Positions 1 through 64,000 of a stretch of DNA of 64,000 nt are shown piece after piece. Both the position numbers and the translations under genes were made by a program. How positions within the stretch are numbered: position 1 is the first letter of the stretch; each line of letters opens with the position of its first letter. Under the pieces are notes generated by a model. It was not told the DNA's origin, searched no databases, and saw nothing but the letters and a program-made list of their open reading frames with translations. Source of the stretch: Desulfolithobacter dissulfuricans (GTDB taxonomy: Bacteria; Desulfobacterota; Desulfobulbia; Desulfobulbales; Desulfobulbaceae); NCBI RefSeq assembly GCF_025998535.1, contig NZ_AP024233.1, positions 248,001-312,000 on the forward strand, read 5' to 3'.

Positions 1-1233
1 CTGAGCAGGGACGCTCTGCACAAGGCGTTTGGGAAGGTGAGGTCTGCGAAGGGAGCTGCCGGAATAGACGGCCAGTCCATCAAGGACTTTGCCGCATCAG
101 CCGAAGCCAACATCGACTGTCTCCTGAAGGAACTGTGGGAAAAGAGTTACCAGCCACTGGCCGTGCGCCGGGTAGAGATACCCAAGCCAACCGGAGGAGT
201 TCGGTTGCTCGGTATTCCAGCAGTCCGTGACCGTGTAGTGCAGCAGGCACTGCTCGACATTCTCCTGCCGATATTCGATCGGGATTTCCACCCGTCGAGC
301 TATGGCTATCGCCCAGGCCGCAGTTGTCATCAGGCGATATCCAAGGCGACGATGTTTATCCGTGACTACGATCGAAAGTGGGTAGTTGATATGGATCTGT
401 CCAAATGCTTTGACACCTTGGACCATGATCTCATCCTCAGCGCCTTTCGTCGCCGGATCAGGGACGGGAGTATCCTCGGTCTCCTGGAGAAGTTTCTGAA
501 GAGCGGTGTAATGACGGATTCGGGATTTACGGCTAGCGAGATCGGCAGTCCACAGGGCGGCGTGATCAGCCCTCTGATAGCCAATGTGTATCTCGATTCT
601 TTTGATCAATTCATGAAGAATCGTGGCCACCGAATAGTCCGCTATGCGGACGATATCCTGATTCTGTGCCAATCAAAGAAAGCGGCCGAGAATGCTCTTG
701 AGCAGGCACGGCACTATCTTGAAGGAGAATTGCTGCTGACTGTCAACCGTGAAAAGACCCATATCTGCCACAGCAGTCGGGGCGTAAACTTTCTGGGAGT
801 ATCCGTATGCTCTCAGTATACGCAAATCCAGCGAGGCAAGATTAAGTCTTTCAAGGCAAAGGTCAAGGCAATGACCCGGCGTAATTCCCCGGTGAATCTT
901 GAGAAAGTGATTGCAGATCTCAATCCGCTCTTGAGGGGATTTGCCAACTACTTCCGGATAGCGAACTGCACAGGAGAATTTTCAAGGCTGATGAGATGGA
1001 TTCGGAGAAGACTGCGAGCCATCCAGCTGAAATTGTGGAAGAAGCCCAATCGGCTTCACCGCAGGCTGAGGCAGCTTGGATACAGGGGGAAGTTTGATGC
1101 GATCAAAATGAACTCCTGGGCCAATGCGGCAAGTCCTTTGAGCCATTATGCCCTGCCCAACGGATATTTACACCGGGGCTTGGGTCTCTTTGATCTTGGT
1201 GCTGTATCTACTGGAATCTCTGTTTCAATATGA
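1..1233 (+). CDS. ltrA: Group II intron reverse transcriptase/maturase, 5'-truncated by window edge
   Basis: This protein splices its host intron as a maturase and reverse-transcribes it into new DNA sites. Frame +1 is open from base 1 (Leu-Ser-Arg-Asp-Ala), equivalent to residue 13 of the complete 422-residue copy at 61962-63230. RT landmarks are visible: GSPQGG (about 183 of the full protein), the catalytic YADD box (about 216) and a maturase domain X with RGFANYF. After domain X the protein ends without the Cys-pair HNH endonuclease domain, as is usual for endonuclease-lacking lineages such as group IIC. The only reason it is partial is the window boundary. Confidence 0.93.
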   Translation: MSRDALHKAFGKVRSAKGAAGIDGQSIKDFAASAEANIDCLLKELWEKSYQPLAVRRVEIPKPTGGVRLLGIPAVRDRVVQQALLDILLPIFDRDFHPSSYGYRPGRSCHQAISKATMFIRDYDRKWVVDMDLSKCFDTLDHDLILSAFRRRIRDGSILGLLEKFLKSGVMTDSGFTASEIGSPQGGVISPLIANVYLDSFDQFMKNRGHRIVRYADDILILCQSKKAAENALEQARHYLEGELLLTVNREKTHICHSSRGVNFLGVSVCSQYTQIQRGKIKSFKAKVKAMTRRNSPVNLEKVIADLNPLLRGFANYFRIANCTGEFSRLMRWIRRRLRAIQLKLWKKPNRLHRRLRQLGYRGKFDAIKMNSWANAASPLSHYALPNGYLHRGLGLFDLGAVSTGISVSI

Positions 1234-1327
1234 AGGAAAATAAACAGGAGCCGTATACGAGACCCGTACGTACGGTTCTGTGAGAGGGATGAGGCAAGCG
1301 TAATTAACTTGCCTCACCCTACTCGAT
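1..1327 (+). mobile_element. Group II intron, 3' part (left copy)
   Basis: The window opens inside the intron-encoded reverse transcriptase. It continues through domain V (GAGCCGTAT...ACGGTTC, about 1248-1278) and a domain VI hairpin (GATGAGGCAAG...CTTGCCTCACCC), and ends in CTACTCGAT at 1327. Read base by base, this stretch matches 61998-63324 with a constant offset of 61997 and no indel that I can see, so it is a recent copy of the intron at the right end. The sequence then diverges (TTTATTCTG here, TTGCCCGGC there), which fixes the 3' boundary. The 5' part lies outside the window. Confidence 0.88.
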
Positions 1328-1340
1328 TTTATTCTGTTCT

Positions 1341-1513
1341 TATTACCACTGAAATTCAGCCATCGATGGATGAAGGTGTCGGGGCTTGCTTGTTGCACGG
1401 GTGTCTGTGGCCTGGATGGCCACAGTCAAGCCCCCAGGGACGGGTTTATGGCGTCCCCGTGAAACAAGCGAGGCCCGACACCGGTTTCAATGCCAAAAAT
1501 TGATGGTAATCAC
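1341..1513 (+). repeat. Hairpin repeat family 1, copy 1
   Basis: A roughly 170-base palindromic element. Its ends are TATTACCACTGAAATTCA and TTGATGGTAATCAC (terminal inverted repeat GATTACCA/TGGTAATC), and an inner stem GGTGTCGGG...CCCGACACC encloses GGCCTGGATGGCC. Two further copies lie at 10889-11056 and 48218-48387 in the opposite orientation. It carries no gene; short frames through it are shared by all copies only because the DNA is conserved. The properties fit a MITE or an REP-like transcribed hairpin. Confidence 0.85.
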
Positions 1514-1529
1514 ATTTTTTTAAGGCTTT

Positions 1530-1934
1530 TTAGCGGATGTGGATGGTCATCAGTTTGCCGGTGTCCGGGTCTTTGCAGCGGATTTCCGCCCTGACCCTCT
1601 CGGGTGCTATGGGGGTTTTCAGCTTGAGACGGATGGTCAGCTCTCCTGGTTTCAGGCCCCGGAACAGCCAGCGAACGGTGCCCTTTTTGTGGTTATACTT
1701 CTTGAAGGCAGGGTTGGAGGAGGCAATCTCGGTCCCCGCCGGCAGGTGCTGGATGACGATCAGGCTGGCCGGGGCGGGCGGCTTGACAGTCAGCTGCAGG
1801 GTCAGCCCGGTGGAGGTACGGGTCAGGTACTTGCCGGTGATGACTCCCAGGGCCCAACTCCGGGATGCTGAAATCAGCAGGAGCAGGATGGTGACGGCTA
1901 CCAGGGGTGCCAACCGTTTTCCGTGGTCGGTCAT
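1530..1934 (-). CDS. Secreted protein paralogous to outer domain of upstream regulator
   Basis: A 134-residue protein with an N-terminal signal peptide (positive start, hydrophobic run at about residues 9-22, SRSWALG cleavage region). The mature part is a beta-rich domain with a HLPAGTEI segment and a run of Lys/Arg. The pattern (hydrophobic strand, LPxG, then a WL/WLF strand and the sequence RLLFRG or RWLFRG) also occurs in the extracytoplasmic part of the regulator encoded just upstream, so the two are probably distant paralogues. The ATG at 1934 was chosen because AAGGAGAG lies seven bases before it; an upstream ATG at 1958 has a weaker site. It sits 41 bases after the regulator gene, likely in one operon. 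The function is unknown; a periplasmic partner or ligand of the regulator is an inference. Confidence 0.7.
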   Translation of the reverse strand: MTDHGKRLAPLVAVTILLLLISASRSWALGVITGKYLTRTSTGLTLQLTVKPPAPASLIVIQHLPAGTEIASSNPAFKKYNHKKGTVRWLFRGLKPGELTIRLKLKTPIAPERVRAEIRCKDPDTGKLMTIHIR

Positions 1935-1975
1935 GGGGGCTCTCCTTAGCGTGATCATAGCGTGTTCTTCCCGAT

Positions 1976-2899
1976 CTATGGCAGGACCTCGATGGCCCTG
2001 GTTTCCTGGTTCCAGCGGTATCCCGATCCCATCCACATCTCCTCGATCCTGTCCAGATCCAGGCCGGGAAGTTCGCCGTACCGGTCATACACTTCCAGAA
2101 TCTCGTCGTCACTGATAACGTAGTCTCCGTTGGTGTCCGCCCAGTGGACCGGTTTCAGGACCATGGTGTCGTTGCCACCGGTGGCAACCTTCTGCTTGCT
2201 TTCCTGGCGGATGGCGACGTCGCCCCTGAACAGGAGTCGGGTTTCATAGGGACCCCGGGCTCGGGCCAGGTAGCCGCTATGCTTGGGGCCGTTGTCTTTC
2301 TTGTGGAGCCATTTCAATACATTGCCCGAGAGAATGGTGGCCTTGGGCATGGTCTGCAGGACCTCGACCCCCTCGGGTAGAACTTCGCGGACCAGGAAGG
2401 TCCGGTCGTCGCCGGTGGAGACTTTGATCACCACCGGGAAAGGCAGGCCCGGGGCACAGGCAGCAGGCAGGAGCCGGGTGGCCTGGATATCGGCCTTTCC
2501 CATATTCTCGGTATCGGGACGAAGAAAGGTCACGCCAAGCAGAAGAAGCATCAGGAGCCCGGCCGTAGCGAGCAGCGACCTGCCGGTGGGCAGGGAACCA
2601 CCGGTCGCTTTCGGTGCCTCTGAAGAAGAGGTGTCCGGCTGCTGAATGTCCTTGCGCTCCCGGGATTCCAGGATCTCGTCCAGTTCGACTCCGAGTACCT
2701 CGGCCAGTCGGATACCGTTTTCCCTTTTGATGGTTGGGGAACGGTTGTTCTCCCAGCGCGAGATGGTGTCCGTGGTCACCCCGACACTGGTGGCCACGTA
2801 GAGCTGGGTCAGCCCCTGGGCTTCACGCAGCTGACGGATACGTGTCCCGTCGATACGGATCATGGGGATGCCCCCACTGGGTTTATCCTGTCTGGCCAT
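1976..2899 (-). CDS. XRE-type membrane-spanning regulator with EF-hand
   Basis: This 307-residue protein joins three parts. Residues about 18-70 form a Cro/CI helix-turn-helix (RQLREAQGLTQLYVA...ISRWEN). After a polar linker, one transmembrane helix lies at about 107-124 (LLATAGLLMLLLLGVTFL). The outer part, about 130-307, has LPEGVEV and RLLFRGD strands, and then a canonical 12-residue EF-hand loop DTNGDYVISDDE. The architecture is that of a one-component signal transducer that binds DNA in the cytoplasm and senses something, possibly calcium, outside. The ATG at 2899 is chosen; Met at 2863 is possible but would cut the start of the HTH region and has no ribosome site. No target operator was identified. 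Confidence 0.75.
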   Translation of the reverse strand: MARQDKPSGGIPMIRIDGTRIRQLREAQGLTQLYVATSVGVTTDTISRWENNRSPTIKRENGIRLAEVLGVELDEILESRERKDIQQPDTSSSEAPKATGGSLPTGRSLLATAGLLMLLLLGVTFLRPDTENMGKADIQATRLLPAACAPGLPFPVVIKVSTGDDRTFLVREVLPEGVEVLQTMPKATILSGNVLKWLHKKDNGPKHSGYLARARGPYETRLLFRGDVAIRQESKQKVATGGNDTMVLKPVHWADTNGDYVISDDEILEVYDRYGELPGLDLDRIEEMWMGSGYRWNQETRAIEVLP

Positions 2900-3226
2900 G
2901 GTCTGCTGGATGCGCTCCAGGAAAGAGAAATGTTTCAGGGTTCTGTCTGATAATACGCCCTCCCGCAGCTCTTGAAAACCCTTTTCTGTTTTTCCGGGCT
3001 GGTTAGAGGTGTCCAGGTAACCTGCTGAAAAAACAGGCATGACGACCCGACATCGACCTGTATATAACCCCGTTTGCCCCCATGTCGTCTTTTTCCCCGA
3101 CCCCGGGTGGTCTACAGTGTCAGGCAAGGGAGGGGGAAATGGTTCCTCTTTTCCGGAGTGCTGAATGGTGAGGATTGAAAACAGGAAACAGAAGAACAAA
3201 AACAAGAAAAGCGTATGGAGGTACTG

Positions 3227-3436
3227 ATGAAAAAAAAGATGCAGATGCTCATGGCAGCGGTTGCTATGGTCGCCCTGGCAGGAACCAGTGTCCTGGCCGC
3301 GACCGGCAAGTGCACGGTGACCGAGATCAAGAAGAACGTGGTTGTCCTGGATTGCGGCAAAAGTGCAGCCAAGTTCAAGGTGAATGACAAGGTCAAGATC
3401 AAGACAATCAAGAAAAAGGCCATCGAAGGATGTTGA
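3227..3436 (+). CDS. Small exported cysteine-containing protein
   Basis: A 69-residue protein with a clear signal peptide (MKKKMQMLMAAVAMVALAG...VLA). The mature part of about 45 residues is rich in Lys and Val, with three Cys (GKC, LDC, EGC at the C-terminus), and probably forms a small beta-barrel with KFKVNDKVKIK. The ATG at 3227 is preferred over the one at 3215 because GGAGG precedes it by six bases. It stands alone and is followed by an intrinsic terminator. I do not recognise the family; a periplasmic location follows from the signal. Confidence 0.72.
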   Translation: MKKKMQMLMAAVAMVALAGTSVLAATGKCTVTEIKKNVVVLDCGKSAAKFKVNDKVKIKTIKKKAIEGC

Positions 3437-3514
3437 GGATGGCCACCTGATGACAGATCAGGAATAAGAGCCTCAAGGCCGCCTGGCCGGCCCGGAGGCT
3501 CCCCAGTTGCGAAC

Positions 3515-3552
3515 AGGACCGGTTTGGAATTTCTGAACCGGTCCTTTTTTTG
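3515..3552 (+). terminator. Intrinsic terminator
   Basis: AGGACCGGTTTGG-AATTT-CTGAACCGGTCC followed by seven T. It ends transcription of the small exported protein gene about 80 bases upstream. Confidence 0.85.
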
Positions 3553-3584
3553 TCCTGCGGATAAACCAGCATGGCCGGACCAGG

Positions 3585-3634
3585 TAAGCGACCGAAGGGA
3601 GACTCCGGGTAAGCGACCGAAGGGAGACTCCGGG
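3585..3634. repeat. Two perfect tandem 25-base units
   Basis: TAAGCGACCGAAGGGAGACTCCGGG occurs twice without a mismatch or gap. No gene crosses it; it may be a recent slippage duplication. Confidence 0.9.
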
Positions 3635-3936
3635 TTTCGGCACTGTCCAGCCACAACAGATAGCGAAGACTTCGAACCATGAAACTCACCCAGACAACAC
3701 CAGGCCCCGGGGTGATTTTCGGATAAAAGTCCTGTCCAGGGGGAAGGAGAGGGGAGCATGGACGGGTTATCTGCCTGGCGGCAAGGCGCCAGGGGCCGGT
3801 GTCTGGACAACGAAAAAAGTCAGGTCGGGCCACGTGATCATTGTCGAGACTCCTGCTTTTGGGTAAGCTGGAACCTGCGGTACCCCTGCGTGCGGGGGTG
3901 ATGGGTCGGAGATAATCGGCGCGGGAGAGGAGATCT
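3635..3936. other. Intergenic, no gene seen
   Basis: About 300 bases between the tandem repeat and the next gene. It contains a GC-rich hairpin around 3770-3795 (CTGGCGGCAAGGCGCCAG) and another at 3878-3900 (GGTACCCCTGCGTGCGGGGGTG). I see no convincing reading frame, tRNA or known riboswitch. A leader for the 3937 gene is possible. Confidence 0.5.
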
Positions 3937-4371
3937 TTGTTTGACGAGATGCTTGCAGGGCTTGGGCAGGGCCGGTGGCCGGACCTGGACATGCTTGTCC
4001 GGCGCTTTGACGTTGCCATGACCAAGAAGCTCGGGGTGGTCCGGCTGCCGCCCGCCTTCTGGATGAGTGATCCCAAGATCAACCCGAATACGAATCATCT
4101 TGTCTGGGCATCGTTTGTCCTGGGAGATCGCCAGCGCTGTGACCTGGCCCTGTCTGCTCTGGCCGTGGAGGAGCAGGTGCGCAGGGCCACAGATTTTGAT
4201 CTGGATGATGCTCTGCACCGGTTGCTGGCCGAACTTCTTGCCCTGGTTCCCGATACGGCCCTGGGGCAACGGCTGCTGGCAAATGTCGTCCGCATGTACC
4301 CTGACCGGAAAGATCCCCTTCAGCTAGCCGGCATGGCTGGACCAGACGTGGCCAGTCACAACGAAGCATGA
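3937..4371 (+). CDS. Uncharacterised protein upstream of antiporter
   Basis: 144 residues, soluble, acidic and leucine-rich in the second half (helical), with no recognised motif. Start: TTG at 3937, preceded by AGAGGAG at a spacing of six; an in-frame ATG at 3949 lies too far from that site. It ends 77 bases before the antiporter gene on the same strand. The family is not recognised. Confidence 0.55.
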   Translation: MFDEMLAGLGQGRWPDLDMLVRRFDVAMTKKLGVVRLPPAFWMSDPKINPNTNHLVWASFVLGDRQRCDLALSALAVEEQVRRATDFDLDDALHRLLAELLALVPDTALGQRLLANVVRMYPDRKDPLQLAGMAGPDVASHNEA

Positions 4372-4448
4372 AAGGGAAATCGATGAACAGCGGCGAAACG
4401 ACATGCGTCTGACTCCTTTCATATAACCTCCATCTCAGGACACTGGTC

Positions 4449-6602
4449 GTGATTAACGTAACCCTTGGTATAGCCATCCTGCTCGCCGTCGGGCTGCTGT
4501 CTGCCAAGTTCTTTCAGCTCCTGCGCCTGCCGTCGGTCACCGGTTTTATCCTGGCCGGACTGGCGCTCGGGCCGTCCTCGCTGGGCTGGATTACCGCCGA
4601 GACCATTGGTCATAACCTCAGCCACTTCACCGAGATCGCCCTGATGCTCATCGCCTTCGGTATCGGTGAGCATGTGGAGCTGCGCAAGCTGGGCTCGGTG
4701 GCCAGGGACGTGGGCTGGATCTCAGTGGTGCAGGCCCTGGCGGCCTTTGTCCTGGTGGTTGCCGGAACCTTCTTCACGGTCCGGCTGGTGTCGCCAACGC
4801 CTGGAACGGTGACCGACGCCATGGTTCTGGCCCTGCTGCTCGGGGCGGTGGCAGTGGCCACTGCTCCGGCCGCTATTCTCCACGTGGTGCGGGAAACCGG
4901 GGCCCGGGGGCCGCTGACATCCACTCTCATGGCCGTGGTGGCTGTGGACGACGGGCTGGCCATCATGATTTTCGGCATGGCCATGTCCGCCGCCCACCAG
5001 CTGGTGGGACCGGGTGAAGTATCGCCCTACGTGGCACTCCTTCTGTCTGTCTATGAAATCTGCGCCTCGCTGGTTATCGGGGTGGTGACCGGTTTCCTGA
5101 TCGACTTTGCCCTGCACAAGCTGCATAACCGGGGGGAGATGCTCACCGGTGGGCTGGCCCTGCTCCTGCTCTGCGGGGAGTTGACCCGGATGCTGCACCT
5201 GTCGCCGCTGCTGGCCGGGATGGCGGCCGGCTTCACCATCATCAACCGGGCTGAGCGGGACGAGCGACTGTTCAGGACCCTCAACGCTTTTGAACCACCA
5301 ATCTATGTCCTGTTCTTCACCCTGGCCGGGGCCCACCTGGATCTGGGGGCCCTGAAGCTGGCCGGCTGGGTGGGACTGGCCTATTTCATCTCCCGGGTTC
5401 TTGGAAAATATCTGGGCACTCTGCTTGGTGGCTACATATCCGGTGCCTCGCCGGTGGTCAGGAACTATCTGGGACTCTCCCTGATTCCCCAGGCCGGGGT
5501 CGCCATCGGTCTGGTGTTCATGATCAGCAGCGATCCACAGCTCGGTAGCTGGTCCTCGATCATTACTCCCGTGGTGCTGGCCAGCGTCGTGCTTTCCGAG
5601 CTCATTGGGCCGCTCCTGGTCCATATTAACCTGCTCAAGGGTGGAGAGATAGCCGAGTCAGAAGGGGAGCCCGGCTGCGAGGGCCGCAAGGGGATCGCCT
5701 GCAGGCTCTGGCTCCGCAGTCCCGAGGGCATCCGGCTGGCACCATGGCCCTGGGAGAAACTTCACCCTGCGGCCAATCCCCAGGGAGTGGTGGTGTTCGG
5801 GGCCTACCATTTTGCCACCGTCCGCGGTCTGGCCCGCATTGCCACCATCCTGGCCCACCATTACCATGCCCTGCCGCTGTCGGTTCGGATTCTGGACAAG
5901 CGTGAGCGGGGCAAGTTCTCCGAGGAGGAGCTGGGGGCCATGTTCCTGCCGGAGAAAGACGAGGCCGCAAGCCTGGGCTATCCCCTGCGGACCGAGGTCA
6001 TCTATGACAGCCCGGCCTCCGGGCTGGTGGCGGCAGCGGAATACAACAATGCCCGGGCCGTGGTCCTGGGTTATCCGCGCGGGCACAAGACCTATGCCTT
6101 ACGGAAGGTGGTGGACCAGGTGGCGGCCAATGTCCTCTGTCCGGTGGTGACGGTTCATTTCGTCGGAACCCTGGTCTGTGAGCGGATTCTGGTGCCCTTT
6201 CTCTTTTTCGAGGAGCTTGAGGAACTCCTGCCGGTGGTCGAGGCCGTGGCCACAGTCGGACATTCCCGGGTCACCTTCCTTCATCTCCTCCATCTCGACA
6301 GTTCCAGGGAGGAGATAGAGGCCAGTGAGCGTCGACTGGAGCAGTGGCTGGAGGAAAATTTCTTTGATGTCCAGACCCGGTTCCGGGTGGAGGCGGCCGA
6401 GTCCCGGCTGGAATCGATCCTCCAGGAATCCGCGTATCACGACTTCATTGTCATGGCCGCTGCCCGGCGAACCGGAATTAAACGGCTGTTTTTCGGGTCC
6501 CTGGCCGATGCCGTGGCCCGCAACTGTCAACATCCCGTGTTCGTGGTCCATGCTCCGGACCGGCGTCTGCTCGAAGCGGCAACCCTGCCGGAGTCTGCAT
6601 GA
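4449..6602 (+). CDS. CPA2-type Na+(K+)/H+ antiporter with two C-terminal USP-like domains
   Basis: A 717-residue protein. Residues 1 to about 390 carry about 12 hydrophobic helices of the Na+/H+ exchanger fold (first helix with LLRLPSVTGFILAGLALGP, typical of CPA2/KefB-like transporters; the ion-site region has VVAVDDGLAIMIF). Residues about 430-570 and 575-710 look like two universal-stress-protein domains, each ending in a pattern such as CPVVTVH or HPVFVVH. The likely role is monovalent cation/proton exchange at the inner membrane, gated by nucleotide binding to the USP pair. The start is GTG at 4449 behind AGGA. Its stop overlaps the next start by four bases (ATGA), so translation is coupled. 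Confidence 0.88.
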   Translation: MINVTLGIAILLAVGLLSAKFFQLLRLPSVTGFILAGLALGPSSLGWITAETIGHNLSHFTEIALMLIAFGIGEHVELRKLGSVARDVGWISVVQALAAFVLVVAGTFFTVRLVSPTPGTVTDAMVLALLLGAVAVATAPAAILHVVRETGARGPLTSTLMAVVAVDDGLAIMIFGMAMSAAHQLVGPGEVSPYVALLLSVYEICASLVIGVVTGFLIDFALHKLHNRGEMLTGGLALLLLCGELTRMLHLSPLLAGMAAGFTIINRAERDERLFRTLNAFEPPIYVLFFTLAGAHLDLGALKLAGWVGLAYFISRVLGKYLGTLLGGYISGASPVVRNYLGLSLIPQAGVAIGLVFMISSDPQLGSWSSIITPVVLASVVLSELIGPLLVHINLLKGGEIAESEGEPGCEGRKGIACRLWLRSPEGIRLAPWPWEKLHPAANPQGVVVFGAYHFATVRGLARIATILAHHYHALPLSVRILDKRERGKFSEEELGAMFLPEKDEAASLGYPLRTEVIYDSPASGLVAAAEYNNARAVVLGYPRGHKTYALRKVVDQVAANVLCPVVTVHFVGTLVCERILVPFLFFEELEELLPVVEAVATVGHSRVTFLHLLHLDSSREEIEASERRLEQWLEENFFDVQTRFRVEAAESRLESILQESAYHDFIVMAAARRTGIKRLFFGSLADAVARNCQHPVFVVHAPDRRLLEAATLPESA

Positions 6603-7846
6603 AGTCCCCTGTTGTAGCGGTGATCGGCGGTGGTCCGGCCGGGCTCATGGCTGCCGGCCAGGCGGCCTCCTGCGGGGCCGCGGTGGTGCTGCTTGAAAAG
6701 ATGCCGACTCCCGGCCGCAAACTCTGTATCACCGGCAAGGGGCGCTGCAATATCACAAACGTTGCCGAGCTCCCCGATTTTCTGGAACATTTCGGTGCAG
6801 GCGGCCGTTTTCTGCACCAGCCATTCGCCCGCTTTTTCACCCCGGCACTCCTTGCCTTTTTTGAAAACCTGGGGCTGCCGGTGGTGGTGGAGCGCGGTGG
6901 CCGGGTCTTTCCGCAAAGCGGGCAGGCCCGGGATGTCCTTCGGATCCTGCAGGGCTGGGTGCATCGGGCCGGGGTCAGGGTTCGGACCGGGGCTCCGGTT
7001 TCCCGCCTGCGGATTCGCGGGCAGCGGGTCATCGGTGTGGTCCTGGACAACGGAGAAAAAGTCTCCTGTGATGCGGTGGTGATCGCCACCGGTGGAGCCT
7101 CCTACCCGGGTACCGGCTCCACCGGGGATGGCTACCGGCTGGCCCGGGATACCGGTCACCTGCTGGTCGCACCCCGGCCGGCCCTGGTGCCACTGGAGAC
7201 AGAGATGGATACCACACCCCTGGCCGGACTGTCACTTCGCAATGTCCAGGTCCGGCTGCTGGTCAAGGGGAAAAAGAAGCGCCAGCTTTTTGGCGAGATG
7301 GCCTTCACACGGTCGGGCGTTTCGGGTCCGGTGATTCTGACCCTGAGCGGCGCGGCGGTGGACGGGCTCCGGGCGGGGCAGCAGGTCAGTCTGGTGGTGG
7401 ATCTGAAGCCGGCCCTGGACGAGCCGCGGCTGGATGCCCGACTGCTGAGGGATTTCTCGGCCCGGGCCCGGGAGCCGCTCTCCAGTGTTCTTCGCGGTCT
7501 GCTGCCGCGGGAACTGGTTGGAATCTGTCTCGCACAGACCGGGCTTGTCCCGGAAAAACCAGCGGCCCAGGTGCGGGCCAAGGAGCGCCGCCGGCTCAAG
7601 AGCTGGCTCAAGAACTTTCGCCTGGAGATCAGTGGCTATCGGCCCCTGAAAGAGGCCATTGTCACGGCCGGCGGAGTGGATACGCGCGAGGCGGATCCCC
7701 GGACCATGCAGTCAAAACGGGTGGCCGGGCTCTATTTTGCCGGTGAGGTGCTCGATATCCAGGGCGACACCGGGGGCTATAACCTGCAGGCGGCCTTTTC
7801 CACCGGCTGGCTGGCCGGGCGCTCGGCGGCCGGGACAACGGGGTGA
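6599..7846 (+). CDS. HI0933/BaiN-family FAD-dependent oxidoreductase
   Basis: A 415-residue flavoprotein. The N-terminal Rossmann motif is VIGGGPAGLMAA, followed at about 40-55 by the family signature PGRKLCITGKGRCNITN. The second GG motif (ATGGASYPGTGSTGDGY) is near 163, and the C-terminal FAD motif (GLYFAGEVLDIQGDTGGYNLQAAFSTG) near 380. Members reduce various substrates (BaiN bile-acid enzymes are one branch); the substrate here cannot be told. It overlaps both neighbours by a few bases, so it lies in an operon with the antiporter and the YgiQ gene. Confidence 0.9.
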   Translation: MKSPVVAVIGGGPAGLMAAGQAASCGAAVVLLEKMPTPGRKLCITGKGRCNITNVAELPDFLEHFGAGGRFLHQPFARFFTPALLAFFENLGLPVVVERGGRVFPQSGQARDVLRILQGWVHRAGVRVRTGAPVSRLRIRGQRVIGVVLDNGEKVSCDAVVIATGGASYPGTGSTGDGYRLARDTGHLLVAPRPALVPLETEMDTTPLAGLSLRNVQVRLLVKGKKKRQLFGEMAFTRSGVSGPVILTLSGAAVDGLRAGQQVSLVVDLKPALDEPRLDARLLRDFSARAREPLSSVLRGLLPRELVGICLAQTGLVPEKPAAQVRAKERRRLKSWLKNFRLEISGYRPLKEAIVTAGGVDTREADPRTMQSKRVAGLYFAGEVLDIQGDTGGYNLQAAFSTGWLAGRSAAGTTG

Positions 7847-7848
7847 CC

Positions 7849-9645
7849 ATGTTTCTGCCGACCACCGAAAAAGAACTTCGCCAGTTGGGCTGGGACCGGC
7901 CCGATATTATCCTGGTCACCGGCGATGCCTATATCGACTCGCCCTTTATCGGCGTGGCCCTGGTGGGCAAGATCCTCATGGCGGCCGGATACCGGGTGGC
8001 AGTGATCGCCCAGCCCGAGGTGGACTCGGGCCGCGATATAACCAGGTTGGGAGAGCCGAGGTTGTTCTGGGGCGTATCCGGCGGCTGCATCGACTCCATG
8101 GTGGCCAACCGTACAGCCACCGGCAAGCGACGACACCGGGATGACTACACCCCGGGCGGTGCCAATACCCGCCGCCCCGACCGGGCCGTCATTGTCTATG
8201 CCAACCTGATCCGTTCTCATTTCAAAAATACCTGTCCCATTGTCCTGGGTGGAATTGAGGCCAGCCTGCGCCGGATTGCCCATTACGACTACTGGTCCAG
8301 CAAGGTGCGCCGTTCCGTTCTTTTTGACGCAAAGGCGGATTATTTGCTCTACGGTATGGCGGACCGCTCAATAGTGGAACTGGCTGACGTATTGCAAAGC
8401 GGCAGGGATCCGCGGGCGATCCGTGGTCTCTGCTATGCTGCCGCCAGGCCGCCGGAGGAGTGCCTGGTTCTGCCATCGTTTCAGGAGACGGCGCAAAGCA
8501 AAACAGGCTTCCTCCGAATGTTTGAGCTGTTTTACCAGAACAATGATCCGGTAACCGCCCGGCCCCTGGCCCAGCAGCAGGATTCACGATTCCTGGTCCA
8601 GAATCCGCCTGCGCCGTATCTGAGCACCGAGGAACTCGACCAGGTACATGCGCTTCCGTTCGAACGGGAGCTGCATCCCTGGTATCGCCGGTTCGGGGAG
8701 GTTCGGGCTCTGGAAACCATCCGTTTTGCCATAACCACCCACCGGGGCTGCTACGGCGAGTGTAATTTCTGCGCCATTGCCGTGCACCAGGGACGAACCG
8801 TGCGTTGGCGCAGCCAGGAATCCATCCTGGCCGAGGCCCGGGATATCGCGGCCCATCCGCGGTTCAAGGGGGTCATTCAGGACGTGGGCGGGCCCACGGC
8901 CAACATGTATGGCTTTGAATGTCGTCGTAAACGCACAAAAGGATGTTGCCAGGACAAAAGGTGCCTGTATCCGGAGCCGTGCCCGGCGCTCGGTATCGAT
9001 CACCGGCCCCAGGTCGAGCTTTTGCGCAGGCTCCGCCAAATCCCGGGAGTTCGCAAGGTGGTGGTGGCCTCGGGGGTCCGTTATGACATGATTCTGGCCG
9101 ACCGGAAGCATGGGCGGGAATATCTGCGCCAGCTGGTCCGGCACCACATCTCCGGGCAGATGAAGGTAGCACCCGAGCATTGCGTGGACAAAGTGCTCGA
9201 CTGCATGGGCAAGCCGGGCACCGGGAGCCTGCTGCGTTTTCGTGAGCTCTTTTACCAGCTCACCGAAAAAGAGGGGCTGCCGCAGTTTCTCACCTACTAC
9301 ATCATTGCCGCCCATCCCGGCTGCACCCGGGAAGACATGGCGGCCCTCAAACGGTTTGCCCGCGAGAAGCTCAAGCTGATTCCGCGCCAGGTTCAGGTGT
9401 TCACGCCCACCCCCTCCACCTGGTCCACCCTGATGTACTGGACCGGGAAAAACCCCTTCACCGGCACGCCCTGTTTTGTCGAACGGACCGCTGCCGGCCG
9501 GGAGAAGCAGAAACAGGTGCTGATTTCCGCCCTGGTTGACAGGAAGCAGGCTCCCGGGGACAGGGAGCGAGCAAAAAAACCGGCCCGCTCCGGGAGGCGT
9601 GGTCGAAAAGGGCGCCGGGGCGGAAAAACCGGCTCCAACTTGTGA
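7849..9645 (+). CDS. YgiQ-family radical SAM protein
   Basis: About 598 residues. The N-terminal half resembles a B12-binding-like domain of UPF0313/YgiQ proteins (PDIILVTGDAYIDSPFIG). The radical SAM cluster motif CxxxCxxC (RGCYGECNFCAI) is at about residue 305, with GGPTANMYG after it. The C-terminus is a basic tail (RSGRRGRKGRRGGK) that may bind nucleic acid. The biochemical role of YgiQ proteins is not established. A GTG at 7843 overlapping the previous stop is an alternative start; ATG at 7849 is used here. Confidence 0.9.
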   Translation: MFLPTTEKELRQLGWDRPDIILVTGDAYIDSPFIGVALVGKILMAAGYRVAVIAQPEVDSGRDITRLGEPRLFWGVSGGCIDSMVANRTATGKRRHRDDYTPGGANTRRPDRAVIVYANLIRSHFKNTCPIVLGGIEASLRRIAHYDYWSSKVRRSVLFDAKADYLLYGMADRSIVELADVLQSGRDPRAIRGLCYAAARPPEECLVLPSFQETAQSKTGFLRMFELFYQNNDPVTARPLAQQQDSRFLVQNPPAPYLSTEELDQVHALPFERELHPWYRRFGEVRALETIRFAITTHRGCYGECNFCAIAVHQGRTVRWRSQESILAEARDIAAHPRFKGVIQDVGGPTANMYGFECRRKRTKGCCQDKRCLYPEPCPALGIDHRPQVELLRRLRQIPGVRKVVVASGVRYDMILADRKHGREYLRQLVRHHISGQMKVAPEHCVDKVLDCMGKPGTGSLLRFRELFYQLTEKEGLPQFLTYYIIAAHPGCTREDMAALKRFAREKLKLIPRQVQVFTPTPSTWSTLMYWTGKNPFTGTPCFVERTAAGREKQKQVLISALVDRKQAPGDRERAKKPARSGRRGRKGRRGGKTGSNL

Positions 9646-9667
9646 CAATCAGCAGGAGGAGAGAAAA

Positions 9668-10117
9668 ATGCCCCATTTTGGACTCATGGACGAAGGTGAG
9701 ATGATTCCCCGGGACGCCGCCCTCCTTCGGGCCCGGCTCCACGTGCGTTGCGGCCGACGCCGGCTTTTTGAGGGGAAGTTGCCGGAGGCGGTGGCCACCC
9801 TCTACGACGGTCTGCTGGCCGCCATGCGTTGGTACGCGCTCACCGACGGGGAGGTGCACCGCCAGATCCACACCCGGGGAGACAGACTGCTTGAAGACGA
9901 TGTGGAATTGCAGAAACTCCTGCTGGAGCATGGGGCCTGGGATGATGTATTGGATTTTCAGGGGTTGCGCTCCCTGGTCGACGATGCCATGGAGGGGCGG
10001 CTGGCCGATTTTGACCGCCACCGTCTCATGGAGCAGATAGAAGCGGTCTTGACCCGGCTCGGGGTCCTGCCCTTTGACGAGGATGCTCTGCCGCCGGAGG
10101 ATCCAGAGACCCTGTAG
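9668..10117 (+). CDS. Uncharacterised helical protein
   Basis: 149 residues, soluble and acidic, predicted mostly alpha-helical; the N-terminal half (LLRARLHVRCGRRRLFEGKLPEAVATLYDGLLAAMRWY) resembles a HEPN- or TPR-like helical hairpin. Start ATG 9668 behind GGAGGAGAG. It follows the YgiQ gene by 22 bases and precedes tpx by 53, so it is probably co-transcribed. No function is assigned. Confidence 0.65.
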   Translation: MPHFGLMDEGEMIPRDAALLRARLHVRCGRRRLFEGKLPEAVATLYDGLLAAMRWYALTDGEVHRQIHTRGDRLLEDDVELQKLLLEHGAWDDVLDFQGLRSLVDDAMEGRLADFDRHRLMEQIEAVLTRLGVLPFDEDALPPEDPETL

Positions 10118-10170
10118 GAGCAGTCCGCCCGGGCTGCAACGAAGGAAAACCCAGATAAGAGAGGTGAACT

Positions 10171-10674
10171 ATGGCCAAGGTAACATTCAAGGGAAACCCG
10201 GTGCACACGGTTGGTGACCTGCCGCAACTGGGGGATTTGGCGCCGGATTTTCTTCTCACCCGGACAGATCTCAGTGATGTCACTCTGCAGGATTTTGGTG
10301 GCAGGCGGGTGGTGCTTAATATCTTTCCCAGTGTGGACACACCGGTGTGCGCCACCACGGTGCGCCGTTTCAATGCCGAGATCAATACCATCGACAACGC
10401 GGTCTGTCTCTGTGTTTCGCTCGATCTGCCCTTTGCCCATGCCCGTTTCTGCGGTGCCGAAGGGCTTGACGATGTGATTTCGCTCTCCGAGCTGAGGAAC
10501 CGGGATTTTGGTGATGCCTATGGGGTGCGGATCGCCGAAGGCCCGCTGGCCGGGTTGCTGGCCCGGGCTGTGGTGGTGCTCGACGGGTCTGGCCGCGTGC
10601 TCCACCGCGAGCTGGTGGCCGAGATCACCGACGAACCGGATTACGAGGCCGCCCTGTCCGTACTGCGGCAGTAA
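10171..10674 (+). CDS. tpx: Thiol peroxidase Tpx
   Basis: A 167-residue atypical 2-Cys peroxiredoxin that reduces hydrogen peroxide and alkyl hydroperoxides with thioredoxin. The N-terminus is typical ([15 protein letters not shown]). The peroxidatic Cys lies in [15 protein letters not shown] (about 61) and the resolving Cys in ARFCGAEGL (about 95). Length is as in the family. It is in an oxygen-sensitive anaerobe context, consistent with protection against oxygen entry. The ribosome site is AGAGGTG, six bases before the ATG. Confidence 0.95.
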
Positions 10675-10714
10675 TAACCCGGCTGGCCAGGGTCGTCATC
10701 GGCAGGGGCAGGCC

Positions 10715-10867
10715 TCAGGTTCTGGTCAGCAGGAAGTAGAACAGAACGGCCAGCCCCTCGATGGCCGCCAGGATACCGATGCCGATCAGGAGCTTCTGGC
10801 GGAAGCTGCGCGGTTCCCTGCGGGGAATGGGTTCCTGTTCGTCGTGCTGCCTGTCCTGTCTGGTCAT
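10715..10867 (-). CDS. Small single-helix membrane protein
   Basis: 50 residues: a polar N-terminus rich in Arg, Gln and Glu, then one transmembrane helix (LLIGIGILAAIEGLAVLFYFLL) and a short Arg-Thr tail. It follows the TPR gene on the same strand, but a copy of repeat family 1 lies between them. The ribosome site is weak. It may be an accessory subunit of the TPR membrane protein; this is a guess from position. Confidence 0.45.
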   Translation of the reverse strand: MTRQDRQHDEQEPIPRREPRSFRQKLLIGIGILAAIEGLAVLFYFLLTRT

Positions 10868-10888
10868 GGCTGCTGGCTTTTCTTTTGA

Positions 10889-11056
10889 GATTACCATCAA
10901 TCTTTGGCATTGAAACCGGTGTCGGCCTCGCTTGTTTCACGGGACGCCATAAACCCGTCCCTGGGGGCTTGACTGTGGCCATCCAGGCCACAGACACCCG
11001 TGCAACAAGCGAGGCCGACACCTTCATCCATCGCTGGCTGAATTTCAGTGGTAATC
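10889..11056 (-). repeat. Hairpin repeat family 1, copy 2
   Basis: Reverse-oriented copy of the element at 1341-1513, with ends GATTACCATCAATC and GGTAATC. The inner stem GTGTCGGCCTCGCTTGTTTCACGGG pairs with CCCGTGCAACAAGCGAGGCCGACAC. It lies between the stop of the TPR gene and the small membrane protein gene and may have inserted there. Confidence 0.85.
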
Positions 11057-11103
11057 AGATGTTCTTTTTTTCCGGTAGACGATGGTGGGGCAGGGCGGAT
11101 TTT

Positions 11104-11712
11104 TTATTTTTCAGCCTCTTTCTGCTGCGCCGCCACCTGGGCCCGGACCTGCTTGATGATATCAGACACCAGGGCGCCGGACGGGCCCTTGGCCATGGGA
11201 TTGATCCGCACCAGCTCCTCCCAGACCGCCAGTGCTCCGTCCACGTCCTGGAAGTCATTTATCAGGATGACGCCCTTGTTGAACAGGGCCTGTTCGTGGC
11301 GGGGGTTGATTTTCAGGGCCCGATCCAGGGTGGCGATGGCCTCTTCTGGTTGCTTGTTGCGCCGGTACATGACGGCCAGATCGGTGAGAACATTGGTGTC
11401 TCCCGGCTGCAGTTCCAGGGCCTTGTTGTAGGCCCGGATGGCTTTGGCCGGCTGGTTCGAGTCAAAATAGGCGTGGCCGAGCTGGACCCAGGCGGCCACG
11501 TTGTCCGGGTTGTTCTTTGTCTCCTGTTCCAGTGAGGCGATGGCCCGGGTCATGTCGGGGTCTCCGGCGTTCTGACTGGTGGGCGGATGATTATGGCCTG
11601 CCGGCGGGGCATTGAAGACAGAGTAGACAACCCCGCTGAGAAAACCGGCAAACAGGGCAATGGAAACCGAGATGAGCAGCGTCTGGAGGGTATATTTCTT
11701 TTCAGAGGCCAT
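11104..11712 (-). CDS. Membrane-anchored TPR protein
   Basis: 202 residues. One transmembrane helix near residues 10-30 (LLISVSIALFAGFLSGVVYSV) is followed by a His/Pro linker and about three tetratricopeptide repeats (AAWVQLGHAYFDSNQPAKAIRAYNKALELQP and the next two units). TPR domains mediate protein contacts; the arrangement resembles the C-terminal part of CcmI/NrfG-type cytochrome c maturation proteins, but no Ccm genes are nearby. ATG 11712 is preceded by AAGGAG. Confidence 0.82.
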   Translation of the reverse strand: MASEKKYTLQTLLISVSIALFAGFLSGVVYSVFNAPPAGHNHPPTSQNAGDPDMTRAIASLEQETKNNPDNVAAWVQLGHAYFDSNQPAKAIRAYNKALELQPGDTNVLTDLAVMYRRNKQPEEAIATLDRALKINPRHEQALFNKGVILINDFQDVDGALAVWEELVRINPMAKGPSGALVSDIIKQVRAQVAAQQKEAEK

Positions 11713-12186
11713 GATGCTCCTTGGGTTGAGGCGTTGTGGCTGGATGGGCTGATTACAGCTCCCAGAACTTACCGAACGCAGGGAAAAAGGCAACCCTTTT
11801 CCCTTTGTCTGTTTCTGTTCTCTTTGTGTTTCTGCCTGTGAGTCCGTATTTTTTTTATTCCAGAAGACCTGTTTTCCCGCTTTTCCTCCCTCTCCTTCTG
11901 ACTTTTCCCCGGGCCAGCTGGTGTTCCCAGGCCACGTTTTGTTTCTATTGTTTCATTTATGTAAACTTGCAAACCGATATGTTCATATTTGTGACGTAAA
12001 TGTAATGAACTGTCGTGTCAAGGAGTGTGGTATCGGTGGATTGTCTTCAAGGGAAAGAGGTTGTAGATCCTTCCTGGTTGAGGGATGGCACCGGTTGGCG
12101 GCCCTGCTGGCGGACCTGTTGTTGAATATGGAATAAATATTGCAAAAACGTATGGTAACAACAAGCTCAAACACCAGGTATCAGCC
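11713..12186. other. Divergent intergenic region of TPR gene and nifA
   Basis: 474 bases with a pyrimidine-rich tract (11790-11930) and an AT-rich part (11940-12170). It must hold the nifA promoter, but I cannot pick one with confidence. TGGCACCGGTTGG near 12087 has sigma-54-like boxes at the wrong spacing. TTTGTGACGTAAAT near 11990 resembles one CRP/FNR half-site only. Confidence 0.5.
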
Positions 12187-13830
12187 ATGCATGATTCGCT
12201 TACAGCAGAAGCAGGAAATTCAGCCGCCTGGGAAGAACGCACCGGCCCCAGAGCCACAGAAACCCTGGAAGTTCGGGCCCTGTACCGCATTGTTCAGCTC
12301 ATCGGTTCGGCCGTGCATCTGGATTCGACCCTGGCCGAGGTGTTCAAGGTTCTCCACGACACCCTGCAGATGGAGCGGGCGACCCTGGCCATTCTCGACA
12401 ACGACCGTTCACGGCTGGTGATCCGGGCCTCCTACGGGCTGTCCGTGGAAGAGGAAATGCGTGGTACCTACGCCCTGGACGAGGGGATTTACGGCCAGGT
12501 GTTCCAGAGCGGTACCCCCTGTATCGTTCCCGACATTCACAGCGAACCGCTCTTCCTCAACCGGACCGGAGCACGGAACAGGATTTCCAAGTCCACCCTG
12601 GCCTTTATCTGTGTTCCCGTGGTTCTGGGTGACGATGTTGTCGGCGTTCTCAGTGTGGACCGGCTGTTTGCCGCCGAGGTCAACCTGGAGGAGGATGTCC
12701 GTTTTCTCACCGTTCTCTCCACCATCATCGCCCAGTTCCTTCATCTGCACCAGGCCATCCGCAAGGATCGGGAACAGCTGGTCCTGGAAAACAAAAGCCT
12801 GAAGGCCGAACTCCATGGGCGCTACAACCGGCATTACATCATCGGCCAGTCCAAGGCGATTCAGGAAATTTTCTGGAGCATCGAACGGATAGCCCCGTCC
12901 AGGGCCACGGTGCTGCTGCTGGGTGAGTCCGGTACCGGCAAGGAACTGGTGGCCCGGGCCATCCACGAGGCCAGTGACCGCAAGAACAGGCCGCTTATCA
13001 AGATGAACTGTGCCGCCCTGCCGGAGAATCTGCTGGAAAGCGAACTCTTTGGCCATGAGAAGGGGGCCTTTACCGGAGCCGGCGCTGTCCGTCTGGGTCG
13101 GTTTGAACTCGCCGACGGCGGAACTCTTTTTCTTGACGAGATCGGCGAGATGCCCCTGTCCCTCCAGGCCAAGCTGCTCCGCGTCCTCCAGGAACAGCAG
13201 TTTGAGCGGCTGGGCTCCACACGGACCCTGAGTGTGGATGTGCGGATTATCGCGGCCACCAATGTCAGTCTGGAAAAAGCCGTGGCCGCCGGGACCTTCA
13301 GGAGCGATCTCTTCTACCGTCTGCACGTGGTGCCACTCAACCTGCCCCCGCTGCGGGAGCGGCGCGACGATATTCCCCTGCTGCTGGATCATTTTCTCCG
13401 CAGCAGCAACAAGCGAAACGGCAAGAATCTTCGCATGAGCCGGGAGTTTCTCGACTTTCTTACCGAGTATGACTGGCCCGGCAATGTCCGGGAGCTGCAG
13501 AACCTGATCGAGCGTCTGGTGATTCTCTCCAGTGGCGATGTCCTGCGGGTGGAGGATCTGCCCGAGTATCTGCTGACCCGGGAAACACCGGTTGTCACCC
13601 GGCGGCCTGCGACCCCGGAACATGCACCGGACAGCTCTACCCTGTCCCGCGATCCGGAGCCGCCAACGGTCCACAAGCCACTCCACGAGCTGGAACGCGA
13701 CCAGGTGGAGGCGGCTCTCAAACGCCATGGCTGGGTCCAGGCCCGGGCCGCCCGCGAGTTGGGCTTGACCCAGCGCCAGATCGGCTACCGGATCAAGAAA
13801 TACAACCTCAAGCGGCCGGAATACTACTGA
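12187..13830 (+). CDS. nifA: Nif-specific sigma-54 activator NifA
   Basis: A 547-residue enhancer-binding protein that activates nif promoters with sigma-54 RNA polymerase. An N-terminal GAF domain (about 30-180) is followed by a linker coiled coil. The AAA+ domain (about 215-450) has Walker A GESGTGKE, the GAFTGA loop contacting sigma-54, Walker [12 protein letters not shown] and the R-finger region [11 protein letters not shown]-terminal Fis-type HTH reads [28 protein letters not shown], as in NifA. The linker before the HTH is Pro-rich and lacks the CxxxxC motif of oxygen-sensitive NifA. ATG 12187 is chosen as the first Met of the conserved frame. It converges on nifB, and matching TGT-N10-ACA sites occur before nifH and nifE. 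Confidence 0.93.
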
Positions 13831-13904
13831 TCCCCTCTCCACTGGTCAGGCGGACCCTCTCTTCCGCGTTCCGGCCCCTGATCCTTACCTTCTGTTCCCC
13901 TGAA

Positions 13905-14112
13905 CTAGCCCGCATATTTCACAAGCGATCTACTGCAAGGCCTGAAAACACCGCGCCTGCTGCGTCACAGCTTCAAAAAGAGTCCTCGAAATATTTCAAT
14001 ATGTCTGCGGCTCTTTTTGAAGCTGTTCCTCGAAGGTCTCTCTTCGTTCGCTATCTGCATCCACGGCGTTTTCAGACCTTTCGCCACGATCATTGTGAAA
14101 TATGCGGGCTAG
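13905..14112. repeat. Palindromic repeat family 2, member C
   Basis: A 20-base perfect terminal inverted repeat (CTAGCCCGCATATTTCACAA / TTGTGAAATATGCGGGCTAG) encloses nested stems: CAGCTTCAAAAAGAG with CTCTTTTTGAAGCTG, and a core CTGCGTCA...TCCTCGAAATATTTCAATATGTCTGCGG. The core matches members at 48456-48598 and 51533-51700. It lies between convergent nifA and nifB and has no coding capacity. Confidence 0.85.
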
Positions 14113-14200
14113 CAACCAGCTCTCTTCCTGCCGCGCTTCGGCGCCGCGGTACTTCTTTTCCTGTCCCTGATCCTGCCGGTCGCTCTGTTCAGAACACAAA

Positions 14201-14255
14201 GGGGGCAAAGAACACGGGGGCAGCCGTGGTCTGCTGCTGCGTGTTCTTTGCCCCC
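14201..14255. terminator. Long hairpin between nifA and nifB
   Basis: GGGGGCAAAGAACACG pairs perfectly with CGTGTTCTTTGCCCCC (16 pairs, 23-base loop). It lies about 50 bases past the nifB stop on the minus strand. No long T-run follows, so it may be a barrier or an mRNA-stabilising structure rather than a classical terminator. Confidence 0.55.
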
Positions 14256-14307
14256 CTTCAACAATCAGGCAGATCTGGACTCTTTCCTCCTGATGGCCTT
14301 CCTTTTT

Positions 14308-15585
14308 TCAGCCGCAGCCGGTTCCGGCACCCATGCAACCGCTGCCGGAAGAGCATTTGCGCATTCTGCCCTGGAGGCTGGTCAGCCCTTTACCGGTATA
14401 GACGGCCTCCAGCCCCTTTTCGATGAATCCCGACATGACGATGGGCTTTATCTGTTTCTTTTTCAGGGTTTCCCTAGGGCTTTCGCCCAGGTCGTTGACC
14501 AGGATGGCCCGGCAGTCGCCCAGGATACGGCTGATGTTGAACCAGCGCTGGGAGCCGCCCCCGGCCGCGGGTGCCGGTCGTTCCTCGATAAGTTTGTAGC
14601 CACCCTGGCCGTCCTCGCCCCAGATCTGGAACCGGGTGGCCTCGCCGAGGTGCTGGTTGACAAGCACGCCTTCCAGGGTCGCCACCGCCACATAGGGCCG
14701 CTTGGCCACCGAGTGGCCGGGCAGCTTGGCGCAGGCCGAAAGACAGCCCCGCATCTCTTCGGTGCGGTCGTCGTCGAGCAACCCCACCGCATCGGCCCGG
14801 CAGCGGGTGCAGTGGCGCATCTGCGGCAGGTACTGTTCGGCCTCGTTGCGGATCCCGGTCATGTAGATCCTGGAGGGTTCCGGGATATTTTCAAATACCG
14901 TGTCGACGTTGGGGTACATGGCCATGCAGTTGAACAGGTCGGCGCCGAGATCGCGCATGGCCCGCGCCACCTTGATGATGTGATGGTCATTGACGCCGGG
15001 AATGGCGATGGTGTTGATCTTCACCGTGATGCCGTGTTTCTTCAACTCCCTGATCGATTGCAGCTGCCTGGCCAGGAGCAGTTCGGCCCCCTGGCGTCCC
15101 CGGTAGAGCACCCGGCCGTCCCGGACCCAGGAATAGATGTTTTTACTCACCTCGGGATCCACCGCATTGACCGTGACGGTCACGTGCGAGACCCCGATCT
15201 CGGCCAGCTCGGGCACGTAGGGGCTCAGGTTCATGCCGTTGGATGCCAGGCAGAGGATGGTTTCAGGGTATTCCCTGCGGATGAGACGCATGGTCTCCAG
15301 GGTTTCATCACCATTGGCAAACGGGTCGCCGGGGCCGGCAATGCCGGCCACCGAGATTCGCGGCTCCTTTTCCAGCACCCTGCCCATGTAGTAGAGGGCC
15401 TGTTCCGGGGTGAGGACGGTGGAGGTCACACCGGGACGCGACTCGTTGACGCAGTCATACTTGCGGTTGCAGTAGTTGCACTGGATATTGCACTTGGGCG
15501 CCACTGGCAGGTGGACCCGGCCGTACAGCCCCTTGACCTTGGCGTTGAAACAGGGATGCCGGTTGAAATCGAGTGGTGTTGTCAT
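14308..15585 (-). CDS. nifB: Nitrogenase cofactor biosynthesis radical SAM protein NifB
   Basis: 425 residues. NifB fuses two [4Fe-4S] clusters and inserts a carbide to make NifB-co, the precursor of FeMo-co. The radical SAM motif CNIQCNYC is at about residue 32, followed by NRKYDCVNESRPGV, and GPGDPFAN at about 85. Further cluster ligands lie in RHCTRCRADAVG (about 263). The C-terminal third is a NifX/NafY-like domain (VAVATLEGVLVNQHLGEA), and the protein ends in a Cys/Gly-rich tail. Last gene of nifE-nifN-nifB (gap 72 bases), driven by the sigma-54 promoter before nifE. Confidence 0.97.
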   Translation of the reverse strand: MTTPLDFNRHPCFNAKVKGLYGRVHLPVAPKCNIQCNYCNRKYDCVNESRPGVTSTVLTPEQALYYMGRVLEKEPRISVAGIAGPGDPFANGDETLETMRLIRREYPETILCLASNGMNLSPYVPELAEIGVSHVTVTVNAVDPEVSKNIYSWVRDGRVLYRGRQGAELLLARQLQSIRELKKHGITVKINTIAIPGVNDHHIIKVARAMRDLGADLFNCMAMYPNVDTVFENIPEPSRIYMTGIRNEAEQYLPQMRHCTRCRADAVGLLDDDRTEEMRGCLSACAKLPGHSVAKRPYVAVATLEGVLVNQHLGEATRFQIWGEDGQGGYKLIEERPAPAAGGGSQRWFNISRILGDCRAILVNDLGESPRETLKKKQIKPIVMSGFIEKGLEAVYTGKGLTSLQGRMRKCSSGSGCMGAGTGCG

Positions 15586-15657
15586 GGTGTGCTCCTTTAT
15601 ATGAATTCAGAGTTCTAAATCCTGTTTTCTGCGGGTTTTTCCGGCCTGGTCTTCTGC

Positions 15658-17022
15658 CTACATGTAGGCGTAGCCGACATCCGAGGCGTCCTGTTTGGCA
15701 CCGATCATCGCATTGGTCACCGTGTCGAAGAGCTGCTGCGCCCCCTGGTAGCCGAGATGGAGAATGCGCTGGCCGCCGACCCGGTCGTGGATGGGAAAGC
15801 CCACCCGGACCAGGGGGATGGCCAGCTTTCTGGCCAGGGGATATCCCTTGGAGTGACCAATAATGAGATCGGGCTTGAGCGACCCGGCCATTTCACCGAT
15901 GTCGAAGAAATCCATGTTTTCAAAAACCTGTGGCTGCTCCAGGAGAATATCACCGGTGAGTTTCTCGATGGTCCGGGCCAGCTTGCCCGACGAGCCGCCA
16001 CTGGCGCAGAGCACCGGCTGGATACCGATTTCCGCCAGAAAGACGGTCAGGCCCGCAACCAGATCCTCTTCGCCATAGACAATGGCCCGTTTGCCGAAGA
16101 TATATTTATGCCCGTCCACGTAGGCATCCACCAGTCGGCCCCGCTGGTGGACGTATTTTTCCGGCACCGTCCTGCCGCTGATTTCGGCAAGCAGGGCCAG
16201 AAAACGGTCGGTCTCTTCAATACCCATGGGTAACCCCAGCCGGTGGCATGGAACCTGGAACTTCTTCTCCAGAACTCTGGCACCCGAGTTGGAGTCGGCC
16301 AGGGTGTGGCCAAATTCGATGGAGAGCCGGCTCCTTCCCATGGACTCGATGCGCTCAAGCGGGGTGCCCCCGGCCGGAACTTTGACGTATTCCTTAAAGA
16401 TGGGGCCATCCATGGTGGTGGAGAGATCCGGGAGCATGGTCCAGTCCAGGCCGAAATCGTCCAGGATCTCCTGGAGGAGCCGATAGTCGGCCGAGGAGAC
16501 AAAGCCCGGCATCAGGTTGATGGTTTCGGTTTTCGGTCCTGATTCGGCCAGCTGTTCGACCACCGATTTCACCGCTGCGTGAAATCCCTCCATGTGGGTG
16601 CCCGAATAGCTGGGGGTGGATACGTGGATAAATTTGGGCAACCCCTCGGAACCGGCGGTGTCACGCTGGAATTCCCTGAGGTACATGGGCACGTCGTCGC
16701 CAATGGTCTCGGTGAGGCAGGTGGTGGCGATGCCGATCATGGCCGGGCGGTATTTTTCCGCCACATTGGTCAGGCCCTGTTTCAGGTTGGGGCCGCCACC
16801 ATAGACCGCGTGCTTCTCGGAAAGCGAGGAGGAGGCGATATCGATGGGCTCGTTGTAGTGGCTGATGATATAGCGCCGCATGTAGGTGGCGCAGCCCTGG
16901 CAGCCGTGCAGATAAGGCACCGTGCCCTCGATACCCTTGAAGGCCAGGCAGGCACCCAGGGGCTTGCACAGCTTGCAGGCATTGGTGGTGGAAATATAGT
17001 TGGGCGGTGGATTCTTGCTCAT
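15658..17022 (-). CDS. nifN: FeMo-cofactor scaffold subunit NifN
   Basis: 454 residues, the beta subunit of the NifEN scaffold on which NifB-co matures with Mo and homocitrate. It has the NifK/NifN pattern: NACKLCKPLGACLAFKGIEG, LHGCQGCATYMRR, TTCLTETIGDDV, and near the end VRVGFPIHDRVGGQR. A TTG at 17046 would overlap nifE but has no ribosome site; ATG 17022, behind AGGT, fits better. It follows nifE by 20 bases. Confidence 0.95.
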   Translation of the reverse strand: MSKNPPPNYISTTNACKLCKPLGACLAFKGIEGTVPYLHGCQGCATYMRRYIISHYNEPIDIASSSLSEKHAVYGGGPNLKQGLTNVAEKYRPAMIGIATTCLTETIGDDVPMYLREFQRDTAGSEGLPKFIHVSTPSYSGTHMEGFHAAVKSVVEQLAESGPKTETINLMPGFVSSADYRLLQEILDDFGLDWTMLPDLSTTMDGPIFKEYVKVPAGGTPLERIESMGRSRLSIEFGHTLADSNSGARVLEKKFQVPCHRLGLPMGIEETDRFLALLAEISGRTVPEKYVHQRGRLVDAYVDGHKYIFGKRAIVYGEEDLVAGLTVFLAEIGIQPVLCASGGSSGKLARTIEKLTGDILLEQPQVFENMDFFDIGEMAGSLKPDLIIGHSKGYPLARKLAIPLVRVGFPIHDRVGGQRILHLGYQGAQQLFDTVTNAMIGAKQDASDVGYAYM

Positions 17023-17042
17023 GGTCGGTACCTGTCTGGTTT

Positions 17043-18407
17043 TCAATTATTGCCGGGGACAAAGCGCCATACCGGGCTCATGACCGAGTTGTAGACTTCC
17101 CGGGCGAAGTTGAGCATGCCGGTGAATCCGGCCAGGGCTTCCTTGCGTTCATGGTTGTGGTCACAGAACCCGATCCCCAGCTTGTAGGCAATGGGCCGTT
17201 CCTTGACCCCACCAACAAAGATGTCGACGCCCTTCTCCTTGAGAAAGGAGGTCAGCTCCAGGGGATTGGAGTCATCGACAATGACCGTGCCCGGATCGGT
17301 GATAGCGGCCAGCTCTTCATAATCTTCCGTGGTGCCGGTCTGGGAGCCCACCAGGACCACCTGCATGTCCACCAGGCGAAACGCCTTGACCAGGGAAAAG
17401 GCTTTGAAGGAGCCGCCCACGTAAATGGCGGCCTTTTTTCCAGCCAGGGCCCGGCGGTATTTTTCCAGCTTCGGGACCAGTTCGCTCACCTCCTGACGGA
17501 CCAGTTCCCTGGTTCGGGCCATGATGGCTTCGGCCTCTGGATCACCGGGAAATTTTTTCAGGAAAAAGCGGGCGATGTCGTAGAGGGCCTCGGACATGTC
17601 CTCGATGCCGAAGTAAGAGACCCGCAGCGACGGAACCCCGTATTTCTCTTCCATCATGTTGGCCAGCCCCATGGTGGATCCGGAGCACTGGACCACGTTG
17701 AGAGCGGCGCCGTGGGCCCGGCGGATATCATCCACCCGGCCGTCACCGGTGATGTTGGCCACCACCTCGATGCCCATGCGCTCATAATACTTACGGACCA
17801 TCCAGATCTCGCCGGCCAGGTTGAAGTCGCCGAGGATATTTATGGAAAAGCGGGAGATGGTCTCGGTCTCCCCGGTACCGATGAGCCGGAACATGGCGTC
17901 GCAGGCGGCCTGGTAGCCGGCCCGCTTGTTGCCCTTGAATCCCTCGGATTTGACCGGGATGACTGGGATACCGGTTTCCTTCTCCATCTCGCGGCAGACC
18001 GCTTCCAGGTCGTCGCCGATGATGCCGACGATACAGGTGGAGTAGACAAAGGCGGCCCTGGGATTGTGGCGGGCGATGAGTTCACGCAGGGCGCTGGCGA
18101 GTTTTTTCTCGCCCCCGAAGATGACGTCGCGTTCCTGGAGGTCGGTGGAAAAGGAAAGCCGGTGCAACTCCGGCCCCGAGGACAGGGCACCGCGGATATC
18201 CCAGGTGTAGACCGCGCAGCCGATAGGACCGTGCACCAGGTGCAGGGCATCGGCAATGGGGTAGAGGACCACCCTCGAACCGCAGAAGGTGCAGGCCCGC
18301 TGGCTCACGGCCCCGGCCAGGCTGTCCTTGTTGCAGACAATGGAAAACGGGGTCTTCCCCTTGATGTAGATCTGGTCAGCTCGCTCTTTCAGTGCAACTG
18401 CCACCAT
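17043..18407 (-). CDS. nifE: FeMo-cofactor scaffold subunit NifE
   Basis: 454 residues, the alpha subunit of NifEN. Cluster-ligand segments are visible: RACTFCGS (about 40), GPIGCAVYTWDIRG (about 62), YSTCIVGIIGDDL (about 125) and a Cys in VVQCSGSTMG (about 237). Length and motifs are typical of NifE rather than NifD (HEL..FSTDLQERDVIFGGEKKL). First gene of nifENB with its own sigma-54 promoter and NifA site. Confidence 0.96.
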   Translation of the reverse strand: MVAVALKERADQIYIKGKTPFSIVCNKDSLAGAVSQRACTFCGSRVVLYPIADALHLVHGPIGCAVYTWDIRGALSSGPELHRLSFSTDLQERDVIFGGEKKLASALRELIARHNPRAAFVYSTCIVGIIGDDLEAVCREMEKETGIPVIPVKSEGFKGNKRAGYQAACDAMFRLIGTGETETISRFSINILGDFNLAGEIWMVRKYYERMGIEVVANITGDGRVDDIRRAHGAALNVVQCSGSTMGLANMMEEKYGVPSLRVSYFGIEDMSEALYDIARFFLKKFPGDPEAEAIMARTRELVRQEVSELVPKLEKYRRALAGKKAAIYVGGSFKAFSLVKAFRLVDMQVVLVGSQTGTTEDYEELAAITDPGTVIVDDSNPLELTSFLKEKGVDIFVGGVKERPIAYKLGIGFCDHNHERKEALAGFTGMLNFAREVYNSVMSPVWRFVPGNN

Positions 18408-18454
18408 GGTCTTTCTCCTGATATGCGTTTGCGAATAGATGCTGCCAGGAGAAA

Positions 18455-18470
18455 GGCAAGAGGTGTGCCA
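18455..18470 (-). promoter_or_regulatory. Sigma-54 promoter of nifENB
   Basis: On the minus strand TGGCACACCTCTTGCC matches the TGGCAC-N5-TTGC consensus exactly. It lies 48 bases upstream of the nifE start. Confidence 0.88.
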
Positions 18471-18556
18471 TGTGCGCTTTTTGTATTTTTCTTTATTGTT
18501 TCAGGTGGTTATCTTTGAATGTGTCTTTAGCGGCGACCGGGTGGATGGGGCCAACT

Positions 18557-18572
18557 TGTCAGGAAGAGGACA
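18557..18572. promoter_or_regulatory. NifA upstream activator site for nifENB
   Basis: TGT-CAGGAAGAGG-ACA, the TGT-N10-ACA consensus of NifA, centred about 95 bases upstream of the -24 box. Confidence 0.75.
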
Positions 18573-18611
18573 AAAAGGAAAGGGTGCTACAAAACTGTAG
18601 GCAAGGGGGAG

Positions 18612-18644
18612 CCAGGGGCCGGCCGGCAATGGGCCGGGCCCTGG
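18612..18644 (-). terminator. GC-rich hairpin after ttrA
   Basis: CCAGGGCCCGGCC-CATTGCC-GGCCGGCCCCTGG on the minus strand, directly after the ttrA stop. It lacks a T-run. It probably shields the nifE promoter from ttr read-through or stabilises the ttr mRNA. Confidence 0.45.
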
Positions 18645-18646
18645 TT

Positions 18647-21600
18647 TCAGATTGGCAGGACGCGGACGCGGGTGGAGCTGAAATCCGGGATCCCGGCCTG
18701 GACATCGACCATGGGCAGGTTGCCCAGGTGGTCGTCCCGCCGGGAGATATCGTTGGGGTTTATGCCCCTGCCCCGGCGGGGATCAGGGATCAGGACATCG
18801 CCTGAAACTACTCTGGAACCGCCCAGAAAGACAGATTGTCCGTCCTTCACCTCCACCCGGCCCGCACCATGGTAGGTGTGGCCGTAATGGAAGGAGATAG
18901 CCAGGCAGCCGGGACGGATGAGTCTTGTGGTCTGCACCTGTCCGGTAATGCCCCGGGGTGTGCTCCTGGAAACCAGCCGTACCCTGTCCCCGTCCTGTAT
19001 TCCCAGGTTGCGGGCATCGTCGGCGTGCATGACGATATGGTTTTCAGGGAAGATTTCCAGGGCCGCGGGGTGGTTGATGGTCCGGGACTGGGTATGGACG
19101 TTCATCTTGTGGGTGACCACCTGGAAGGGATAGTCCCGGTCTTTTTCAGCCACCACATCGCCGGCCGAGTCGGTTGGTGGCCAGTAGTGGACTGTACCGG
19201 GGTAGCGCTCGCCGGTGAGTGCGTTTCTGGCCGCGGCCATCTCTTCATTGAAGAGCACCACCCGTTTAAGGCCATGTTTGAATTTCTGTCCGTCAAACTG
19301 GTCCTGGTATCTGGCAAAGATGCCGCCGCGGGCCAGGGCATGGCAAAGGGTTTTCCACTGCGGGTCCGGCAGGATGTCCCGGTATCTGGCCACGGGGTAG
19401 TTGGCTTCCACGAACCGCTGTTCTTCGGGCGTGGCAGCCGGCAACCCACCATTGGCAGCAATGTTGGCAAAGCCCCTGAGGTAAAAGTCCTCGCCCCGGA
19501 ACAGGGGATGGAGGTTGCCCTCCCGGTCACCGATGGCCCTGGCGCCAAAGCCCGGCAATCCCAGGTGGTTTGCCAGGTCGATGAGAAAGGTTTCCAGGCA
19601 GAAGGGTCTGCCGTCCGCGGTCCTGGTGGTGAGTGGTTCGATGAGCGGGGTGCGCAGGGCGGTGAACCGGCAGGCTGGTGCATGGGGATGGATCCAGCCG
19701 TAATGCCCTTCAGCCCAGGTCACGTCCGGGATAATGTAATCGGCAAAGATATTGGATTCGTTGATCGTCGTGTCGATGGAGACATAGAGCGGCACCCGGT
19801 CCGGGTCGGCCAGGGTCTCTTTATACCGGGATCCGCCGGGGGTGGAATAGACCGGGTTGTAGAAGTAGTGGAACAGTACCCGGCACCGGTAGGGATAGCC
19901 GGCATCGATACCGTTCATGGTCTCGACACTGAGGCCACCCCTGGTGAAGGTGAACCAGGGACGGCTGGCCGGGTAGCCGCTGCCTCCCTGTTCCTTCCGG
20001 CGGCGGAACTCAGAGCTCTTTTCGTAGACCGCCTTTTCCCGGGAGAGCATTACCCCGCGGGGCTTGCGCCGGCCGGGGAACTTTTTCAGATCATAGAGCC
20101 CCCTGTGCCAGGCAGCGACCTTGCCGCCGGAACTCAGGTAGCCACCGCGCATCTCGATGGAACCTGTCATGACGTTCAACAGGGCAATGGCATAGGCCGC
20201 ATAGGTGCCGCAGAGGTAGTTGCCGGCCCCGTGGTACTGGCACACCGCCGCCCTGAACCCATGGGCGGCGAACTCCCTGGCCGTGCGGGCGATCTTTTCG
20301 GGCGCGATACCGCACCACGAACCATACTCCTCCAGGGTATGGGCCTGCACTGCTTCCCGCATGAGCCTGAAACCGGTTTTGACCAGGACCCGTTCGCCGG
20401 TAGCCAGGGTGAGATGTCGTTCCTGGTCGAGCATGGCCCGGTCCACGGTGTCAAAGGGAATCGGGCTGCCATCTGCCGGGTCCAGGACCACGTAGCGTTC
20501 ATCGGCCTTACTGTTGCCCGACGGAACCAGGTCGCCCAGGCGGAGAAAGGTCTGGCTACGCTCATGGCCCGGCTCGACGATGACCAGGTGGGTGGCGTTG
20601 GTGTAACAGCCATGGCCCAGTTTGTCCGCGGCCGCCGGACAGGGAGCCTGGAGGTATGCCCGGTCATAGGCCCCGTGGTCGATCATCCAGCGCAGCATAC
20701 CCATGGCCAGGGCCCCGTCCTGGCCCGGCTTGACCGGCAGCCAGTCGTCGGCATGGACAGAACCGTTCTGGGCCCGGGGATCGACGATCACAAGCCGGAC
20801 TTCACCCCGGGCATGCCGCCTGGCGATGGCCGCGCCATAGGTGTTGATCCCGGGCTGGAGGGCCTCGTAGATGTTGGCCCCGAACACCAGGATATATTCG
20901 GCCTCCCAGGGATTGGCCTTGAGTTCCCACTGTTTTTTTTCGCTCAGGGCAAAGTTGCCCATCCGGAAGCCGATTCCGCAGATATCGGTGTGGCCGACCC
21001 GGTTGATGGAGCCCATCGCGTCCTTGACAAAGCGGTTGATGAGAGCCTTGCGGCCGGTCTGCAGTCGGCCGGTCATGAAGACAAAGGTGTTGCGCACCGG
21101 TCCCAGCTCCGGGGCCCGGGGATCGATGGGTTCATCACTGTTGAGCTCGGCCAGGCCGGGGACGTGGCGGTCCTCGCCAAGGTGGCCAAACAGCTGGCCG
21201 CCCTCACTGATTTCCCGGATCAGCTGCTCCCATTCGATGGGCTCGAACTTGCCTTCGCCCCGGCGCCCGGCCCGCTTGAGTGGTCGGACGATCCGGTACG
21301 GGTCATAGACTGCGCCCAGGGCGTCGTGGGCCTTGCCGCAGACCGGGCTTGGTTTGTCCAGGACCCGGTCCACCGGGGTGTGGTAGGGTTCCGGTTCTCC
21401 CATGTGATTGTACGGGTGGTAGGGGTTACCGGCTATCTCCCTGAGCACGCCGTCCTGCACGGTTGCCCGGACACCGCAGCGGCCATTGCAGCTCAGACAG
21501 ACCGAAAAGACGGTCCTGGTGTTGCCTGGTTTCCCATGCTGGAGGGTGCGGGGGTTGAGCCAGGATTTTTTTTCCTGTGTCCCGGCTCCGGCCCTGGGCG

Positions 21601-21697
21601 GAACCATGAGAGTGGCGGCCGCGGCGGCCGAACCGGCCAGCAGCTCCCGGCGGGAGAAGGAAGTTTTTTGTTGTTGCATGTTTCGTTTACTGCTCAC
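18647..21697 (-). CDS. ttrA: TtrA-like molybdopterin oxidoreductase, catalytic subunit
   Basis: 1016 residues with a Tat signal (SRRELLAGSAAAAATLMV). The [4Fe-4S] motif CLSCNGRCGVRA is at about 68, with the fourth Cys in PVCGKAHDAL. A Cys in HTDICGIGFRMGNFAL is the probable Mo ligand. The overall pattern is closest to the tetrathionate reductase TtrA/SrrA branch of the DMSO reductase family; the substrate (tetrathionate, polythionate, selenate or arsenate type) cannot be fixed from sequence alone. The start is GTG at 21697, with GGAGG before it and a four-base overlap with ttrB. No NrfD-type TtrC membrane subunit is adjacent, so electron input is unclear. Confidence 0.82.
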   Translation of the reverse strand: MSSKRNMQQQKTSFSRRELLAGSAAAAATLMVPPRAGAGTQEKKSWLNPRTLQHGKPGNTRTVFSVCLSCNGRCGVRATVQDGVLREIAGNPYHPYNHMGEPEPYHTPVDRVLDKPSPVCGKAHDALGAVYDPYRIVRPLKRAGRRGEGKFEPIEWEQLIREISEGGQLFGHLGEDRHVPGLAELNSDEPIDPRAPELGPVRNTFVFMTGRLQTGRKALINRFVKDAMGSINRVGHTDICGIGFRMGNFALSEKKQWELKANPWEAEYILVFGANIYEALQPGINTYGAAIARRHARGEVRLVIVDPRAQNGSVHADDWLPVKPGQDGALAMGMLRWMIDHGAYDRAYLQAPCPAAADKLGHGCYTNATHLVIVEPGHERSQTFLRLGDLVPSGNSKADERYVVLDPADGSPIPFDTVDRAMLDQERHLTLATGERVLVKTGFRLMREAVQAHTLEEYGSWCGIAPEKIARTAREFAAHGFRAAVCQYHGAGNYLCGTYAAYAIALLNVMTGSIEMRGGYLSSGGKVAAWHRGLYDLKKFPGRRKPRGVMLSREKAVYEKSSEFRRRKEQGGSGYPASRPWFTFTRGGLSVETMNGIDAGYPYRCRVLFHYFYNPVYSTPGGSRYKETLADPDRVPLYVSIDTTINESNIFADYIIPDVTWAEGHYGWIHPHAPACRFTALRTPLIEPLTTRTADGRPFCLETFLIDLANHLGLPGFGARAIGDREGNLHPLFRGEDFYLRGFANIAANGGLPAATPEEQRFVEANYPVARYRDILPDPQWKTLCHALARGGIFARYQDQFDGQKFKHGLKRVVLFNEEMAAARNALTGERYPGTVHYWPPTDSAGDVVAEKDRDYPFQVVTHKMNVHTQSRTINHPAALEIFPENHIVMHADDARNLGIQDGDRVRLVSRSTPRGITGQVQTTRLIRPGCLAISFHYGHTYHGAGRVEVKDGQSVFLGGSRVVSGDVLIPDPRRGRGINPNDISRRDDHLGNLPMVDVQAGIPDFSSTRVRVLPI

Positions 21698-22365
21698 GGG
21701 GTCCTCCTGCTTGCCTGGCGATGGGGGATGTAGCGTACCGCCGCTCCGTCGGTCCGGTCGGAATCCCGGAGCGTGAGTTGCGGGGCCCTGAGACAACGGG
21801 CGAATTCTCCCGCCGGTCTCAGGAGATCACCGAACAGCCGGGCTCCGGAGCTGCAGGCTTCCACACAGGAGGGAACACCACCGGCCACAAGACGGTCCAG
21901 GCAGAAGTCACACTTGTCCACCCTGTTGCCGTGGGCCGGGTCGGCAAACCGGGCCCCGTAGGGACAGGCTTCGATGCAGTCGCCGCATCCGTCGCACCTG
22001 GACCAGTCGGTAACCACCACGCCGTTGTCGAGATGGAAGGTGGCCTGGCGATCGCAGGCGGCCACGCAGGACGGGTCCTCGCACTGGTTGCACTGGATGG
22101 GGGTAAAGAGCAGGCCGCGCCCCCGGGCAAAGACCTCCTCCCGGATCAGAATACGGGTGTTGAACTGGTTCCTGGCGGTGTGGTTCCGGTTTTTGCAGGC
22201 AATGACACAGGACTGGCAGCCGGTACAGCGGTTGAGGTCGATGATCATGCCCCAGCGTACCGGTTGCTCCCTGTTCCGGTCCTGCCCTGCCAGGACTGGC
22301 TTGAGCCCGGCCGCGCCCAGGAGCAGGGCGCCGCTCTGGACTAGGAACTTTCTCCTTTCTTCCAT
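21694..22365 (-). CDS. ttrB: TtrB-like four-cluster ferredoxin subunit
   Basis: 223 residues, Tat-type N-terminus (ERRKFLVQSGALLLGAAG). Four Cys groups give 16 cysteines for four [4Fe-4S] clusters: CTGCQSCVIAC, CNQCEDPSCVAAC, CDGCGDCIEAC, and CDFC...PSCVEAC. This is the electron-transfer subunit of a periplasmic molybdoenzyme. Ribosome site GAGGAGG. It overlaps ttrA and follows the transglutaminase gene by 76 bases. Confidence 0.88.
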   Translation of the reverse strand: MEERRKFLVQSGALLLGAAGLKPVLAGQDRNREQPVRWGMIIDLNRCTGCQSCVIACKNRNHTARNQFNTRILIREEVFARGRGLLFTPIQCNQCEDPSCVAACDRQATFHLDNGVVVTDWSRCDGCGDCIEACPYGARFADPAHGNRVDKCDFCLDRLVAGGVPSCVEACSSGARLFGDLLRPAGEFARCLRAPQLTLRDSDRTDGAAVRYIPHRQASRRTP

Positions 22366-22441
22366 CTCGTTCCTCCTCGTGGTGCTCACGGGAAACGGAC
22401 TTGCTGTCCAGGCCGGGGCGGAAATCCCGGCCTGGCACCAT

Positions 22442-23452
22442 CTAATCCTGGGTATAGGTGAACTTGTAGGCAAAGGAGCCCGGATCGAGCCAGTCCAGCG
22501 GCGTCCCGTTCACTTCGGCGTACGGATAGCCAAAGGTGTTGAGCGGGCCGGCCTGCTGGCGCGGGTTGAGGACGAGATCCCGGCCCACGGCCAGCTGGAC
22601 CCGGTACGGATCCCAGGCGCCCCAGAAATACTGGCGGTACTCGGTGGTTTTCGGATCATCCAGCGACAGGTTTTCCTTGAGCATCATTTTGCGGACATCG
22701 GCCGGATCCACCGGCACCCAGCCGTAGCCCGGCAGGTAGAACTCGGCCCAGCAATGCTGCCAGGTGGTGATGTCCTGCAGCGGTTTTTTGCCCATGCGGA
22801 TCCCCAGGATCTCGCGGGCCGGCACCTCGGCAGCCCGGGCCAAAGCGACAAAGACCGAGTGGATGTCGGTGCATTTTCCGCCAGGCTTTTGGAGCAGGCT
22901 GCAGACATCGCCCTTGCCGCAGCCCCGGGTGCTGGGATCCCGGTACATGTTTTCACAGGTCCAGTCATAGATCGCCTTGGCCTTGGCCAGGATCGTGGTC
23001 TTGCCCCGGGTTATTTTGTCGGCCAGCGCCTTGACCGACCCGGTAATGGGCCCCAGGCTGGTAGGCTGGAGCCACTGCTGGAACGCGGTCCGGTCCCAGC
23101 ACGGCTCACGGGCCGGAAAGTCCCGTTTCACCACTTCCTTGCGTACCGCGTGGAAAGAGAGGGTGAGATGGCGGGCATCCTCGCCCGGCTTCCAGCGGGC
23201 ATAGAGTATAGGTGTCTTGAATTTCTGATCGGTGTAGACTGCAGACTCGGCAAAATCCCCTTCCACCTTGATGTCGGTAATTAACTGGTTCTGGTCCGAG
23301 ACCGGGTAGGGAATCCAGAGCCTGACCTCCTGGTTGGCAGGATGGTGGGACAGGTTGAACTCCATGACAATGGTCCCCGAGGCTGTGGTGGCCGATGCCA
23401 GGGCCGGGAGAAAGAGGATGGACATGGTGAGCAGGACAAGCAGTTTTTTCAT
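22442..23452 (-). CDS. Exported transglutaminase-like protein
   Basis: 336 residues with a signal peptide (MKKLLVLLTMSILFLPALASA). The transglutaminase/papain-like triad is visible: Cys in GGKCTDIHSVFVALAR (about 196), His in TTWQHCWAEFYLPG (about 235) and Asp in VPVDPADV (about 248). Such proteins can cleave or cross-link peptides in the periplasm. It is first in a transcription unit with ttrB and ttrA, so it may help assemble or process that enzyme; this is inference from position. Confidence 0.82.
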   Translation of the reverse strand: MKKLLVLLTMSILFLPALASATTASGTIVMEFNLSHHPANQEVRLWIPYPVSDQNQLITDIKVEGDFAESAVYTDQKFKTPILYARWKPGEDARHLTLSFHAVRKEVVKRDFPAREPCWDRTAFQQWLQPTSLGPITGSVKALADKITRGKTTILAKAKAIYDWTCENMYRDPSTRGCGKGDVCSLLQKPGGKCTDIHSVFVALARAAEVPAREILGIRMGKKPLQDITTWQHCWAEFYLPGYGWVPVDPADVRKMMLKENLSLDDPKTTEYRQYFWGAWDPYRVQLAVGRDLVLNPRQQAGPLNTFGYPYAEVNGTPLDWLDPGSFAYKFTYTQD

Positions 23453-23661
23453 ACGAACCTCCAAAGGAATTATCTCGGTATGGTGTTGACGTATTTTTTC
23501 CTGGGAGGTGAAACTATTTGATTTGACTTTATAAGTCAAAGCGGAAATATCTATGATTCCTTTTTGGTGTATTGGTAAAATCTATTGGGCCCCCTGGCAG
23601 GAGAAGGACGGCCAATGGTGGAGATATGCTGGACCCTGCAGGAAGCAGTGTTGAGTGGGAT

Positions 23662-23694
23662 AAAAAAAACCCCTGCCATTTCCAGTGGCAGGGG
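23662..23694 (-). terminator. Intrinsic terminator of the nifH...Nif11 operon
   Basis: On the minus strand CCCCTGCCA-CTGGAAA-TGGCAGGGG is followed by eight T. It lies about 85 bases after the Nif11 gene and closes the long nif operon. Confidence 0.88.
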
Positions 23695-23779
23695 GAGAAC
23701 CGTACGGTTCTGTCAGGGGACAGGCCAATACGACTGTAGATGCGGGTTGTCAGGTTCGATTCCTGGTGATACCGGATTT

Positions 23780-24001
23780 TCAGGTCCACCAGATGGACCG
23801 TTTGGGCGGGTTTCCGTGCTTTTCAAAGTTGTCTCCCGATTCTCTCAGAACTTCGGTAAGCTCCTCCACGGTAAAGTGGTAGCCGTCTTCCGCGGCCAGG
23901 GTCACAAACTCTTCCAAGGTTGCCGGTGCATCATATTTGGCGCGGATATGCTTGTCTTCCCCTCCGGCGATGAGTAATGCTTCAACATCTTTCTTTGCCA
24001 T
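23780..24001 (-). CDS. Nif11-domain small protein
   Basis: 73 residues. The pattern (Lys-rich start, EALLIAGGEDKHIRAKYDAPATLEEFVTLAAEDGYHFTVEELTEVL) is the Nif11 domain, named for small proteins in nitrogen-fixation clusters and also used as leader of nitrile-hydratase-like leader peptides in RiPP pathways. The C-terminal tail FEKHGNPPKRSIWWT has no Gly-Gly cut site and no Cys/Ser/Thr-rich core, so a regulatory or stabilising nif role is likelier than a RiPP precursor. Ribosome site AGGAGGG. Last gene of the operon. Confidence 0.85.
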   Translation of the reverse strand: MAKKDVEALLIAGGEDKHIRAKYDAPATLEEFVTLAAEDGYHFTVEELTEVLRESGDNFEKHGNPPKRSIWWT

Positions 24002-24048
24002 GTTCTGCTCCCTCCTGTAATGTCCGTTTCATATATCTGATCGTACCG

Positions 24049-24573
24049 TCAGTGGCGTTGCTGCTGATTGTCTCGGTTGCCCGGTGTGCTCCGGACGGTT
24101 CCTGTCCGGCTGGAACCAGGCAGCGAACCTGTGACCAGTTCACTGACCTGTTCGGCCAGTACGAGCATGTCCGCGATCTCTGCCATGGAGGGCGGGTCGA
24201 TGTGATAGGTGTCCAGGTCACATATTTCCTGGTGCCTGTCCAGGGCCAGGAGTCGTTCCCGCATGGTGTCGATGGCGCCGGGAAACGTCTGGTCCATGGC
24301 CTCCACCAGGTCGTGCATGGTGTGGTTGTAGGGCAGGGTGCCATGGAACATCAGCGCGGCCATGAAGAATTTTTCAATGGCCATGGCGACGAGGTTGTAG
24401 AGGATTTCCGTTGTGAAGATGTTCCGGCGCCTGGCATAGCCTCCCCGGGCAGTGGCCAGGTACTGGTGGCCTTCTTTCAGAAAATCCTCCCAGTCGTCAA
24501 TGGGTTGTCTCCTGATGCCATCCAGCGGTATCATGTTGGCGCCGGGAGACGGGGTGCGGACTGTATCGGTCAT
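24049..24573 (-). CDS. HEPN-like protein of the nif operon
   Basis: 174 residues, helical. The middle segment (LYNLVAMAIEKFFMAALMFHGTLPYNHTMHDLVEAMD) follows the HEPN pattern (AxEKxxxAxLxxxGxxxxxxHxxxxLV), but no RxxxxxH nuclease motif is evident, so it is probably non-catalytic. The C-terminal tail is Ser/Arg/Gln-rich. Its ATG is one base after the GNAT stop codon, so translation is coupled. The role in nitrogen fixation is unknown. Confidence 0.68.
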   Translation of the reverse strand: MTDTVRTPSPGANMIPLDGIRRQPIDDWEDFLKEGHQYLATARGGYARRRNIFTTEILYNLVAMAIEKFFMAALMFHGTLPYNHTMHDLVEAMDQTFPGAIDTMRERLLALDRHQEICDLDTYHIDPPSMAEIADMLVLAEQVSELVTGSLPGSSRTGTVRSTPGNRDNQQQRH

Positions 24574-24574
24574 G

Positions 24575-25033
24575 TCAGATCTCCTTGCAGAGGCAGATAA
24601 GTCTTGTTTTGTGCCAGCCCTGGTGGCTGTAAAAGCCAAGCGCCGGCTGGTTGTTCCGGTCCGCGAGGAGCTGCAGGCGGGACGCGCCCCTTCTGCGGGC
24701 CCAGGCGGCCAGTTCCTCGAGCAGGCGACTGCCCACCCCGCACCGATGGTGCCCGGGCAGCACAACCACATCCTCCACCACCACCTTGGGCCCGCCAATG
24801 GCAGTGGAAATGAGTAGCTGGCCAGTGCACATGCCGATCACCCGGTCCTGTAGCTCGGCCACCAGGATGACGGCCTCCTGGCTGTCAAGGAGCAGGCCAA
24901 GGCCCTGGCGCTGCAGTGCCTCGTCAAAGCTGAAATCCTCCTCGATGGAAAAGAGGAGCTCGAGCAGGGCGGTCAGGGCCGGGAGATCCGCAGCCCGGGC
25001 CGGACGGATGATGAATGGTTGGGGGCGGCCCAT
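24575..25033 (-). CDS. GNAT-family N-acetyltransferase
   Basis: 152 residues covering one GNAT domain: IIRPARAADLPALTALL at the start, acetyl-CoA loop VLPGHHRCGVGSRLLEELAAWA (RxxGxG/A variant CGVGSRL) near 95, and the final strand ALGFYSHQGWHKT. The substrate is unknown; the position between a ferredoxin and a HEPN-like gene in a nif operon suggests a nitrogenase-linked role such as small-molecule or lysine acetylation. ATG 25033 lies 10 bases after the ferredoxin stop. Confidence 0.85.
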   Translation of the reverse strand: MGRPQPFIIRPARAADLPALTALLELLFSIEEDFSFDEALQRQGLGLLLDSQEAVILVAELQDRVIGMCTGQLLISTAIGGPKVVVEDVVVLPGHHRCGVGSRLLEELAAWARRRGASRLQLLADRNNQPALGFYSHQGWHKTRLICLCKEI

Positions 25034-25043
25034 GGTCGTCCGC

Positions 25044-25349
25044 TCAGGCTGACAGCAGGTATTCTGCCGCCGGTTCACCATCTTCCAGGCCGTCGAGAAT
25101 CGTATCGATGGCCTCTTCACTGTTGACACCCTTGAACCACCAGTTTTCCGGCTGGATAACCATAATCGGCCCCTTTTCGCACTGCTTGAGGCAGGTGGTG
25201 GCCGTGACGAGACAGTCCAGTCCCCGGTCCAGCAGCTCTTCCTCCAGGTACTGTAAAAAGCCGTCGGTCTGCTTGTGACAGAGGCCTTTTTTGTCTCCGT
25301 CCACACGGAAACTCTGGCACAAAATGATCTGGCGTTCTGGTCTTGCCAT
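25044..25349 (-). CDS. Thioredoxin-like [2Fe-2S] ferredoxin
   Basis: 101 residues. Cysteines are arranged C-x12-C (LCQSF...GLCHK) and then C-x3-C (TTCLKQCEKGP), as in the thioredoxin-like [2Fe-2S] ferredoxins found in nif clusters of Clostridium, Azotobacter and others. These interact with the MoFe protein or serve cofactor assembly rather than general electron transfer. It follows the NifB-like gene by 126 bases. Confidence 0.88.
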   Translation of the reverse strand: MARPERQIILCQSFRVDGDKKGLCHKQTDGFLQYLEEELLDRGLDCLVTATTCLKQCEKGPIMVIQPENWWFKGVNSEEAIDTILDGLEDGEPAAEYLLSA

Positions 25350-25475
25350 GGGTCTTCTCCTCTGGTTTCTGCAAATATGGATAAATGGATAATCGCTCTA
25401 TGCGGATCGGCCGGACGGTGGGTGTCCAGTGGCCGTGTTCCGCCGCGATCCGGTCGCGTTGTCGCTCCCGCCGGT

Positions 25476-26630
25476 TCATGCCGGCTGTGCGCAACCCTGT
25501 TTTTTCTTACCGCCACCGTAGAGCACGTCCACGGTTCCTTCGATGTTGTCCTCCATGGTCAGGACTCGTATCCCCAGGCTCGCCAGGACCTTTTTCGGGG
25601 CCTCACCGGCATGGGCGGCCAGGAGGGCGAAGCAGTCCTTGAGGCAGGCCTCGGCGAGGGTCTCCCAGCGCGAAGCGCCTTTTTCCGTGGCCGGGACCGG
25701 CCGGGCTTCCAGCAGACAGGTGAGGCCGTCTTCCCTGGGGCCGTAGATGAGGATGCGATCCGCCTGGCCAAGATGAAGGTCGATCTCCATGCCGCTGCCA
25801 CTGACCACCGCCACATTGGGCCGCTCCCTGGTCGGCCTGGGCAGGATTGGTCCGGGGAAGGCAGCAGCTGAATCTGCATTGTCCGACAACGGGTCTGGCT
25901 GTTTTTCCTCCCTGAGGATGGTCACCTCAAGATAGTTGGCGCACTGTTTCCCGAGCTGGTCGAGCCGGGCCTCGTCCAGGGCTCCGGGTCCTTCCTGGTC
26001 TTCGCCGGGCGGGGAAAAGGGCACCAGGGTCATGGAGGAGGAGCCAAGACCGGCCATGTGCCGGGCTATCTCCTCCACCTGGTCCTCGTTGATCCCCGGG
26101 TAGACCGTGGTCCGGACATGGACCCTGATACCATGCCTGGCCAGCGTCTCCACGGCTTTGCGCTGTTCGGTTACCAGCAGGGCCGTGGACTGGGGCAGGG
26201 GGATGGTCCGTCTGCCCGGGCGGATCCAGGCGTAGAGGTCGGCTGCCGTCGCCGCCTCCAGGGTATCCACCAGGAGTGTCGCCTCGCTGACTCCCCTGGC
26301 CGCCAGGTCCGCCGCGTGGTCGGCCGCGCCCAGGCCCAGGGTGGTCAGGGACAGCTCCATTTCCGGATATAGGCTCCGGAGAAGCTCCAGGGTCTCCAGG
26401 GTCGGTTCGATGTCGGCCAGGGGATCACCCGGCCCCTCGAGGATGACCCGGCGAATATCCCGGCCTTCCTCGAGCAGCGATTCCAGGTAGCTCATGGCCT
26501 CACCCGGGCGCAGGGCCCCGGTTACCCTGGCCATGGGAAGGAAACGGATCCGGTTGTTGGCCCGGGCCGCCATCGGCAGGGTCAGCCGGGGTTCCGGGGG
26601 CCGGGTTGCGGGAAAGGGAAGAATTGTCAT
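25476..26630 (-). CDS. NifB-like protein lacking radical-SAM cysteines, with NifX-like C-terminus
   Basis: 384 residues. It can be laid along NifB of this window throughout: LEGPGDPLADIEPTLETLELLRSLYPE against AGPGDPFANGDETLETMRLIRREYPE, LYAWIRPGRR against IYSWVRDGRV, HGIRVHVRTTVYPGINEDQ against HGITVKINTIAIPGVNDHH. Where NifB has CNIQCNYCNRKYDC, this protein has RANNRIRFLPMARV: all cluster cysteines are gone, as are the later CTRC ligands. The C-terminal 110 residues (VAVVSGSGMEIDLHLGQADR) keep the NifX/NafY-like cofactor-binding fold and end with KKKQGCAQPA. It cannot be a radical SAM enzyme; a cofactor carrier or NifB regulator is plausible. ATG 26630 has GAGG eight bases upstream. Confidence 0.85.
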   Translation of the reverse strand: MTILPFPATRPPEPRLTLPMAARANNRIRFLPMARVTGALRPGEAMSYLESLLEEGRDIRRVILEGPGDPLADIEPTLETLELLRSLYPEMELSLTTLGLGAADHAADLAARGVSEATLLVDTLEAATAADLYAWIRPGRRTIPLPQSTALLVTEQRKAVETLARHGIRVHVRTTVYPGINEDQVEEIARHMAGLGSSSMTLVPFSPPGEDQEGPGALDEARLDQLGKQCANYLEVTILREEKQPDPLSDNADSAAAFPGPILPRPTRERPNVAVVSGSGMEIDLHLGQADRILIYGPREDGLTCLLEARPVPATEKGASRWETLAEACLKDCFALLAAHAGEAPKKVLASLGIRVLTMEDNIEGTVDVLYGGGKKKQGCAQPA

Positions 26631-26681
26631 GGTCATTACCTCGGGAAAACAGGGGAACACCTGGCCTGCCGGAGTCCGGGA

Positions 26682-26706
26682 GCCGGCCGTTTGTCCGGCG
26701 GCCGGC
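26682..26706 (-). other. Hairpin after nifK
   Basis: GCCGGCC...GGCCGGC (7 pairs, 11-base loop) between nifK and the NifB-like gene, without a T-run. It may attenuate expression of downstream accessory genes relative to nifHDK. Confidence 0.4.
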
Positions 26707-26726
26707 CCGCGATCCGTCCAAACCGG

Positions 26727-28100
26727 TTAGAGAACGAGCTCAAAGCTGGTTTCAGGATCGTCACGATCCTTGCGGTCCAGCAGGGCGCCGAGGATTTTCT
26801 CCAGCAGGCGGATACCGCCCTTGTAGCCAACGGTGGGGAAGTACTGGTGGCCCTGGCGGTCCAGGATCGGGAAGCCCCAGCGGACCAGCGGGATATCCTC
26901 GTCCCGGGCGATGTACTTGCCGTAGGTGTTGCTGATGAGCAGGTCCACCGGCTCGTTTTTCATCCACTGGTGGAGCAGGAAGAGATCTCCCTTGGCCTTG
27001 ACATTGACCTCGCAGGGCAGTCCCTCGGTGATCTCACGGATCCGTTTTTCGAACTTCTTGCCCGGCGTGCCGGTGACGATGTGCACCGGCAGCATGTCGA
27101 TGGAGACCAGGAACTCGGTCATGGCGATGACCTGGTCGGGATCGCCGGCAATGGCCACTTTCTTGTGGTAGAGGTACTGGTGCATGTCGGAGATCAGGTC
27201 CAGCAGCTGGCCGCGCTCGCGGGCCAGGCTCTCGGGGACCGAAACCCCGGCGACGGTGCGCAGGGTATCGACGAACCGGTCGGTGGCCTTGAGGCCAAAG
27301 GGCATGTCGATGACCGTGCAGGGGACCTTGCACTGCTTGTCCAGTTCCCGGGCCGCCTCGCCGGAGCACCATTCGCCAAGGGCAAGGGTACCCACCGCAT
27401 CACCGGTGGCCTTGAGTTCCTCGATGGTGGTGCCCCCTTGGGGAAACATGCTGAATTTCCCGGTCAAAGGGCCGTTGAGCACGCCGGACGTATCCGGAAA
27501 CAGGATGGTATCTATCCCGAGCAGACCGGTTATCCGTTTGATCTCTTCCATGTCCGCCGGCTCGACCCAGCCGGGGATGATGTTGACCTTGCCGTTTTTT
27601 TTGCCGGTGTTCTCGGCCAGCTCGGTCATGGCCTTGACCATGGTAGAGAAGCCGGTCACGTGGGAGCCCACGTAACTCGGGGTCGAGGCGCAGAGAACGT
27701 ATTTGTTTTTCGGGATTTTACCTTCAGCGTATCCTTTCTTGCGGATCTGCTTGAGGTCGTCACCGATGGTCTCGGACAGGCATGTGGTATGCACGGCGAT
27801 GACATCTGGATCATAGATGGTGAAGATATTGTTGAAGGCCTGCATCAGGTTGGCCTGGCCCCCGAAAACCGAGGCACCTTCGGTGAAGGAGCTGGTGGCT
27901 GCGGATACGGGTTCCTTGTAATGCCGGGTCAGGGTGCTGCGGTGATAGGCGCAGCAGCCCTGGGAACCATGACTGTGTGGCAGGCATCCGTGGATGCCGA
28001 GCGCCGCGTACATGGCACCGATGGGCTGGCAGGTCTTGGCCGGATTGATGGTCAGGGCCTTGCGCTCGGATATTTCTTTTGGTGTATGTCTCAGTAGCAT
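26727..28100 (-). CDS. nifK: Nitrogenase MoFe protein beta subunit NifK
   Basis: 457 residues; with NifD forms the MoFe protein. P-cluster ligands are in TCQPIGAMYAALGIHGCLPHSHGSQGCCAYHR (about 22-53) and HTTCLSETIGDDL (about 107). The C-terminus retains RWGFPILDRQGHQYFPTVGYKGG. It is the short NifK type without the N-terminal extension of proteobacterial NifK, as expected for group II/III anaerobe nitrogenases. GAGG precedes the ATG. It lies 132 bases after nifD, a gap holding a perfect palindrome. Confidence 0.97.
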   Translation of the reverse strand: MLLRHTPKEISERKALTINPAKTCQPIGAMYAALGIHGCLPHSHGSQGCCAYHRSTLTRHYKEPVSAATSSFTEGASVFGGQANLMQAFNNIFTIYDPDVIAVHTTCLSETIGDDLKQIRKKGYAEGKIPKNKYVLCASTPSYVGSHVTGFSTMVKAMTELAENTGKKNGKVNIIPGWVEPADMEEIKRITGLLGIDTILFPDTSGVLNGPLTGKFSMFPQGGTTIEELKATGDAVGTLALGEWCSGEAARELDKQCKVPCTVIDMPFGLKATDRFVDTLRTVAGVSVPESLARERGQLLDLISDMHQYLYHKKVAIAGDPDQVIAMTEFLVSIDMLPVHIVTGTPGKKFEKRIREITEGLPCEVNVKAKGDLFLLHQWMKNEPVDLLISNTYGKYIARDEDIPLVRWGFPILDRQGHQYFPTVGYKGGIRLLEKILGALLDRKDRDDPETSFELVL

Positions 28101-28120
28101 TTGTCTAACCTCTTTGAAGG

Positions 28121-28142
28121 GCAGGGTGACAGGTCACCCTGC
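28121..28142. promoter_or_regulatory. Perfect palindrome in the nifD-nifK gap
   Basis: GCAGGGTGAC-AG-GTCACCCTGC: ten perfect pairs around two bases. A two-base loop is poor for RNA, so a dimeric-protein operator or a slightly opened hairpin is possible. Nothing known binds here. Confidence 0.5.
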
Positions 28143-28232
28143 ATACTTATCCTGATTCCGTGACGTATGATCGTCTGGAGATCATTGACCGTACTTCACT
28201 GTACAGGAGTCTTCCGGTTTCACGGTTTCAGG

Positions 28233-29873
28233 TTATTCCCACACGTAGGCACCGGAGAGCTGGGGGTTCTCCTGCCATGGAGCCTTCATGTAGCTCCAGA
28301 CCCGGCTGTTGACCAGCCGGTCGATCTCGTTGTAGAAGTTGATGGCGCCCTTGAAACCGGCATAGGGACCGCCGGAGTCATAGCTGTGGAGCTGTTTCAT
28401 GGGGATGCCCAGCTTCTGGATGGAGAACTTCTCCTTGATGCCGGCGCAGAAGATGTCGGGCTTCATCAGTTCCACCAGTTTTTCGGCCTCGTACTGGTTC
28501 AGGTCGTCGATGACCAATGTCCCCTCTTCCATATCCGGCAGCAGCCCTTCGTAGGACTTGAACTTGAGTCCTGCTTCTTCCAGGGCCTTGAGCTCCTCGG
28601 GGGTCTTCCGCGGCCGGTAACGGGTCTCGTCCGGTTCCACCTCGATTTCCTCGATGTTGCGGCTGTCCGCGTCCACCTTGAGCTTGGGCAGAACGTGGCG
28701 GCCCTCGTAGTCGTCCCGGTGGGCGAACTCGTAGCCGGCCGAGATGGTTTTCATGCCCATCTCCTTGAACAACTCCTGGTAATGATGGGCCCGGGAGCCG
28801 CCGACAAAGATCATCGCCGTCTTGCCACTGGTCCGCGGCAGAACATCCTCCTGGGCCGCCTTGACCGCCGGCATCTCCTCTTCGATCACCTTTTCCACCC
28901 GGTCGATGAGCTCCTGGTCACCGAAATAGGCGGCGATCTTGCGCAAGCTCTTGGCCGTGGCCTCGGCGCCGATGAAGTTGACCTTGACCCAGGGGATACC
29001 GAACTTGGTCTCCAGCATGTCGGCCACGTAGTTGATGGACCGGTGGCACATGACGCAGTTCAGATCTGCCTGGTGCGAGGTGGCGAACTGGTCATAGGTG
29101 GAGTTGCCGGAAAAGGTGGCCACGTTGGTGATCCCGCATTTCTTGAAAATACGGTCGATCTCGAATCCGTCGCCGCCGATGTTGTATTCGCCCAGCAGGT
29201 TGATTCGGTACTCGCCTTCCTGCGGTTCGTCGTTGGTGCCGACGATATGGCGGAACACCTGGTTGTTGGCGATGTGATGACCGGCCGACTGGGAAACACC
29301 CTTGTACCCCTCGCAGGAAAAGGCAAACACGTTGCAGTCACCGAACTTTTCCTTCATCTTCCTGGCCACGGTGTGGATGTCGTCGCCGATGAGTCCGACC
29401 GGACAGGTGGCAAAGACGGCGATGGCCTTGGGATGAAAGGTGTCGTAGGCTTCCTGGATGGCCATCTCCAGCTTCTTCTCCCCGCCGAAGATGATGTCCG
29501 AATCCTGCATGTCGGTGGAAAAGGTGTAGTTCATGTACTGCTCGCCGTCTTCACCGGCATCGGTCTGGTTGCGCCGGGTCAGCCAGGCATAGAAGCTGCA
29601 GCCGATGGGGCCGTGTACCAGGTTGACGATGTCGCGGGTGGGGCCCAGGATAACGCCCTTGCAGCCGGCGTACGTGCAGCCGCGCATGGTAATGATGCCG
29701 GGAATGGTCCTGACGTTGGCCAGGATCTCCGGGGTGTCGTTTTCAAGGGCTTCGTTTATCAGTATCTGTCTGGCCCGCTTCCGGGCAACCTTGGGCGGAT
29801 ATTTCTTGAGCAGTTCCGCCTTGATGTCAGTGGGATCCCACTGCACCGGTTTTTTTTCAGGTGCTGTTGTCAT
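28233..29873 (-). CDS. nifD: Nitrogenase MoFe protein alpha subunit NifD
   Basis: 546 residues. It binds FeMo-co and shares the P-cluster with NifK; this is the site of N2 reduction. P-cluster Cys: MRGCTYAGCKG, GPIGCSFYAW and FATCPVGLIGDD. The FeMo-co Cys lies in the region DLNCVMCHRSINYV/ATFSGNSTYDQF and the FeMo-co His in QLHSYDSGGPYAGFKG near the C-terminus. Residues about 395-450 hold a charged insert (KLKVDADSRNIEEIEVEPDETRYRPRKTPEEL), a feature of the longer NifD of anaerobes. The absence of an anfG/vnfG gene and the presence of nifEN support a Mo enzyme. Confidence 0.97.
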   Translation of the reverse strand: MTTAPEKKPVQWDPTDIKAELLKKYPPKVARKRARQILINEALENDTPEILANVRTIPGIITMRGCTYAGCKGVILGPTRDIVNLVHGPIGCSFYAWLTRRNQTDAGEDGEQYMNYTFSTDMQDSDIIFGGEKKLEMAIQEAYDTFHPKAIAVFATCPVGLIGDDIHTVARKMKEKFGDCNVFAFSCEGYKGVSQSAGHHIANNQVFRHIVGTNDEPQEGEYRINLLGEYNIGGDGFEIDRIFKKCGITNVATFSGNSTYDQFATSHQADLNCVMCHRSINYVADMLETKFGIPWVKVNFIGAEATAKSLRKIAAYFGDQELIDRVEKVIEEEMPAVKAAQEDVLPRTSGKTAMIFVGGSRAHHYQELFKEMGMKTISAGYEFAHRDDYEGRHVLPKLKVDADSRNIEEIEVEPDETRYRPRKTPEELKALEEAGLKFKSYEGLLPDMEEGTLVIDDLNQYEAEKLVELMKPDIFCAGIKEKFSIQKLGIPMKQLHSYDSGGPYAGFKGAINFYNEIDRLVNSRVWSYMKAPWQENPQLSGAYVWE

Positions 29874-29887
29874 CTATCTTCTCCTTG

Positions 29888-30262
29888 TCAGGCAATGGCT
29901 GTCTCGCCGGTTTCTCCGGTCCGTACCCGGACGGAATCCTTGACCGGCAGGACAAAGATCTTGCCGTCTCCAGGCTTGCCGGTCTGGTTGGTTGCGATGA
30001 TAGCCTTGACCACGTCTGGAACTTTGTCATCCGGAACCACGGCAGTGATCATCCGCTTCGGATACAGCTTGCCTTTCTCGCCCAGCAGGGCCGCGGCTTC
30101 CTCGTATCCTTCCTCGACGCCCTGAAGGAGCTGCGGATTAACAAAGCCTTTGCCCCGGCCCTGGGCCTCGTGGGCGAAGAAGGCGTCGATCCCGGCGTCG
30201 GTCAGGGCCTGCTTGGTCTGGTTCATCATGTTGATGCGCACAACGGCGATGACCTCTTTCAT
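29888..30262 (-). CDS. nifI2: PII-like nitrogenase regulator NifI2
   Basis: 124 residues, PII fold. NifI1 and NifI2 form a heteromer that inhibits dinitrogenase directly when ammonium rises; 2-oxoglutarate and ATP relieve it. The T-loop region carries an insertion typical of NifI2 (HEAQGRGKGFVNPQLLQGVEEGYEEAAALLGEKGKLYPKRM), and the C-terminal PII signature is [22 protein letters not shown]. It overlaps nifI1 by four bases and sits 14 bases before nifD. Confidence 0.95.
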   Translation of the reverse strand: MKEVIAVVRINMMNQTKQALTDAGIDAFFAHEAQGRGKGFVNPQLLQGVEEGYEEAAALLGEKGKLYPKRMITAVVPDDKVPDVVKAIIATNQTGKPGDGKIFVLPVKDSVRVRTGETGETAIA

Positions 30263-30615
30263 GATGCCACCTCTTCTTCGGCCGGGGTATCGTCTTCCCT
30301 GGTGCCACTGCTGATGGTATAGACCTCCTCGACTTCGGTCACAAAGATCTTGCCGTCACCAAAAGCGCCGTTGGGGCTGGTGCGGGCCGTGTCCATGATG
30401 GTCTGGATGACGAAATCCTTGTCCTCCTCGTTCACCACGCTCATCAGCATGGTTTTCGGAATTTCATCGTAGGTGACGTCGCCGATCTTGATGCCGCGCT
30501 GTTTGCCGCGTCCGGCAACGGCGTACTTGGTTACGGCCGGGTATCCCGCGTCCATGAGGGCGGCGAGGACTTCATCGGCCTTTTCCGGCCGGACAATTGC
30601 TCTGATCATTATCAT
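30259..30615 (-). CDS. nifI1: PII-like nitrogenase regulator NifI1
   Basis: 118 residues, partner of NifI2 in post-translational switch-off of nitrogenase. It has the PII core (MIRAIVRPEKADEVLAALMDAGY...AFGDGKIFVTEVEEVYTISSGTRE) and a NifI1-type T-loop (GRGKQRGIKIGDVTYDEIPKTML) without the uridylylated Tyr context of GlnB. GGAGAG precedes the ATG. Confidence 0.95.
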   Translation of the reverse strand: MIMIRAIVRPEKADEVLAALMDAGYPAVTKYAVAGRGKQRGIKIGDVTYDEIPKTMLMSVVNEEDKDFVIQTIMDTARTSPNGAFGDGKIFVTEVEEVYTISSGTREDDTPAEEEVAS

Positions 30616-30687
30616 GATTTCTCTCCAGATTGAGTTGGGATGGACCAGACAACCAGGCCTGGTCAGGTGTAAATAGGGGTGCTCTCA

Positions 30688-32708
<2,021 letters not shown>

Positions 32709-34100
32709 ATGGACCAAATCAAACTCTACAACGTGGAACGTATTGTCAGCCTCATCACGGATCAGACCAAAACGGTGCGAAAGCATTGCAATGCTGATAA
32801 CTTTATCCGAGTATTGCGCCGATGTTTTCAGGCGATCCCTGATCACCGCCAAGTCAGCAAAACGAGCATCTCCCTCGATGATGCTCTCATGTCAGCATAC
32901 GCCATGTTCTCCCTCAAGGATCCCTCGTTGCTGGCTTTTGAAAATCGACGTCTCAACGAGGCCGAAAATCTGCGTGCCGTATTCGGTATCGAAAACATCG
33001 CCTCCGACACCCAGATGCGGGAAATCCTCGATCCTCTTTCGCCGCGTGAATTCAGATCAGGTTTTACCGCGGTATTCCGCATCCTCCAGCGCGGCAAAGA
33101 CCTCGAAGCCATGACCTGTCTGGATGGACACTACCTGATCAGCGGTGACGGTACCGGTTTCTACTATTCGACAAAAGTCGGCAATGATTTCTGCCTCAGA
33201 AAGAAACAGGAAAACGGTAAACATGCCTACTACCAGCAGATGTATGGAGCAGCCATTGTCCATCCTGACAAACGGGAAGTCATTCCCTTCTGTCCCGAAA
33301 TGATCAGCAACCAGGACGGCACCAGCAAGCAGGACTGTGAGCGGGCTGCTGCCCAGCGTTTCTGGCGAGAGTTCCGTCGCGAACACCCTCATCTTCCAGT
33401 CATCGTCACTGAAGACGCTCTGAGCAGCAATGCACCGCATATACGGGAGCTCAAGGCCTTGAACCTGCGTTTCATTCTTGGTGTCAAACCAGGTGACCAT
33501 CAGTTTCTGTTCGAGCAGTTCGATGCCTCTGTCGAGACGGGTAAAGTGACGGAATTCAACATGGATGATCCCAGGGATCCAAAGAAATATCATGTCTTCC
33601 GCTACGTCAATGGCCTGTCCCTGAACAAGTCCAACCAGGATCTGAAGGTCAACCTGCTCGAGTACTGGCAAGCTGACGACAAGGGCAATGAACTGCGGTT
33701 TGCCTGGGTGACCGACCTGGAGATCACCAGGGAGAACGCCTATGAGATCATGCGGGCGGGCCGGGCCCGGTGGCGTATCGAAAATGAGACGTTCAATACC
33801 TTGAAGAACCAAGGGTATCATCTGGGACACAACTATGGCCTGGGGGCACAACATCTTTCAATGGTATTCACCACTCTGATGGTGCTGGCGTTTCTGGTTG
33901 ACCAGGCTCAGCAGCTGGGATGCTGGCTTTTCCGCAAGGCCTGGGAAGAGTCCAGAAGCAAACGTCAGCTCTGGGAGAATGTCCGTAGTCGATTCAGGGA
34001 ACTTCCTGTAGACTCGATGGAAACACTCTACCGGAGCATTGCTTTTGGCATCAAGGGGTACGTCGTCGAGGTGATCGAACCTGACGATGTGATGACCTGA
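32709..34100 (+). CDS. IS4-like DDE transposase
   Basis: 463 residues. The DDE catalytic core is visible: first Asp in LISGDGTGFYYS (about 147), second Asp in PVIVTEDALSSNAPH (about 237), and Glu in RWRIENETFNTLKNQGYHLGH (about 357). The last carries the Y/W-x2-R-x3-E-x6-K spacing of IS4-related enzymes. The frame is intact from ATG 32709 behind AGGAG. I could not define terminal inverted repeats by eye, so no element limits are given. Confidence 0.85.
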   Translation: MDQIKLYNVERIVSLITDQTKTVRKHCNADNFIRVLRRCFQAIPDHRQVSKTSISLDDALMSAYAMFSLKDPSLLAFENRRLNEAENLRAVFGIENIASDTQMREILDPLSPREFRSGFTAVFRILQRGKDLEAMTCLDGHYLISGDGTGFYYSTKVGNDFCLRKKQENGKHAYYQQMYGAAIVHPDKREVIPFCPEMISNQDGTSKQDCERAAAQRFWREFRREHPHLPVIVTEDALSSNAPHIRELKALNLRFILGVKPGDHQFLFEQFDASVETGKVTEFNMDDPRDPKKYHVFRYVNGLSLNKSNQDLKVNLLEYWQADDKGNELRFAWVTDLEITRENAYEIMRAGRARWRIENETFNTLKNQGYHLGHNYGLGAQHLSMVFTTLMVLAFLVDQAQQLGCWLFRKAWEESRSKRQLWENVRSRFRELPVDSMETLYRSIAFGIKGYVVEVIEPDDVMT

Positions 34101-34322
34101 CCCGCCGTCAATCGGTGGGCTATATCAAAGAGCACGACCTGCCGCAAACAGGAGCGGCAAGGTAAGGGTGCAACTATGCTTAATTGTCAGGATATATCCC
34201 TTTTTTGGTTAACAACTTGGCGCATGATGGCGTGATCAAAGCGAAATAGCTTTACCGTCCCCTTGGGTGAACATAAATCTGCGCCTACCATGGCTCAGAA
34301 TGCCCTTCACCGGGAATAGCTG

Positions 34323-35003
34323 ATGGAGCCTTTAACAGTTCCTTTAGCTTTCACGGCGACTCTGGCAACAGATTATGCAAAAATTGAACGTGAGGCAAAG
34401 GGCTACCATGCAACCATGAAAGAAGAAGCAGGGAGTTTCAAGGAACTACTTGATTCATACAAATTAGAAGCAGAACAAGCTCTACAAGCAGTCAAAGATC
34501 AAGCTGCAGAAGCAGGTGTGGCAACAAACGCTCAAATATTTCTAACGGACTCGGAAAATCATGGCAGTACAGCAAAAAAATGGCTTACAGCAACAATTTG
34601 GTCTTCAATTGTCACTCTTGTAGTTGCCGTAATCTTCGTTGTAATCAGCTTCAATTACCAACCTGCAAACACTGCGGCTGCAATACAATATGTCGTCAGT
34701 AAGTTGATCTTGCTCTCAACCTTATCATTCGGCATTTTCTGGTGTGCCAGAAATTACAAATCAAGCAAACACAACGAAACACTCAACAAACATAGGGCAA
34801 ATGCTCTCATGACATTCAGGGCGTTTGTTGAGGGTAGTGGCGAGCAACAAATTAAAGAAGCAATTCTCCTTCAAGCTGCCCAAGCAGCGTTTGTGAACCG
34901 TCCAACTGGTTATGAAGGGCAGGAAAAAGAATCCCAGAGTATAAACCCAGTTGTGGAGATATTAGGTAAAACTGTTGCTAAATCAGCAAGTTCCGCTCAA
35001 TAA
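34323..35003 (+). CDS. Two-helix membrane protein of unknown function (possible integron cassette)
   Basis: 226 residues. An N-terminal coiled-coil region (about 20-70, KIEREAKGYHATMKEEAGSFKELLDSYKLEAEQALQ) is followed by two transmembrane helices at about 95-115 and 125-142, and a cytoplasmic helical tail with NKHRANALMTFRAFVEGSG and AQAAFVNRPTGYEGQ. The tail motif recurs, as I recall, in conserved hypothetical membrane proteins of many bacteria. Base composition is AT-richer than the nif genes. Its stop is 12 bases before the left half of a split attC site, as for a gene cassette. Possible N-terminal loss from the neighbouring IS cannot be excluded. Confidence 0.6.
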   Translation: MEPLTVPLAFTATLATDYAKIEREAKGYHATMKEEAGSFKELLDSYKLEAEQALQAVKDQAAEAGVATNAQIFLTDSENHGSTAKKWLTATIWSSIVTLVVAVIFVVISFNYQPANTAAAIQYVVSKLILLSTLSFGIFWCARNYKSSKHNETLNKHRANALMTFRAFVEGSGEQQIKEAILLQAAQAAFVNRPTGYEGQEKESQSINPVVEILGKTVAKSASSAQ

Positions 35004-35015
35004 AGAAATAAAATG

Positions 35016-35023
35016 CAGTTAAC
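35016..35023 (+). other. Left half of a split attC site
   Basis: CAGTTAAC resembles the R'' box (RYYYAAC with one mismatch) of an integron attC site. Joined to 36778-36844 it gives GTTAAC-AAATCGCTCCAGC..., a normal attC left arm. The IS1111-like element lies between the two parts. Confidence 0.55.
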
Positions 35024-35216
35024 ACCTAGAAGGCCCACGCTTGTCAAGACGCAAAAGTAAATAGAAGCGATTTTTTCATCACTTTCAGCCGAAGGCTGAC
35101 TGATCTTTGAAAACGCCCTGTCTTGGGTTTCATATTCGGTGACAGCAATTCTGCACCAAACACCTATTGAGGATCAACCATCCCGCCAGCAGGAAAGGAG
35201 TTGGTTTTCACTCGAA

Positions 35217-35283
35217 GCGGATAATCTGTCCGGTCGAGAATGGGCCCAACAACTGCTCGTCGGAGACCGGACAGATTATCCGC
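35217..35283. other. 19-base perfect inverted repeat in IS non-coding end
   Basis: GCGGATAATCTGTCCGGTC and GACCGGACAGATTATCCGC flank a 29-base loop. A smaller stem, GCTGCAAGC-AGG-GCTTGCAGC, follows at about 35309. These could be parts of an IS110-family bridge RNA or a nested small element. Confidence 0.6.
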
Positions 35284-35642
35284 GAACTTGCAAGCAGTTC
35301 CTGCCGGGGACAGCTGCTGCAAGCAGGGCTTGCAGCGTCCTGGAAACGATCACGTACCCTCATGCCGTCCCAGTCAAAGAAGCGTGGTCATGCAAAAACT
35401 CAGCATGCCGGAGTTAGTGTCGGGTTCGGGGGAGGAGCAGAACCATATCAAAGAATCAGTATGTAAACGGAGCAGGACGGACGGCCAATCAAAGCAACTG
35501 GCTGCCGAGATGCGGCATAGCACCGATCAGTGTGGTTTCACCACATGATGCGTCTTCATCAATATCCGGTGCAGATACATGCTCGCTGAAAAACAACAAC
35601 GGTGGCTCCAGTTAGACATCCGGTTCATCCGTCCCCTCCAGC

Positions 35643-36686
35643 TCATGCGGCAAGAAATCTGTTCATATCAAACCCCTGTCTGTTTTTGAGCATGAAGTAC
35701 ACGGCCCGCCCCAGCTTGTGGGCCAGGATGGACAGGCCCTTGCCCTTGCCGTGCTTACTGGTGATCTTCTGGAGATAGCGCTGCCCCCGCTCGTTACCCT
35801 TGAGAAAAAGCTGCGCGGCCTCTGAAAAAGCCCAGCGCAGATGGGCATTGCCGATCTTCCTGCCGGCTGTGCCATACTTTTTGCCATTGGACTCCTTGGC
35901 GCACTTGACCAGGCGGCAGTAGGAGGCAAAATCCTGCACCCTTGGAAAACGGTCGATATCCTCGATCTCATAGAGCAGGTTCAGAGCAATGATGCGACCC
36001 ACGCCAGGGATGGTCTTGAGCAGGGCATAGGCCGTGGAGTCATGCTCTTTGGCACTTTTGATGATTTCCTGCTCGAGTACAGCAAGAACCTGATCATAGG
36101 TATCGATCATGTCCAGATTGGCTGCCACCGACATCTGGACTGCCGGATCATCGAAGCGCTCAAGCAGGTTCTCCCGGTTCTTTGCCTTGGCGATCCGTCC
36201 CAGGGGGAGCTGAAGGTTGTACTGACTGGCCGTGTTCTGTATGTGGGCCAGCAGTTCAGCCCGCTTGCGCATTAGATGATTACGCCTCCGCATCAGGTCA
36301 CGGGTTGCCCGCATCTTCCTGGGATAGACATAGGCCATGGGGATCAGTCCTCCTTTCAGCAGGGCAGCTATCTTGTGGGAGTCGATCTTGTCGTTCTTGC
36401 TCTTGCCGCCGTGGATGGCCCGCATGTAGAGGGCATGACCCAGGACAAAGGGAATCCCCTCGTCCGCGCAGAGATCGGCGAGCCAGTACCAGGAAAACAT
36501 GCACTCCGCACAGACGACGATGTCCTCCCGGAAAGGCTCTAGCACTCTGAGGAAGGTCTCCGGATTGGTTCTGATATTCCGGTGCAGGACAATCTCTCCT
36601 TCCCGGTTGAGGATGCAGAGATACATTTTGTTGGTGTGGAGGTCTATTCCGCAATAAAAATCATGCTGTTTGGTGTAAAATCTCAT
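35643..36686 (-). CDS. IS110-family (IS1111-like) DEDD transposase
   Basis: 347 residues. The N-terminal RuvC-like DEDD domain shows YCGIDLHTNKMYLCILN (first Asp), VCAECMFSWYWLADL (Glu) and SKNDKIDSHKIAALLKGG (Asp pair). The C-terminal Tnp_20 domain has LLKTIPGVGRIIALNLLYEI and the Ser-region FPRVQDFASYCRLVKCAKES. It recombines via a Ser/DEDD mechanism guided by a bridge RNA in characterised relatives. ATG 36686 follows AAGGAGG; a TTGCTG...TATAAT-like promoter lies just upstream. Confidence 0.93.
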   Translation of the reverse strand: MRFYTKQHDFYCGIDLHTNKMYLCILNREGEIVLHRNIRTNPETFLRVLEPFREDIVVCAECMFSWYWLADLCADEGIPFVLGHALYMRAIHGGKSKNDKIDSHKIAALLKGGLIPMAYVYPRKMRATRDLMRRRNHLMRKRAELLAHIQNTASQYNLQLPLGRIAKAKNRENLLERFDDPAVQMSVAANLDMIDTYDQVLAVLEQEIIKSAKEHDSTAYALLKTIPGVGRIIALNLLYEIEDIDRFPRVQDFASYCRLVKCAKESNGKKYGTAGRKIGNAHLRWAFSEAAQLFLKGNERGQRYLQKITSKHGKGKGLSILAHKLGRAVYFMLKNRQGFDMNRFLAA

Positions 36687-36777
36687 GAGAAGGCCTCCTT
36701 GCGTTGAGGTTGTTTGTGTTCTACTTCCATTATAGCAGCAACGGGCTGCCGGGAGCGAGGGGGCCTTCTCTATTATC

Positions 36778-36844
36778 AAATCGCTCCAGCTGACCGCCAA
36801 TCCTCTGCGCTCCTTTGCGGCAGCTGAGCTCAGCCGTTATGCGT
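36778..36844 (+). other. Right half of attC site
   Basis: AAATCGCTCCAGCTGACCGCC, a short variable loop, GCGGCAGCTGAGCTCAGCC and the R' box GTTATGC. GCTC(C)AGCTG(A)CCGC pairs with GCGGCAGCTGAGC leaving extrahelical bases on one strand, as in folded attC sites recognised by integron integrases. The following gene starts inside the GTTATG core. Confidence 0.65.
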
Positions 36845-37555
36845 CAGAAAAAAATGAATCAGAATGACTTCTCAGCTCTGGACCCATTAGGCAAAGCACT
36901 GCTTGCTTATTGGAAAGGAGATAAATTAGCTCAAATAACACAAGAATATCGATCAGGAGAAACAAAAACGATTCCTGCTTCTATATTCTTTCGTAATATT
37001 AATGAGTTTTGTCCAACAGAACATGTTTTAGAGTACTGCCAAGGTCGTATTCTGGTAGTTGGAGCTGGTACTGGCGTTCACGCCTTAGAACTTGAGAAAA
37101 ATGGTCATAATGTTACAGCGCTAGAGGTCAACCACCTGGCAGCTCAAATAATGAAAGAACGAGGAGTTAAAGACATTAGACGCTGTGATTTTTTTGAATT
37201 CACAGGTGAGTTATACGATACGATCATTATGCTCGGGCACAACATCGGAGTCTGTGAAACAGTAGGTCGATTAAATATTTTGCTTCAAAAATGCAGGTCT
37301 CTTTTAGTTCCCGGCGGGCAACTTTTGGCAAATTCTGTCAACGAATCGGTATCACGAAATATCATAAACAATCACGGATACCCAGGAGAACAAGAATTCC
37401 GTCTATCTTACGCAGGTAATTCAGGCCGGTGGATGCGTTGGTTGCATGTTGATTTTGAAACACTATCCAGAAAAGCAATTGAGTGTGAGTGGTCTATCGA
37501 GAAGCTCGTTGAAACTCAAGATGGGGAGTTTCTCGCAAGATTAATCGCAGCATAA
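36839..37555 (+). CDS. SAM-dependent methyltransferase (cassette gene)
   Basis: 238 residues. A class I methyltransferase with motif I ILVVGAGTGVHALELEKNG (about 70), acidic motif II end TALEVN, motif post-I region RRCDFFEFTGELYDTIIML and LLVPGGQLL. The substrate is unknown. The gene starts within the attC core (Met at 36839; Met at 36854 also possible), is AT-rich relative to nif genes, and runs up to nifV in the opposite orientation with no attC after it. Confidence 0.8.
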   Translation: MRQKKMNQNDFSALDPLGKALLAYWKGDKLAQITQEYRSGETKTIPASIFFRNINEFCPTEHVLEYCQGRILVVGAGTGVHALELEKNGHNVTALEVNHLAAQIMKERGVKDIRRCDFFEFTGELYDTIIMLGHNIGVCETVGRLNILLQKCRSLLVPGGQLLANSVNESVSRNIINNHGYPGEQEFRLSYAGNSGRWMRWLHVDFETLSRKAIECEWSIEKLVETQDGEFLARLIAA

Positions 37556-37586
37556 AGGACCTGAAAAAGACGGCTCCTCGACGTTT

Positions 37587-38717
37587 TTATTCAAGTAGAA
37601 GGATTAACTCCTCGTCGCTGAGGGTTTTGCTGCCAGCGCTGCTGCGTAGCCGGTGGAGTAACTTTTCTATTTCATTGTCGTCCACCGGGTAACCCAGGGC
37701 CTGGAGGTGATTGAGCAGAGCACGGCGGCCGACCTTGTGGCCGAAGCGCAGGTTCCGCCGGGCGCCGACCATGTTCGGGTCATAGGGTTCGTACGTGGCT
37801 GGATTGCTGGTCAGGCCGTGCAGGTGGAGGCCGGTTTCACAGGTGAAGATGTCCTCGCCGACAACGGGATGGCCCGGAGTGATGGTGGTGCCGGCGACAT
37901 TGCTGACCAGCAGGCAGAGGGGGCGCAGTTCGGCGGTGTGGTATCGTTTGAGCCCCTTTTTCAGGCAGAGAAAGCCAACGGTTTCTTCCAGCCGGCAGTT
38001 GCCTGCCCGTTCACCCAGGCCCAGCACCGTGGCGTCGATCCAGGCCGCGCCGGCTTCCTGGGCGGCTATGCTGTTGGCCGTGGCCATGCCGAAATCGTTG
38101 TGGGTATGGACGCCCAGGGCCAGGGTGGTTCTTTTCCCGATCCTCCGGACCAGGTCGGCGATCTCGGCCGGAGAACAGATACCCACGGTATCGGCCAGCC
38201 GGATCCTGGAGGCCCCGCTTTGTTCCGCGGTTTGTACCAGCTGATACAGAAACGGTCTGTCGGCACGGGTGGCGTCCTCCAGGCCGACAGAAACCAGCGG
38301 GATGCCGGCCTCGAGGGCCCTGGTGATGGATTCTTCCAGGGTGCGGAGAATCCAGGCCCGGTCCTTTTGCAGCCGCTCTTCTATATGGAGGTCCGAGGCG
38401 GGAATGGAGAGGGAGAGGACGTCCGGGGCGCAGGCCACGGCGAAGTCAATATCCTCCCGGCGGCAGCGGCACCAGAGGGCCAGGCGGCTCTGTTGGCCGA
38501 TGCGCTCCCTGACCTGGCCGATGAACTCCGGAAGATGGGGGTTCCTGGCCGAGGCGATGCCAAGCTCGATCTCGTCGATGCCGACCCTTGCCAGCCGGGC
38601 GACGATCTCCAGCCGCTGGTCCGGGGAAAAGTGGACCCCGGGCGTCTGTTCGCCCTCGCGCAGGGTCGAGTCGACGATGCCCTGGAACGTCTTCAATGTG
38701 TGGGGTGGGCTGGTCAT
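37587..38717 (-). CDS. nifV: Homocitrate synthase NifV
   Basis: About 376 residues. It condenses acetyl-CoA with 2-oxoglutarate to R-homocitrate, the organic ligand of FeMo-co. The DRE-TIM signature is at the N-terminus (IVDSTLREGEQTPGV), with metal ligands in LGVHTHNDFGMATANS (about 195) and GLGERAGNCRLEE (about 225). ATG 38717 is used; ATG 38738, overlapping the upstream gene by seven bases, is an alternative. Last gene of the glnK-amtB operon, on the far side of the insertion zone from nifHDK. Confidence 0.93.
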   Translation of the reverse strand: MTSPPHTLKTFQGIVDSTLREGEQTPGVHFSPDQRLEIVARLARVGIDEIELGIASARNPHLPEFIGQVRERIGQQSRLALWCRCRREDIDFAVACAPDVLSLSIPASDLHIEERLQKDRAWILRTLEESITRALEAGIPLVSVGLEDATRADRPFLYQLVQTAEQSGASRIRLADTVGICSPAEIADLVRRIGKRTTLALGVHTHNDFGMATANSIAAQEAGAAWIDATVLGLGERAGNCRLEETVGFLCLKKGLKRYHTAELRPLCLLVSNVAGTTITPGHPVVGEDIFTCETGLHLHGLTSNPATYEPYDPNMVGARRNLRFGHKVGRRALLNHLQALGYPVDDNEIEKLLHRLRSSAGSKTLSDEELILLLE

Positions 38718-38731
38718 CCTGCAGGTTGTCC

Positions 38732-40042
38732 TCAACATTCCTCAATCTGTTTTCTGAAGCGGCGGATCTGCTGTTCGCGGATGGTGGCCATGTCCAGGTG
38801 GTAGATATCGTGGGGAAAGAGGAATTCCGCCACCCCGGAGTCAATAATGCGTTTGACCTCGTATTCATCATGGGCCACGTCGCGCTGGTAACGGTAGTTG
38901 AGGTAAGAACGGTTGGTGTGGATGATGAACTCCACCCGCATACCGCCCAGCCGGGCGAAGAACTTCAGCATCGGCGTCTTGGTTGAACTGCCGGTGGCCG
39001 TGCCGCCATAGTTCCCACCGGTCAGGGTGTCCGAGATGTCTTCCAGGGTCATGAAGGAGTTGGCCCGCACCGCGCTGCGCGTCAGGTGGCGGAGGAACAG
39101 CTTCACGTCGCCGATGGAGTTGAGTACCGCCATGAGGCCCAGTTCATCATCCACGGCCGCGGCCGGGTTTTTTTCGTTTTTGCGCAACAGCTTGAGCACC
39201 TTGGCCGCCGGTGGCTTTTTGCGGATGGTAACGTAGATCGGAACTTCCCGGTTTCCGTCGCGAAAGCGGCGCCGCTTGATCAGGGTCAGCTTCTCGCCGG
39301 GCTCGAGAGAAAGCCCGGCCGCCTCCTCCTCGGAGATGACCCGCACATCGGTGCAGGAGAAGTCTTCCGGGGCGTGGCGGCTGTGGAGGTAGCTGATCTT
39401 AAGGTCACCGATCTTCAGGCTCGGGCTCCAGACATAGTCGTTTAGGAAATCGAGGAACCGGGCGAACTGTTCCTCGGTCTCGGTTTCCCGTTCCCGCTGG
39501 TCGATGGAGCCGGCCAGGCCCATGAGCATCAGCTTGCGCTTGGCCTCGAAGCGGGCTTTGCGATGGAACCGGTCATCAAAGATGATCAGGAGCAGTTCCA
39601 CCGGATCGTGGATGGTCTCGATCTCGTTGGTCATCTCGATGTGCGAGCTGTAAGGTGCCAGGACCTTGGCCCGCAGGGAATTGATGACGTCGTCGGCCGT
39701 GCGGGCGTAGTCGCGCAGGTAGCGGTTGATTTCACCGGAACTGCCGTCGATGCCGAACATGTTGCCCAGCAGTTTCTGGGCCCGGGCCCCGTTGCGGACA
39801 CGCAGGCTGCGGTTGTGGATCAGGGTAAGAATTTCGTCAAAGGAGTTGATCCCCAGGAAGTCGAAAATCTGGTTGCGTACCGCCCAGTACTTTGTCTTGA
39901 GCAGCTGATCGCGGCACAGTTCCCGGACCCAGGCCTTGGTTTCCCTGGAAAAGGGATGGTGCAGGGGTGGCTCCGCCGTGATGGCGAAGGGCCCGTCCTG
40001 GAGCATGGCGGTGAATATGGATTTGCGGTTCAGTATACTCAT
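38732..40042 (-). CDS. Unknown protein in glnK-amtB-nifV operon
   Basis: 436 residues, soluble, charged, no transmembrane segment and no motif I recognise. Segments that look conserved-like: VRNQIFDFLGINSFDEIL, TKTPMLKFFARLGGMRVEFIIHTNRSYLNYRYQ and FLFPHDIYHLDM. It overlaps nifV by a few bases and follows the pseudo-glutaminase gene by 11, so the three are co-translated. The context points to ammonium sensing or homocitrate metabolism, but no activity can be assigned. Confidence 0.75.
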   Translation of the reverse strand: MSILNRKSIFTAMLQDGPFAITAEPPLHHPFSRETKAWVRELCRDQLLKTKYWAVRNQIFDFLGINSFDEILTLIHNRSLRVRNGARAQKLLGNMFGIDGSSGEINRYLRDYARTADDVINSLRAKVLAPYSSHIEMTNEIETIHDPVELLLIIFDDRFHRKARFEAKRKLMLMGLAGSIDQRERETETEEQFARFLDFLNDYVWSPSLKIGDLKISYLHSRHAPEDFSCTDVRVISEEEAAGLSLEPGEKLTLIKRRRFRDGNREVPIYVTIRKKPPAAKVLKLLRKNEKNPAAAVDDELGLMAVLNSIGDVKLFLRHLTRSAVRANSFMTLEDISDTLTGGNYGGTATGSSTKTPMLKFFARLGGMRVEFIIHTNRSYLNYRYQRDVAHDEYEVKRIIDSGVAEFLFPHDIYHLDMATIREQQIRRFRKQIEEC

Positions 40043-40053
40043 GGTAACACAGG

Positions 40054-40797
40054 TCAGGTTGTCTGGTACCAGCGGGTGACCAGCCCGGAAAAATTCTGCA
40101 AGATCCGGAAAAAATCGTCCGCCAGGGTGCGCTGGCAGCGCATGGCTTCGTCAAGCAGGGATTCTATCCTGTTTGCCCGGGAAGGTAAAGGGAGACGCAT
40201 CTGGTCCCGGTGCTGCAGCCGGTGTTCGATATCACAGGGATGGGCGGCATGATTGTCAAACTGCAGGCCGATGATATGGGGCCGGCCCTTGACGCAGAAC
40301 GCCTCTACCACGCACTGGCTCGAGGTGGCCAGCAGAAGCATGTTGGGTGATACCGGTGACTGTACCGACTGGCTGTGGAACTTGAAAAGAGCAAGCGGGG
40401 TATCAATGGTCGCGAACAGCGGATGGTTACGCCCGTCGTGGGTCAGGTGCCCTTCCACAAAACCGATGCCGGGCAGAAAGTTGGGGCCGATGGTCGCTCC
40501 TACCGCCTGGGCCATGAGCTGGTGGCCAAGGCCAAAGCCAAGACAGGGTCTGTCCAGTGACAGCCAGGCCATAAGATACCGTCGTTCCAGGCCGAGAAAG
40601 GGGTAGTCTTGCTCCCAGGTTCCGTTATCCGGACCGCTGAGCAGAATGAGGGCGTCAAAGTCGGCCGGGTCCGGCGGGGCCTGCTCCCACATTCTGACGA
40701 CCTGCAGTTCGATGCCGAGCTGTCTGGCACCCTGCAGGAGCAGAAGTCCCGGGGGCTCCCAGGGAACATGCTGCAGAACGAGGAAACAAAGGGCCAT
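40054..40797 (-). CDS. Class I glutamine amidotransferase-like protein without catalytic residues
   Basis: 247 residues with the GATase-1 fold pattern: oxyanion region LILLSGPDNGTW (about 50), a nucleophile-elbow region PCLGFGLGHQLMAQAVGA (about 83) and the C-terminal strand HIIGLQFDNHAAH (about 175). In active enzymes the elbow reads GxCxGxQ and the C-terminus FHPE. Here the nucleophile Cys is Gly (FGLGHQ) and His-Pro-Glu is Asp-Asn-His. It is therefore probably not a glutaminase; a glutamine-binding or scaffold role is possible. It lies between amtB and the 436-residue protein gene. Confidence 0.82.
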   Translation of the reverse strand: MALCFLVLQHVPWEPPGLLLLQGARQLGIELQVVRMWEQAPPDPADFDALILLSGPDNGTWEQDYPFLGLERRYLMAWLSLDRPCLGFGLGHQLMAQAVGATIGPNFLPGIGFVEGHLTHDGRNHPLFATIDTPLALFKFHSQSVQSPVSPNMLLLATSSQCVVEAFCVKGRPHIIGLQFDNHAAHPCDIEHRLQHRDQMRLPLPSRANRIESLLDEAMRCQRTLADDFFRILQNFSGLVTRWYQTT

Positions 40798-40926
40798 GAT
40801 CTTTCTCCATCAGAAAAATGGCTGCTTCTGTGTGGAGGAGCAACAAAGGGGGAGTACAGAAGCAGCCACGGGGGAGGGGGAACCGGCCCTGCGGACAGGG
40901 CCGGTATCGTCTGGTGTGGCCGGGGA

Positions 40927-42264
40927 TCAGTTGATGGTCTGGAAGTCGTTGTATGCGTGGGCGCCGTGTTCGACGATGTCCACACCAAGCAGTTCGTCTT
41001 CTTCGGAAATCCGCAGGCCAATGGTCTTGTCAATGGTCTTGAAGAGGATGAAAGCGGTGCCAAAGGCCCAGACAAAGGCGGCGACGATGCCGATCAGCTG
41101 GGTGGTGATGATGGCAGTGGTTACACCCTCCATGTTGAAGAGTCCGGCGGCCAGGGTGCCCCAGGCGCCGCAGACTCCGTGGACAGATACTGCGCCGACC
41201 GGATCGTCGATGTGGAGCCGGTCCAGGGTCACGACCGAGAGGACCACGATGACGCCGGCGATCAGGCCGATGATGATGGAGCTGGTCGGGCTGACGTTGG
41301 CACATCCGGCGGTAATACCTACCAGGCCGGCCAGGGCGCCGTTTAAGCTCATGCCCACGTCAGGTTTCTTGAACATGATCCAGGAGATCATCATGGCGGC
41401 GACAACACCGGCGGCTGCGGCCAGGTTGGTATTGACAAAGATCATGGCGATGGAGGTGTCGCCGGTTGTGGTGGAGCCGGGGTTGAAGCCGAACCAGCCA
41501 AGCCAGAGGATGAAGACACCGATGGCGGCCAGGGGGATGTTGTGACCCGGGATGGCGCGAATCTCACCCTTGGGACCATATTTGCCTTTCCGCGGACCAA
41601 GGACGATGGCACCGGCCAGGGCGCACCAGCCACCAATGGAATGGACCACGGTGGAACCGGCAAAGTCGATGAAACCCTTGCCCTCCAGCCAGCCGTTTCC
41701 GTTCAGCAGCGAACCCCAGGCCCAGGAGCCGAAGATCGGGTAGATAAAGGCACAGACTACGAAGGAGTAGATCAGGTAGCCGGTGAATTTGGTCCGTTCG
41801 GCAACCGCACCGGAGACAATGGTGGCTGCCGTGGCGGCAAATACACACTGGAACATCCAGAAGGCCAGAACCCAGGGATCTCCGTCCGGTCCGGTCCAGC
41901 CGGAGAGGAAGAAGTCAGTGGTGCCGAACCAGCCGGTCTTGGTGGCGCCGAACATGAGGCCAAAGCCCACGGCCCAGAACGCAAGGGATCCCATGGAGAA
42001 GTCGAGCAGATTCTTCATCATGATATTCACTGCGCTCTTGGCTCGGGTGAAACCCGATTCTACCATGGCAAAGCCGGCCTGCATGAAAAAGACCAGGGCG
42101 GCGGCGATAAGAGTCCAGACAAAGTTGAGGTTGGTCTGCACCGCTTCGACCGCGGCCGCATTGGTTTCAACGGTGACCTGGACTGTTTCCTCGGCCCCGA
42201 ACGCCGGGGCGGTGACGGCAAAAAGTGCCAGTAGCAGCAGAAGTGGAATCATTTTGTTTTTCAT
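40927..42264 (-). CDS. amtB: Ammonium transporter AmtB
   Basis: 445 residues: signal peptide (LLLLLALFAVTAPAFG) and 11 transmembrane helices. The twin pore His are in GSTVVHSIGGW and SVHGVCGAWG, and the Phe gate region is FQCVFAATAATIVSGAVAER. It conducts ammonium across the inner membrane and is blocked by GlnK at high nitrogen. The C-terminal tail (RISEEDELLGVDIVEHGAHAYND) is the conserved GlnK-binding region. It follows glnK by 53 bases. Confidence 0.97.
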   Translation of the reverse strand: MKNKMIPLLLLLALFAVTAPAFGAEETVQVTVETNAAAVEAVQTNLNFVWTLIAAALVFFMQAGFAMVESGFTRAKSAVNIMMKNLLDFSMGSLAFWAVGFGLMFGATKTGWFGTTDFFLSGWTGPDGDPWVLAFWMFQCVFAATAATIVSGAVAERTKFTGYLIYSFVVCAFIYPIFGSWAWGSLLNGNGWLEGKGFIDFAGSTVVHSIGGWCALAGAIVLGPRKGKYGPKGEIRAIPGHNIPLAAIGVFILWLGWFGFNPGSTTTGDTSIAMIFVNTNLAAAAGVVAAMMISWIMFKKPDVGMSLNGALAGLVGITAGCANVSPTSSIIIGLIAGVIVVLSVVTLDRLHIDDPVGAVSVHGVCGAWGTLAAGLFNMEGVTTAIITTQLIGIVAAFVWAFGTAFILFKTIDKTIGLRISEEDELLGVDIVEHGAHAYNDFQTIN

Positions 42265-42317
42265 TGGTATGTCTCCCTGAAATGGATTTTCTCATCCGGC
42301 CAGGCCGGTGTTTTTTT

Positions 42318-42892
<575 letters not shown>

Positions 42893-42957
42893 GGCTGAAA
42901 GAGAGGGGGGCGGGAATAAGTGGTTCTTTAATCCACGGTGTGGCTCCAGGTTTACCA

Positions 42958-42987
42958 TTGACAGCTCTTTGTTTCCGCTGGTATCTT
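42958..42987 (+). promoter_or_regulatory. Candidate sigma-70 promoter of thiC-like gene
   Basis: TTGACA, 18 bases, TATCTT. The -35 box is perfect; the -10 is moderate. It leaves a leader of about 240 bases before the gene. Confidence 0.45.
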
Positions 42988-43028
42988 CGACCTGAATTAC
43001 GATATACTGGCCTCCTTCCCGCGTTCAG

Positions 43029-43094
43029 GGGCCGGTGGAAAGGGAGAAGGCCAGCATGTGCCCCTTTCGGTGAAGTGCACGTTGCCACCGGTCC
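43029..43094 (+). ncRNA. Structured leader of thiC-like gene
   Basis: A stem GGGCCGGTGG / CCACCGGTCC encloses an inner hairpin AAAGGGAGAAGG...CCCCTTT and GTGAAGTGCAC. A second hairpin CCCTTGG...CAAGGG lies near 43157. The TPP (THI-box) sequences CTGAGA and ACCTGA are absent, as is the cobalamin B12 box, so it is not an obvious known riboswitch. Confidence 0.4.
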
Positions 43095-43234
43095 GGCTGC
43101 TGCATCCATGCCTGTCCCTGTCCTTGATATCACAGCCTTTTACAGCCTTCAGGAACCCTTGGAGTATGTCTTTTCAAGGGTGTTTTACAACCTGTAACCA
43201 ACAGCTTCCCAGCTGCAATCCGTCTGGAGAATGA

Positions 43235-44578
43235 ATGATGAGTATTCGTGAAGATGCCCTGACCGGTAAGAAAACCGACCTTTTTGTTACCTGTGCTGCC
43301 AACGAGAATATGGATGTGGAAACCCTGATGGCAGGGGTTGCCGAAGGAACCATTGCCATTCCGAAAAACCGGCATCACAATTTTGAAAAGATCATGGCCA
43401 TTGGCAAGGGTACGTCCACCAAGGTCAATGCCAACATCGGGTCTTCCAGGGATATCGCCAGCCTGGATGCAGAGCTTGAGAAGCTGCGGGTTTCGGTCAA
43501 GGCCGGAACTGATACGGTCATGGATCTCTCCATGGGCGGGGATCTCGATGCCGTCCGGCGCGGTATTCTGGAGAACTGCCCGGTGCCGCTGGGAACGGTG
43601 CCTATCTACCAGGCCGTGGCCGAGACCGTGGAGCAGCAGAACAAGGAGATCGTCGAGGTCACGGTCGACCACATGTTCAAGACCATTGAGAAGCAGGCCA
43701 TGGACGGGGTCGATTTCATGACCATTCACTGCGGCATCACCCGTAACCTCCAGCAGCGTCTGCTGCAGGAAAAACGGATCATGGGCGTGGTGAGCCGGGG
43801 TGGTTCGTTCCTGCTGGAGTGGATGAGCCACCACAAGAAGGAAAACCCCTTTTATGAGCATTTCGATGATCTGCTGGCCATCTTGAAGGAACACGAGGTG
43901 ACGCTCAGCCTGGGTGACGGTATCCGTCCCGGCTGTCTGGCCGATGCCACCGACCGCAACCAGATCCAGGAGCTCATTCATCTGGGCGAGCTGACCCAGC
44001 GGGCCTGGGAGGCCGGAGTTCAGGTGATCATCGAGGGTCCGGGTCACATGCCGCTGGATCAGGTGTCGGCCAATGTCCTGCTGCAGAAGAAGATCTGTCA
44101 CGGGGCGCCGTTCTATGTTCTCGGACCGCTGGTCACCGATATCGCTCCGGGGTATGATCATATTACCGGCGCTATCGGCGGGGCCATTGCCGCGGCCGCC
44201 GGGGCCGACTATCTCTGTTACGTCACCCCGGCCGAGCATCTGAAGCTGCCCGATATCCAGGATGTGCACGAAGGGGTGATCGCCTCCAAGATCGCGGCCC
44301 ATGCGGCGGATATCGTCAAGGGGGTTCCCGGGGCCATGGAACTGGACAACGAAATGGCCCGGCGCCGGAATGCCCTGGACTGGAAGGGGCAGATCGAGCT
44401 GTCGGTGGATCCGGAGAAGGCGGCGCGGTTCAGGGAAGAGGGCTTGAGCGACAAGGGGCCCACCTGCTCCATGTGTGGTTCCTACTGCGCCATCCAGGTC
44501 TTCAACCGGTCCCAGCACAACCTGGAAAAGGAGCAGAAAAATGGTGGATGCGGGAGCAATTGCGGATCGGGTAAGTGA
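43235..44578 (+). CDS. thiC: ThiC/BzaF-type radical SAM pyrimidine or benzimidazole synthase
   Basis: 447 residues of the ThiC superfamily, which convert aminoimidazole ribotide to HMP-phosphate (ThiC, thiamin) or 5-hydroxybenzimidazole (BzaF, B12 lower ligand). Core motifs: TKVNANIGSS (about 66), GTVPIYQA (about 125), GDGIRPGCLADA, EGPGHMPLDQ. The C-terminal cluster motif is CSMCGSYC (C-x2-C-x3-C), one residue shorter than the C-x2-C-x4-C of long-form ThiC. Short length and this motif are shared by short ThiC and BzaF forms, so the choice between them is open; the gene symbol is the conventional one. Ends in a Cys/Gly tail. Confidence 0.85.
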   Translation: MMSIREDALTGKKTDLFVTCAANENMDVETLMAGVAEGTIAIPKNRHHNFEKIMAIGKGTSTKVNANIGSSRDIASLDAELEKLRVSVKAGTDTVMDLSMGGDLDAVRRGILENCPVPLGTVPIYQAVAETVEQQNKEIVEVTVDHMFKTIEKQAMDGVDFMTIHCGITRNLQQRLLQEKRIMGVVSRGGSFLLEWMSHHKKENPFYEHFDDLLAILKEHEVTLSLGDGIRPGCLADATDRNQIQELIHLGELTQRAWEAGVQVIIEGPGHMPLDQVSANVLLQKKICHGAPFYVLGPLVTDIAPGYDHITGAIGGAIAAAAGADYLCYVTPAEHLKLPDIQDVHEGVIASKIAAHAADIVKGVPGAMELDNEMARRRNALDWKGQIELSVDPEKAARFREEGLSDKGPTCSMCGSYCAIQVFNRSQHNLEKEQKNGGCGSNCGSGK

Positions 44579-44912
44579 CCTGGCCGCAGGATTTTTTTCC
44601 TGGATAGCCGATCTGGTCCAGGCCACCGGTATTCCGGAGCAGATACAGGACGTGGATGCCAGGGCGTTGTTCACCAATCCATGGTTCCTGGTGCCGTTCG
44701 TCCTGATCATGGGCTATGAGCTGTACAGGCAGGCCTTCCGGGATATCATCATTATCGCCCTGATCATCGGGGTCTGGTGGGTGTCGGGCACCGACTACAT
44801 GCAGACCCTGGTGGTGGGTGATGAGCTGCAGATCACCAAGGTGCTCCCTGTTCTGTTCGGCGGGGCCACCATTCTCGGGGTGATCATCTATCTTCTCTTC
44901 GGCCGATCCTGA
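44541..44912 (+). CDS. Small membrane protein overlapping thiC-like gene
   Basis: 123 residues, probably three transmembrane segments (about 46-62, 66-84, 101-119). It starts at 44541 behind AAAAGGAG, inside the 3' end of the upstream gene (38-base overlap in another frame), which implies translational coupling. Such proteins follow various genes in related bacteria; no function recognised. Confidence 0.72.
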   Translation: MVDAGAIADRVSDLAAGFFSWIADLVQATGIPEQIQDVDARALFTNPWFLVPFVLIMGYELYRQAFRDIIIIALIIGVWWVSGTDYMQTLVVGDELQITKVLPVLFGGATILGVIIYLLFGRS

Positions 44913-44994
44913 TGTTGCCCTTCCATGGTGCAGGCCCGCTGTCCCGGGGAGCGGCTTCATCTTTCCCGGGCTCATAATTCTGCCGGACTCCTGT

Positions 44995-46092
44995 ATGGAT
45001 TTTCGAAACGCTATCTTTGTGGTCACCGAGGAGCAGGGATGTCCCATCTACAACGTGGGCGAGGAGCTCAAGGTGGAGGACAACGGCCTGAGGGTACCCG
45101 AGGCCAAGCCGGTGTGCCTGATCCTGGTCCAGGAGATCATAAAAGCCACGGCGGAGAAACGGGCGTTCGAACATTTCAGTCCCGGCCAGGGGGTTCAGCG
45201 GTCCAAGTTCGACTGCGGTGGTTGTTCGGGACTGATCCGGTTCGAGTATAAGAAGGAAAAGGAGTTCGCCACCCTGCAGATGAAGCTGCTGGCCGCGGCC
45301 GAGCAGCGCCAGCGCATGCGTCATCTGGAGGAATTTTTCGATCTGCTTCGCTGCCTGGATATCTTCGAGCCCCTGAACGACGATGATCTCACCGATCTGG
45401 CCGCCCTGCTCAAGCTGCGGGAATTTCCGCCCGGCAAGGTCATTCTCCAGGAAGGCGAGCCGGGAACCCATCTCTATATCGTTCTCTCGGGCAAGGTGGT
45501 GGTCGTGGGTAAGGACAACCTGGTACTTTCCGAACTGGGCGCCGGCGAGATCTTTGGCGAGATGTCCCTGCTCTCCGGTGAACCGGTCACCACCTCGGTC
45601 CACTCCAGGGAGCACACCAAGCTGGCCACTCTGTCCAGTAAGGATTTCAAACACGTTCTCAATAAATTTCCTGTCCTGCAGGTCTTTTTTTACAGGATGC
45701 TGGTGGATCGGGCCCAGGCCAACACCATGCGAGCCGGTAAAATCGTCTCGGGCATGACCGGCGATCTGGCCGAGATCGCGGCTGTGGATCTCTTTCAGCT
45801 GATCAACTCAAGTCAGAAGACAGGCAGGGTGGAGATGCTGCTGGAAGACGGCGAGGCGGTGGTGCTCTTCAACGAGGGCGAACTGGTCCACGCCCGCTAC
45901 CGGAACCAGACCGGTAAGGAGGCGCTTTTTGCCCTCCTGGGCAAGAACCGGGGCCGGTTCAGCTACACCTCTGGTCTTGCCGAGGAGCAGAAGCAGCTGC
46001 CGGTGCTGGGCGGCTTCATGGGGTTGATCATGGAAGGCATGCGGCGTATCGACGAGCAGCGGGAACGGAACGGGCAGCAGGCAGGCCGATAG
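44995..46092 (+). CDS. Cyclic-nucleotide-binding plus DUF4388 protein
   Basis: 365 residues in three parts. Residues 1 to about 85 hold a small domain with four Cys (QGCPIYNVGEELKV; KFDCGGCSGLIRFEYK). About 115-235 is a cNMP-binding beta-roll (FPPGKVILQEGEPGTHLYIVLSGKVVV...LGAGEIFGEMSLLSGEPVTTSV). About 245-350 is a DUF4388/PATAN-type domain (VDLFQLINSSQKTGRVEMLLEDGEAVVLFNEGELVHARYRNQTGKEAL). There is no HTH. DUF4388 proteins act in two-component and gliding-type signalling; it is probably a cytoplasmic signal integrator. Confidence 0.85.
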   Translation: MDFRNAIFVVTEEQGCPIYNVGEELKVEDNGLRVPEAKPVCLILVQEIIKATAEKRAFEHFSPGQGVQRSKFDCGGCSGLIRFEYKKEKEFATLQMKLLAAAEQRQRMRHLEEFFDLLRCLDIFEPLNDDDLTDLAALLKLREFPPGKVILQEGEPGTHLYIVLSGKVVVVGKDNLVLSELGAGEIFGEMSLLSGEPVTTSVHSREHTKLATLSSKDFKHVLNKFPVLQVFFYRMLVDRAQANTMRAGKIVSGMTGDLAEIAAVDLFQLINSSQKTGRVEMLLEDGEAVVLFNEGELVHARYRNQTGKEALFALLGKNRGRFSYTSGLAEEQKQLPVLGGFMGLIMEGMRRIDEQRERNGQQAGR

Positions 46093-46132
46093 GAGGTGGG
46101 CGGGTAAAAAAGAACCGTGCGCCCGGTGCGGA

Positions 46133-47347
46133 TCAGGCGACGGTTTTTTTGAAGACCAGGCAGGCGTTGGTGCCGCCGAAACCGTAGCTGTTGGACATCA
46201 CAATCTCCAGCGATGTTTCCCGCAGCTGGGTGACGATGTGCATGTTTTCGGCTTCCGGGTCCATGTTCTCGATATTGGCTGAGGCGGCGATGAAGCCGTG
46301 TTCGAGCATGAGCAGGCAGTATATGGCCTCGTGTACCCCGGCCGCGCCGAGCGAATGGCCGGACAGTGACTTGGTCGAGCTGATGGGCGGGCTGTTGTCG
46401 CCAAATACCTCCCGGATGGCCCGCAGTTCCACCAGGTCACCGATGGGGGTTGAGGTGCCGTGGGCATTGATATAGTCGATGGGCCCGGGCACAGTCTTCA
46501 GGGCCTGGCGGATGCAGCGCACCGCTCCTTCCCCGGAAGGCGCCACCATCTCGTACCCGTCGGCCGTGGCCCCGTAGCCGACGATTTCGCCGTAGATTTT
46601 TGCCCCCCGTTTTCTGGCATGTTCCAACTCTTCCAGTACCACCAGTCCGGCCCCGTTGGCGACCACGAAACCGTCCCGGTCGACATCGTAGGGCCGTGAA
46701 GCCTTTTCCGGGCAGTCGTTGAATCGGCTGGACAGGGCCCCCATGGCATCGAACATGCACGTCTGGGTCCAGTGTTCCTCATCGGCCCCGCCGGCAAACA
46801 TGATGTCCTGGCGGCCGAGCATGATCTGCTCCATGGCCGCGCCGATGCAGTGGGCCCCGGTGGCGCAGGCCGAGGAGATGGAATAACACAGTCCCTTGAT
46901 CTTGAACGGGGCCGTGAGTCCGGCCGAAACCGTGGAGCTCATGGTCCTGGGGACCATGAAGGGGCTGAGTCTCCGGATGCCCCGCTGGCGGATGGTGTCG
47001 GCGGTGGCAACCACGTTTTCCGCCGAGGTGCCGCCGGAACCGATGATGAGCCCGGTGGCGGGGTTGCTCACCAGTTCCGGTGGGAGTCCGGCGTCCTCGA
47101 TGGCCTGCTGCATGGCGATATAGGCATAGGCTGCGGCATCGCCCATGAAGCGCAGGGTTTTCTTGTCGATATGTTCCTTGATATTGATCCGGGTAAAGGC
47201 GCCGATCCTTGAGCGCAGGCCCAGTTCCTCGTAGGCCGGCTGAAAGGTGACCCCTGACTTTCCCTGTCGAAGCGAGTCCAGTACCTGGGCCACTGTGTCG
47301 CCAAGGGGAGAGACGATCCCCATTCCAGTGATAACTACGCGGCGCAT
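46133..47347 (-). CDS. fabB: Beta-ketoacyl-ACP synthase I
   Basis: 404 residues, elongating condensing enzyme of fatty acid synthesis. Catalytic triad: Cys in [12 protein letters not shown] (about 163), His in [12 protein letters not shown] (about 297), His in [12 protein letters not shown] (about 332). The N-terminus ([45 protein letters not shown]) follows E. coli FabB more than FabF. Six bases after an SDR gene, hence one operon. Confidence 0.92.
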
Positions 47348-47353
47348 GATCTT

Positions 47354-48118
47354 TTACCCTTTTTCCTGGTTTCGGTGGATGGCAAAGGGGGCCCAGCTCT
47401 GGCAGGTGGGCATGACCTCCACGGAGTTGATGTTGACGTGGGGTGGCGTGTTGACCGCCCACCAGACAATGTCGGCAATGTCCTCGCCGGTAAGGGGCCG
47501 GGTGCCCTGGTACACCTGGTCCGCTTTTTGCCGGTCGCCATGGAACCGGACAACAGAGAATTCGGTCTCGGCCAGGCCGGGCTCGATGTTGGTGACCCGG
47601 ATTCCCTTGCCGAGCAGGTCAGCCCGCAGGTTGTTGGAGAACTGTTTGACAAAGGCCTTGGTGGCCCCGTAGACGTTGCCGCCGGGATAGGGCCAGGTGC
47701 CGGCCACGGAACCCATGTTGATGATATGTCCCCGGCCACGCTCCACCATGGCTGGCAGCAGGGACCGGGTCAGGTAGAAAAGGCCTTTGATGTTGGTGTC
47801 GACCATGGTCTCCCAGTCTTCCAGATCGGCCTCATGGGCCGGATGAAGGCCCAGGGCCAGGCCGGCGTTGTTGAGTAGGACATCAATATCCGCAAACCGT
47901 GTCGGCAGGGATGCGACCATGCTCTCCACCGCGGTCCTGTCGCGCACGTCGAGCACTGCAATATGCATGGGCGTTTCGGGAAAGGCCTGGCGCAGTTCTT
48001 CTAGCCTTTCGGTGCGGCGGCCGCTGATGATCAGCTGCCAGCCATTACGGGCAAATTTTTCGGCGCAGGCGCGGCCGAAACCTGAGGTCGCTCCGGTTAC
48101 GAGGATTGTTTTTGCCAT
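47354..48118 (-). CDS. YdfG-like short-chain dehydrogenase
   Basis: 254 residues, classical SDR: cofactor motif TGATSGFGRACA (7-18), SGRRTERL favouring NADP(H), NNAG (about 89), active-site Ser in NMGSVAGTWPYPGGNVYGATKAF with YGATK (Tyr/Lys). It resembles YdfG, the 3-hydroxy acid / malonic semialdehyde reductase, and its pairing with fabB hints at acyl or hydroxy acid metabolism. The substrate is not certain. Confidence 0.88.
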   Translation of the reverse strand: MAKTILVTGATSGFGRACAEKFARNGWQLIISGRRTERLEELRQAFPETPMHIAVLDVRDRTAVESMVASLPTRFADIDVLLNNAGLALGLHPAHEADLEDWETMVDTNIKGLFYLTRSLLPAMVERGRGHIINMGSVAGTWPYPGGNVYGATKAFVKQFSNNLRADLLGKGIRVTNIEPGLAETEFSVVRFHGDRQKADQVYQGTRPLTGEDIADIVWWAVNTPPHVNINSVEVMPTCQSWAPFAIHRNQEKG

Positions 48119-48217
48119 GGGGCATCACCGTGCATCTTGGGCCATAATAAGGCGTTTGAACCATATGGAACAGTTCGGCAACCACCCGGAGGGTGCTCTT
48201 GGCCTTTACTTTAATGT

Positions 48218-48387
48218 GATTACCATCAATCTTCAGCATTGAAACCGGTGTCGGGCCTCGCTTTTTTCACGGGACGCCATAAACCCGTCCCCGGGGGCTT
48301 GACTGTGGCCATCCAGGCCACAGACACCCGTGCAACAAGCAAGCCCCGACACCTTCATCCATCGAAGGCTGAATTTCAGTGGTAATC
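48218..48387 (-). repeat. Hairpin repeat family 1, copy 3
   Basis: GATTACCATCAATC to GGTAATC, same orientation as copy 2. The loop GACTGTGGCCATCCAGGCCACAG is unchanged, while paired changes appear in the stem (TTTTTTCACGGG facing CCCGTGCAACAAGCAAG). It stands upstream of the SDR gene. Confidence 0.85.
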
Positions 48388-48455
48388 AGATACTTTAATG
48401 TCTCTGAAAAGGGAGAACCGCCTGACTGAAAGGGAAAAAGACTGTCTGTAGCAAG

Positions 48456-48598
48456 TGTCTGTCCAGAAATGGTATTTTTGCCCGATCTCTGCGTCATGCT
48501 CAAAAAATAATGCTCGGAATATTATATATATGCCTGCGCTTATTTTTTTCACATTCCTTGATCTCGAACGAAAATCCTTATTTCTGGACCGACACTAG
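48456..48598. repeat. Palindromic repeat family 2, member A
   Basis: AGTGTCTGTCCAGAAAT and ATTTCTGGACCGACACT form the outer arms. The core CTGCGTCATGCTCAAAAAATAATGCTCGGAATATT...ATGCCTGCGCTTATTTTTTTC is shared with members B and C. No gene lies in 48388-48832 otherwise; the ferritin leader (48700-48832) has an AT-rich patch AAATGATTATAGTAA that weakly resembles a Fur box. Confidence 0.8.
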
Positions 48599-48832
48599 CA
48601 AAGCAGGTTTACTGGTAAAATACAAGATTTTTTGTCTGCAGAGATCCTGGATGATCGGTGGGTGATCCGCAGGCGGGCTGTTTTCAGGAAGGAGGTGGAA
48701 ATCGGTCGGTAAATGATTATAGTAAGCCTGTCCACCACATTTGACGGGCAGTGGTTCATGCCCGTGTGCCATGAAGAAATCGGTCCGGGGCAGTGGTTGC
48801 AGGCCCGGCCAACGCATGATGGAGAGTGATCA

Positions 48833-49345
48833 ATGCTGAAGAAGAAAATACAGAAGGCCCTCAACGAACAGATCAATGCCGAAATGTATTCGGCTTATCT
48901 CTACCTGTCCATGGAATCCTATTTCCAGTCCATCAGCCTTGCCGGTTTCGCCACCTGGATGCGGGGCCAGGTGCAGGAAGAGCTGACCCATGCCATGAAG
49001 TTCTATGATTTTGTCGGTGAACGCGGCGGGCGGGTTGTTCTGGACACCATCAAGAAGCCGGTCTCCACCTGGGAGTCGCCCCTGGCCGCCTTTGAGCATA
49101 TTCTTCAGCATGAACAGCTGGTTACCGGGTTGATCAATGATCTGGTAGATCTGGCCGAGAAGGAAAGGGACCATGCCACCCGGATCTTTCTGCAGTGGTT
49201 TGTTACCGAACAGGTGGAAGAAGAGGCCACTGTGGGCGAGATCGTCGACAAGCTCAAGCTGACCAGGGATAACCCCTCGGGTCTGTTTTTCCTCGACGCC
49301 GAGCTGGGGAAACGGGTCTTTACTCTGCAGCAGAGTGAAGGCTGA
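48833..49345 (+). CDS. ftnA: Ferritin
   Basis: 170 residues, non-haem ferritin of the FtnA type that oxidises and stores iron. Ferroxidase ligands: Glu in NEQINAEMYSAYLYLSM (about 17), EELTHAMKFYDF (about 50-53), Glu/Gln region KERDHATRIFLQWFVTEQVEEEA (about 94-130). Length is that of bacterial FtnA. GGAG precedes the ATG. Confidence 0.95.
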   Translation: MLKKKIQKALNEQINAEMYSAYLYLSMESYFQSISLAGFATWMRGQVQEELTHAMKFYDFVGERGGRVVLDTIKKPVSTWESPLAAFEHILQHEQLVTGLINDLVDLAEKERDHATRIFLQWFVTEQVEEEATVGEIVDKLKLTRDNPSGLFFLDAELGKRVFTLQQSEG

Positions 49346-49370
49346 ATCTCTTTTTGAGCCCGGGTGAACG

Positions 49371-50078
49371 ATGAGTACACGCAAGATAAAAAAACAGGTG
49401 CTTGACCTGCTGGCCGGGCCGGACCTGGAAACAGCGCTTTCGTCCCTGCGCAAAATGGAGCCAAAGGATGTGATCAATGCCCTGTTTTCCGCGATATACC
49501 GTCCTGAAGAGCCGCTGCGCTGGTACGGTATCACCGCCATGGGCGAGATGGTGGCCCGGTTGGCCGACAAGGACATGGAAGAGGCGCGGATCATCATGCG
49601 CCGGTTTCTCTGGAGTCTCAACGACGAATCCGGCGGCATCGGCTGGGGTGCGCCCGAGGCCATGGCCGAGGTCATGAGTCGTCATCCCGGGCTTGCCCGG
49701 GAGTACATCCACATGCTGATCTCCTACATGCGCGAAGACGGCGAGGAGATTGCCCAGGATGGCAACTATCTCGAACATGAGACCCTGCAGCGGGGGCTGC
49801 TCTGGGGGATCGGCCGACTGGCCGGGACCAGGCCGGATATGCTCCTTGAGCGGGGGGCCGACCATGACCTGGTCCATTACCTGGAATCCCCGGACGCTGC
49901 AGTGCGCGGTCTGGCGGCCCGGGCCCTGGGGCTGCTGGGTCGGGCTGACCTGGCCACCGATCGGCTGCGGGAGCTTGCCCGGGATCCGGAACCGGTCCGG
50001 GTGTACGAGGACGGTCGACTCCGGGAGACCACGGTGGCTGAACTGGCCCGCGGGGCCTTGGAAGAGAGCCCTGCATGA
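49371..50078 (+). CDS. HEAT-repeat protein of DVU0298 type
   Basis: 235 residues of helical HEAT-like repeats (RWYGITAMGEMVARLAD; WGAPEAMAEVMSRHPGLAREYIHMLISYM; DAAVRGLAARALGLLGRADLATDRLRELARD). It resembles the DVU0298 family of sulfate reducers, which I recall as frequent in Desulfobacterota and of unknown role. The stop overlaps the next ATG by four bases. Confidence 0.82.
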   Translation: MSTRKIKKQVLDLLAGPDLETALSSLRKMEPKDVINALFSAIYRPEEPLRWYGITAMGEMVARLADKDMEEARIIMRRFLWSLNDESGGIGWGAPEAMAEVMSRHPGLAREYIHMLISYMREDGEEIAQDGNYLEHETLQRGLLWGIGRLAGTRPDMLLERGADHDLVHYLESPDAAVRGLAARALGLLGRADLATDRLRELARDPEPVRVYEDGRLRETTVAELARGALEESPA

Positions 50079-51184
50079 CTCCGCGGATTTCCCGGGCCGG
50101 TTTTATCCAGTTCCGGATCGTACCGGGTGAGCCGGGCGCCAATCTGGAACGGGTCCGTGATCTCTGCCGGGATTGTCCTTCAGTGGCCGGGAGTCTGCTG
50201 GTCCTGCCGGAGTTATGGGGATACGGTTTTGTTTATCGCCGCTTCCCGGAGCTGGTCCGGGAGACCCCGGTGCTCCTCGAAGGCTTGACCGCGCTCGCCG
50301 CCGAGCTCGACTGTGTCTTTGCCGGGTCGCTGCTCGAGCGGGATCAGGAGACGGATCAGCGCTACAATACGCTTTTTTTTGTCAGTGGTGACGGGGTGGT
50401 CGGCACCTGGCGGAAAATGCATCTGTTTCGGTTATGGGAAGAGGATCGATACCTCGTTCCCGGTTCGCGGCCGGCACCGGTGCGGATCGGCGGTTCCCTG
50501 GTGGGAGGGCTGGTCTGTTACGACCTGCGTTTCCCGGAGCTTGCCAGGGAGCAGGTGTTTGCCGGGGCCAATTTGCTTGTGGTCTCGGCCGAGTGGCCAA
50601 AGGTGCGCCTTGATCACTGGCGGATCCTGCTGCGGTCCCGGGCGGTGGAAAACCAGGTCTTCGTCGTCGCTGCCAACGGCTGCGGTCAGGTCGGACTCCA
50701 GGAGCTGGCAGGCCATTCCATGGTCATCGCCCCGGATGGTGAGGTATTGGCCGAGTCCGGAGGGCGAGAGGCAGCTATGGTTCGGGATCTGGACCAGGGG
50801 CGGATCGATACCCTCCGGTCCCGGTTCTGCAGTGTGGGAGAACGGCCCTGGCTGCACCGGGACACGGACAAGCTGGTGAGTCCGGTGACCATTGAAGACC
50901 GCCTTGGTCCCATCCGTGCTCAGGGCAGCCGTATCGTTCTGGCCCAGGGCCGGTTTGCGGAGTTGACGCCTGAACTGGTGGCCACCCTGGAACAGGCCCG
51001 TTGTCAGGGTGATCTGCTCGTGGTCGGACTGGGGCCGGGTGGCCCGGAGCTGTCCCGTCAGGGCCGGCTGATCGCATCCCTTGGCTGCGTGGACCTGGTG
51101 GTCCTCTGTCACGGGGAGCCTGGTCGGAACCTGGCCACGGCGGTGTGTCCCGATGTCCTGGTTCCTCTGGGGAGTGAGGTTTGA
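50075..51184 (+). CDS. Nitrilase-superfamily hydrolase fused to degenerate nucleotidyltransferase-like domain
   Basis: 369 residues. Residues 1 to about 260 form a carbon-nitrogen hydrolase with the triad Glu (LVLPELWGYG), Lys (GTWRKMHLF) and Cys (GGLVCYDLRFPELAR), probably an omega-amidase-like amidase. Residues about 268-369 follow the RfaE/HldE cytidylyltransferase pattern: VSPVTIEDRLGPIRAQGSRIVLAQGRFAELTPELV matches the family form (NGCFDxLHxGHV) with the HxGH metal/nucleotide motif replaced, then GDLLVVGLGPGG, LGCVDLVV and CPDVLV. The second domain should be inactive. The fusion is unusual; a binding or structural role is inferred. Confidence 0.83.
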   Translation: MTPRISRAGFIQFRIVPGEPGANLERVRDLCRDCPSVAGSLLVLPELWGYGFVYRRFPELVRETPVLLEGLTALAAELDCVFAGSLLERDQETDQRYNTLFFVSGDGVVGTWRKMHLFRLWEEDRYLVPGSRPAPVRIGGSLVGGLVCYDLRFPELAREQVFAGANLLVVSAEWPKVRLDHWRILLRSRAVENQVFVVAANGCGQVGLQELAGHSMVIAPDGEVLAESGGREAAMVRDLDQGRIDTLRSRFCSVGERPWLHRDTDKLVSPVTIEDRLGPIRAQGSRIVLAQGRFAELTPELVATLEQARCQGDLLVVGLGPGGPELSRQGRLIASLGCVDLVVLCHGEPGRNLATAVCPDVLVPLGSEV

Positions 51185-51274
51185 TTTTTTAGGGGGACAT
51201 CAGCTTTCATGTTTCGTTGTGCAGGCCGTGGGAGCCTGCATGGGTGCTACTGAAAATTACACAAGGAGTCCATT

Positions 51275-51475
51275 ATGCCGACCATTACAATCAGGGGAAT
51301 GAAATGTCAGCATTGTGCCGCCTCGGCGGCAAAAGCCCTGGAAGCCCTGGACGGGGTGAGCCGGGTCCGTATTGATCTGGAAAAGGGTGAGGCCACCTGG
51401 GAAGGGGAGGTCGCCCTGGATGAGGTCAGGGAGGCCATCGCCAGGGCAGGGTATGAGGTGGTGGATCAGGATTGA
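51275..51475 (+). CDS. Heavy-metal-associated (HMA) domain protein
   Basis: 66 residues, CopZ-like ferredoxin-fold metallochaperone with metal motif MKCQHCAAS (CxxC) near the N-terminus and the final GYEVV strand. It binds Cu(I) or similar soft metals. AAGGAG precedes the ATG. It is 0.5 kb upstream of arsR and the permease gene, separated by a family 2 repeat. Confidence 0.92.
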   Translation: MPTITIRGMKCQHCAASAAKALEALDGVSRVRIDLEKGEATWEGEVALDEVREAIARAGYEVVDQD

Positions 51476-51532
51476 TCACCTCTGCCAAGCGTTGATCAGG
51501 TCTGTATCCCGTCTCCTTTGGCACCTGTTTGC

Positions 51533-51700
51533 AGGGCACTTTGAAAAATTGCTTTTTCGCCCGATAACTGCGTCGCCGGCTCAATGAAAAATGCTCGCAT
51601 ATGTTTAATATGCTGAGTTTTTTAATTTTGCCGCTCCTCGGAGTCTCGCAGGCTCGTTTACCTGTTCTCGAACGAAAGTTCTCATTTTTCAATGCACCCT
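51533..51700. repeat. Palindromic repeat family 2, member B
   Basis: Outer arms AGGGCACTTTGAAAAAT and CATTTTTCAATGCACCCT. The core CTGCGTCGCCGGCTCAATGAAAAATGCTCGCATATGTTTAATATGCTGAG is of the same kind as members A and C, and CTCGAACGAAA recurs in member A. No gene is seen in 51476-51888. Confidence 0.8.
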
Positions 51701-51888
51701 GGAGATGTCGATGCCATGGTCTGCGCCAGTGGCACCGCTTTTCCGACCAGTGTGCTATTGCCGATGTGGTGCTGCTGAAATCGGCTCGTCCTGGGCTCCT
51801 GCGGCCGGGGTAATGGCTCTGCACGCGTCAGCGCCACGGTTCGGGTGTGGGCCTGCCCTGATCGTCCGGACAGAAAAAAATTCAGGGC

Positions 51889-51936
51889 TTGACGGATGGA
51901 GAATATCGTTATATTCATATTCGTGAATGTAGCGAT
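51889..51936 (+). promoter_or_regulatory. arsR promoter with overlapping operator
   Basis: -35 TTGACG (51889-51894) and -10 near TATTCA at 17 bases. An imperfect inverted repeat ATCGTTATATTCA-TATTCG-TGAATGTAGCGAT (51905-51936, 11 of 13 pairs) covers the -10, as expected for an ArsR/SmtB autorepressor. Confidence 0.65.
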
Positions 51937-51996
51937 ATATTAAACAAAAGTAAAATCGCCACCCGGGGGTGGGTCCTCTGGGTGCGGAGATTTGCT

Positions 51997-52344
51997 ATGA
52001 AAGAATGTGTACGGGTCATGAAGGCCCTGTCGGATCCCAATCGGCTCAAGGTATTGAAGATGTTGGAGGGGGGCGAGCTCTGTGTCTGCGAGATCCAGCC
52101 GCTGCTCGGGCTCTCCCAGTCCACCACCTCCAAGCATCTCAAGCTCCTTGAAGATGCCGGCTTGGTGGAGAAGCGCAAGGATGGGCAGTGGGTCATCTAT
52201 CGACTGGCCGATGGCACACAGTCCGTTTACGCCGCCCGGATGCTTGAGTCTGTCCGTCAGTGGCTTGGCGATGATCCGGATATTCAGGCTATGAAGCAAA
52301 ACGTCCCGCCGGTCAGCCGGACATGTACGGACACAACGAGGTGA
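51997..52344 (+). CDS. arsR: ArsR-family metalloregulator
   Basis: 115 residues. Winged HTH (VMKALSDPNRLKVLKML, LGLSQSTTSKHLKLLEDAGLVEKRKDGQWVIYRL) with the alpha-3 metal site ELCVCEIQ typical of ArsR sensors for As(III)/Sb(III). It represses its own promoter until metal binds. The frame overlaps the start region of the permease gene. Confidence 0.93.
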   Translation: MKECVRVMKALSDPNRLKVLKMLEGGELCVCEIQPLLGLSQSTTSKHLKLLEDAGLVEKRKDGQWVIYRLADGTQSVYAARMLESVRQWLGDDPDIQAMKQNVPPVSRTCTDTTR

Positions 52345-52349
52345 ATCCA

Positions 52350-53447
52350 ATGGAACCGCTCAAAATGGCAACCTGTCCCTGTGCCCAGGATAGTGAAACC
52401 CAACCCCAAAAGCAGAAACCATCCTTTCGTCTTGGTCCACTACAGATGGTACTGGCCGCAGCCGGTCTTGTCCTCTGGTACGGGCTCTACCGTCAGCTTG
52501 GTCCCTTCTCCGAGTATCTGACCTACTCTCTCCTGGGGCTTGAGCGGGGAAGTCATCTCGGTGAGGCCCTGTCCTTTTTCCTCTATGACACTCCCAAAGT
52601 GCTCATGCTTTTGACCATTGTGGTTTTTGCGGTGGGAATTATCCGTTCCTTCTTTACCCCCGAGCGGGCCAGGAAGCTGCTCCAGGGCCGGAAGGAGTTT
52701 GTAGGTAATATCTTTGCCGCCATGCTGGGAGTGGTGACGCCGTTTTGTTCCTGTTCGGCTCCGCCCCTGTTTATCGGTTTTGTCACCGCCGGCATACCCC
52801 TGGGCGTGACCCTGTCTTTTCTGATAGCGGCGCCGCTGATCAACGAGATAGCCCTGGTTCTGCTTTTTGGCCTGCTGGGCTGGAAGATAGCTCTGTTGTA
52901 CATGGTGACCGGGCTGGCAATCGCCATTGTCGCCGGCTGGATCATCGGCCGGCTGCACCTGGAACATTTCATCGAGGACTGGGTCCGTACTATTCTCGCC
53001 GGTGGTGGCCAGGAAGCAACCGGGCCCATGAGCTGGAGTGCACGGATCGTCCATGGCTGGGAGGCGGTTCGGGATATCGTCGGTCGTATCTGGCCTTATG
53101 TGGTCGGCGGGATTGCTGTGGGAGCCGCCATCCATGGCTATGTGCCGGAAGGCATGATGGCGCGGATCATGGGCGAAGACGCCTGGTGGTCGGTGCCGGC
53201 CGCGGTGCTGATCGGTATTCCCATGTATGCCAGTGCGGCCGGTGTGGTGCCGGTGATTCAGGCCTTGCTGGGCAAGGGAGCCGCGCTCGGTACGGTGCTG
53301 GCCTTCATGATGAGCGTGGTGGCCCTTTCCTTTCCCGAGATGGTTATCCTGCGCAAGGTATTGAAGCCTCAGTTGATCGCTGTCTTTGTCGGAGTGGTGG
53401 GCAGTGGTATCCTGCTGGTGGGGTATCTCTTCAACCTGGTGATCTGA
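52350..53447 (+). CDS. DUF318/UPF0718 permease (ArsP-like)
   Basis: 365 residues, about eight to ten transmembrane helices. The family motif FCSCSAPPLFIGFV lies in the membrane near residue 135; related ArsP proteins use such cysteines to export trivalent organoarsenicals. A Cys-pair (ATCPCAQ) stands at the N-terminus. It is downstream of arsR and begins at ATG 52350 behind GAGGTG. Substrate inferred from context only. Confidence 0.85.
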   Translation: MEPLKMATCPCAQDSETQPQKQKPSFRLGPLQMVLAAAGLVLWYGLYRQLGPFSEYLTYSLLGLERGSHLGEALSFFLYDTPKVLMLLTIVVFAVGIIRSFFTPERARKLLQGRKEFVGNIFAAMLGVVTPFCSCSAPPLFIGFVTAGIPLGVTLSFLIAAPLINEIALVLLFGLLGWKIALLYMVTGLAIAIVAGWIIGRLHLEHFIEDWVRTILAGGGQEATGPMSWSARIVHGWEAVRDIVGRIWPYVVGGIAVGAAIHGYVPEGMMARIMGEDAWWSVPAAVLIGIPMYASAAGVVPVIQALLGKGAALGTVLAFMMSVVALSFPEMVILRKVLKPQLIAVFVGVVGSGILLVGYLFNLVI

Positions 53448-53495
53448 AGCTCCAGGTGAACCGGTTCCGACCCGGCCCACTGCCCGGGAACCGCT

Positions 53496-55277
53496 TTACT
53501 CCTTCCAGTCCGGTCGCAGGTGCAGTTCGGTGAGCTGCTTGCGGGCCACCGGGGCCGGGGCCTCGGTGAGCGGACAGGTGGCTTTCTGGGTCTTGGGAAA
53601 GGCGATGACGTCGCGGATGGAGTCAGAGCCGGTCAGGATCATCAGCAGCCGGTCAACTCCAAAGGCGATGCCGCCATGGGGCGGAGCACCGAGTTCCAGG
53701 GCCCGGAGAAGGAAGCCGAATTTTTCCTCCGCCTCCTGCTGGTCGATGCCCAGGACCTGGAAGACGCGTTCCTGGATGTCCTTGCGATGGATACGGATGG
53801 AGCCGCCACCGATCTCATTGCCATTGAGAACCAGGTCGTAAGCTCGGCTCTTGACCTTGCCCGGCTCGCTCTCCAGCAGGTCCAGGTGGTCTTCCCGGGG
53901 CGCGGTGAAAGGATGATGCACTGCGGTGTGCCGCTTTTCCCCATGGTCATATTCCACCAGCGGAAAATCGGTGATCCACAGGAAGTCAAAGCTCTCCCCG
54001 TCGATCAGTTCGAGGCGTCGGGCCAGTTCAAGGCGAAGCTCGGCCAGGACCTGGTTGACCACCCCGCGGCTGTCGGCTCCGAAGAGGATCAGGTCGCCAG
54101 GCTCGGCATCCAGGGCCTCACGCATGGTGGCAATTTCCTCTTCTGAAAAGAATTTGGTGATGGGTGACTGCCATTCGTCTTCCTTGATCTTGATCCAGGC
54201 CATGCCTTTGGCGCCGAACCGGCCGGCGAACTCGGTCAGGTCGTCCAGATCCTTGCGGGAAAAGGTGGCGCAGCCCTTGGCGTTGATGGCCTTGACCACT
54301 CCCCCTTTCTCGATGACCTGGCCAAAGACCTTGAAACCGCAGCCGCGCAGTTTCTCGGTCAGGTCGATCAGCTCGAACCCGAACCTGGTGTCGGGTCGAT
54401 CGGTGCCGAAACGCTCCATTGCTTCGTCATAGGTCATGCGCGCAAACGGCGGCCTCAGTTCGATGCCTCGGGCGGCTTTGAAAATTTCGGCGATCATCCC
54501 CTCGGTGATACCGATGATGTCTTCCTCGGTCACGAAGCTGAGCTCCATGTCGATCTGGGTGAACTCCGGCTGCCGGTCGGCGCGCAGGTCTTCATCCCGG
54601 AAGCACTTGACCACCTGGAAGTAGCGGTCCATACCGGCGACCATCAGCATCTGTTTGAAGAGCTGGGGCGACTGGGGCAGGGCGTAGAACCGGCCGGGGT
54701 TGACCCGGCTCGGCACCAGGTAGTCCCGGGCTCCTTCCGGGGTGGAGCGGGTAAGCATGGGGGTTTCGATCTCAAGAAAATCGTTTTCCGAGAGGTAGTT
54801 GCGGGCGGCCTGGACCGCTTTGTGGCGCATGATCAGGTTGCGGGCCATTTCCGGCCGCCGAAGGTCCAGGTAACGGTACTGGAGCCGGAGGTTATCAGAA
54901 ACCTCGACTTCCTCGTCCAGCGGGAAAGGCGGCGTTTCGCTGGTGTTCAGGATATGCAGCTCCGAGACCAGGACCTCGATGGCGCCGGTTTTGAGCTTGG
55001 GATTTTCCATGTCCGCCGGGCGTCGCTCGACCCTGCCCCGGACAGCCAGGACCCATTCACTGCGTAACCGGTGCGCCTTGGCGTGGACTTCCGCATTGAC
55101 CTCCGGGTTGAAAACCACCTGGGTGATGCCCCACCGGTCCCGCAGGTCGATAAAGATAACGCCGCCATGATCCCGGCGCCGCAGAACCCAGCCCATGAGG
55201 ACGACTTCCTGATCCAGGTTGTCCGGGCCAAGCTCATTGCAGTTATGTGTACGCGAAAGCGCTCCCAGTGTATCCAT
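53496..55277 (-). CDS. aspS: Aspartyl-tRNA synthetase
   Basis: 593 residues, bacterial-type class II synthetase. N-terminal OB fold (DQEVVLMGWVLRRRDHGGVIFIDLRD), motif 2 CFRDEDLRADRQPEFTQIDME (about 217), GAD insertion domain about 290-420, and motif 3 GIAFGVDRLLMILTGSDSIRDVIAFPK. It charges tRNA-Asp, and tRNA-Asn where GatCAB exists. It follows hisS by 77 bases, the common hisS-aspS pair. Confidence 0.97.
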   Translation of the reverse strand: MDTLGALSRTHNCNELGPDNLDQEVVLMGWVLRRRDHGGVIFIDLRDRWGITQVVFNPEVNAEVHAKAHRLRSEWVLAVRGRVERRPADMENPKLKTGAIEVLVSELHILNTSETPPFPLDEEVEVSDNLRLQYRYLDLRRPEMARNLIMRHKAVQAARNYLSENDFLEIETPMLTRSTPEGARDYLVPSRVNPGRFYALPQSPQLFKQMLMVAGMDRYFQVVKCFRDEDLRADRQPEFTQIDMELSFVTEEDIIGITEGMIAEIFKAARGIELRPPFARMTYDEAMERFGTDRPDTRFGFELIDLTEKLRGCGFKVFGQVIEKGGVVKAINAKGCATFSRKDLDDLTEFAGRFGAKGMAWIKIKEDEWQSPITKFFSEEEIATMREALDAEPGDLILFGADSRGVVNQVLAELRLELARRLELIDGESFDFLWITDFPLVEYDHGEKRHTAVHHPFTAPREDHLDLLESEPGKVKSRAYDLVLNGNEIGGGSIRIHRKDIQERVFQVLGIDQQEAEEKFGFLLRALELGAPPHGGIAFGVDRLLMILTGSDSIRDVIAFPKTQKATCPLTEAPAPVARKQLTELHLRPDWKE

Positions 55278-55354
55278 TAGTATTCTCCAGCCGCTGATGT
55301 GAGTGAAAAGTTAAAAGTGATGGTCCTGTGACAGGTTCTGATTCCGGAAGTTTT

Positions 55355-56641
55355 TTAACTTTCCGATCTTGCTGTTTCCATGCATGTCTTGGCCAGTATC
55401 CCGGCCAGCTCTTTCGTGTCGCCTTCCAGAGAAAAGGAGGTCTGCTCCTGGGTATCCATGTTGCGCAGGATAGCTTTTTTCTCTGCCAGTTCCTGTTCGC
55501 CGATGATCAGGGTATAGGCGGCGTTCAGGCGGCCGGCCTGTTTCATCTGGGCCTTGAGGCTGCGGCCGCTGTAGTCCATGGCCGCCCGGACAGAGAGCTT
55601 GCGCAGGGCGTGGATCAGCGGGGTGGCAAATTCCATGGCCTCCTGGCCCAGGGCGGCCGCAAAGATGTCTATCTCGCGGTCCAGGGCCTGCTGCTCACTA
55701 TCCGTGGACTCCATGAGCAGCACCAGCCGTTCCATGCCCATGGCAAAGCCGATCCCTGGCAGTCCGGGGCCGCCGAGCTGGTGGATGAGGCCGTCGTAGC
55801 GGCCGCCGGCGCCCACCGCCGACTGCGCCCCCAGTCCGGAGGCGATGAACTCAAAGGTGGTGCGGGTGTAATAGTCGAGCCCGCGGACCATGAACCGGTT
55901 CAGCTTGTAGGTGACTCCCAGGAGATCAAGGTTCTTCTGCACGGCCTGGAAATGCTCCCTGCACGGTGCACAGAGCGAATCGAGGATCGACGGTGCATTC
56001 TGGACCAGGGCCCGGCACGTTGCCTTCTTGCAGTCCAGCACCCGCAGGGGGTTGGTGGTCCGCCGCCGCCGGCAGTCCTCGCAGAGTCCCTCTTCTTTTT
56101 CTTCCAGGTAGCGGACCAGTTTCTCGCGAAAATCGGGTCGGCAATCCGGACAGCCCAGCGAATTGATTTCCAGGCTGGCCGTGAGTCCAAGTTCGGTGAG
56201 CAGCATCTGGCCCATGGCCATGAGCTCGGCATCCACCTGCGGTTCCTGGGCGCCGATGATTTCGGCATCGATTTGGTGGAACTGGCGGAGCCGTCCCTTC
56301 TGCGGCCTTTCATGGCGAAACATGGGGCCGATGGTGAAGAGCCGCTGCACGGGCCGCTGCAGGTGCAGGCTGTGTTCGATGAAGGCCCGGAGCAGAGACG
56401 CGGTGGCCTCCGGTCGCATGGTGATGCCCTTGTCGGGAAAGGTGTACATCTCCTTTTCGACAATATCAGTGGTCTCACCGATGGAGCGGGCAAAGAGCTC
56501 GGTTTTTTCCAGGATGGGCAACCGGATTTCCCGGAGCCCGAAGCGCTGGAAGATATCGCGGGCACATGCCTCGATGCGCTGCCAGCGGTGCACCTCATCG
56601 GGCAGTATGTCTTTGAAGCCGTTTATGGCCTTGATCTTCAA
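55355..56641 (-). CDS. hisS: Histidyl-tRNA synthetase
   Basis: 428 residues, class II. Motif 2 MFRHERPQKGRLRQFHQIDAEIIG (about 110), His-specific motifs LDYYTRTTFEF (about 258) and GAGGRYDGLIHQLGG (about 280), motif 3 GFAMGMERLVLLM (about 300), C-terminal anticodon domain. It has a Cys-rich insert between 165 and 215 (CPDCRPDF...CEDCRRR...CRALVQ...CAPC), a likely zinc site of some bacterial HisRS. Confidence 0.97.
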   Translation of the reverse strand: MKIKAINGFKDILPDEVHRWQRIEACARDIFQRFGLREIRLPILEKTELFARSIGETTDIVEKEMYTFPDKGITMRPEATASLLRAFIEHSLHLQRPVQRLFTIGPMFRHERPQKGRLRQFHQIDAEIIGAQEPQVDAELMAMGQMLLTELGLTASLEINSLGCPDCRPDFREKLVRYLEEKEEGLCEDCRRRRTTNPLRVLDCKKATCRALVQNAPSILDSLCAPCREHFQAVQKNLDLLGVTYKLNRFMVRGLDYYTRTTFEFIASGLGAQSAVGAGGRYDGLIHQLGGPGLPGIGFAMGMERLVLLMESTDSEQQALDREIDIFAAALGQEAMEFATPLIHALRKLSVRAAMDYSGRSLKAQMKQAGRLNAAYTLIIGEQELAEKKAILRNMDTQEQTSFSLEGDTKELAGILAKTCMETARSES

Positions 56642-57010
56642 GAAAATCTCCTTGTGATGGTACGTGTTCCGGACGGCGACGCAGCTCGTCCGTAGCTTGA
56701 AACATCTTCAGGTTTCATTTTTGTGCGGGTGCGGAATAAAAAAATCAAAATTTTACTCGAACAGATAGCGAAAAGTCAAGCAGATGTCGTCTATTTGTGG
56801 TAAAATATTTGGTTTCAGAAGATTTGTCTTTTTCCCTATGGCATGTGACTTGACAAAGCCATGCCAGGAAGGGCATTATCTCTTGTACCGTAACCTGAAA
56901 TGGGCGTTTCACCCATCGGCAACATAAAAAAATCCATGATTATACCGGGGTTCTTTTTAAGCTGCCGCACCCGATTCAGGTGTAATACTTTCCAATGAAA
57001 AGAGTACCAG
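56642..57010. other. Intergenic region hisS/nitronate-monooxygenase gene
   Basis: 369 bases, AT-rich at 56720-56830, holding divergent promoters that I cannot define. A short reading frame here lacks support. No tRNA or known riboswitch seen. Confidence 0.5.
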
Positions 57011-57997
57011 ATGAAACTGCCAGAACTTAAAATAGGTCGGTTTACAGCACGAATACCAATTATCCAGGGCGGCATGTCCATCCGGGTATCCGATTCCGCC
57101 CTGGCCATTCCGGTTGCCGAATGTGGCGGCGTCGGCACCATCGGCGGCTCCGGTATCCCCGTGGAGGAGTTGCAGGAAGACATCCGCAAGGCGAAAAAAG
57201 CGACCGACGGCGTCATCGCGGTCAATATTATGTACGCGATGAAGGATTTTTACGAGCTCGTCATGGGGTCCATCGAAGCCGGAGTGGATATCATCATCAC
57301 CGGCGCCGGTTTTTCCCGGGACATCTTCAAGATCGGCAAAAAATACAACGTGCCCATTGTCTCCATCGTCTCCTCTCCGGCCTTTGCCAAACTGGCGGAA
57401 AAACTGGGCGCGGCGGCCATTGTCGTTGAAGCGACCGAGGCCGGCGGCCATCTTGGTACCGACAAGCCGCTGCGGGAGTTGTTTCCGTCCATCCGCAAGG
57501 TGGTGAGCAAGGTGCCACTCATTGCCGCCGGCGGCATAACCAATGGCTTTGAGATGGCCGAGATGATGGAGAAGTTCGGGGCCGACGGCATCCAGATCGC
57601 CTCCCGTTTTGTCCTTTCCAAGGAGTGTTCGGTCTCCCAGGCCTTCAAGGAAACCTTTCTCAGGGCCAGAAAGGAAGATATAGTCCTGGTGAAATCGCCG
57701 GTGGGTATGCCCGGCCGGGCCATCAAAACGCCCTTTATCCAGAAGATGGAACAGGGCGAGGACGTGAAGGCCAGGGAGTGTAAATTCAAGTGTCTTAAAA
57801 AATGCAGTTTCCGGTACTGCATCAATGAGCGGCTGACAAAATCATACAAGGGTGATGTGGAAAACGGGCTGGTTTTTTCCGGCGCCAACACCTGGAAGAT
57901 GAACGAGATTCTCTCGGTCCGGGAAATATTTGACATGTTTGTCCGTCAGGCCGAATCAGTCTACCGCGAAGGAAAAATAAATCTTAACAACGCATGA
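57011..57997 (+). CDS. Nitronate monooxygenase-like / FabK-like flavoprotein
   Basis: 328 residues, TIM-barrel FMN enzyme of the NPD family. N-terminal RIPIIQGGMSIRVSD, FMN-binding GVGTIGGSG (about 38), EATEAGGHLG (about 142) and AAGGITNGFEMAEMM (about 174). C-terminal KCSFRYCINERL with paired Cys (KCLKKC and YC), seen in anaerobe forms. It may act as a nitronate-oxidising enzyme or enoyl-ACP reductase; the length (about 320) suits either. Confidence 0.85.
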   Translation: MKLPELKIGRFTARIPIIQGGMSIRVSDSALAIPVAECGGVGTIGGSGIPVEELQEDIRKAKKATDGVIAVNIMYAMKDFYELVMGSIEAGVDIIITGAGFSRDIFKIGKKYNVPIVSIVSSPAFAKLAEKLGAAAIVVEATEAGGHLGTDKPLRELFPSIRKVVSKVPLIAAGGITNGFEMAEMMEKFGADGIQIASRFVLSKECSVSQAFKETFLRARKEDIVLVKSPVGMPGRAIKTPFIQKMEQGEDVKARECKFKCLKKCSFRYCINERLTKSYKGDVENGLVFSGANTWKMNEILSVREIFDMFVRQAESVYREGKINLNNA

Positions 57998-58162
57998 AAG
58001 CAGCAGTTCGCTTATCCGGCCGCAGGGCGGGACAAACCGAATATGCAGTCAACTGGAGATACTGGGGCGTGAGACGGGAACGCCTGGCTGTCCGGGCTGG
58101 ATCCAGAGACCTGCTTTCATATAAACGTGTTTCGTTGTCTGTGGAACACCTCTCTACACTAC

Positions 58163-59530
58163 ATGGTTACTGCATCAGATGGCCGGGAGCTGCCGGCCTT
58201 TTCACCAAATATGACCCCCACGGTCATTCCAGAGTCTGACCACCCTATCCGCAAAAAGGATATCGATAAGGAAGCTCTCAAGGTGCTCTATCGCCTGCGG
58301 GATGCCGGTTTTTCGGGGTACCTGGTCGGAGGCGGGGTGCGTGATCTGTATCTTGGCAAAAAACCGCGGGATTTCGATATCTCCACCGATGCCCGTCCGG
58401 GTCAGCTGCGCAAGCTGTTCCGTAACAGCCGGACCATCGGCCGCCGGTTTCGCCTGGTGCAGGTGTTCTTCCGTGGCGGCAAGATCATCGAGGTCTCCAC
58501 CCTTCGTTCACTCAGTGAATACGACATCAATGGTCAGGAGCAGGTCCTGCCCAGCAACAACACCTATGGCACCCTCGAGGAAGACGCCTTCCGCCGGGAT
58601 CTGACCATCAACTCCCTGTTTTACGAGATAGAGAATCGGACCATTATCGATTATGTCGGTGGTGTTCGCGACCTGGACGAGGGCGTTGTCCGCATTGTCG
58701 GTGAGCCGGAACGGCGGGTGACCCGGGATCCGGTCCGGATTATGCGGGCGGTTCGTCACGCGGCCCGGAGTAATTTTGAAATCGAGCCGGTGACCTGGAA
58801 GGCGATCGTTTCCAACCGGGAAAAACTGCTGCTCTGTCCTCCGTCCCGGCTGCGCGATGAACTGCTCAAAGACCTTCGTTCCGGAGCCAGCCGGCCCTGG
58901 GCCGAGATTGCCATCAAATGCGGCCTGCTTTCCACTCTGCTGCCATGTTATGAAGATATTGCAGGCAACAGGGAAGTGAAAGATGAATTGCTGGCCATGC
59001 TCGGTGTGCTGGATCGGCTGTATGGCCAGGATATCCGGGGCGGCAAGATAGTGGTGCCTGATTTCATGCTCTTTGCCCTTCTGCTGGCGCCCTGGGCCTG
59101 CCATCGCTATGAGCTGACCAGGCAGAAAATTCGCGGACCGGTGTACCACCAGCTCTCCCGCCAGATCCGCAGCGACATTGATCAGCTCTTTGGACAGCAG
59201 CTCAATATGAAGCGCATGATCAAGGAAGCGATCACCACTCTCCTGGTCAACATCTCCACCTTCAGTCAGCACCATAACGGTTCTTCCTGGCCCAAGTGGC
59301 TGCGGCGCAAGAGCTATTTCGGCGATTGCTCCAGGTTCTACGCTCTCTATCTCGAAGCCACGCAGGGACGTCCTGCCGATGAGAACCTCTTCGTGGAGAC
59401 CGAGGAAATCCGACCGGTCACCGTGGAACACCGGGGCGACGGTGAACGGGAACGGCCGCGGGCCCGCAAGGGAATCAATCCCGCCTTCTCCAGTAGAAAA
59501 CATGGTGTGTTCGGCTTGCGCCGGGGATAA
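58163..59530 (+). CDS. pcnB: Poly(A) polymerase / CCA-type nucleotidyltransferase PcnB
   Basis: About 455 residues. The nucleotidyltransferase head reads YLVGGGVRDLYLGKKPRDFDISTDARP (GG and DxD motifs), followed by RRFRLVQVFF and EEDAFRRDLTINSLFYEI, typical of PcnB-like enzymes that add poly(A) to RNA 3' ends. The basic C-terminus (RERPRARKGINPAFSSRKHG) is as in PcnB. The start is uncertain: ATG 58163 or 58211. Confidence 0.9.
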   Translation: MVTASDGRELPAFSPNMTPTVIPESDHPIRKKDIDKEALKVLYRLRDAGFSGYLVGGGVRDLYLGKKPRDFDISTDARPGQLRKLFRNSRTIGRRFRLVQVFFRGGKIIEVSTLRSLSEYDINGQEQVLPSNNTYGTLEEDAFRRDLTINSLFYEIENRTIIDYVGGVRDLDEGVVRIVGEPERRVTRDPVRIMRAVRHAARSNFEIEPVTWKAIVSNREKLLLCPPSRLRDELLKDLRSGASRPWAEIAIKCGLLSTLLPCYEDIAGNREVKDELLAMLGVLDRLYGQDIRGGKIVVPDFMLFALLLAPWACHRYELTRQKIRGPVYHQLSRQIRSDIDQLFGQQLNMKRMIKEAITTLLVNISTFSQHHNGSSWPKWLRRKSYFGDCSRFYALYLEATQGRPADENLFVETEEIRPVTVEHRGDGERERPRARKGINPAFSSRKHGVFGLRRG

Positions 59531-60313
59531 TTGAACACTGACGTGGAAAGTGTGAAGGGAGAAGCTGCCGGGTCGACGTTTCGTTTTTTACTGTACAACA
59601 TCCGTTATTGTACAGGGATCGGAGCGCGGTTTCATCTGCCGGTCCCCTATGCCGGATATTTCAAACGCTCTGGCGAAAATCTGGAGAAAATCATCTCCTT
59701 TATCAGGGAGGTGGATCCCGATATTATCGGTTTGATCGAGGTTGACTGCGGCTCCTTCCGCTCGGAAAAACTTTGCCAGGCCGAGGTCATTGCCCGTCAG
59801 CTCGGCCATTTCCATGTGGTTCAGAACAAATATGGTGAAGATTCCGTGGCCACCAGGGTGCCGGTTCTCAGCAAGCAGGCCAATGCCCTGCTCACCCGCC
59901 TTCCCATCAGCTCCCATCGTTTTCATTATTTTGACAAGGGCGTCAAGCGGCTTGTGATCGAGGCGCAAATCGAACCGGCAACCGTGTTTCTGGTTCACCT
60001 GTCCCTTACCTACCGTGTCCGGCAGGCGCAGTTGCAGAATCTCTATCGTCTTGTTCGCGAGGTGCAGGGACCGGTTATCGTGGCCGGCGATTTCAATGTC
60101 CTCTGGGGCGATCAGGAACTGGAACTTTTTTTGGCTGCCACCGGCCTTACCAGTGCCAATGGTCTGGGAACCCCTTCGCATCCCAGCAAAGCACCCAAGA
60201 GGCAACTGGATTTCATCCTCCACAGTGAAGAGTTCAAGGTAAGCGGATTCCAGGCTCCACTGGTTACCTATTCCGATCACGTGCCACTGGTCTGTGACCT
60301 GGAACTGCGGTAA
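59531..60313 (+). CDS. Endonuclease/exonuclease/phosphatase-family protein
   Basis: 260 residues with the EEP fold: LLYNIRYCTG start (Asn), EVDPDIIGLIEVDCG (metal-binding Glu), VIVAGDFNVLWGDQE (catalytic Asp-x-Asn) and TYSDHVPLVCDLEL (Ser-Asp-His). It hydrolyses phosphodiesters or phosphate esters in DNA, lipids or metabolites. Start TTG directly at the pcnB stop; GTG 59543 is possible. Confidence 0.87.
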   Translation: MNTDVESVKGEAAGSTFRFLLYNIRYCTGIGARFHLPVPYAGYFKRSGENLEKIISFIREVDPDIIGLIEVDCGSFRSEKLCQAEVIARQLGHFHVVQNKYGEDSVATRVPVLSKQANALLTRLPISSHRFHYFDKGVKRLVIEAQIEPATVFLVHLSLTYRVRQAQLQNLYRLVREVQGPVIVAGDFNVLWGDQELELFLAATGLTSANGLGTPSHPSKAPKRQLDFILHSEEFKVSGFQAPLVTYSDHVPLVCDLELR

Positions 60314-60351
60314 GGCCGGGCGAACCCTCCTGCTGCCACTCATGTTTCCGT

Positions 60352-61107
60352 TCAGCCCGACATGGGCAGGCCAATGACCGACCCGTTGCGGCCGGTAACA
60401 CCATTCCCCTCCTTCACCGCCCGTCGATAGGAGAAAAAGTCCAGGCTGCAGCAGGTGCAGATACCTGTTATGTCGATCTGTCTGTCCGGAACTCCCGCCT
60501 GCTGCAGTTGATCGCGGCTGATTTTCCAGAAATCAAAATAATTTCTTTTCCACTGGTACCTGTGCAGGCCAGGGGGAAGCTCGCTGCGAAAGTTGACAAA
60601 CTCCGCGCAGCAGGGACCAAGCGACGGGCTGATCACACCCCGCAGGTTTGGTGGTTCCACGCCGAAATGGAGCTGCATACTGGTGATGGTTCGGGCGATG
60701 ATGTTGGCCACGCTTCCACGCCAGCCGCAGTGGATCGCCGCCACCACATGCCTGATCGGGTCATGGAGCAGGACGGCCTGGCAGTCGGCCTGCTGGATCA
60801 GAAGACCGACCCCGGGCTGACTCGTAACCAGGGCGTCGCAGTTATCGATTTCCACATCAGCACTGATATCTTCCACCACCTTGATCCCGGTACCGTGGAC
60901 CTGGCGGGCGGAAACAAGATGGGTGAGACCCAGCAGGTGTTTCACACTCCGCCGGTTCCTGGCCACATCTTCGTTCCGGTCGCCGACATACAGGCCGAGA
61001 TTGAGGGAATCGTAGGGCTTTTTGCTGACTCCGCCATGCCGGTTCAACATGGCATGGGGTACTGTCAGCACAGGGCTTGAAAGCGGTGTCAGGCGATGGT
61101 GTGGCAT
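60352..61107 (-). CDS. pgeF: Multicopper polyphenol oxidase (laccase)-domain protein
   Basis: 251 residues of the YfiH/PgeF family, known to act as a peptidoglycan editing amidase or purine nucleoside phosphorylase. Zinc/active-site residues: RQVHGTGI, QADCQAVLLHDP, IHCGWRGSV and a late CTCC. ATG 61107 is used because it matches the family start; the longer frame has a Cys/His-rich extension without support. Confidence 0.9.
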   Translation of the reverse strand: MPHHRLTPLSSPVLTVPHAMLNRHGGVSKKPYDSLNLGLYVGDRNEDVARNRRSVKHLLGLTHLVSARQVHGTGIKVVEDISADVEIDNCDALVTSQPGVGLLIQQADCQAVLLHDPIRHVVAAIHCGWRGSVANIIARTITSMQLHFGVEPPNLRGVISPSLGPCCAEFVNFRSELPPGLHRYQWKRNYFDFWKISRDQLQQAGVPDRQIDITGICTCCSLDFFSYRRAVKEGNGVTGRNGSVIGLPMSG

Positions 61108-61194
61108 GGAAGAAATAAGAAATCTAAGATACAGGTGGCACGGATGGATGCCTGCGTCAGCAGTGCAGGCTGCCCGGTTGCCTGGCCGGGAATA

Positions 61195-61230
61195 CAAAAA
61201 AGGGGAAAGCCACCAGGCTTTCCCCTTTTT
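61195..61230. terminator. Bidirectional intrinsic terminator
   Basis: AAAAAAGGGGAAAGC-CACCAG-GCTTTCCCCTTTTT. It has an A-run on one side and a T-run on the other, so it can work in both directions. The intron begins directly after the T-run, the usual target of group IIC introns. Confidence 0.88.
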
Positions 61231-61961
61231 AGTGTTTGCCCGGCATGGCGGGCAAACCCAGCCTGCGGAACGCAGGCGTCACCCCGACCAGGGGGAAGAC
61301 AATCCGAATCGCAAGGGCGTTGCTGGCAACGGCAGGGTCTGAAGGAAGCGATAGGAAGTGAGCGGTACATAGCGTAAGTGAACCTGATTCGGCGTCATAG
61401 GTGGGTAAGCGTGCACAATAGCGTGAAGCCCGATACCTGGTCAGACCTTTGGCGTGATTGAGGATGGGATTGCTCACCGGGAGTTCGCCTTAACCGGGGA
61501 AGCCTCCTAGCGTACTTGCAGTACGAGAGTTAAGGAAGGTTCAAGGAGAGATCCAAGGCCTACCGAAGCGGTGGGAGGTGGCAGATGATTCCGTAGTAGT
61601 GATGAAATCCCGGCCGGAGAAGCCTGGTAACAGCGTGGAGGATAAAACCGGGATGACCTGTCAGCGTTGTTTGACAGGGGCTGGTATTTGCCAAAAGCGG
61701 TATCAGTTGCGAAGGGATGAAGTTTATTTGAAGGTTCCCTGAAGATCATGGAGGTCTGGAGTCAGAACACAAGCTGCCCGACGGGGCGGGGCACATTTTC
61801 GGCGGTATGCTGTGAGAGGCCGTCTGCTGATTTTGGCCGTTCATCGGAGTAACCTGAACAGTTGAGCGTACATTGCCCATTGGGATAGAAGGCGCTCTCA
61901 TTTGGGTGAAGACCCGGGGATTCCAGGCAGAAGTGGAGGGATGGGGACGCAGGACAGGAGC

Positions 61962-63230
61962 ATGGTTGACGTTTGGTACAGTCTGTATGACCGGATGCTG
62001 AGCAGGGACGCTCTGCACAAGGCGTTTGGGAAGGTGAGGTCTGCGAAGGGAGCTGCCGGAATAGACGGCCAGTCCATCAAGGACTTTGCCGCATCAGCCG
62101 AAGCCAACATCGACTGTCTCCTGAAGGAACTGTGGGAAAAGAGTTACCAGCCACTGGCCGTGCGCCGGGTAGAGATACCCAAGCCAACCGGAGGAGTTCG
62201 GTTGCTCGGTATTCCAGCAGTCCGTGACCGTGTAGTGCAGCAGGCACTGCTCGACATTCTCCTGCCGATATTCGATCGGGATTTCCACCCGTCGAGCTAT
62301 GGCTATCGCCCAGGCCGCAGTTGTCATCAGGCGATATCCAAGGCGACGATGTTTATCCGTGACTACGATCGAAAGTGGGTAGTTGATATGGATCTGTCCA
62401 AATGCTTTGACACCTTGGACCATGATCTCATCCTCAGCGCCTTTCGTCGCCGGATCAGGGACGGGAGTATCCTCGGTCTCCTGGAGAAGTTTCTGAAGAG
62501 CGGTGTAATGACGGATTCGGGATTTACGGCTAGCGAGATCGGCAGTCCACAGGGCGGCGTGATCAGCCCTCTGATAGCCAATGTGTATCTCGATTCTTTT
62601 GATCAATTCATGAAGAATCGTGGCCACCGAATAGTCCGCTATGCGGACGATATCCTGATTCTGTGCCAATCAAAGAAAGCGGCCGAGAATGCTCTTGAGC
62701 AGGCACGGCACTATCTTGAAGGAGAATTGCTGCTGACTGTCAACCGTGAAAAGACCCATATCTGCCACAGCAGTCGGGGCGTAAACTTTCTGGGAGTATC
62801 CGTATGCTCTCAGTATACGCAAATCCAGCGAGGCAAGATTAAGTCTTTCAAGGCAAAGGTCAAGGCAATGACCCGGCGTAATTCCCCGGTGAATCTTGAG
62901 AAAGTGATTGCAGATCTCAATCCGCTCTTGAGGGGATTTGCCAACTACTTCCGGATAGCGAACTGCACAGGAGAATTTTCAAGGCTGATGAGATGGATTC
63001 GGAGAAGACTGCGAGCCATCCAGCTGAAATTGTGGAAGAAGCCCAATCGGCTTCACCGCAGGCTGAGGCAGCTTGGATACAGGGGGAAGTTTGATGCGAT
63101 CAAAATGAACTCCTGGGCCAATGCGGCAAGTCCTTTGAGCCATTATGCCCTGCCCAACGGATATTTACACCGGGGCTTGGGTCTCTTTGATCTTGGTGCT
63201 GTATCTACTGGAATCTCTGTTTCAATATGA
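61962..63230 (+). CDS. ltrA: Group II intron reverse transcriptase/maturase
   Basis: 422 residues. The start ATG 61962 follows AGGAG; a TTG at 61902 would add 20 residues without a better site. RT motifs: YRPGRSCHQAI, DMDLSKCFDTLDHDLIL, SPQGGVISPLIANVYLD and RYADDILIL (catalytic Asp pair), then domain X (LRGFANYFRIANCTGEFSRLMRWIRRRLRAIQLKLWKK). There is no DNA-binding/endonuclease domain after it. The copy appears intact and probably mobile. Confidence 0.95.
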   Translation: MVDVWYSLYDRMLSRDALHKAFGKVRSAKGAAGIDGQSIKDFAASAEANIDCLLKELWEKSYQPLAVRRVEIPKPTGGVRLLGIPAVRDRVVQQALLDILLPIFDRDFHPSSYGYRPGRSCHQAISKATMFIRDYDRKWVVDMDLSKCFDTLDHDLILSAFRRRIRDGSILGLLEKFLKSGVMTDSGFTASEIGSPQGGVISPLIANVYLDSFDQFMKNRGHRIVRYADDILILCQSKKAAENALEQARHYLEGELLLTVNREKTHICHSSRGVNFLGVSVCSQYTQIQRGKIKSFKAKVKAMTRRNSPVNLEKVIADLNPLLRGFANYFRIANCTGEFSRLMRWIRRRLRAIQLKLWKKPNRLHRRLRQLGYRGKFDAIKMNSWANAASPLSHYALPNGYLHRGLGLFDLGAVSTGISVSI

Positions 63231-63244
63231 AGGAAAATAAACAG

Positions 63245-63324
63245 GAGCCGTATACGAGACCCGTACGTACGGTTCTGTGAGAGGGATGAGGCAAGCGTAA
63301 TTAACTTGCCTCACCCTACTCGAT
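63245..63324 (+). ncRNA. Group II intron domains V and VI
   Basis: Domain V: GAGCCGTATACGAG...GTACGTACGGTTC (63245-63275). Domain VI: GGGATGAGGCAAG, loop CGTAATTAA, CTTGCCTCACCC with a bulged A as branch point, then TACTCGAT, the 3' splice end. Confidence 0.85.
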
Positions 63325-64000
63325 TTGCCCGGCATGGCGGGCAAACCCAGCCTGCGTTACGCAGGCGTCACCCTGACCAGGGGGAAGACAATCCGAATCG
63401 TAAGGGCGTTGCTGGTAACGGCAGGGTCTGAAGGAAGCGATAGGAGGTGAGCGGCACATAGCGCAAGCGAACCTGATTCGGCGTATCAGGAGGGTAAGCG
63501 TCCTAAATAGCGCGAAGCCCGATACCTGGTCAGTCCTGATACGTGATTGAGGATGTGGTCGCTCACAGGGGGTCCGCCTTAACCGGGGAAGCCTTGCACT
63601 GTTTCCGCATTGAGCGGAATAGAGAAGCACAAGGAGAAATCCAAGGCGGATCGAAGCGGTGTGAGGTGGCAGATGATTCCGTAGTAGTGATGAAATTCCG
63701 GCCTGTGAAGCCTGGTAACAGTGTGGAGGATAAAACCGGGATGACCCAACGGCCTGGTTCGTTGGGGGCAGTTATGAGCCAAAAGCCATATCTGTTGCGA
63801 AGGGATGAAGTTTATTTGAAGGTTTTCTGGAATCTATGGACACCTGGCAGACTGAACACAAGCCGTCCGACGGGACGGGGTACGCTATCGGCGGTATACC
63901 GTGACAGGTCCTCTGCCGATTTTGACCGTTCATCGGAGTAGATGGGAGTGTTGATCGTATATTGCCCATGAGGATAGAAAGCGGTCGCGCCCATTGAAGA
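63325..64000 (+). mobile_element. Second group II intron, 5' part (tandem, diverged)
   Basis: TTGCCCGGCATGGCGGGCAAACCC... follows directly after the first intron's 3' end and corresponds to 61235 onward of that intron with numerous substitutions and some different loops (for example CAACGGCCTGGTTCGTTGG in place of CTGTCAGCGTTGTTTGACAG). It is thus a different intron of the same class. The first bases GTG of a 5' splice site are absent at the junction (CGAT replaces AGTG). The reverse transcriptase gene would start beyond the window. Confidence 0.82.

Follow-up and report, generated by a model that had tools for sequence, protein, structure and literature searches.

A stretch of 64,000 nucleotides of Desulfolithobacter dissulfuricans DNA (the window) encodes, besides a true NifB, a conserved NifB paralogue with a dead radical-SAM barrel, which we call NifBx. 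The existence of such a cysteine-less paralogue had been proposed from the letters of the DNA, and profiles, BLASTP, an alignment and motif counts confirmed it: the gene is a real minus-strand open reading frame of 384 amino acids (26630–25476 in the ORF list of the window), and its product is a full-length NifB paralogue. A GTG at 26660 is a possible alternative start; a GAGG lies just before the ATG at 26630. The true NifB with its cysteines lies at 14308–15585 on the minus strand and scores 385.7 bits with TIGR01290 (nifB), above the curated cut-off of 343.65. BLASTP aligned the two proteins with 28% identity over 382 columns (E 2e-49). The sequence-only reading let this likeness run from the GPGDP motif to the NifX-like C-terminal domain; the likeness begins earlier and spans residues 15–373. 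TIGR01290 matched NifBx with E 3.5e-30 and 105.1 bits, below the cut-off, and gave 173.6 and 163.6 bits for two divergent orthologues. PF02579 (Nitro_FeMo-Co/NifX-like) was matched with E 5.8e-8 and 33.4 bits, above its cut-off of 26.3, and PF04055 (Radical_SAM) with E 4.8e-6 and 27.3 bits, slightly below its cut-off of 29.5. The nifX model TIGR02663 found no match in the window NifBx at E ≤ 1, and searches of Pfam and NCBIfam yielded no dedicated model for the protein. Two places in the window genome match NifBx at E 0.001, namely its own locus and the true NifB. An assembly artefact was ruled out, as the window genome is a single contig and orthologues come from many assemblies.

NifBx consists of a degenerate radical-SAM barrel (residues 15–240; 25911–26588, minus strand), assigned by model and fold comparison, which lacks Cx3Cx2C and retains GPGD, Q156 and N181, and of a NifX-like C-terminal domain (residues 266–376; 25503–25835, minus strand), assigned by the PF02579 score and by conserved residues. 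The latter carries an HLG motif (H286), R310, R321-W322 and D332-C333 and continues into a basic GGGK tail; in alignments the residue encoded at 25773–25775 (minus strand), H286, stands opposite H312 of NifB and opposite the histidine in the HFG of the NafY core. No cysteine of NifBx stands opposite NifB C12, C32, C36, C39, C45, C112, C220, C259, C262, C281 or C285 in the alignment. These 11 include the Cx3Cx2C cysteines and the CxRC pair, and the reported loss of the cluster cysteines is therefore correct. NifB C358, in the NifX-like domain, corresponds to C333 in the window NifBx, and a tail cysteine aligns with C411.

Motifs were counted as simple text patterns, wherever they fell in a protein, for 86 NifBx sequences (the window copy, 80 named loci and five from the phylum search, L163 and L165–L168), with 27 NifBs as reference; locus L164 (genome G381), which has a NifBx frame with two matched stretches ∼100 bp apart and an untrimmed start, was excluded. 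Cx3Cx2C and Cx2CRxDAxG are each present in 0/86 NifBx and 27/27 NifB sequences. HPC occurs in all 27 NifBs and in five NifBx sequences (L097, L109, L115, L126, L163), the window copy not among them, and TxTxN in 2/86 versus 22/27. ExRP was found somewhere in 18 of the 86 NifBx proteins and in every NifB; at the aligned place E48, R50 and P51 are retained in NifBx at 0.00, and retention over the NESRPG stretch is 0.00–0.01. AGPG is left in 17/86 and GPG in 82/86 (both 27/27 in NifB), and HLG, the motif of the NifX-like cofactor histidine, was found in 86/86. A cysteine stands at the place of C39 in 16% of NifBx sequences, at that of C12 in 49% and at that of C262 in 6%. Among 62 barrel positions that are invariant in the 27 NifBs, 26 are retained in <10% of the 86 NifBx sequences, including C32, C36 and C45, and nine in ≥95% (A29, G84, P85, G86, D87, A90, G117, Q174, N199); in NifBx numbering, GPGD, Q156 and N181 are retained in ≥95% of the 86. 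For the NifX-like part the figures are 14 of 24 NifB-invariant positions retained in ≥95%, including H312, R336, R347, W348, D357 and C358, and six in <10%. At least three K/R are found in the last 16 residues of 85/86 NifBx proteins. L163, whose neighbours in the tree are Desulfovibrionaceae, has HPC and GRxH and lacks Cx3Cx2C; it looks like an intermediate and so speaks for the descent of NifBx from a NifB. Judged by these residues, NifBx is a catalytically dead NifB, predicted to be unable to bind the known radical-SAM cluster.

A structure model built with 49 orthologues had a mean pLDDT of 89.2, with the linker and the tail poorly predicted. The modelled barrel matched the NifB structure 7jma with Z 29.6 and rmsd 1.6 over 213 residues, and four NifB structures (7jma, 6y1x, 7jmb, 7bi7) ranked above all other radical-SAM chains (next Z 19.4). 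According to the model, the N-terminal part keeps the NifB-type barrel fold. The model of the window NifB was poor (pLDDT 68.7) and was kept out of the comparison. Fold searches barely covered the C-terminal domain, which resembles the NafY core 1p90 weakly at the sequence level, with E 0.53 for the single sequence and 0.0033 when a profile was used; H286 falls on the HFG histidine of 1p90 in that weak alignment. A retained NifX-type cofactor histidine was found throughout: HLG occurs in all 86 sequences, and a histidine occupies the aligned place in 81/81.

We searched 96 genomes and found NifBx in 51 of them, the window genome included, with E 4e-72 or better (the match in G020 is partial); NifB matches in the same search had E 3.8e-51 or weaker. 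Nine genomes gave NifB-type matches only, three of these being <90% complete; 35 gave none, and one (G057) gave a fragment that is probably NifBx. NifB is also seen in 48 of the 51 NifBx genomes; no NifB match was found in G014 or G023, and the one in G088 is confined to a C-terminal piece where a contig ends. Because nine of the 96 genomes have NifB without NifBx, NifBx is an accessory factor that is not needed everywhere, not a core one. Orthologues recur outside the order of the window in families f29, f54 and f91 (395 genomes across the phylum). A single-protein scan of named genome contigs gave no match; a profile scan gave 117 loci, partly from the same genomes as the 96, and the best 80 were kept. 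Labels of these best 80 of 117 are Desulfobulbaceae (38), Desulfocapsaceae (9), Desulfovibrionaceae (4), Desulfobacteraceae (2), Desulfurivibrionaceae (1) and Desulfarculaceae (1), with 25 lacking a family label; cable bacteria (Candidatus Electrothrix, Electronema) are among the Desulfobulbaceae. NifBx is thus kept by sulfate reducers and bacteria related to them; culturable strains from the profile scan include Pseudodesulfovibrio pelocollis and Desulfobulbus rhabdoformis. NifBx may also occur beyond the phylum of the window. A tblastn search of plasmids returned 29 records, all <60% identical; the 20 listed, compared by identity and label, are called nifB, 'radical SAM protein' or nothing. 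Spread of NifBx on plasmids was set aside as a reading after this search.

NifBx and NifB form the two sides of one branch with SH-aLRT 100 in a tree built from 39 sequences of the former and 27 of the latter (quick search without bootstrap, midpoint root, with long rows L165 and L102), and NifBx copies with more NifB-like N-termini attach closest to NifB. The branch of the window NifBx measures 0.61 versus 0.10 for the window NifB. The dN/dS of NifBx had a median of 0.191 and a maximum of 0.291 in 89 close pairs, which are non-independent as many share rows; nifK in the same pairs was mostly <0.1, and nifB, with 0.05–0.08, was below NifBx in all four pairs compared. Divided by domain, the barrel had a median of 0.198 (maximum 0.44) and the NifX-like part one of 0.107 (maximum 0.24), with the barrel exceeding the NifX-like part in 87/92 pairs. 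Mean pairwise identity among NifBx sequences is 0.65 in the NifX-like part versus 0.44 in the barrel, and 30 columns, start Met included, are invariant in 49 sequences. The low dN/dS of the barrel indicates that the dead barrel itself is held by selection, although less than its neighbours. A lone decayed gene was ruled out by the 51/96 genomes, the best 80 of 117 loci and the low dN/dS. The cysteine-less forms are thus a conserved clade under purifying selection (one side of a branch with support 100, Cx3Cx2C in 0/86, median dN/dS ∼0.19), and not one decayed copy among relatives with cysteines, the finding that the sequence-only reading had named as speaking against it.

NifBx follows directly on nifK (26727–28100, minus strand; gap 96 bp; from the ORF and locus comparison) and is itself followed by fdx (25044–25349, minus strand; gap 126 bp), which encodes a small [2Fe-2S] ferredoxin-like protein. 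Upstream of nifK, in the same direction, are the genes that we take, by likeness, to be nifD, nifI2, nifI1 and nifH (28233–31512, minus strand; ORF list, with the nifH start read from the sequence). The fdx product matched PF01257 weakly, at 13.5 bits, and was below the cut-offs of NF041612 and NF041613. The order nifH, nifI1, nifI2, nifD, nifK, NifBx, fdx recurs in 55 of the 80 loci (best 80 of 117), many others being cut by contig ends; one of the 55, L089, has nifK 4.9 kb from NifBx. On the same strand, nifK is upstream of NifBx in 74 of these 80 loci, at a distance of no more than 234 bp in 73. L091 starts where its contig starts, and 6–10 kb of upstream sequence contained no nifK in L100, L101, L113, L124 or L133. 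The expected linkage of the clade to nifK is borne out by the 73/80 adjacent loci. As for fdx, it follows NifBx in 78 of the 80 (the L062 sequence stops after another 73 bp, and no fdx was seen in L136), and the NifBx–fdx pair is intact in the six loci without adjacent nifK (L089, L100, L101, L113, L124, L133). NifBx–fdx pairs that lie 5 kb from nifHDK, or have no nifHDK in view, were seen in Desulfobulbaceae loci, cable bacteria included. However, nifK loci from seven of the nine NifB-only genomes have fdx as the next nif gene in five (the contig ends in G042, and none was seen in G068), and fdx comes next after nifK in four of seven more distant loci without NifBx. The linkage to fdx that had been proposed is therefore real, whereas its specificity is not upheld in these order relatives (5/7), and the idea of fdx as a NifBx-specific partner is weakened by both sets (5/7 and 4/7).

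Several neighbouring reading frames were named by eye or from translations. A GNAT-looking, acetyltransferase-like ORF (window about 24575–25033, minus strand) recurs after fdx, and before nifE where that is visible, in L152, L153, L163, L166 and L167, with and without NifBx; a small HEPN-looking ORF after fdx (about 24049–24570, minus strand) is also seen in L150, L151 and L152. The two nif operons of the window are separated by a large ORF that resembles molybdopterin oxidoreductases and by a ferredoxin-like ORF (18647–22473, minus strand), and in L063 only about 2 kb separate fdx from nifE. Two transposase-looking ORFs are located upstream of the nifH operon (32709–36800).

We also looked for expression signals, using the σ54 −24/−12 consensus and the NifA-type TGT-N10-ACA motif. 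A σ54-like site with two mismatches to the consensus precedes nifH (31590–31605, minus strand), and a TGT-N10-ACA motif match lies 97 bp upstream of it (31703–31718, minus strand). Such pairs, with the TGT-N10-ACA site 60–200 bp upstream, occur at two places in the window, one ahead of nifH and the other ahead of nifE; two or more pairs were found in 3/60 random sequences with matched dinucleotide composition, and either motif alone is no more frequent than by chance. A further σ54-like match lies inside nifD on the plus strand (29321–29336). On the minus strand we found neither a σ54-like nor a terminator-like site from nifH to fdx; the scanned stretch has a single terminator-like site, which is upstream of nifH. 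From this we infer that NifBx is likely cotranscribed with nifHDK.

With a conserved dead NifB paralogue established, the question is what it does. We put at roughly even the chances that NifBx is a pseudoenzyme which carries the cofactor and helps to assemble nitrogenase, similar to NafY or NifX and derived from a nifB gene. This role appears likeliest because a histidine and two arginines are kept in the best-conserved domain, the known cluster cannot be bound and the gene lies beside nifK. NifBx descends from a duplicated nifB gene. Its radical-SAM cluster site is gone, as are the remaining cluster cysteines known from NifB, and its NifX-like domain has retained the cofactor histidine. Probably transcribed with nifHDK, the protein would carry the anionic [8Fe-9S-C] NifB-co or the finished FeMo-co, held by H286 with the aid of the conserved R310 and R321, and the dead barrel would serve as docking module for NifDK, NifEN or NifB; a docking domain joined to a histidine-bearing core would then work like NafY. 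Homology, the missing cysteines, conservation, nif linkage and the barrel fold are observations, and cofactor binding, partner, cargo and direction of transfer are inferences. The earlier interpretation as an assembly factor, which may be a cofactor shuttle, a NifB decoy or a chaperone, is partly supported: the conserved clade, the linkage, the selection and the histidine speak for it, and the specificity of fdx does not. More tentatively, and with the odds somewhat against it, NifBx could represent a new class of assembly factors: a synthase-derived pseudoenzyme whose barrel mimics NifB docking and which takes NifB-co or FeMo-co to the nitrogenase encoded by the neighbouring genes, as an alternative delivery route in anaerobic diazotrophs including cable bacteria.

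The nifY gene adjoins nifK in gamma-proteobacteria, and NifY is not known to have a barrel. NifY shares the NifX-like domain with NifBx but lacks the cofactor histidine, according to the available part of PMC13128457; that this nifK-adjacent protein has no histidine counts against the carrier reading. The same partial source describes NifY and NafX as keeping the NifX fold without the histidine, which means that transport cannot be deduced from the fold by itself, and reports that H35 of NifX ligates NifB-co and that the C-terminal domain of NifB is NifX-like (PMC13128457). With NifB itself NifBx has in common the domain order, the barrel fold, GPGD and the NifX-like residues at 28% identity, whereas Cx3Cx2C, Cx2CRxDAxG, NESRPG and TxTxN are NifB features that are lost or nearly lost. 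NafY resembles NifBx in being built of two domains and in carrying an H(F/L)G histidine in the second; however, its N-terminal domain (N-NafY) is all-helical whereas that of NifBx models as a dead NifB barrel, and NifBx is a candidate for the binding of apo-NifDK and FeMo-co that is known of NafY. In the accessible text of PMC8496260 the N-domain of NafY binds apo-NifDK and H121 of its core ligates FeMo-co, and MoFe protein that lacks its cofactor is purified together with NafY and NifY according to the portion available of PMC6016461. NifX has a PF02579-type domain and the cofactor histidine like NifBx, but is small and single-domain, while NifBx has two domains and the window copy is missed by TIGR02663 at E ≤ 1. 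The C-terminus of Azotobacter NifX binds a positive patch of NifE, whereas the tail of NifBx is itself basic, which again speaks against the carrier reading.

A 2017 survey dropped 28% of 390 putative NifBs, most of them without Cx3Cx2C; each had a NifX domain and was taken as a probable NifX, as stated in the part available to us (PMC5715403). NifBx proteins may be among them. No two-domain dead NifB paralogue is described in the accessible portions of PMC5715403, PMC3464626 and PMC7341956, nor did we find a description of NifBx in the literature searched, which was seen in part and comes mostly from outside the subscription journals. Counts of nifB-like matches overestimate active NifB. The route of the labile cofactor through NifB, NifEN and NifDK is a matter of current study, which in the literature cited here deals mostly with Azotobacter. 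If a non-catalytic NifB does serve in carriage or docking, it would reveal NifB surfaces that are important in transfer, could be a cluster-free NifB substitute for structural work and might aid nitrogenase transfer into new hosts.

Other explanations share part of this evidence. That the whole barrel is retained under selection (median dN/dS 0.198), with GPGD, Q156 and N181 in ≥95% of 86 sequences, would also suit a regulatory pseudoenzyme that pairs with NifB, or competes for NifX or NifEN, and tunes NifB-co output without transport; the available text of PMC5715403 describes NifB from Azotobacter and from Klebsiella as a homodimer. We consider such a partner unlikely, as the most constrained part is the NifX-like domain and not the barrel, the cofactor histidine is kept and the gene adjoins nifK in 73/80 loci. 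The constraint on the barrel argues in turn against a plain NifX-type shuttle that brings NifB-co from NifB to NifEN with the barrel as a useless remnant. H286 in its NifX-like domain would fit this shuttle, as would the lack, within the window, of a separate small NifX gene among the seven PF02579 places of the genome, but TIGR02663 does not match the window NifBx at E ≤ 1 and some genomes have a small NifX-like gene as well as NifBx; we judge it improbable to a similar degree. Since such a gene lies near nifB in some genomes with NifBx, NifBx is more than a substitute for an absent NifX.

An electron-transfer or cluster-delivery adaptor formed by NifBx and fdx in nitrogenase maturation would explain why fdx is downstream in 78/80 loci and why the pair stays intact in six loci without adjacent nifK. 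It is quite unlikely, because fdx follows nifK without NifBx in 5/7 order loci and 4/7 distant ones and therefore has its own job. Simple decay after duplication would account for the faster evolution of NifBx than of NifB (branch 0.61 versus 0.10 and the higher dN/dS in four pairs) and for its absence from some relatives, but it is highly improbable given dN/dS ≤0.29 in 89 pairs, 30 invariant columns in 49 sequences and the presence of NifBx in several families of the phylum. The carrier and assembly role is the reading that we prefer to these.

Other proteins with a NifX-like domain are encoded in the window genome, two of them with HFG, so that another carrier may be present. Seven places match PF02579 in this genome. 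The five outside the window comprise four small or middle-sized ORFs, which include the two with HFG, and one larger ORF; they are located away from nif genes (G000:C1:911840-918643, 1360741 and 1957869). In locus L076, where NifBx is also present, a small NifX-like gene after nifB (19859–20173) matches TIGR02663 with E 2e-10, below the cut-off.
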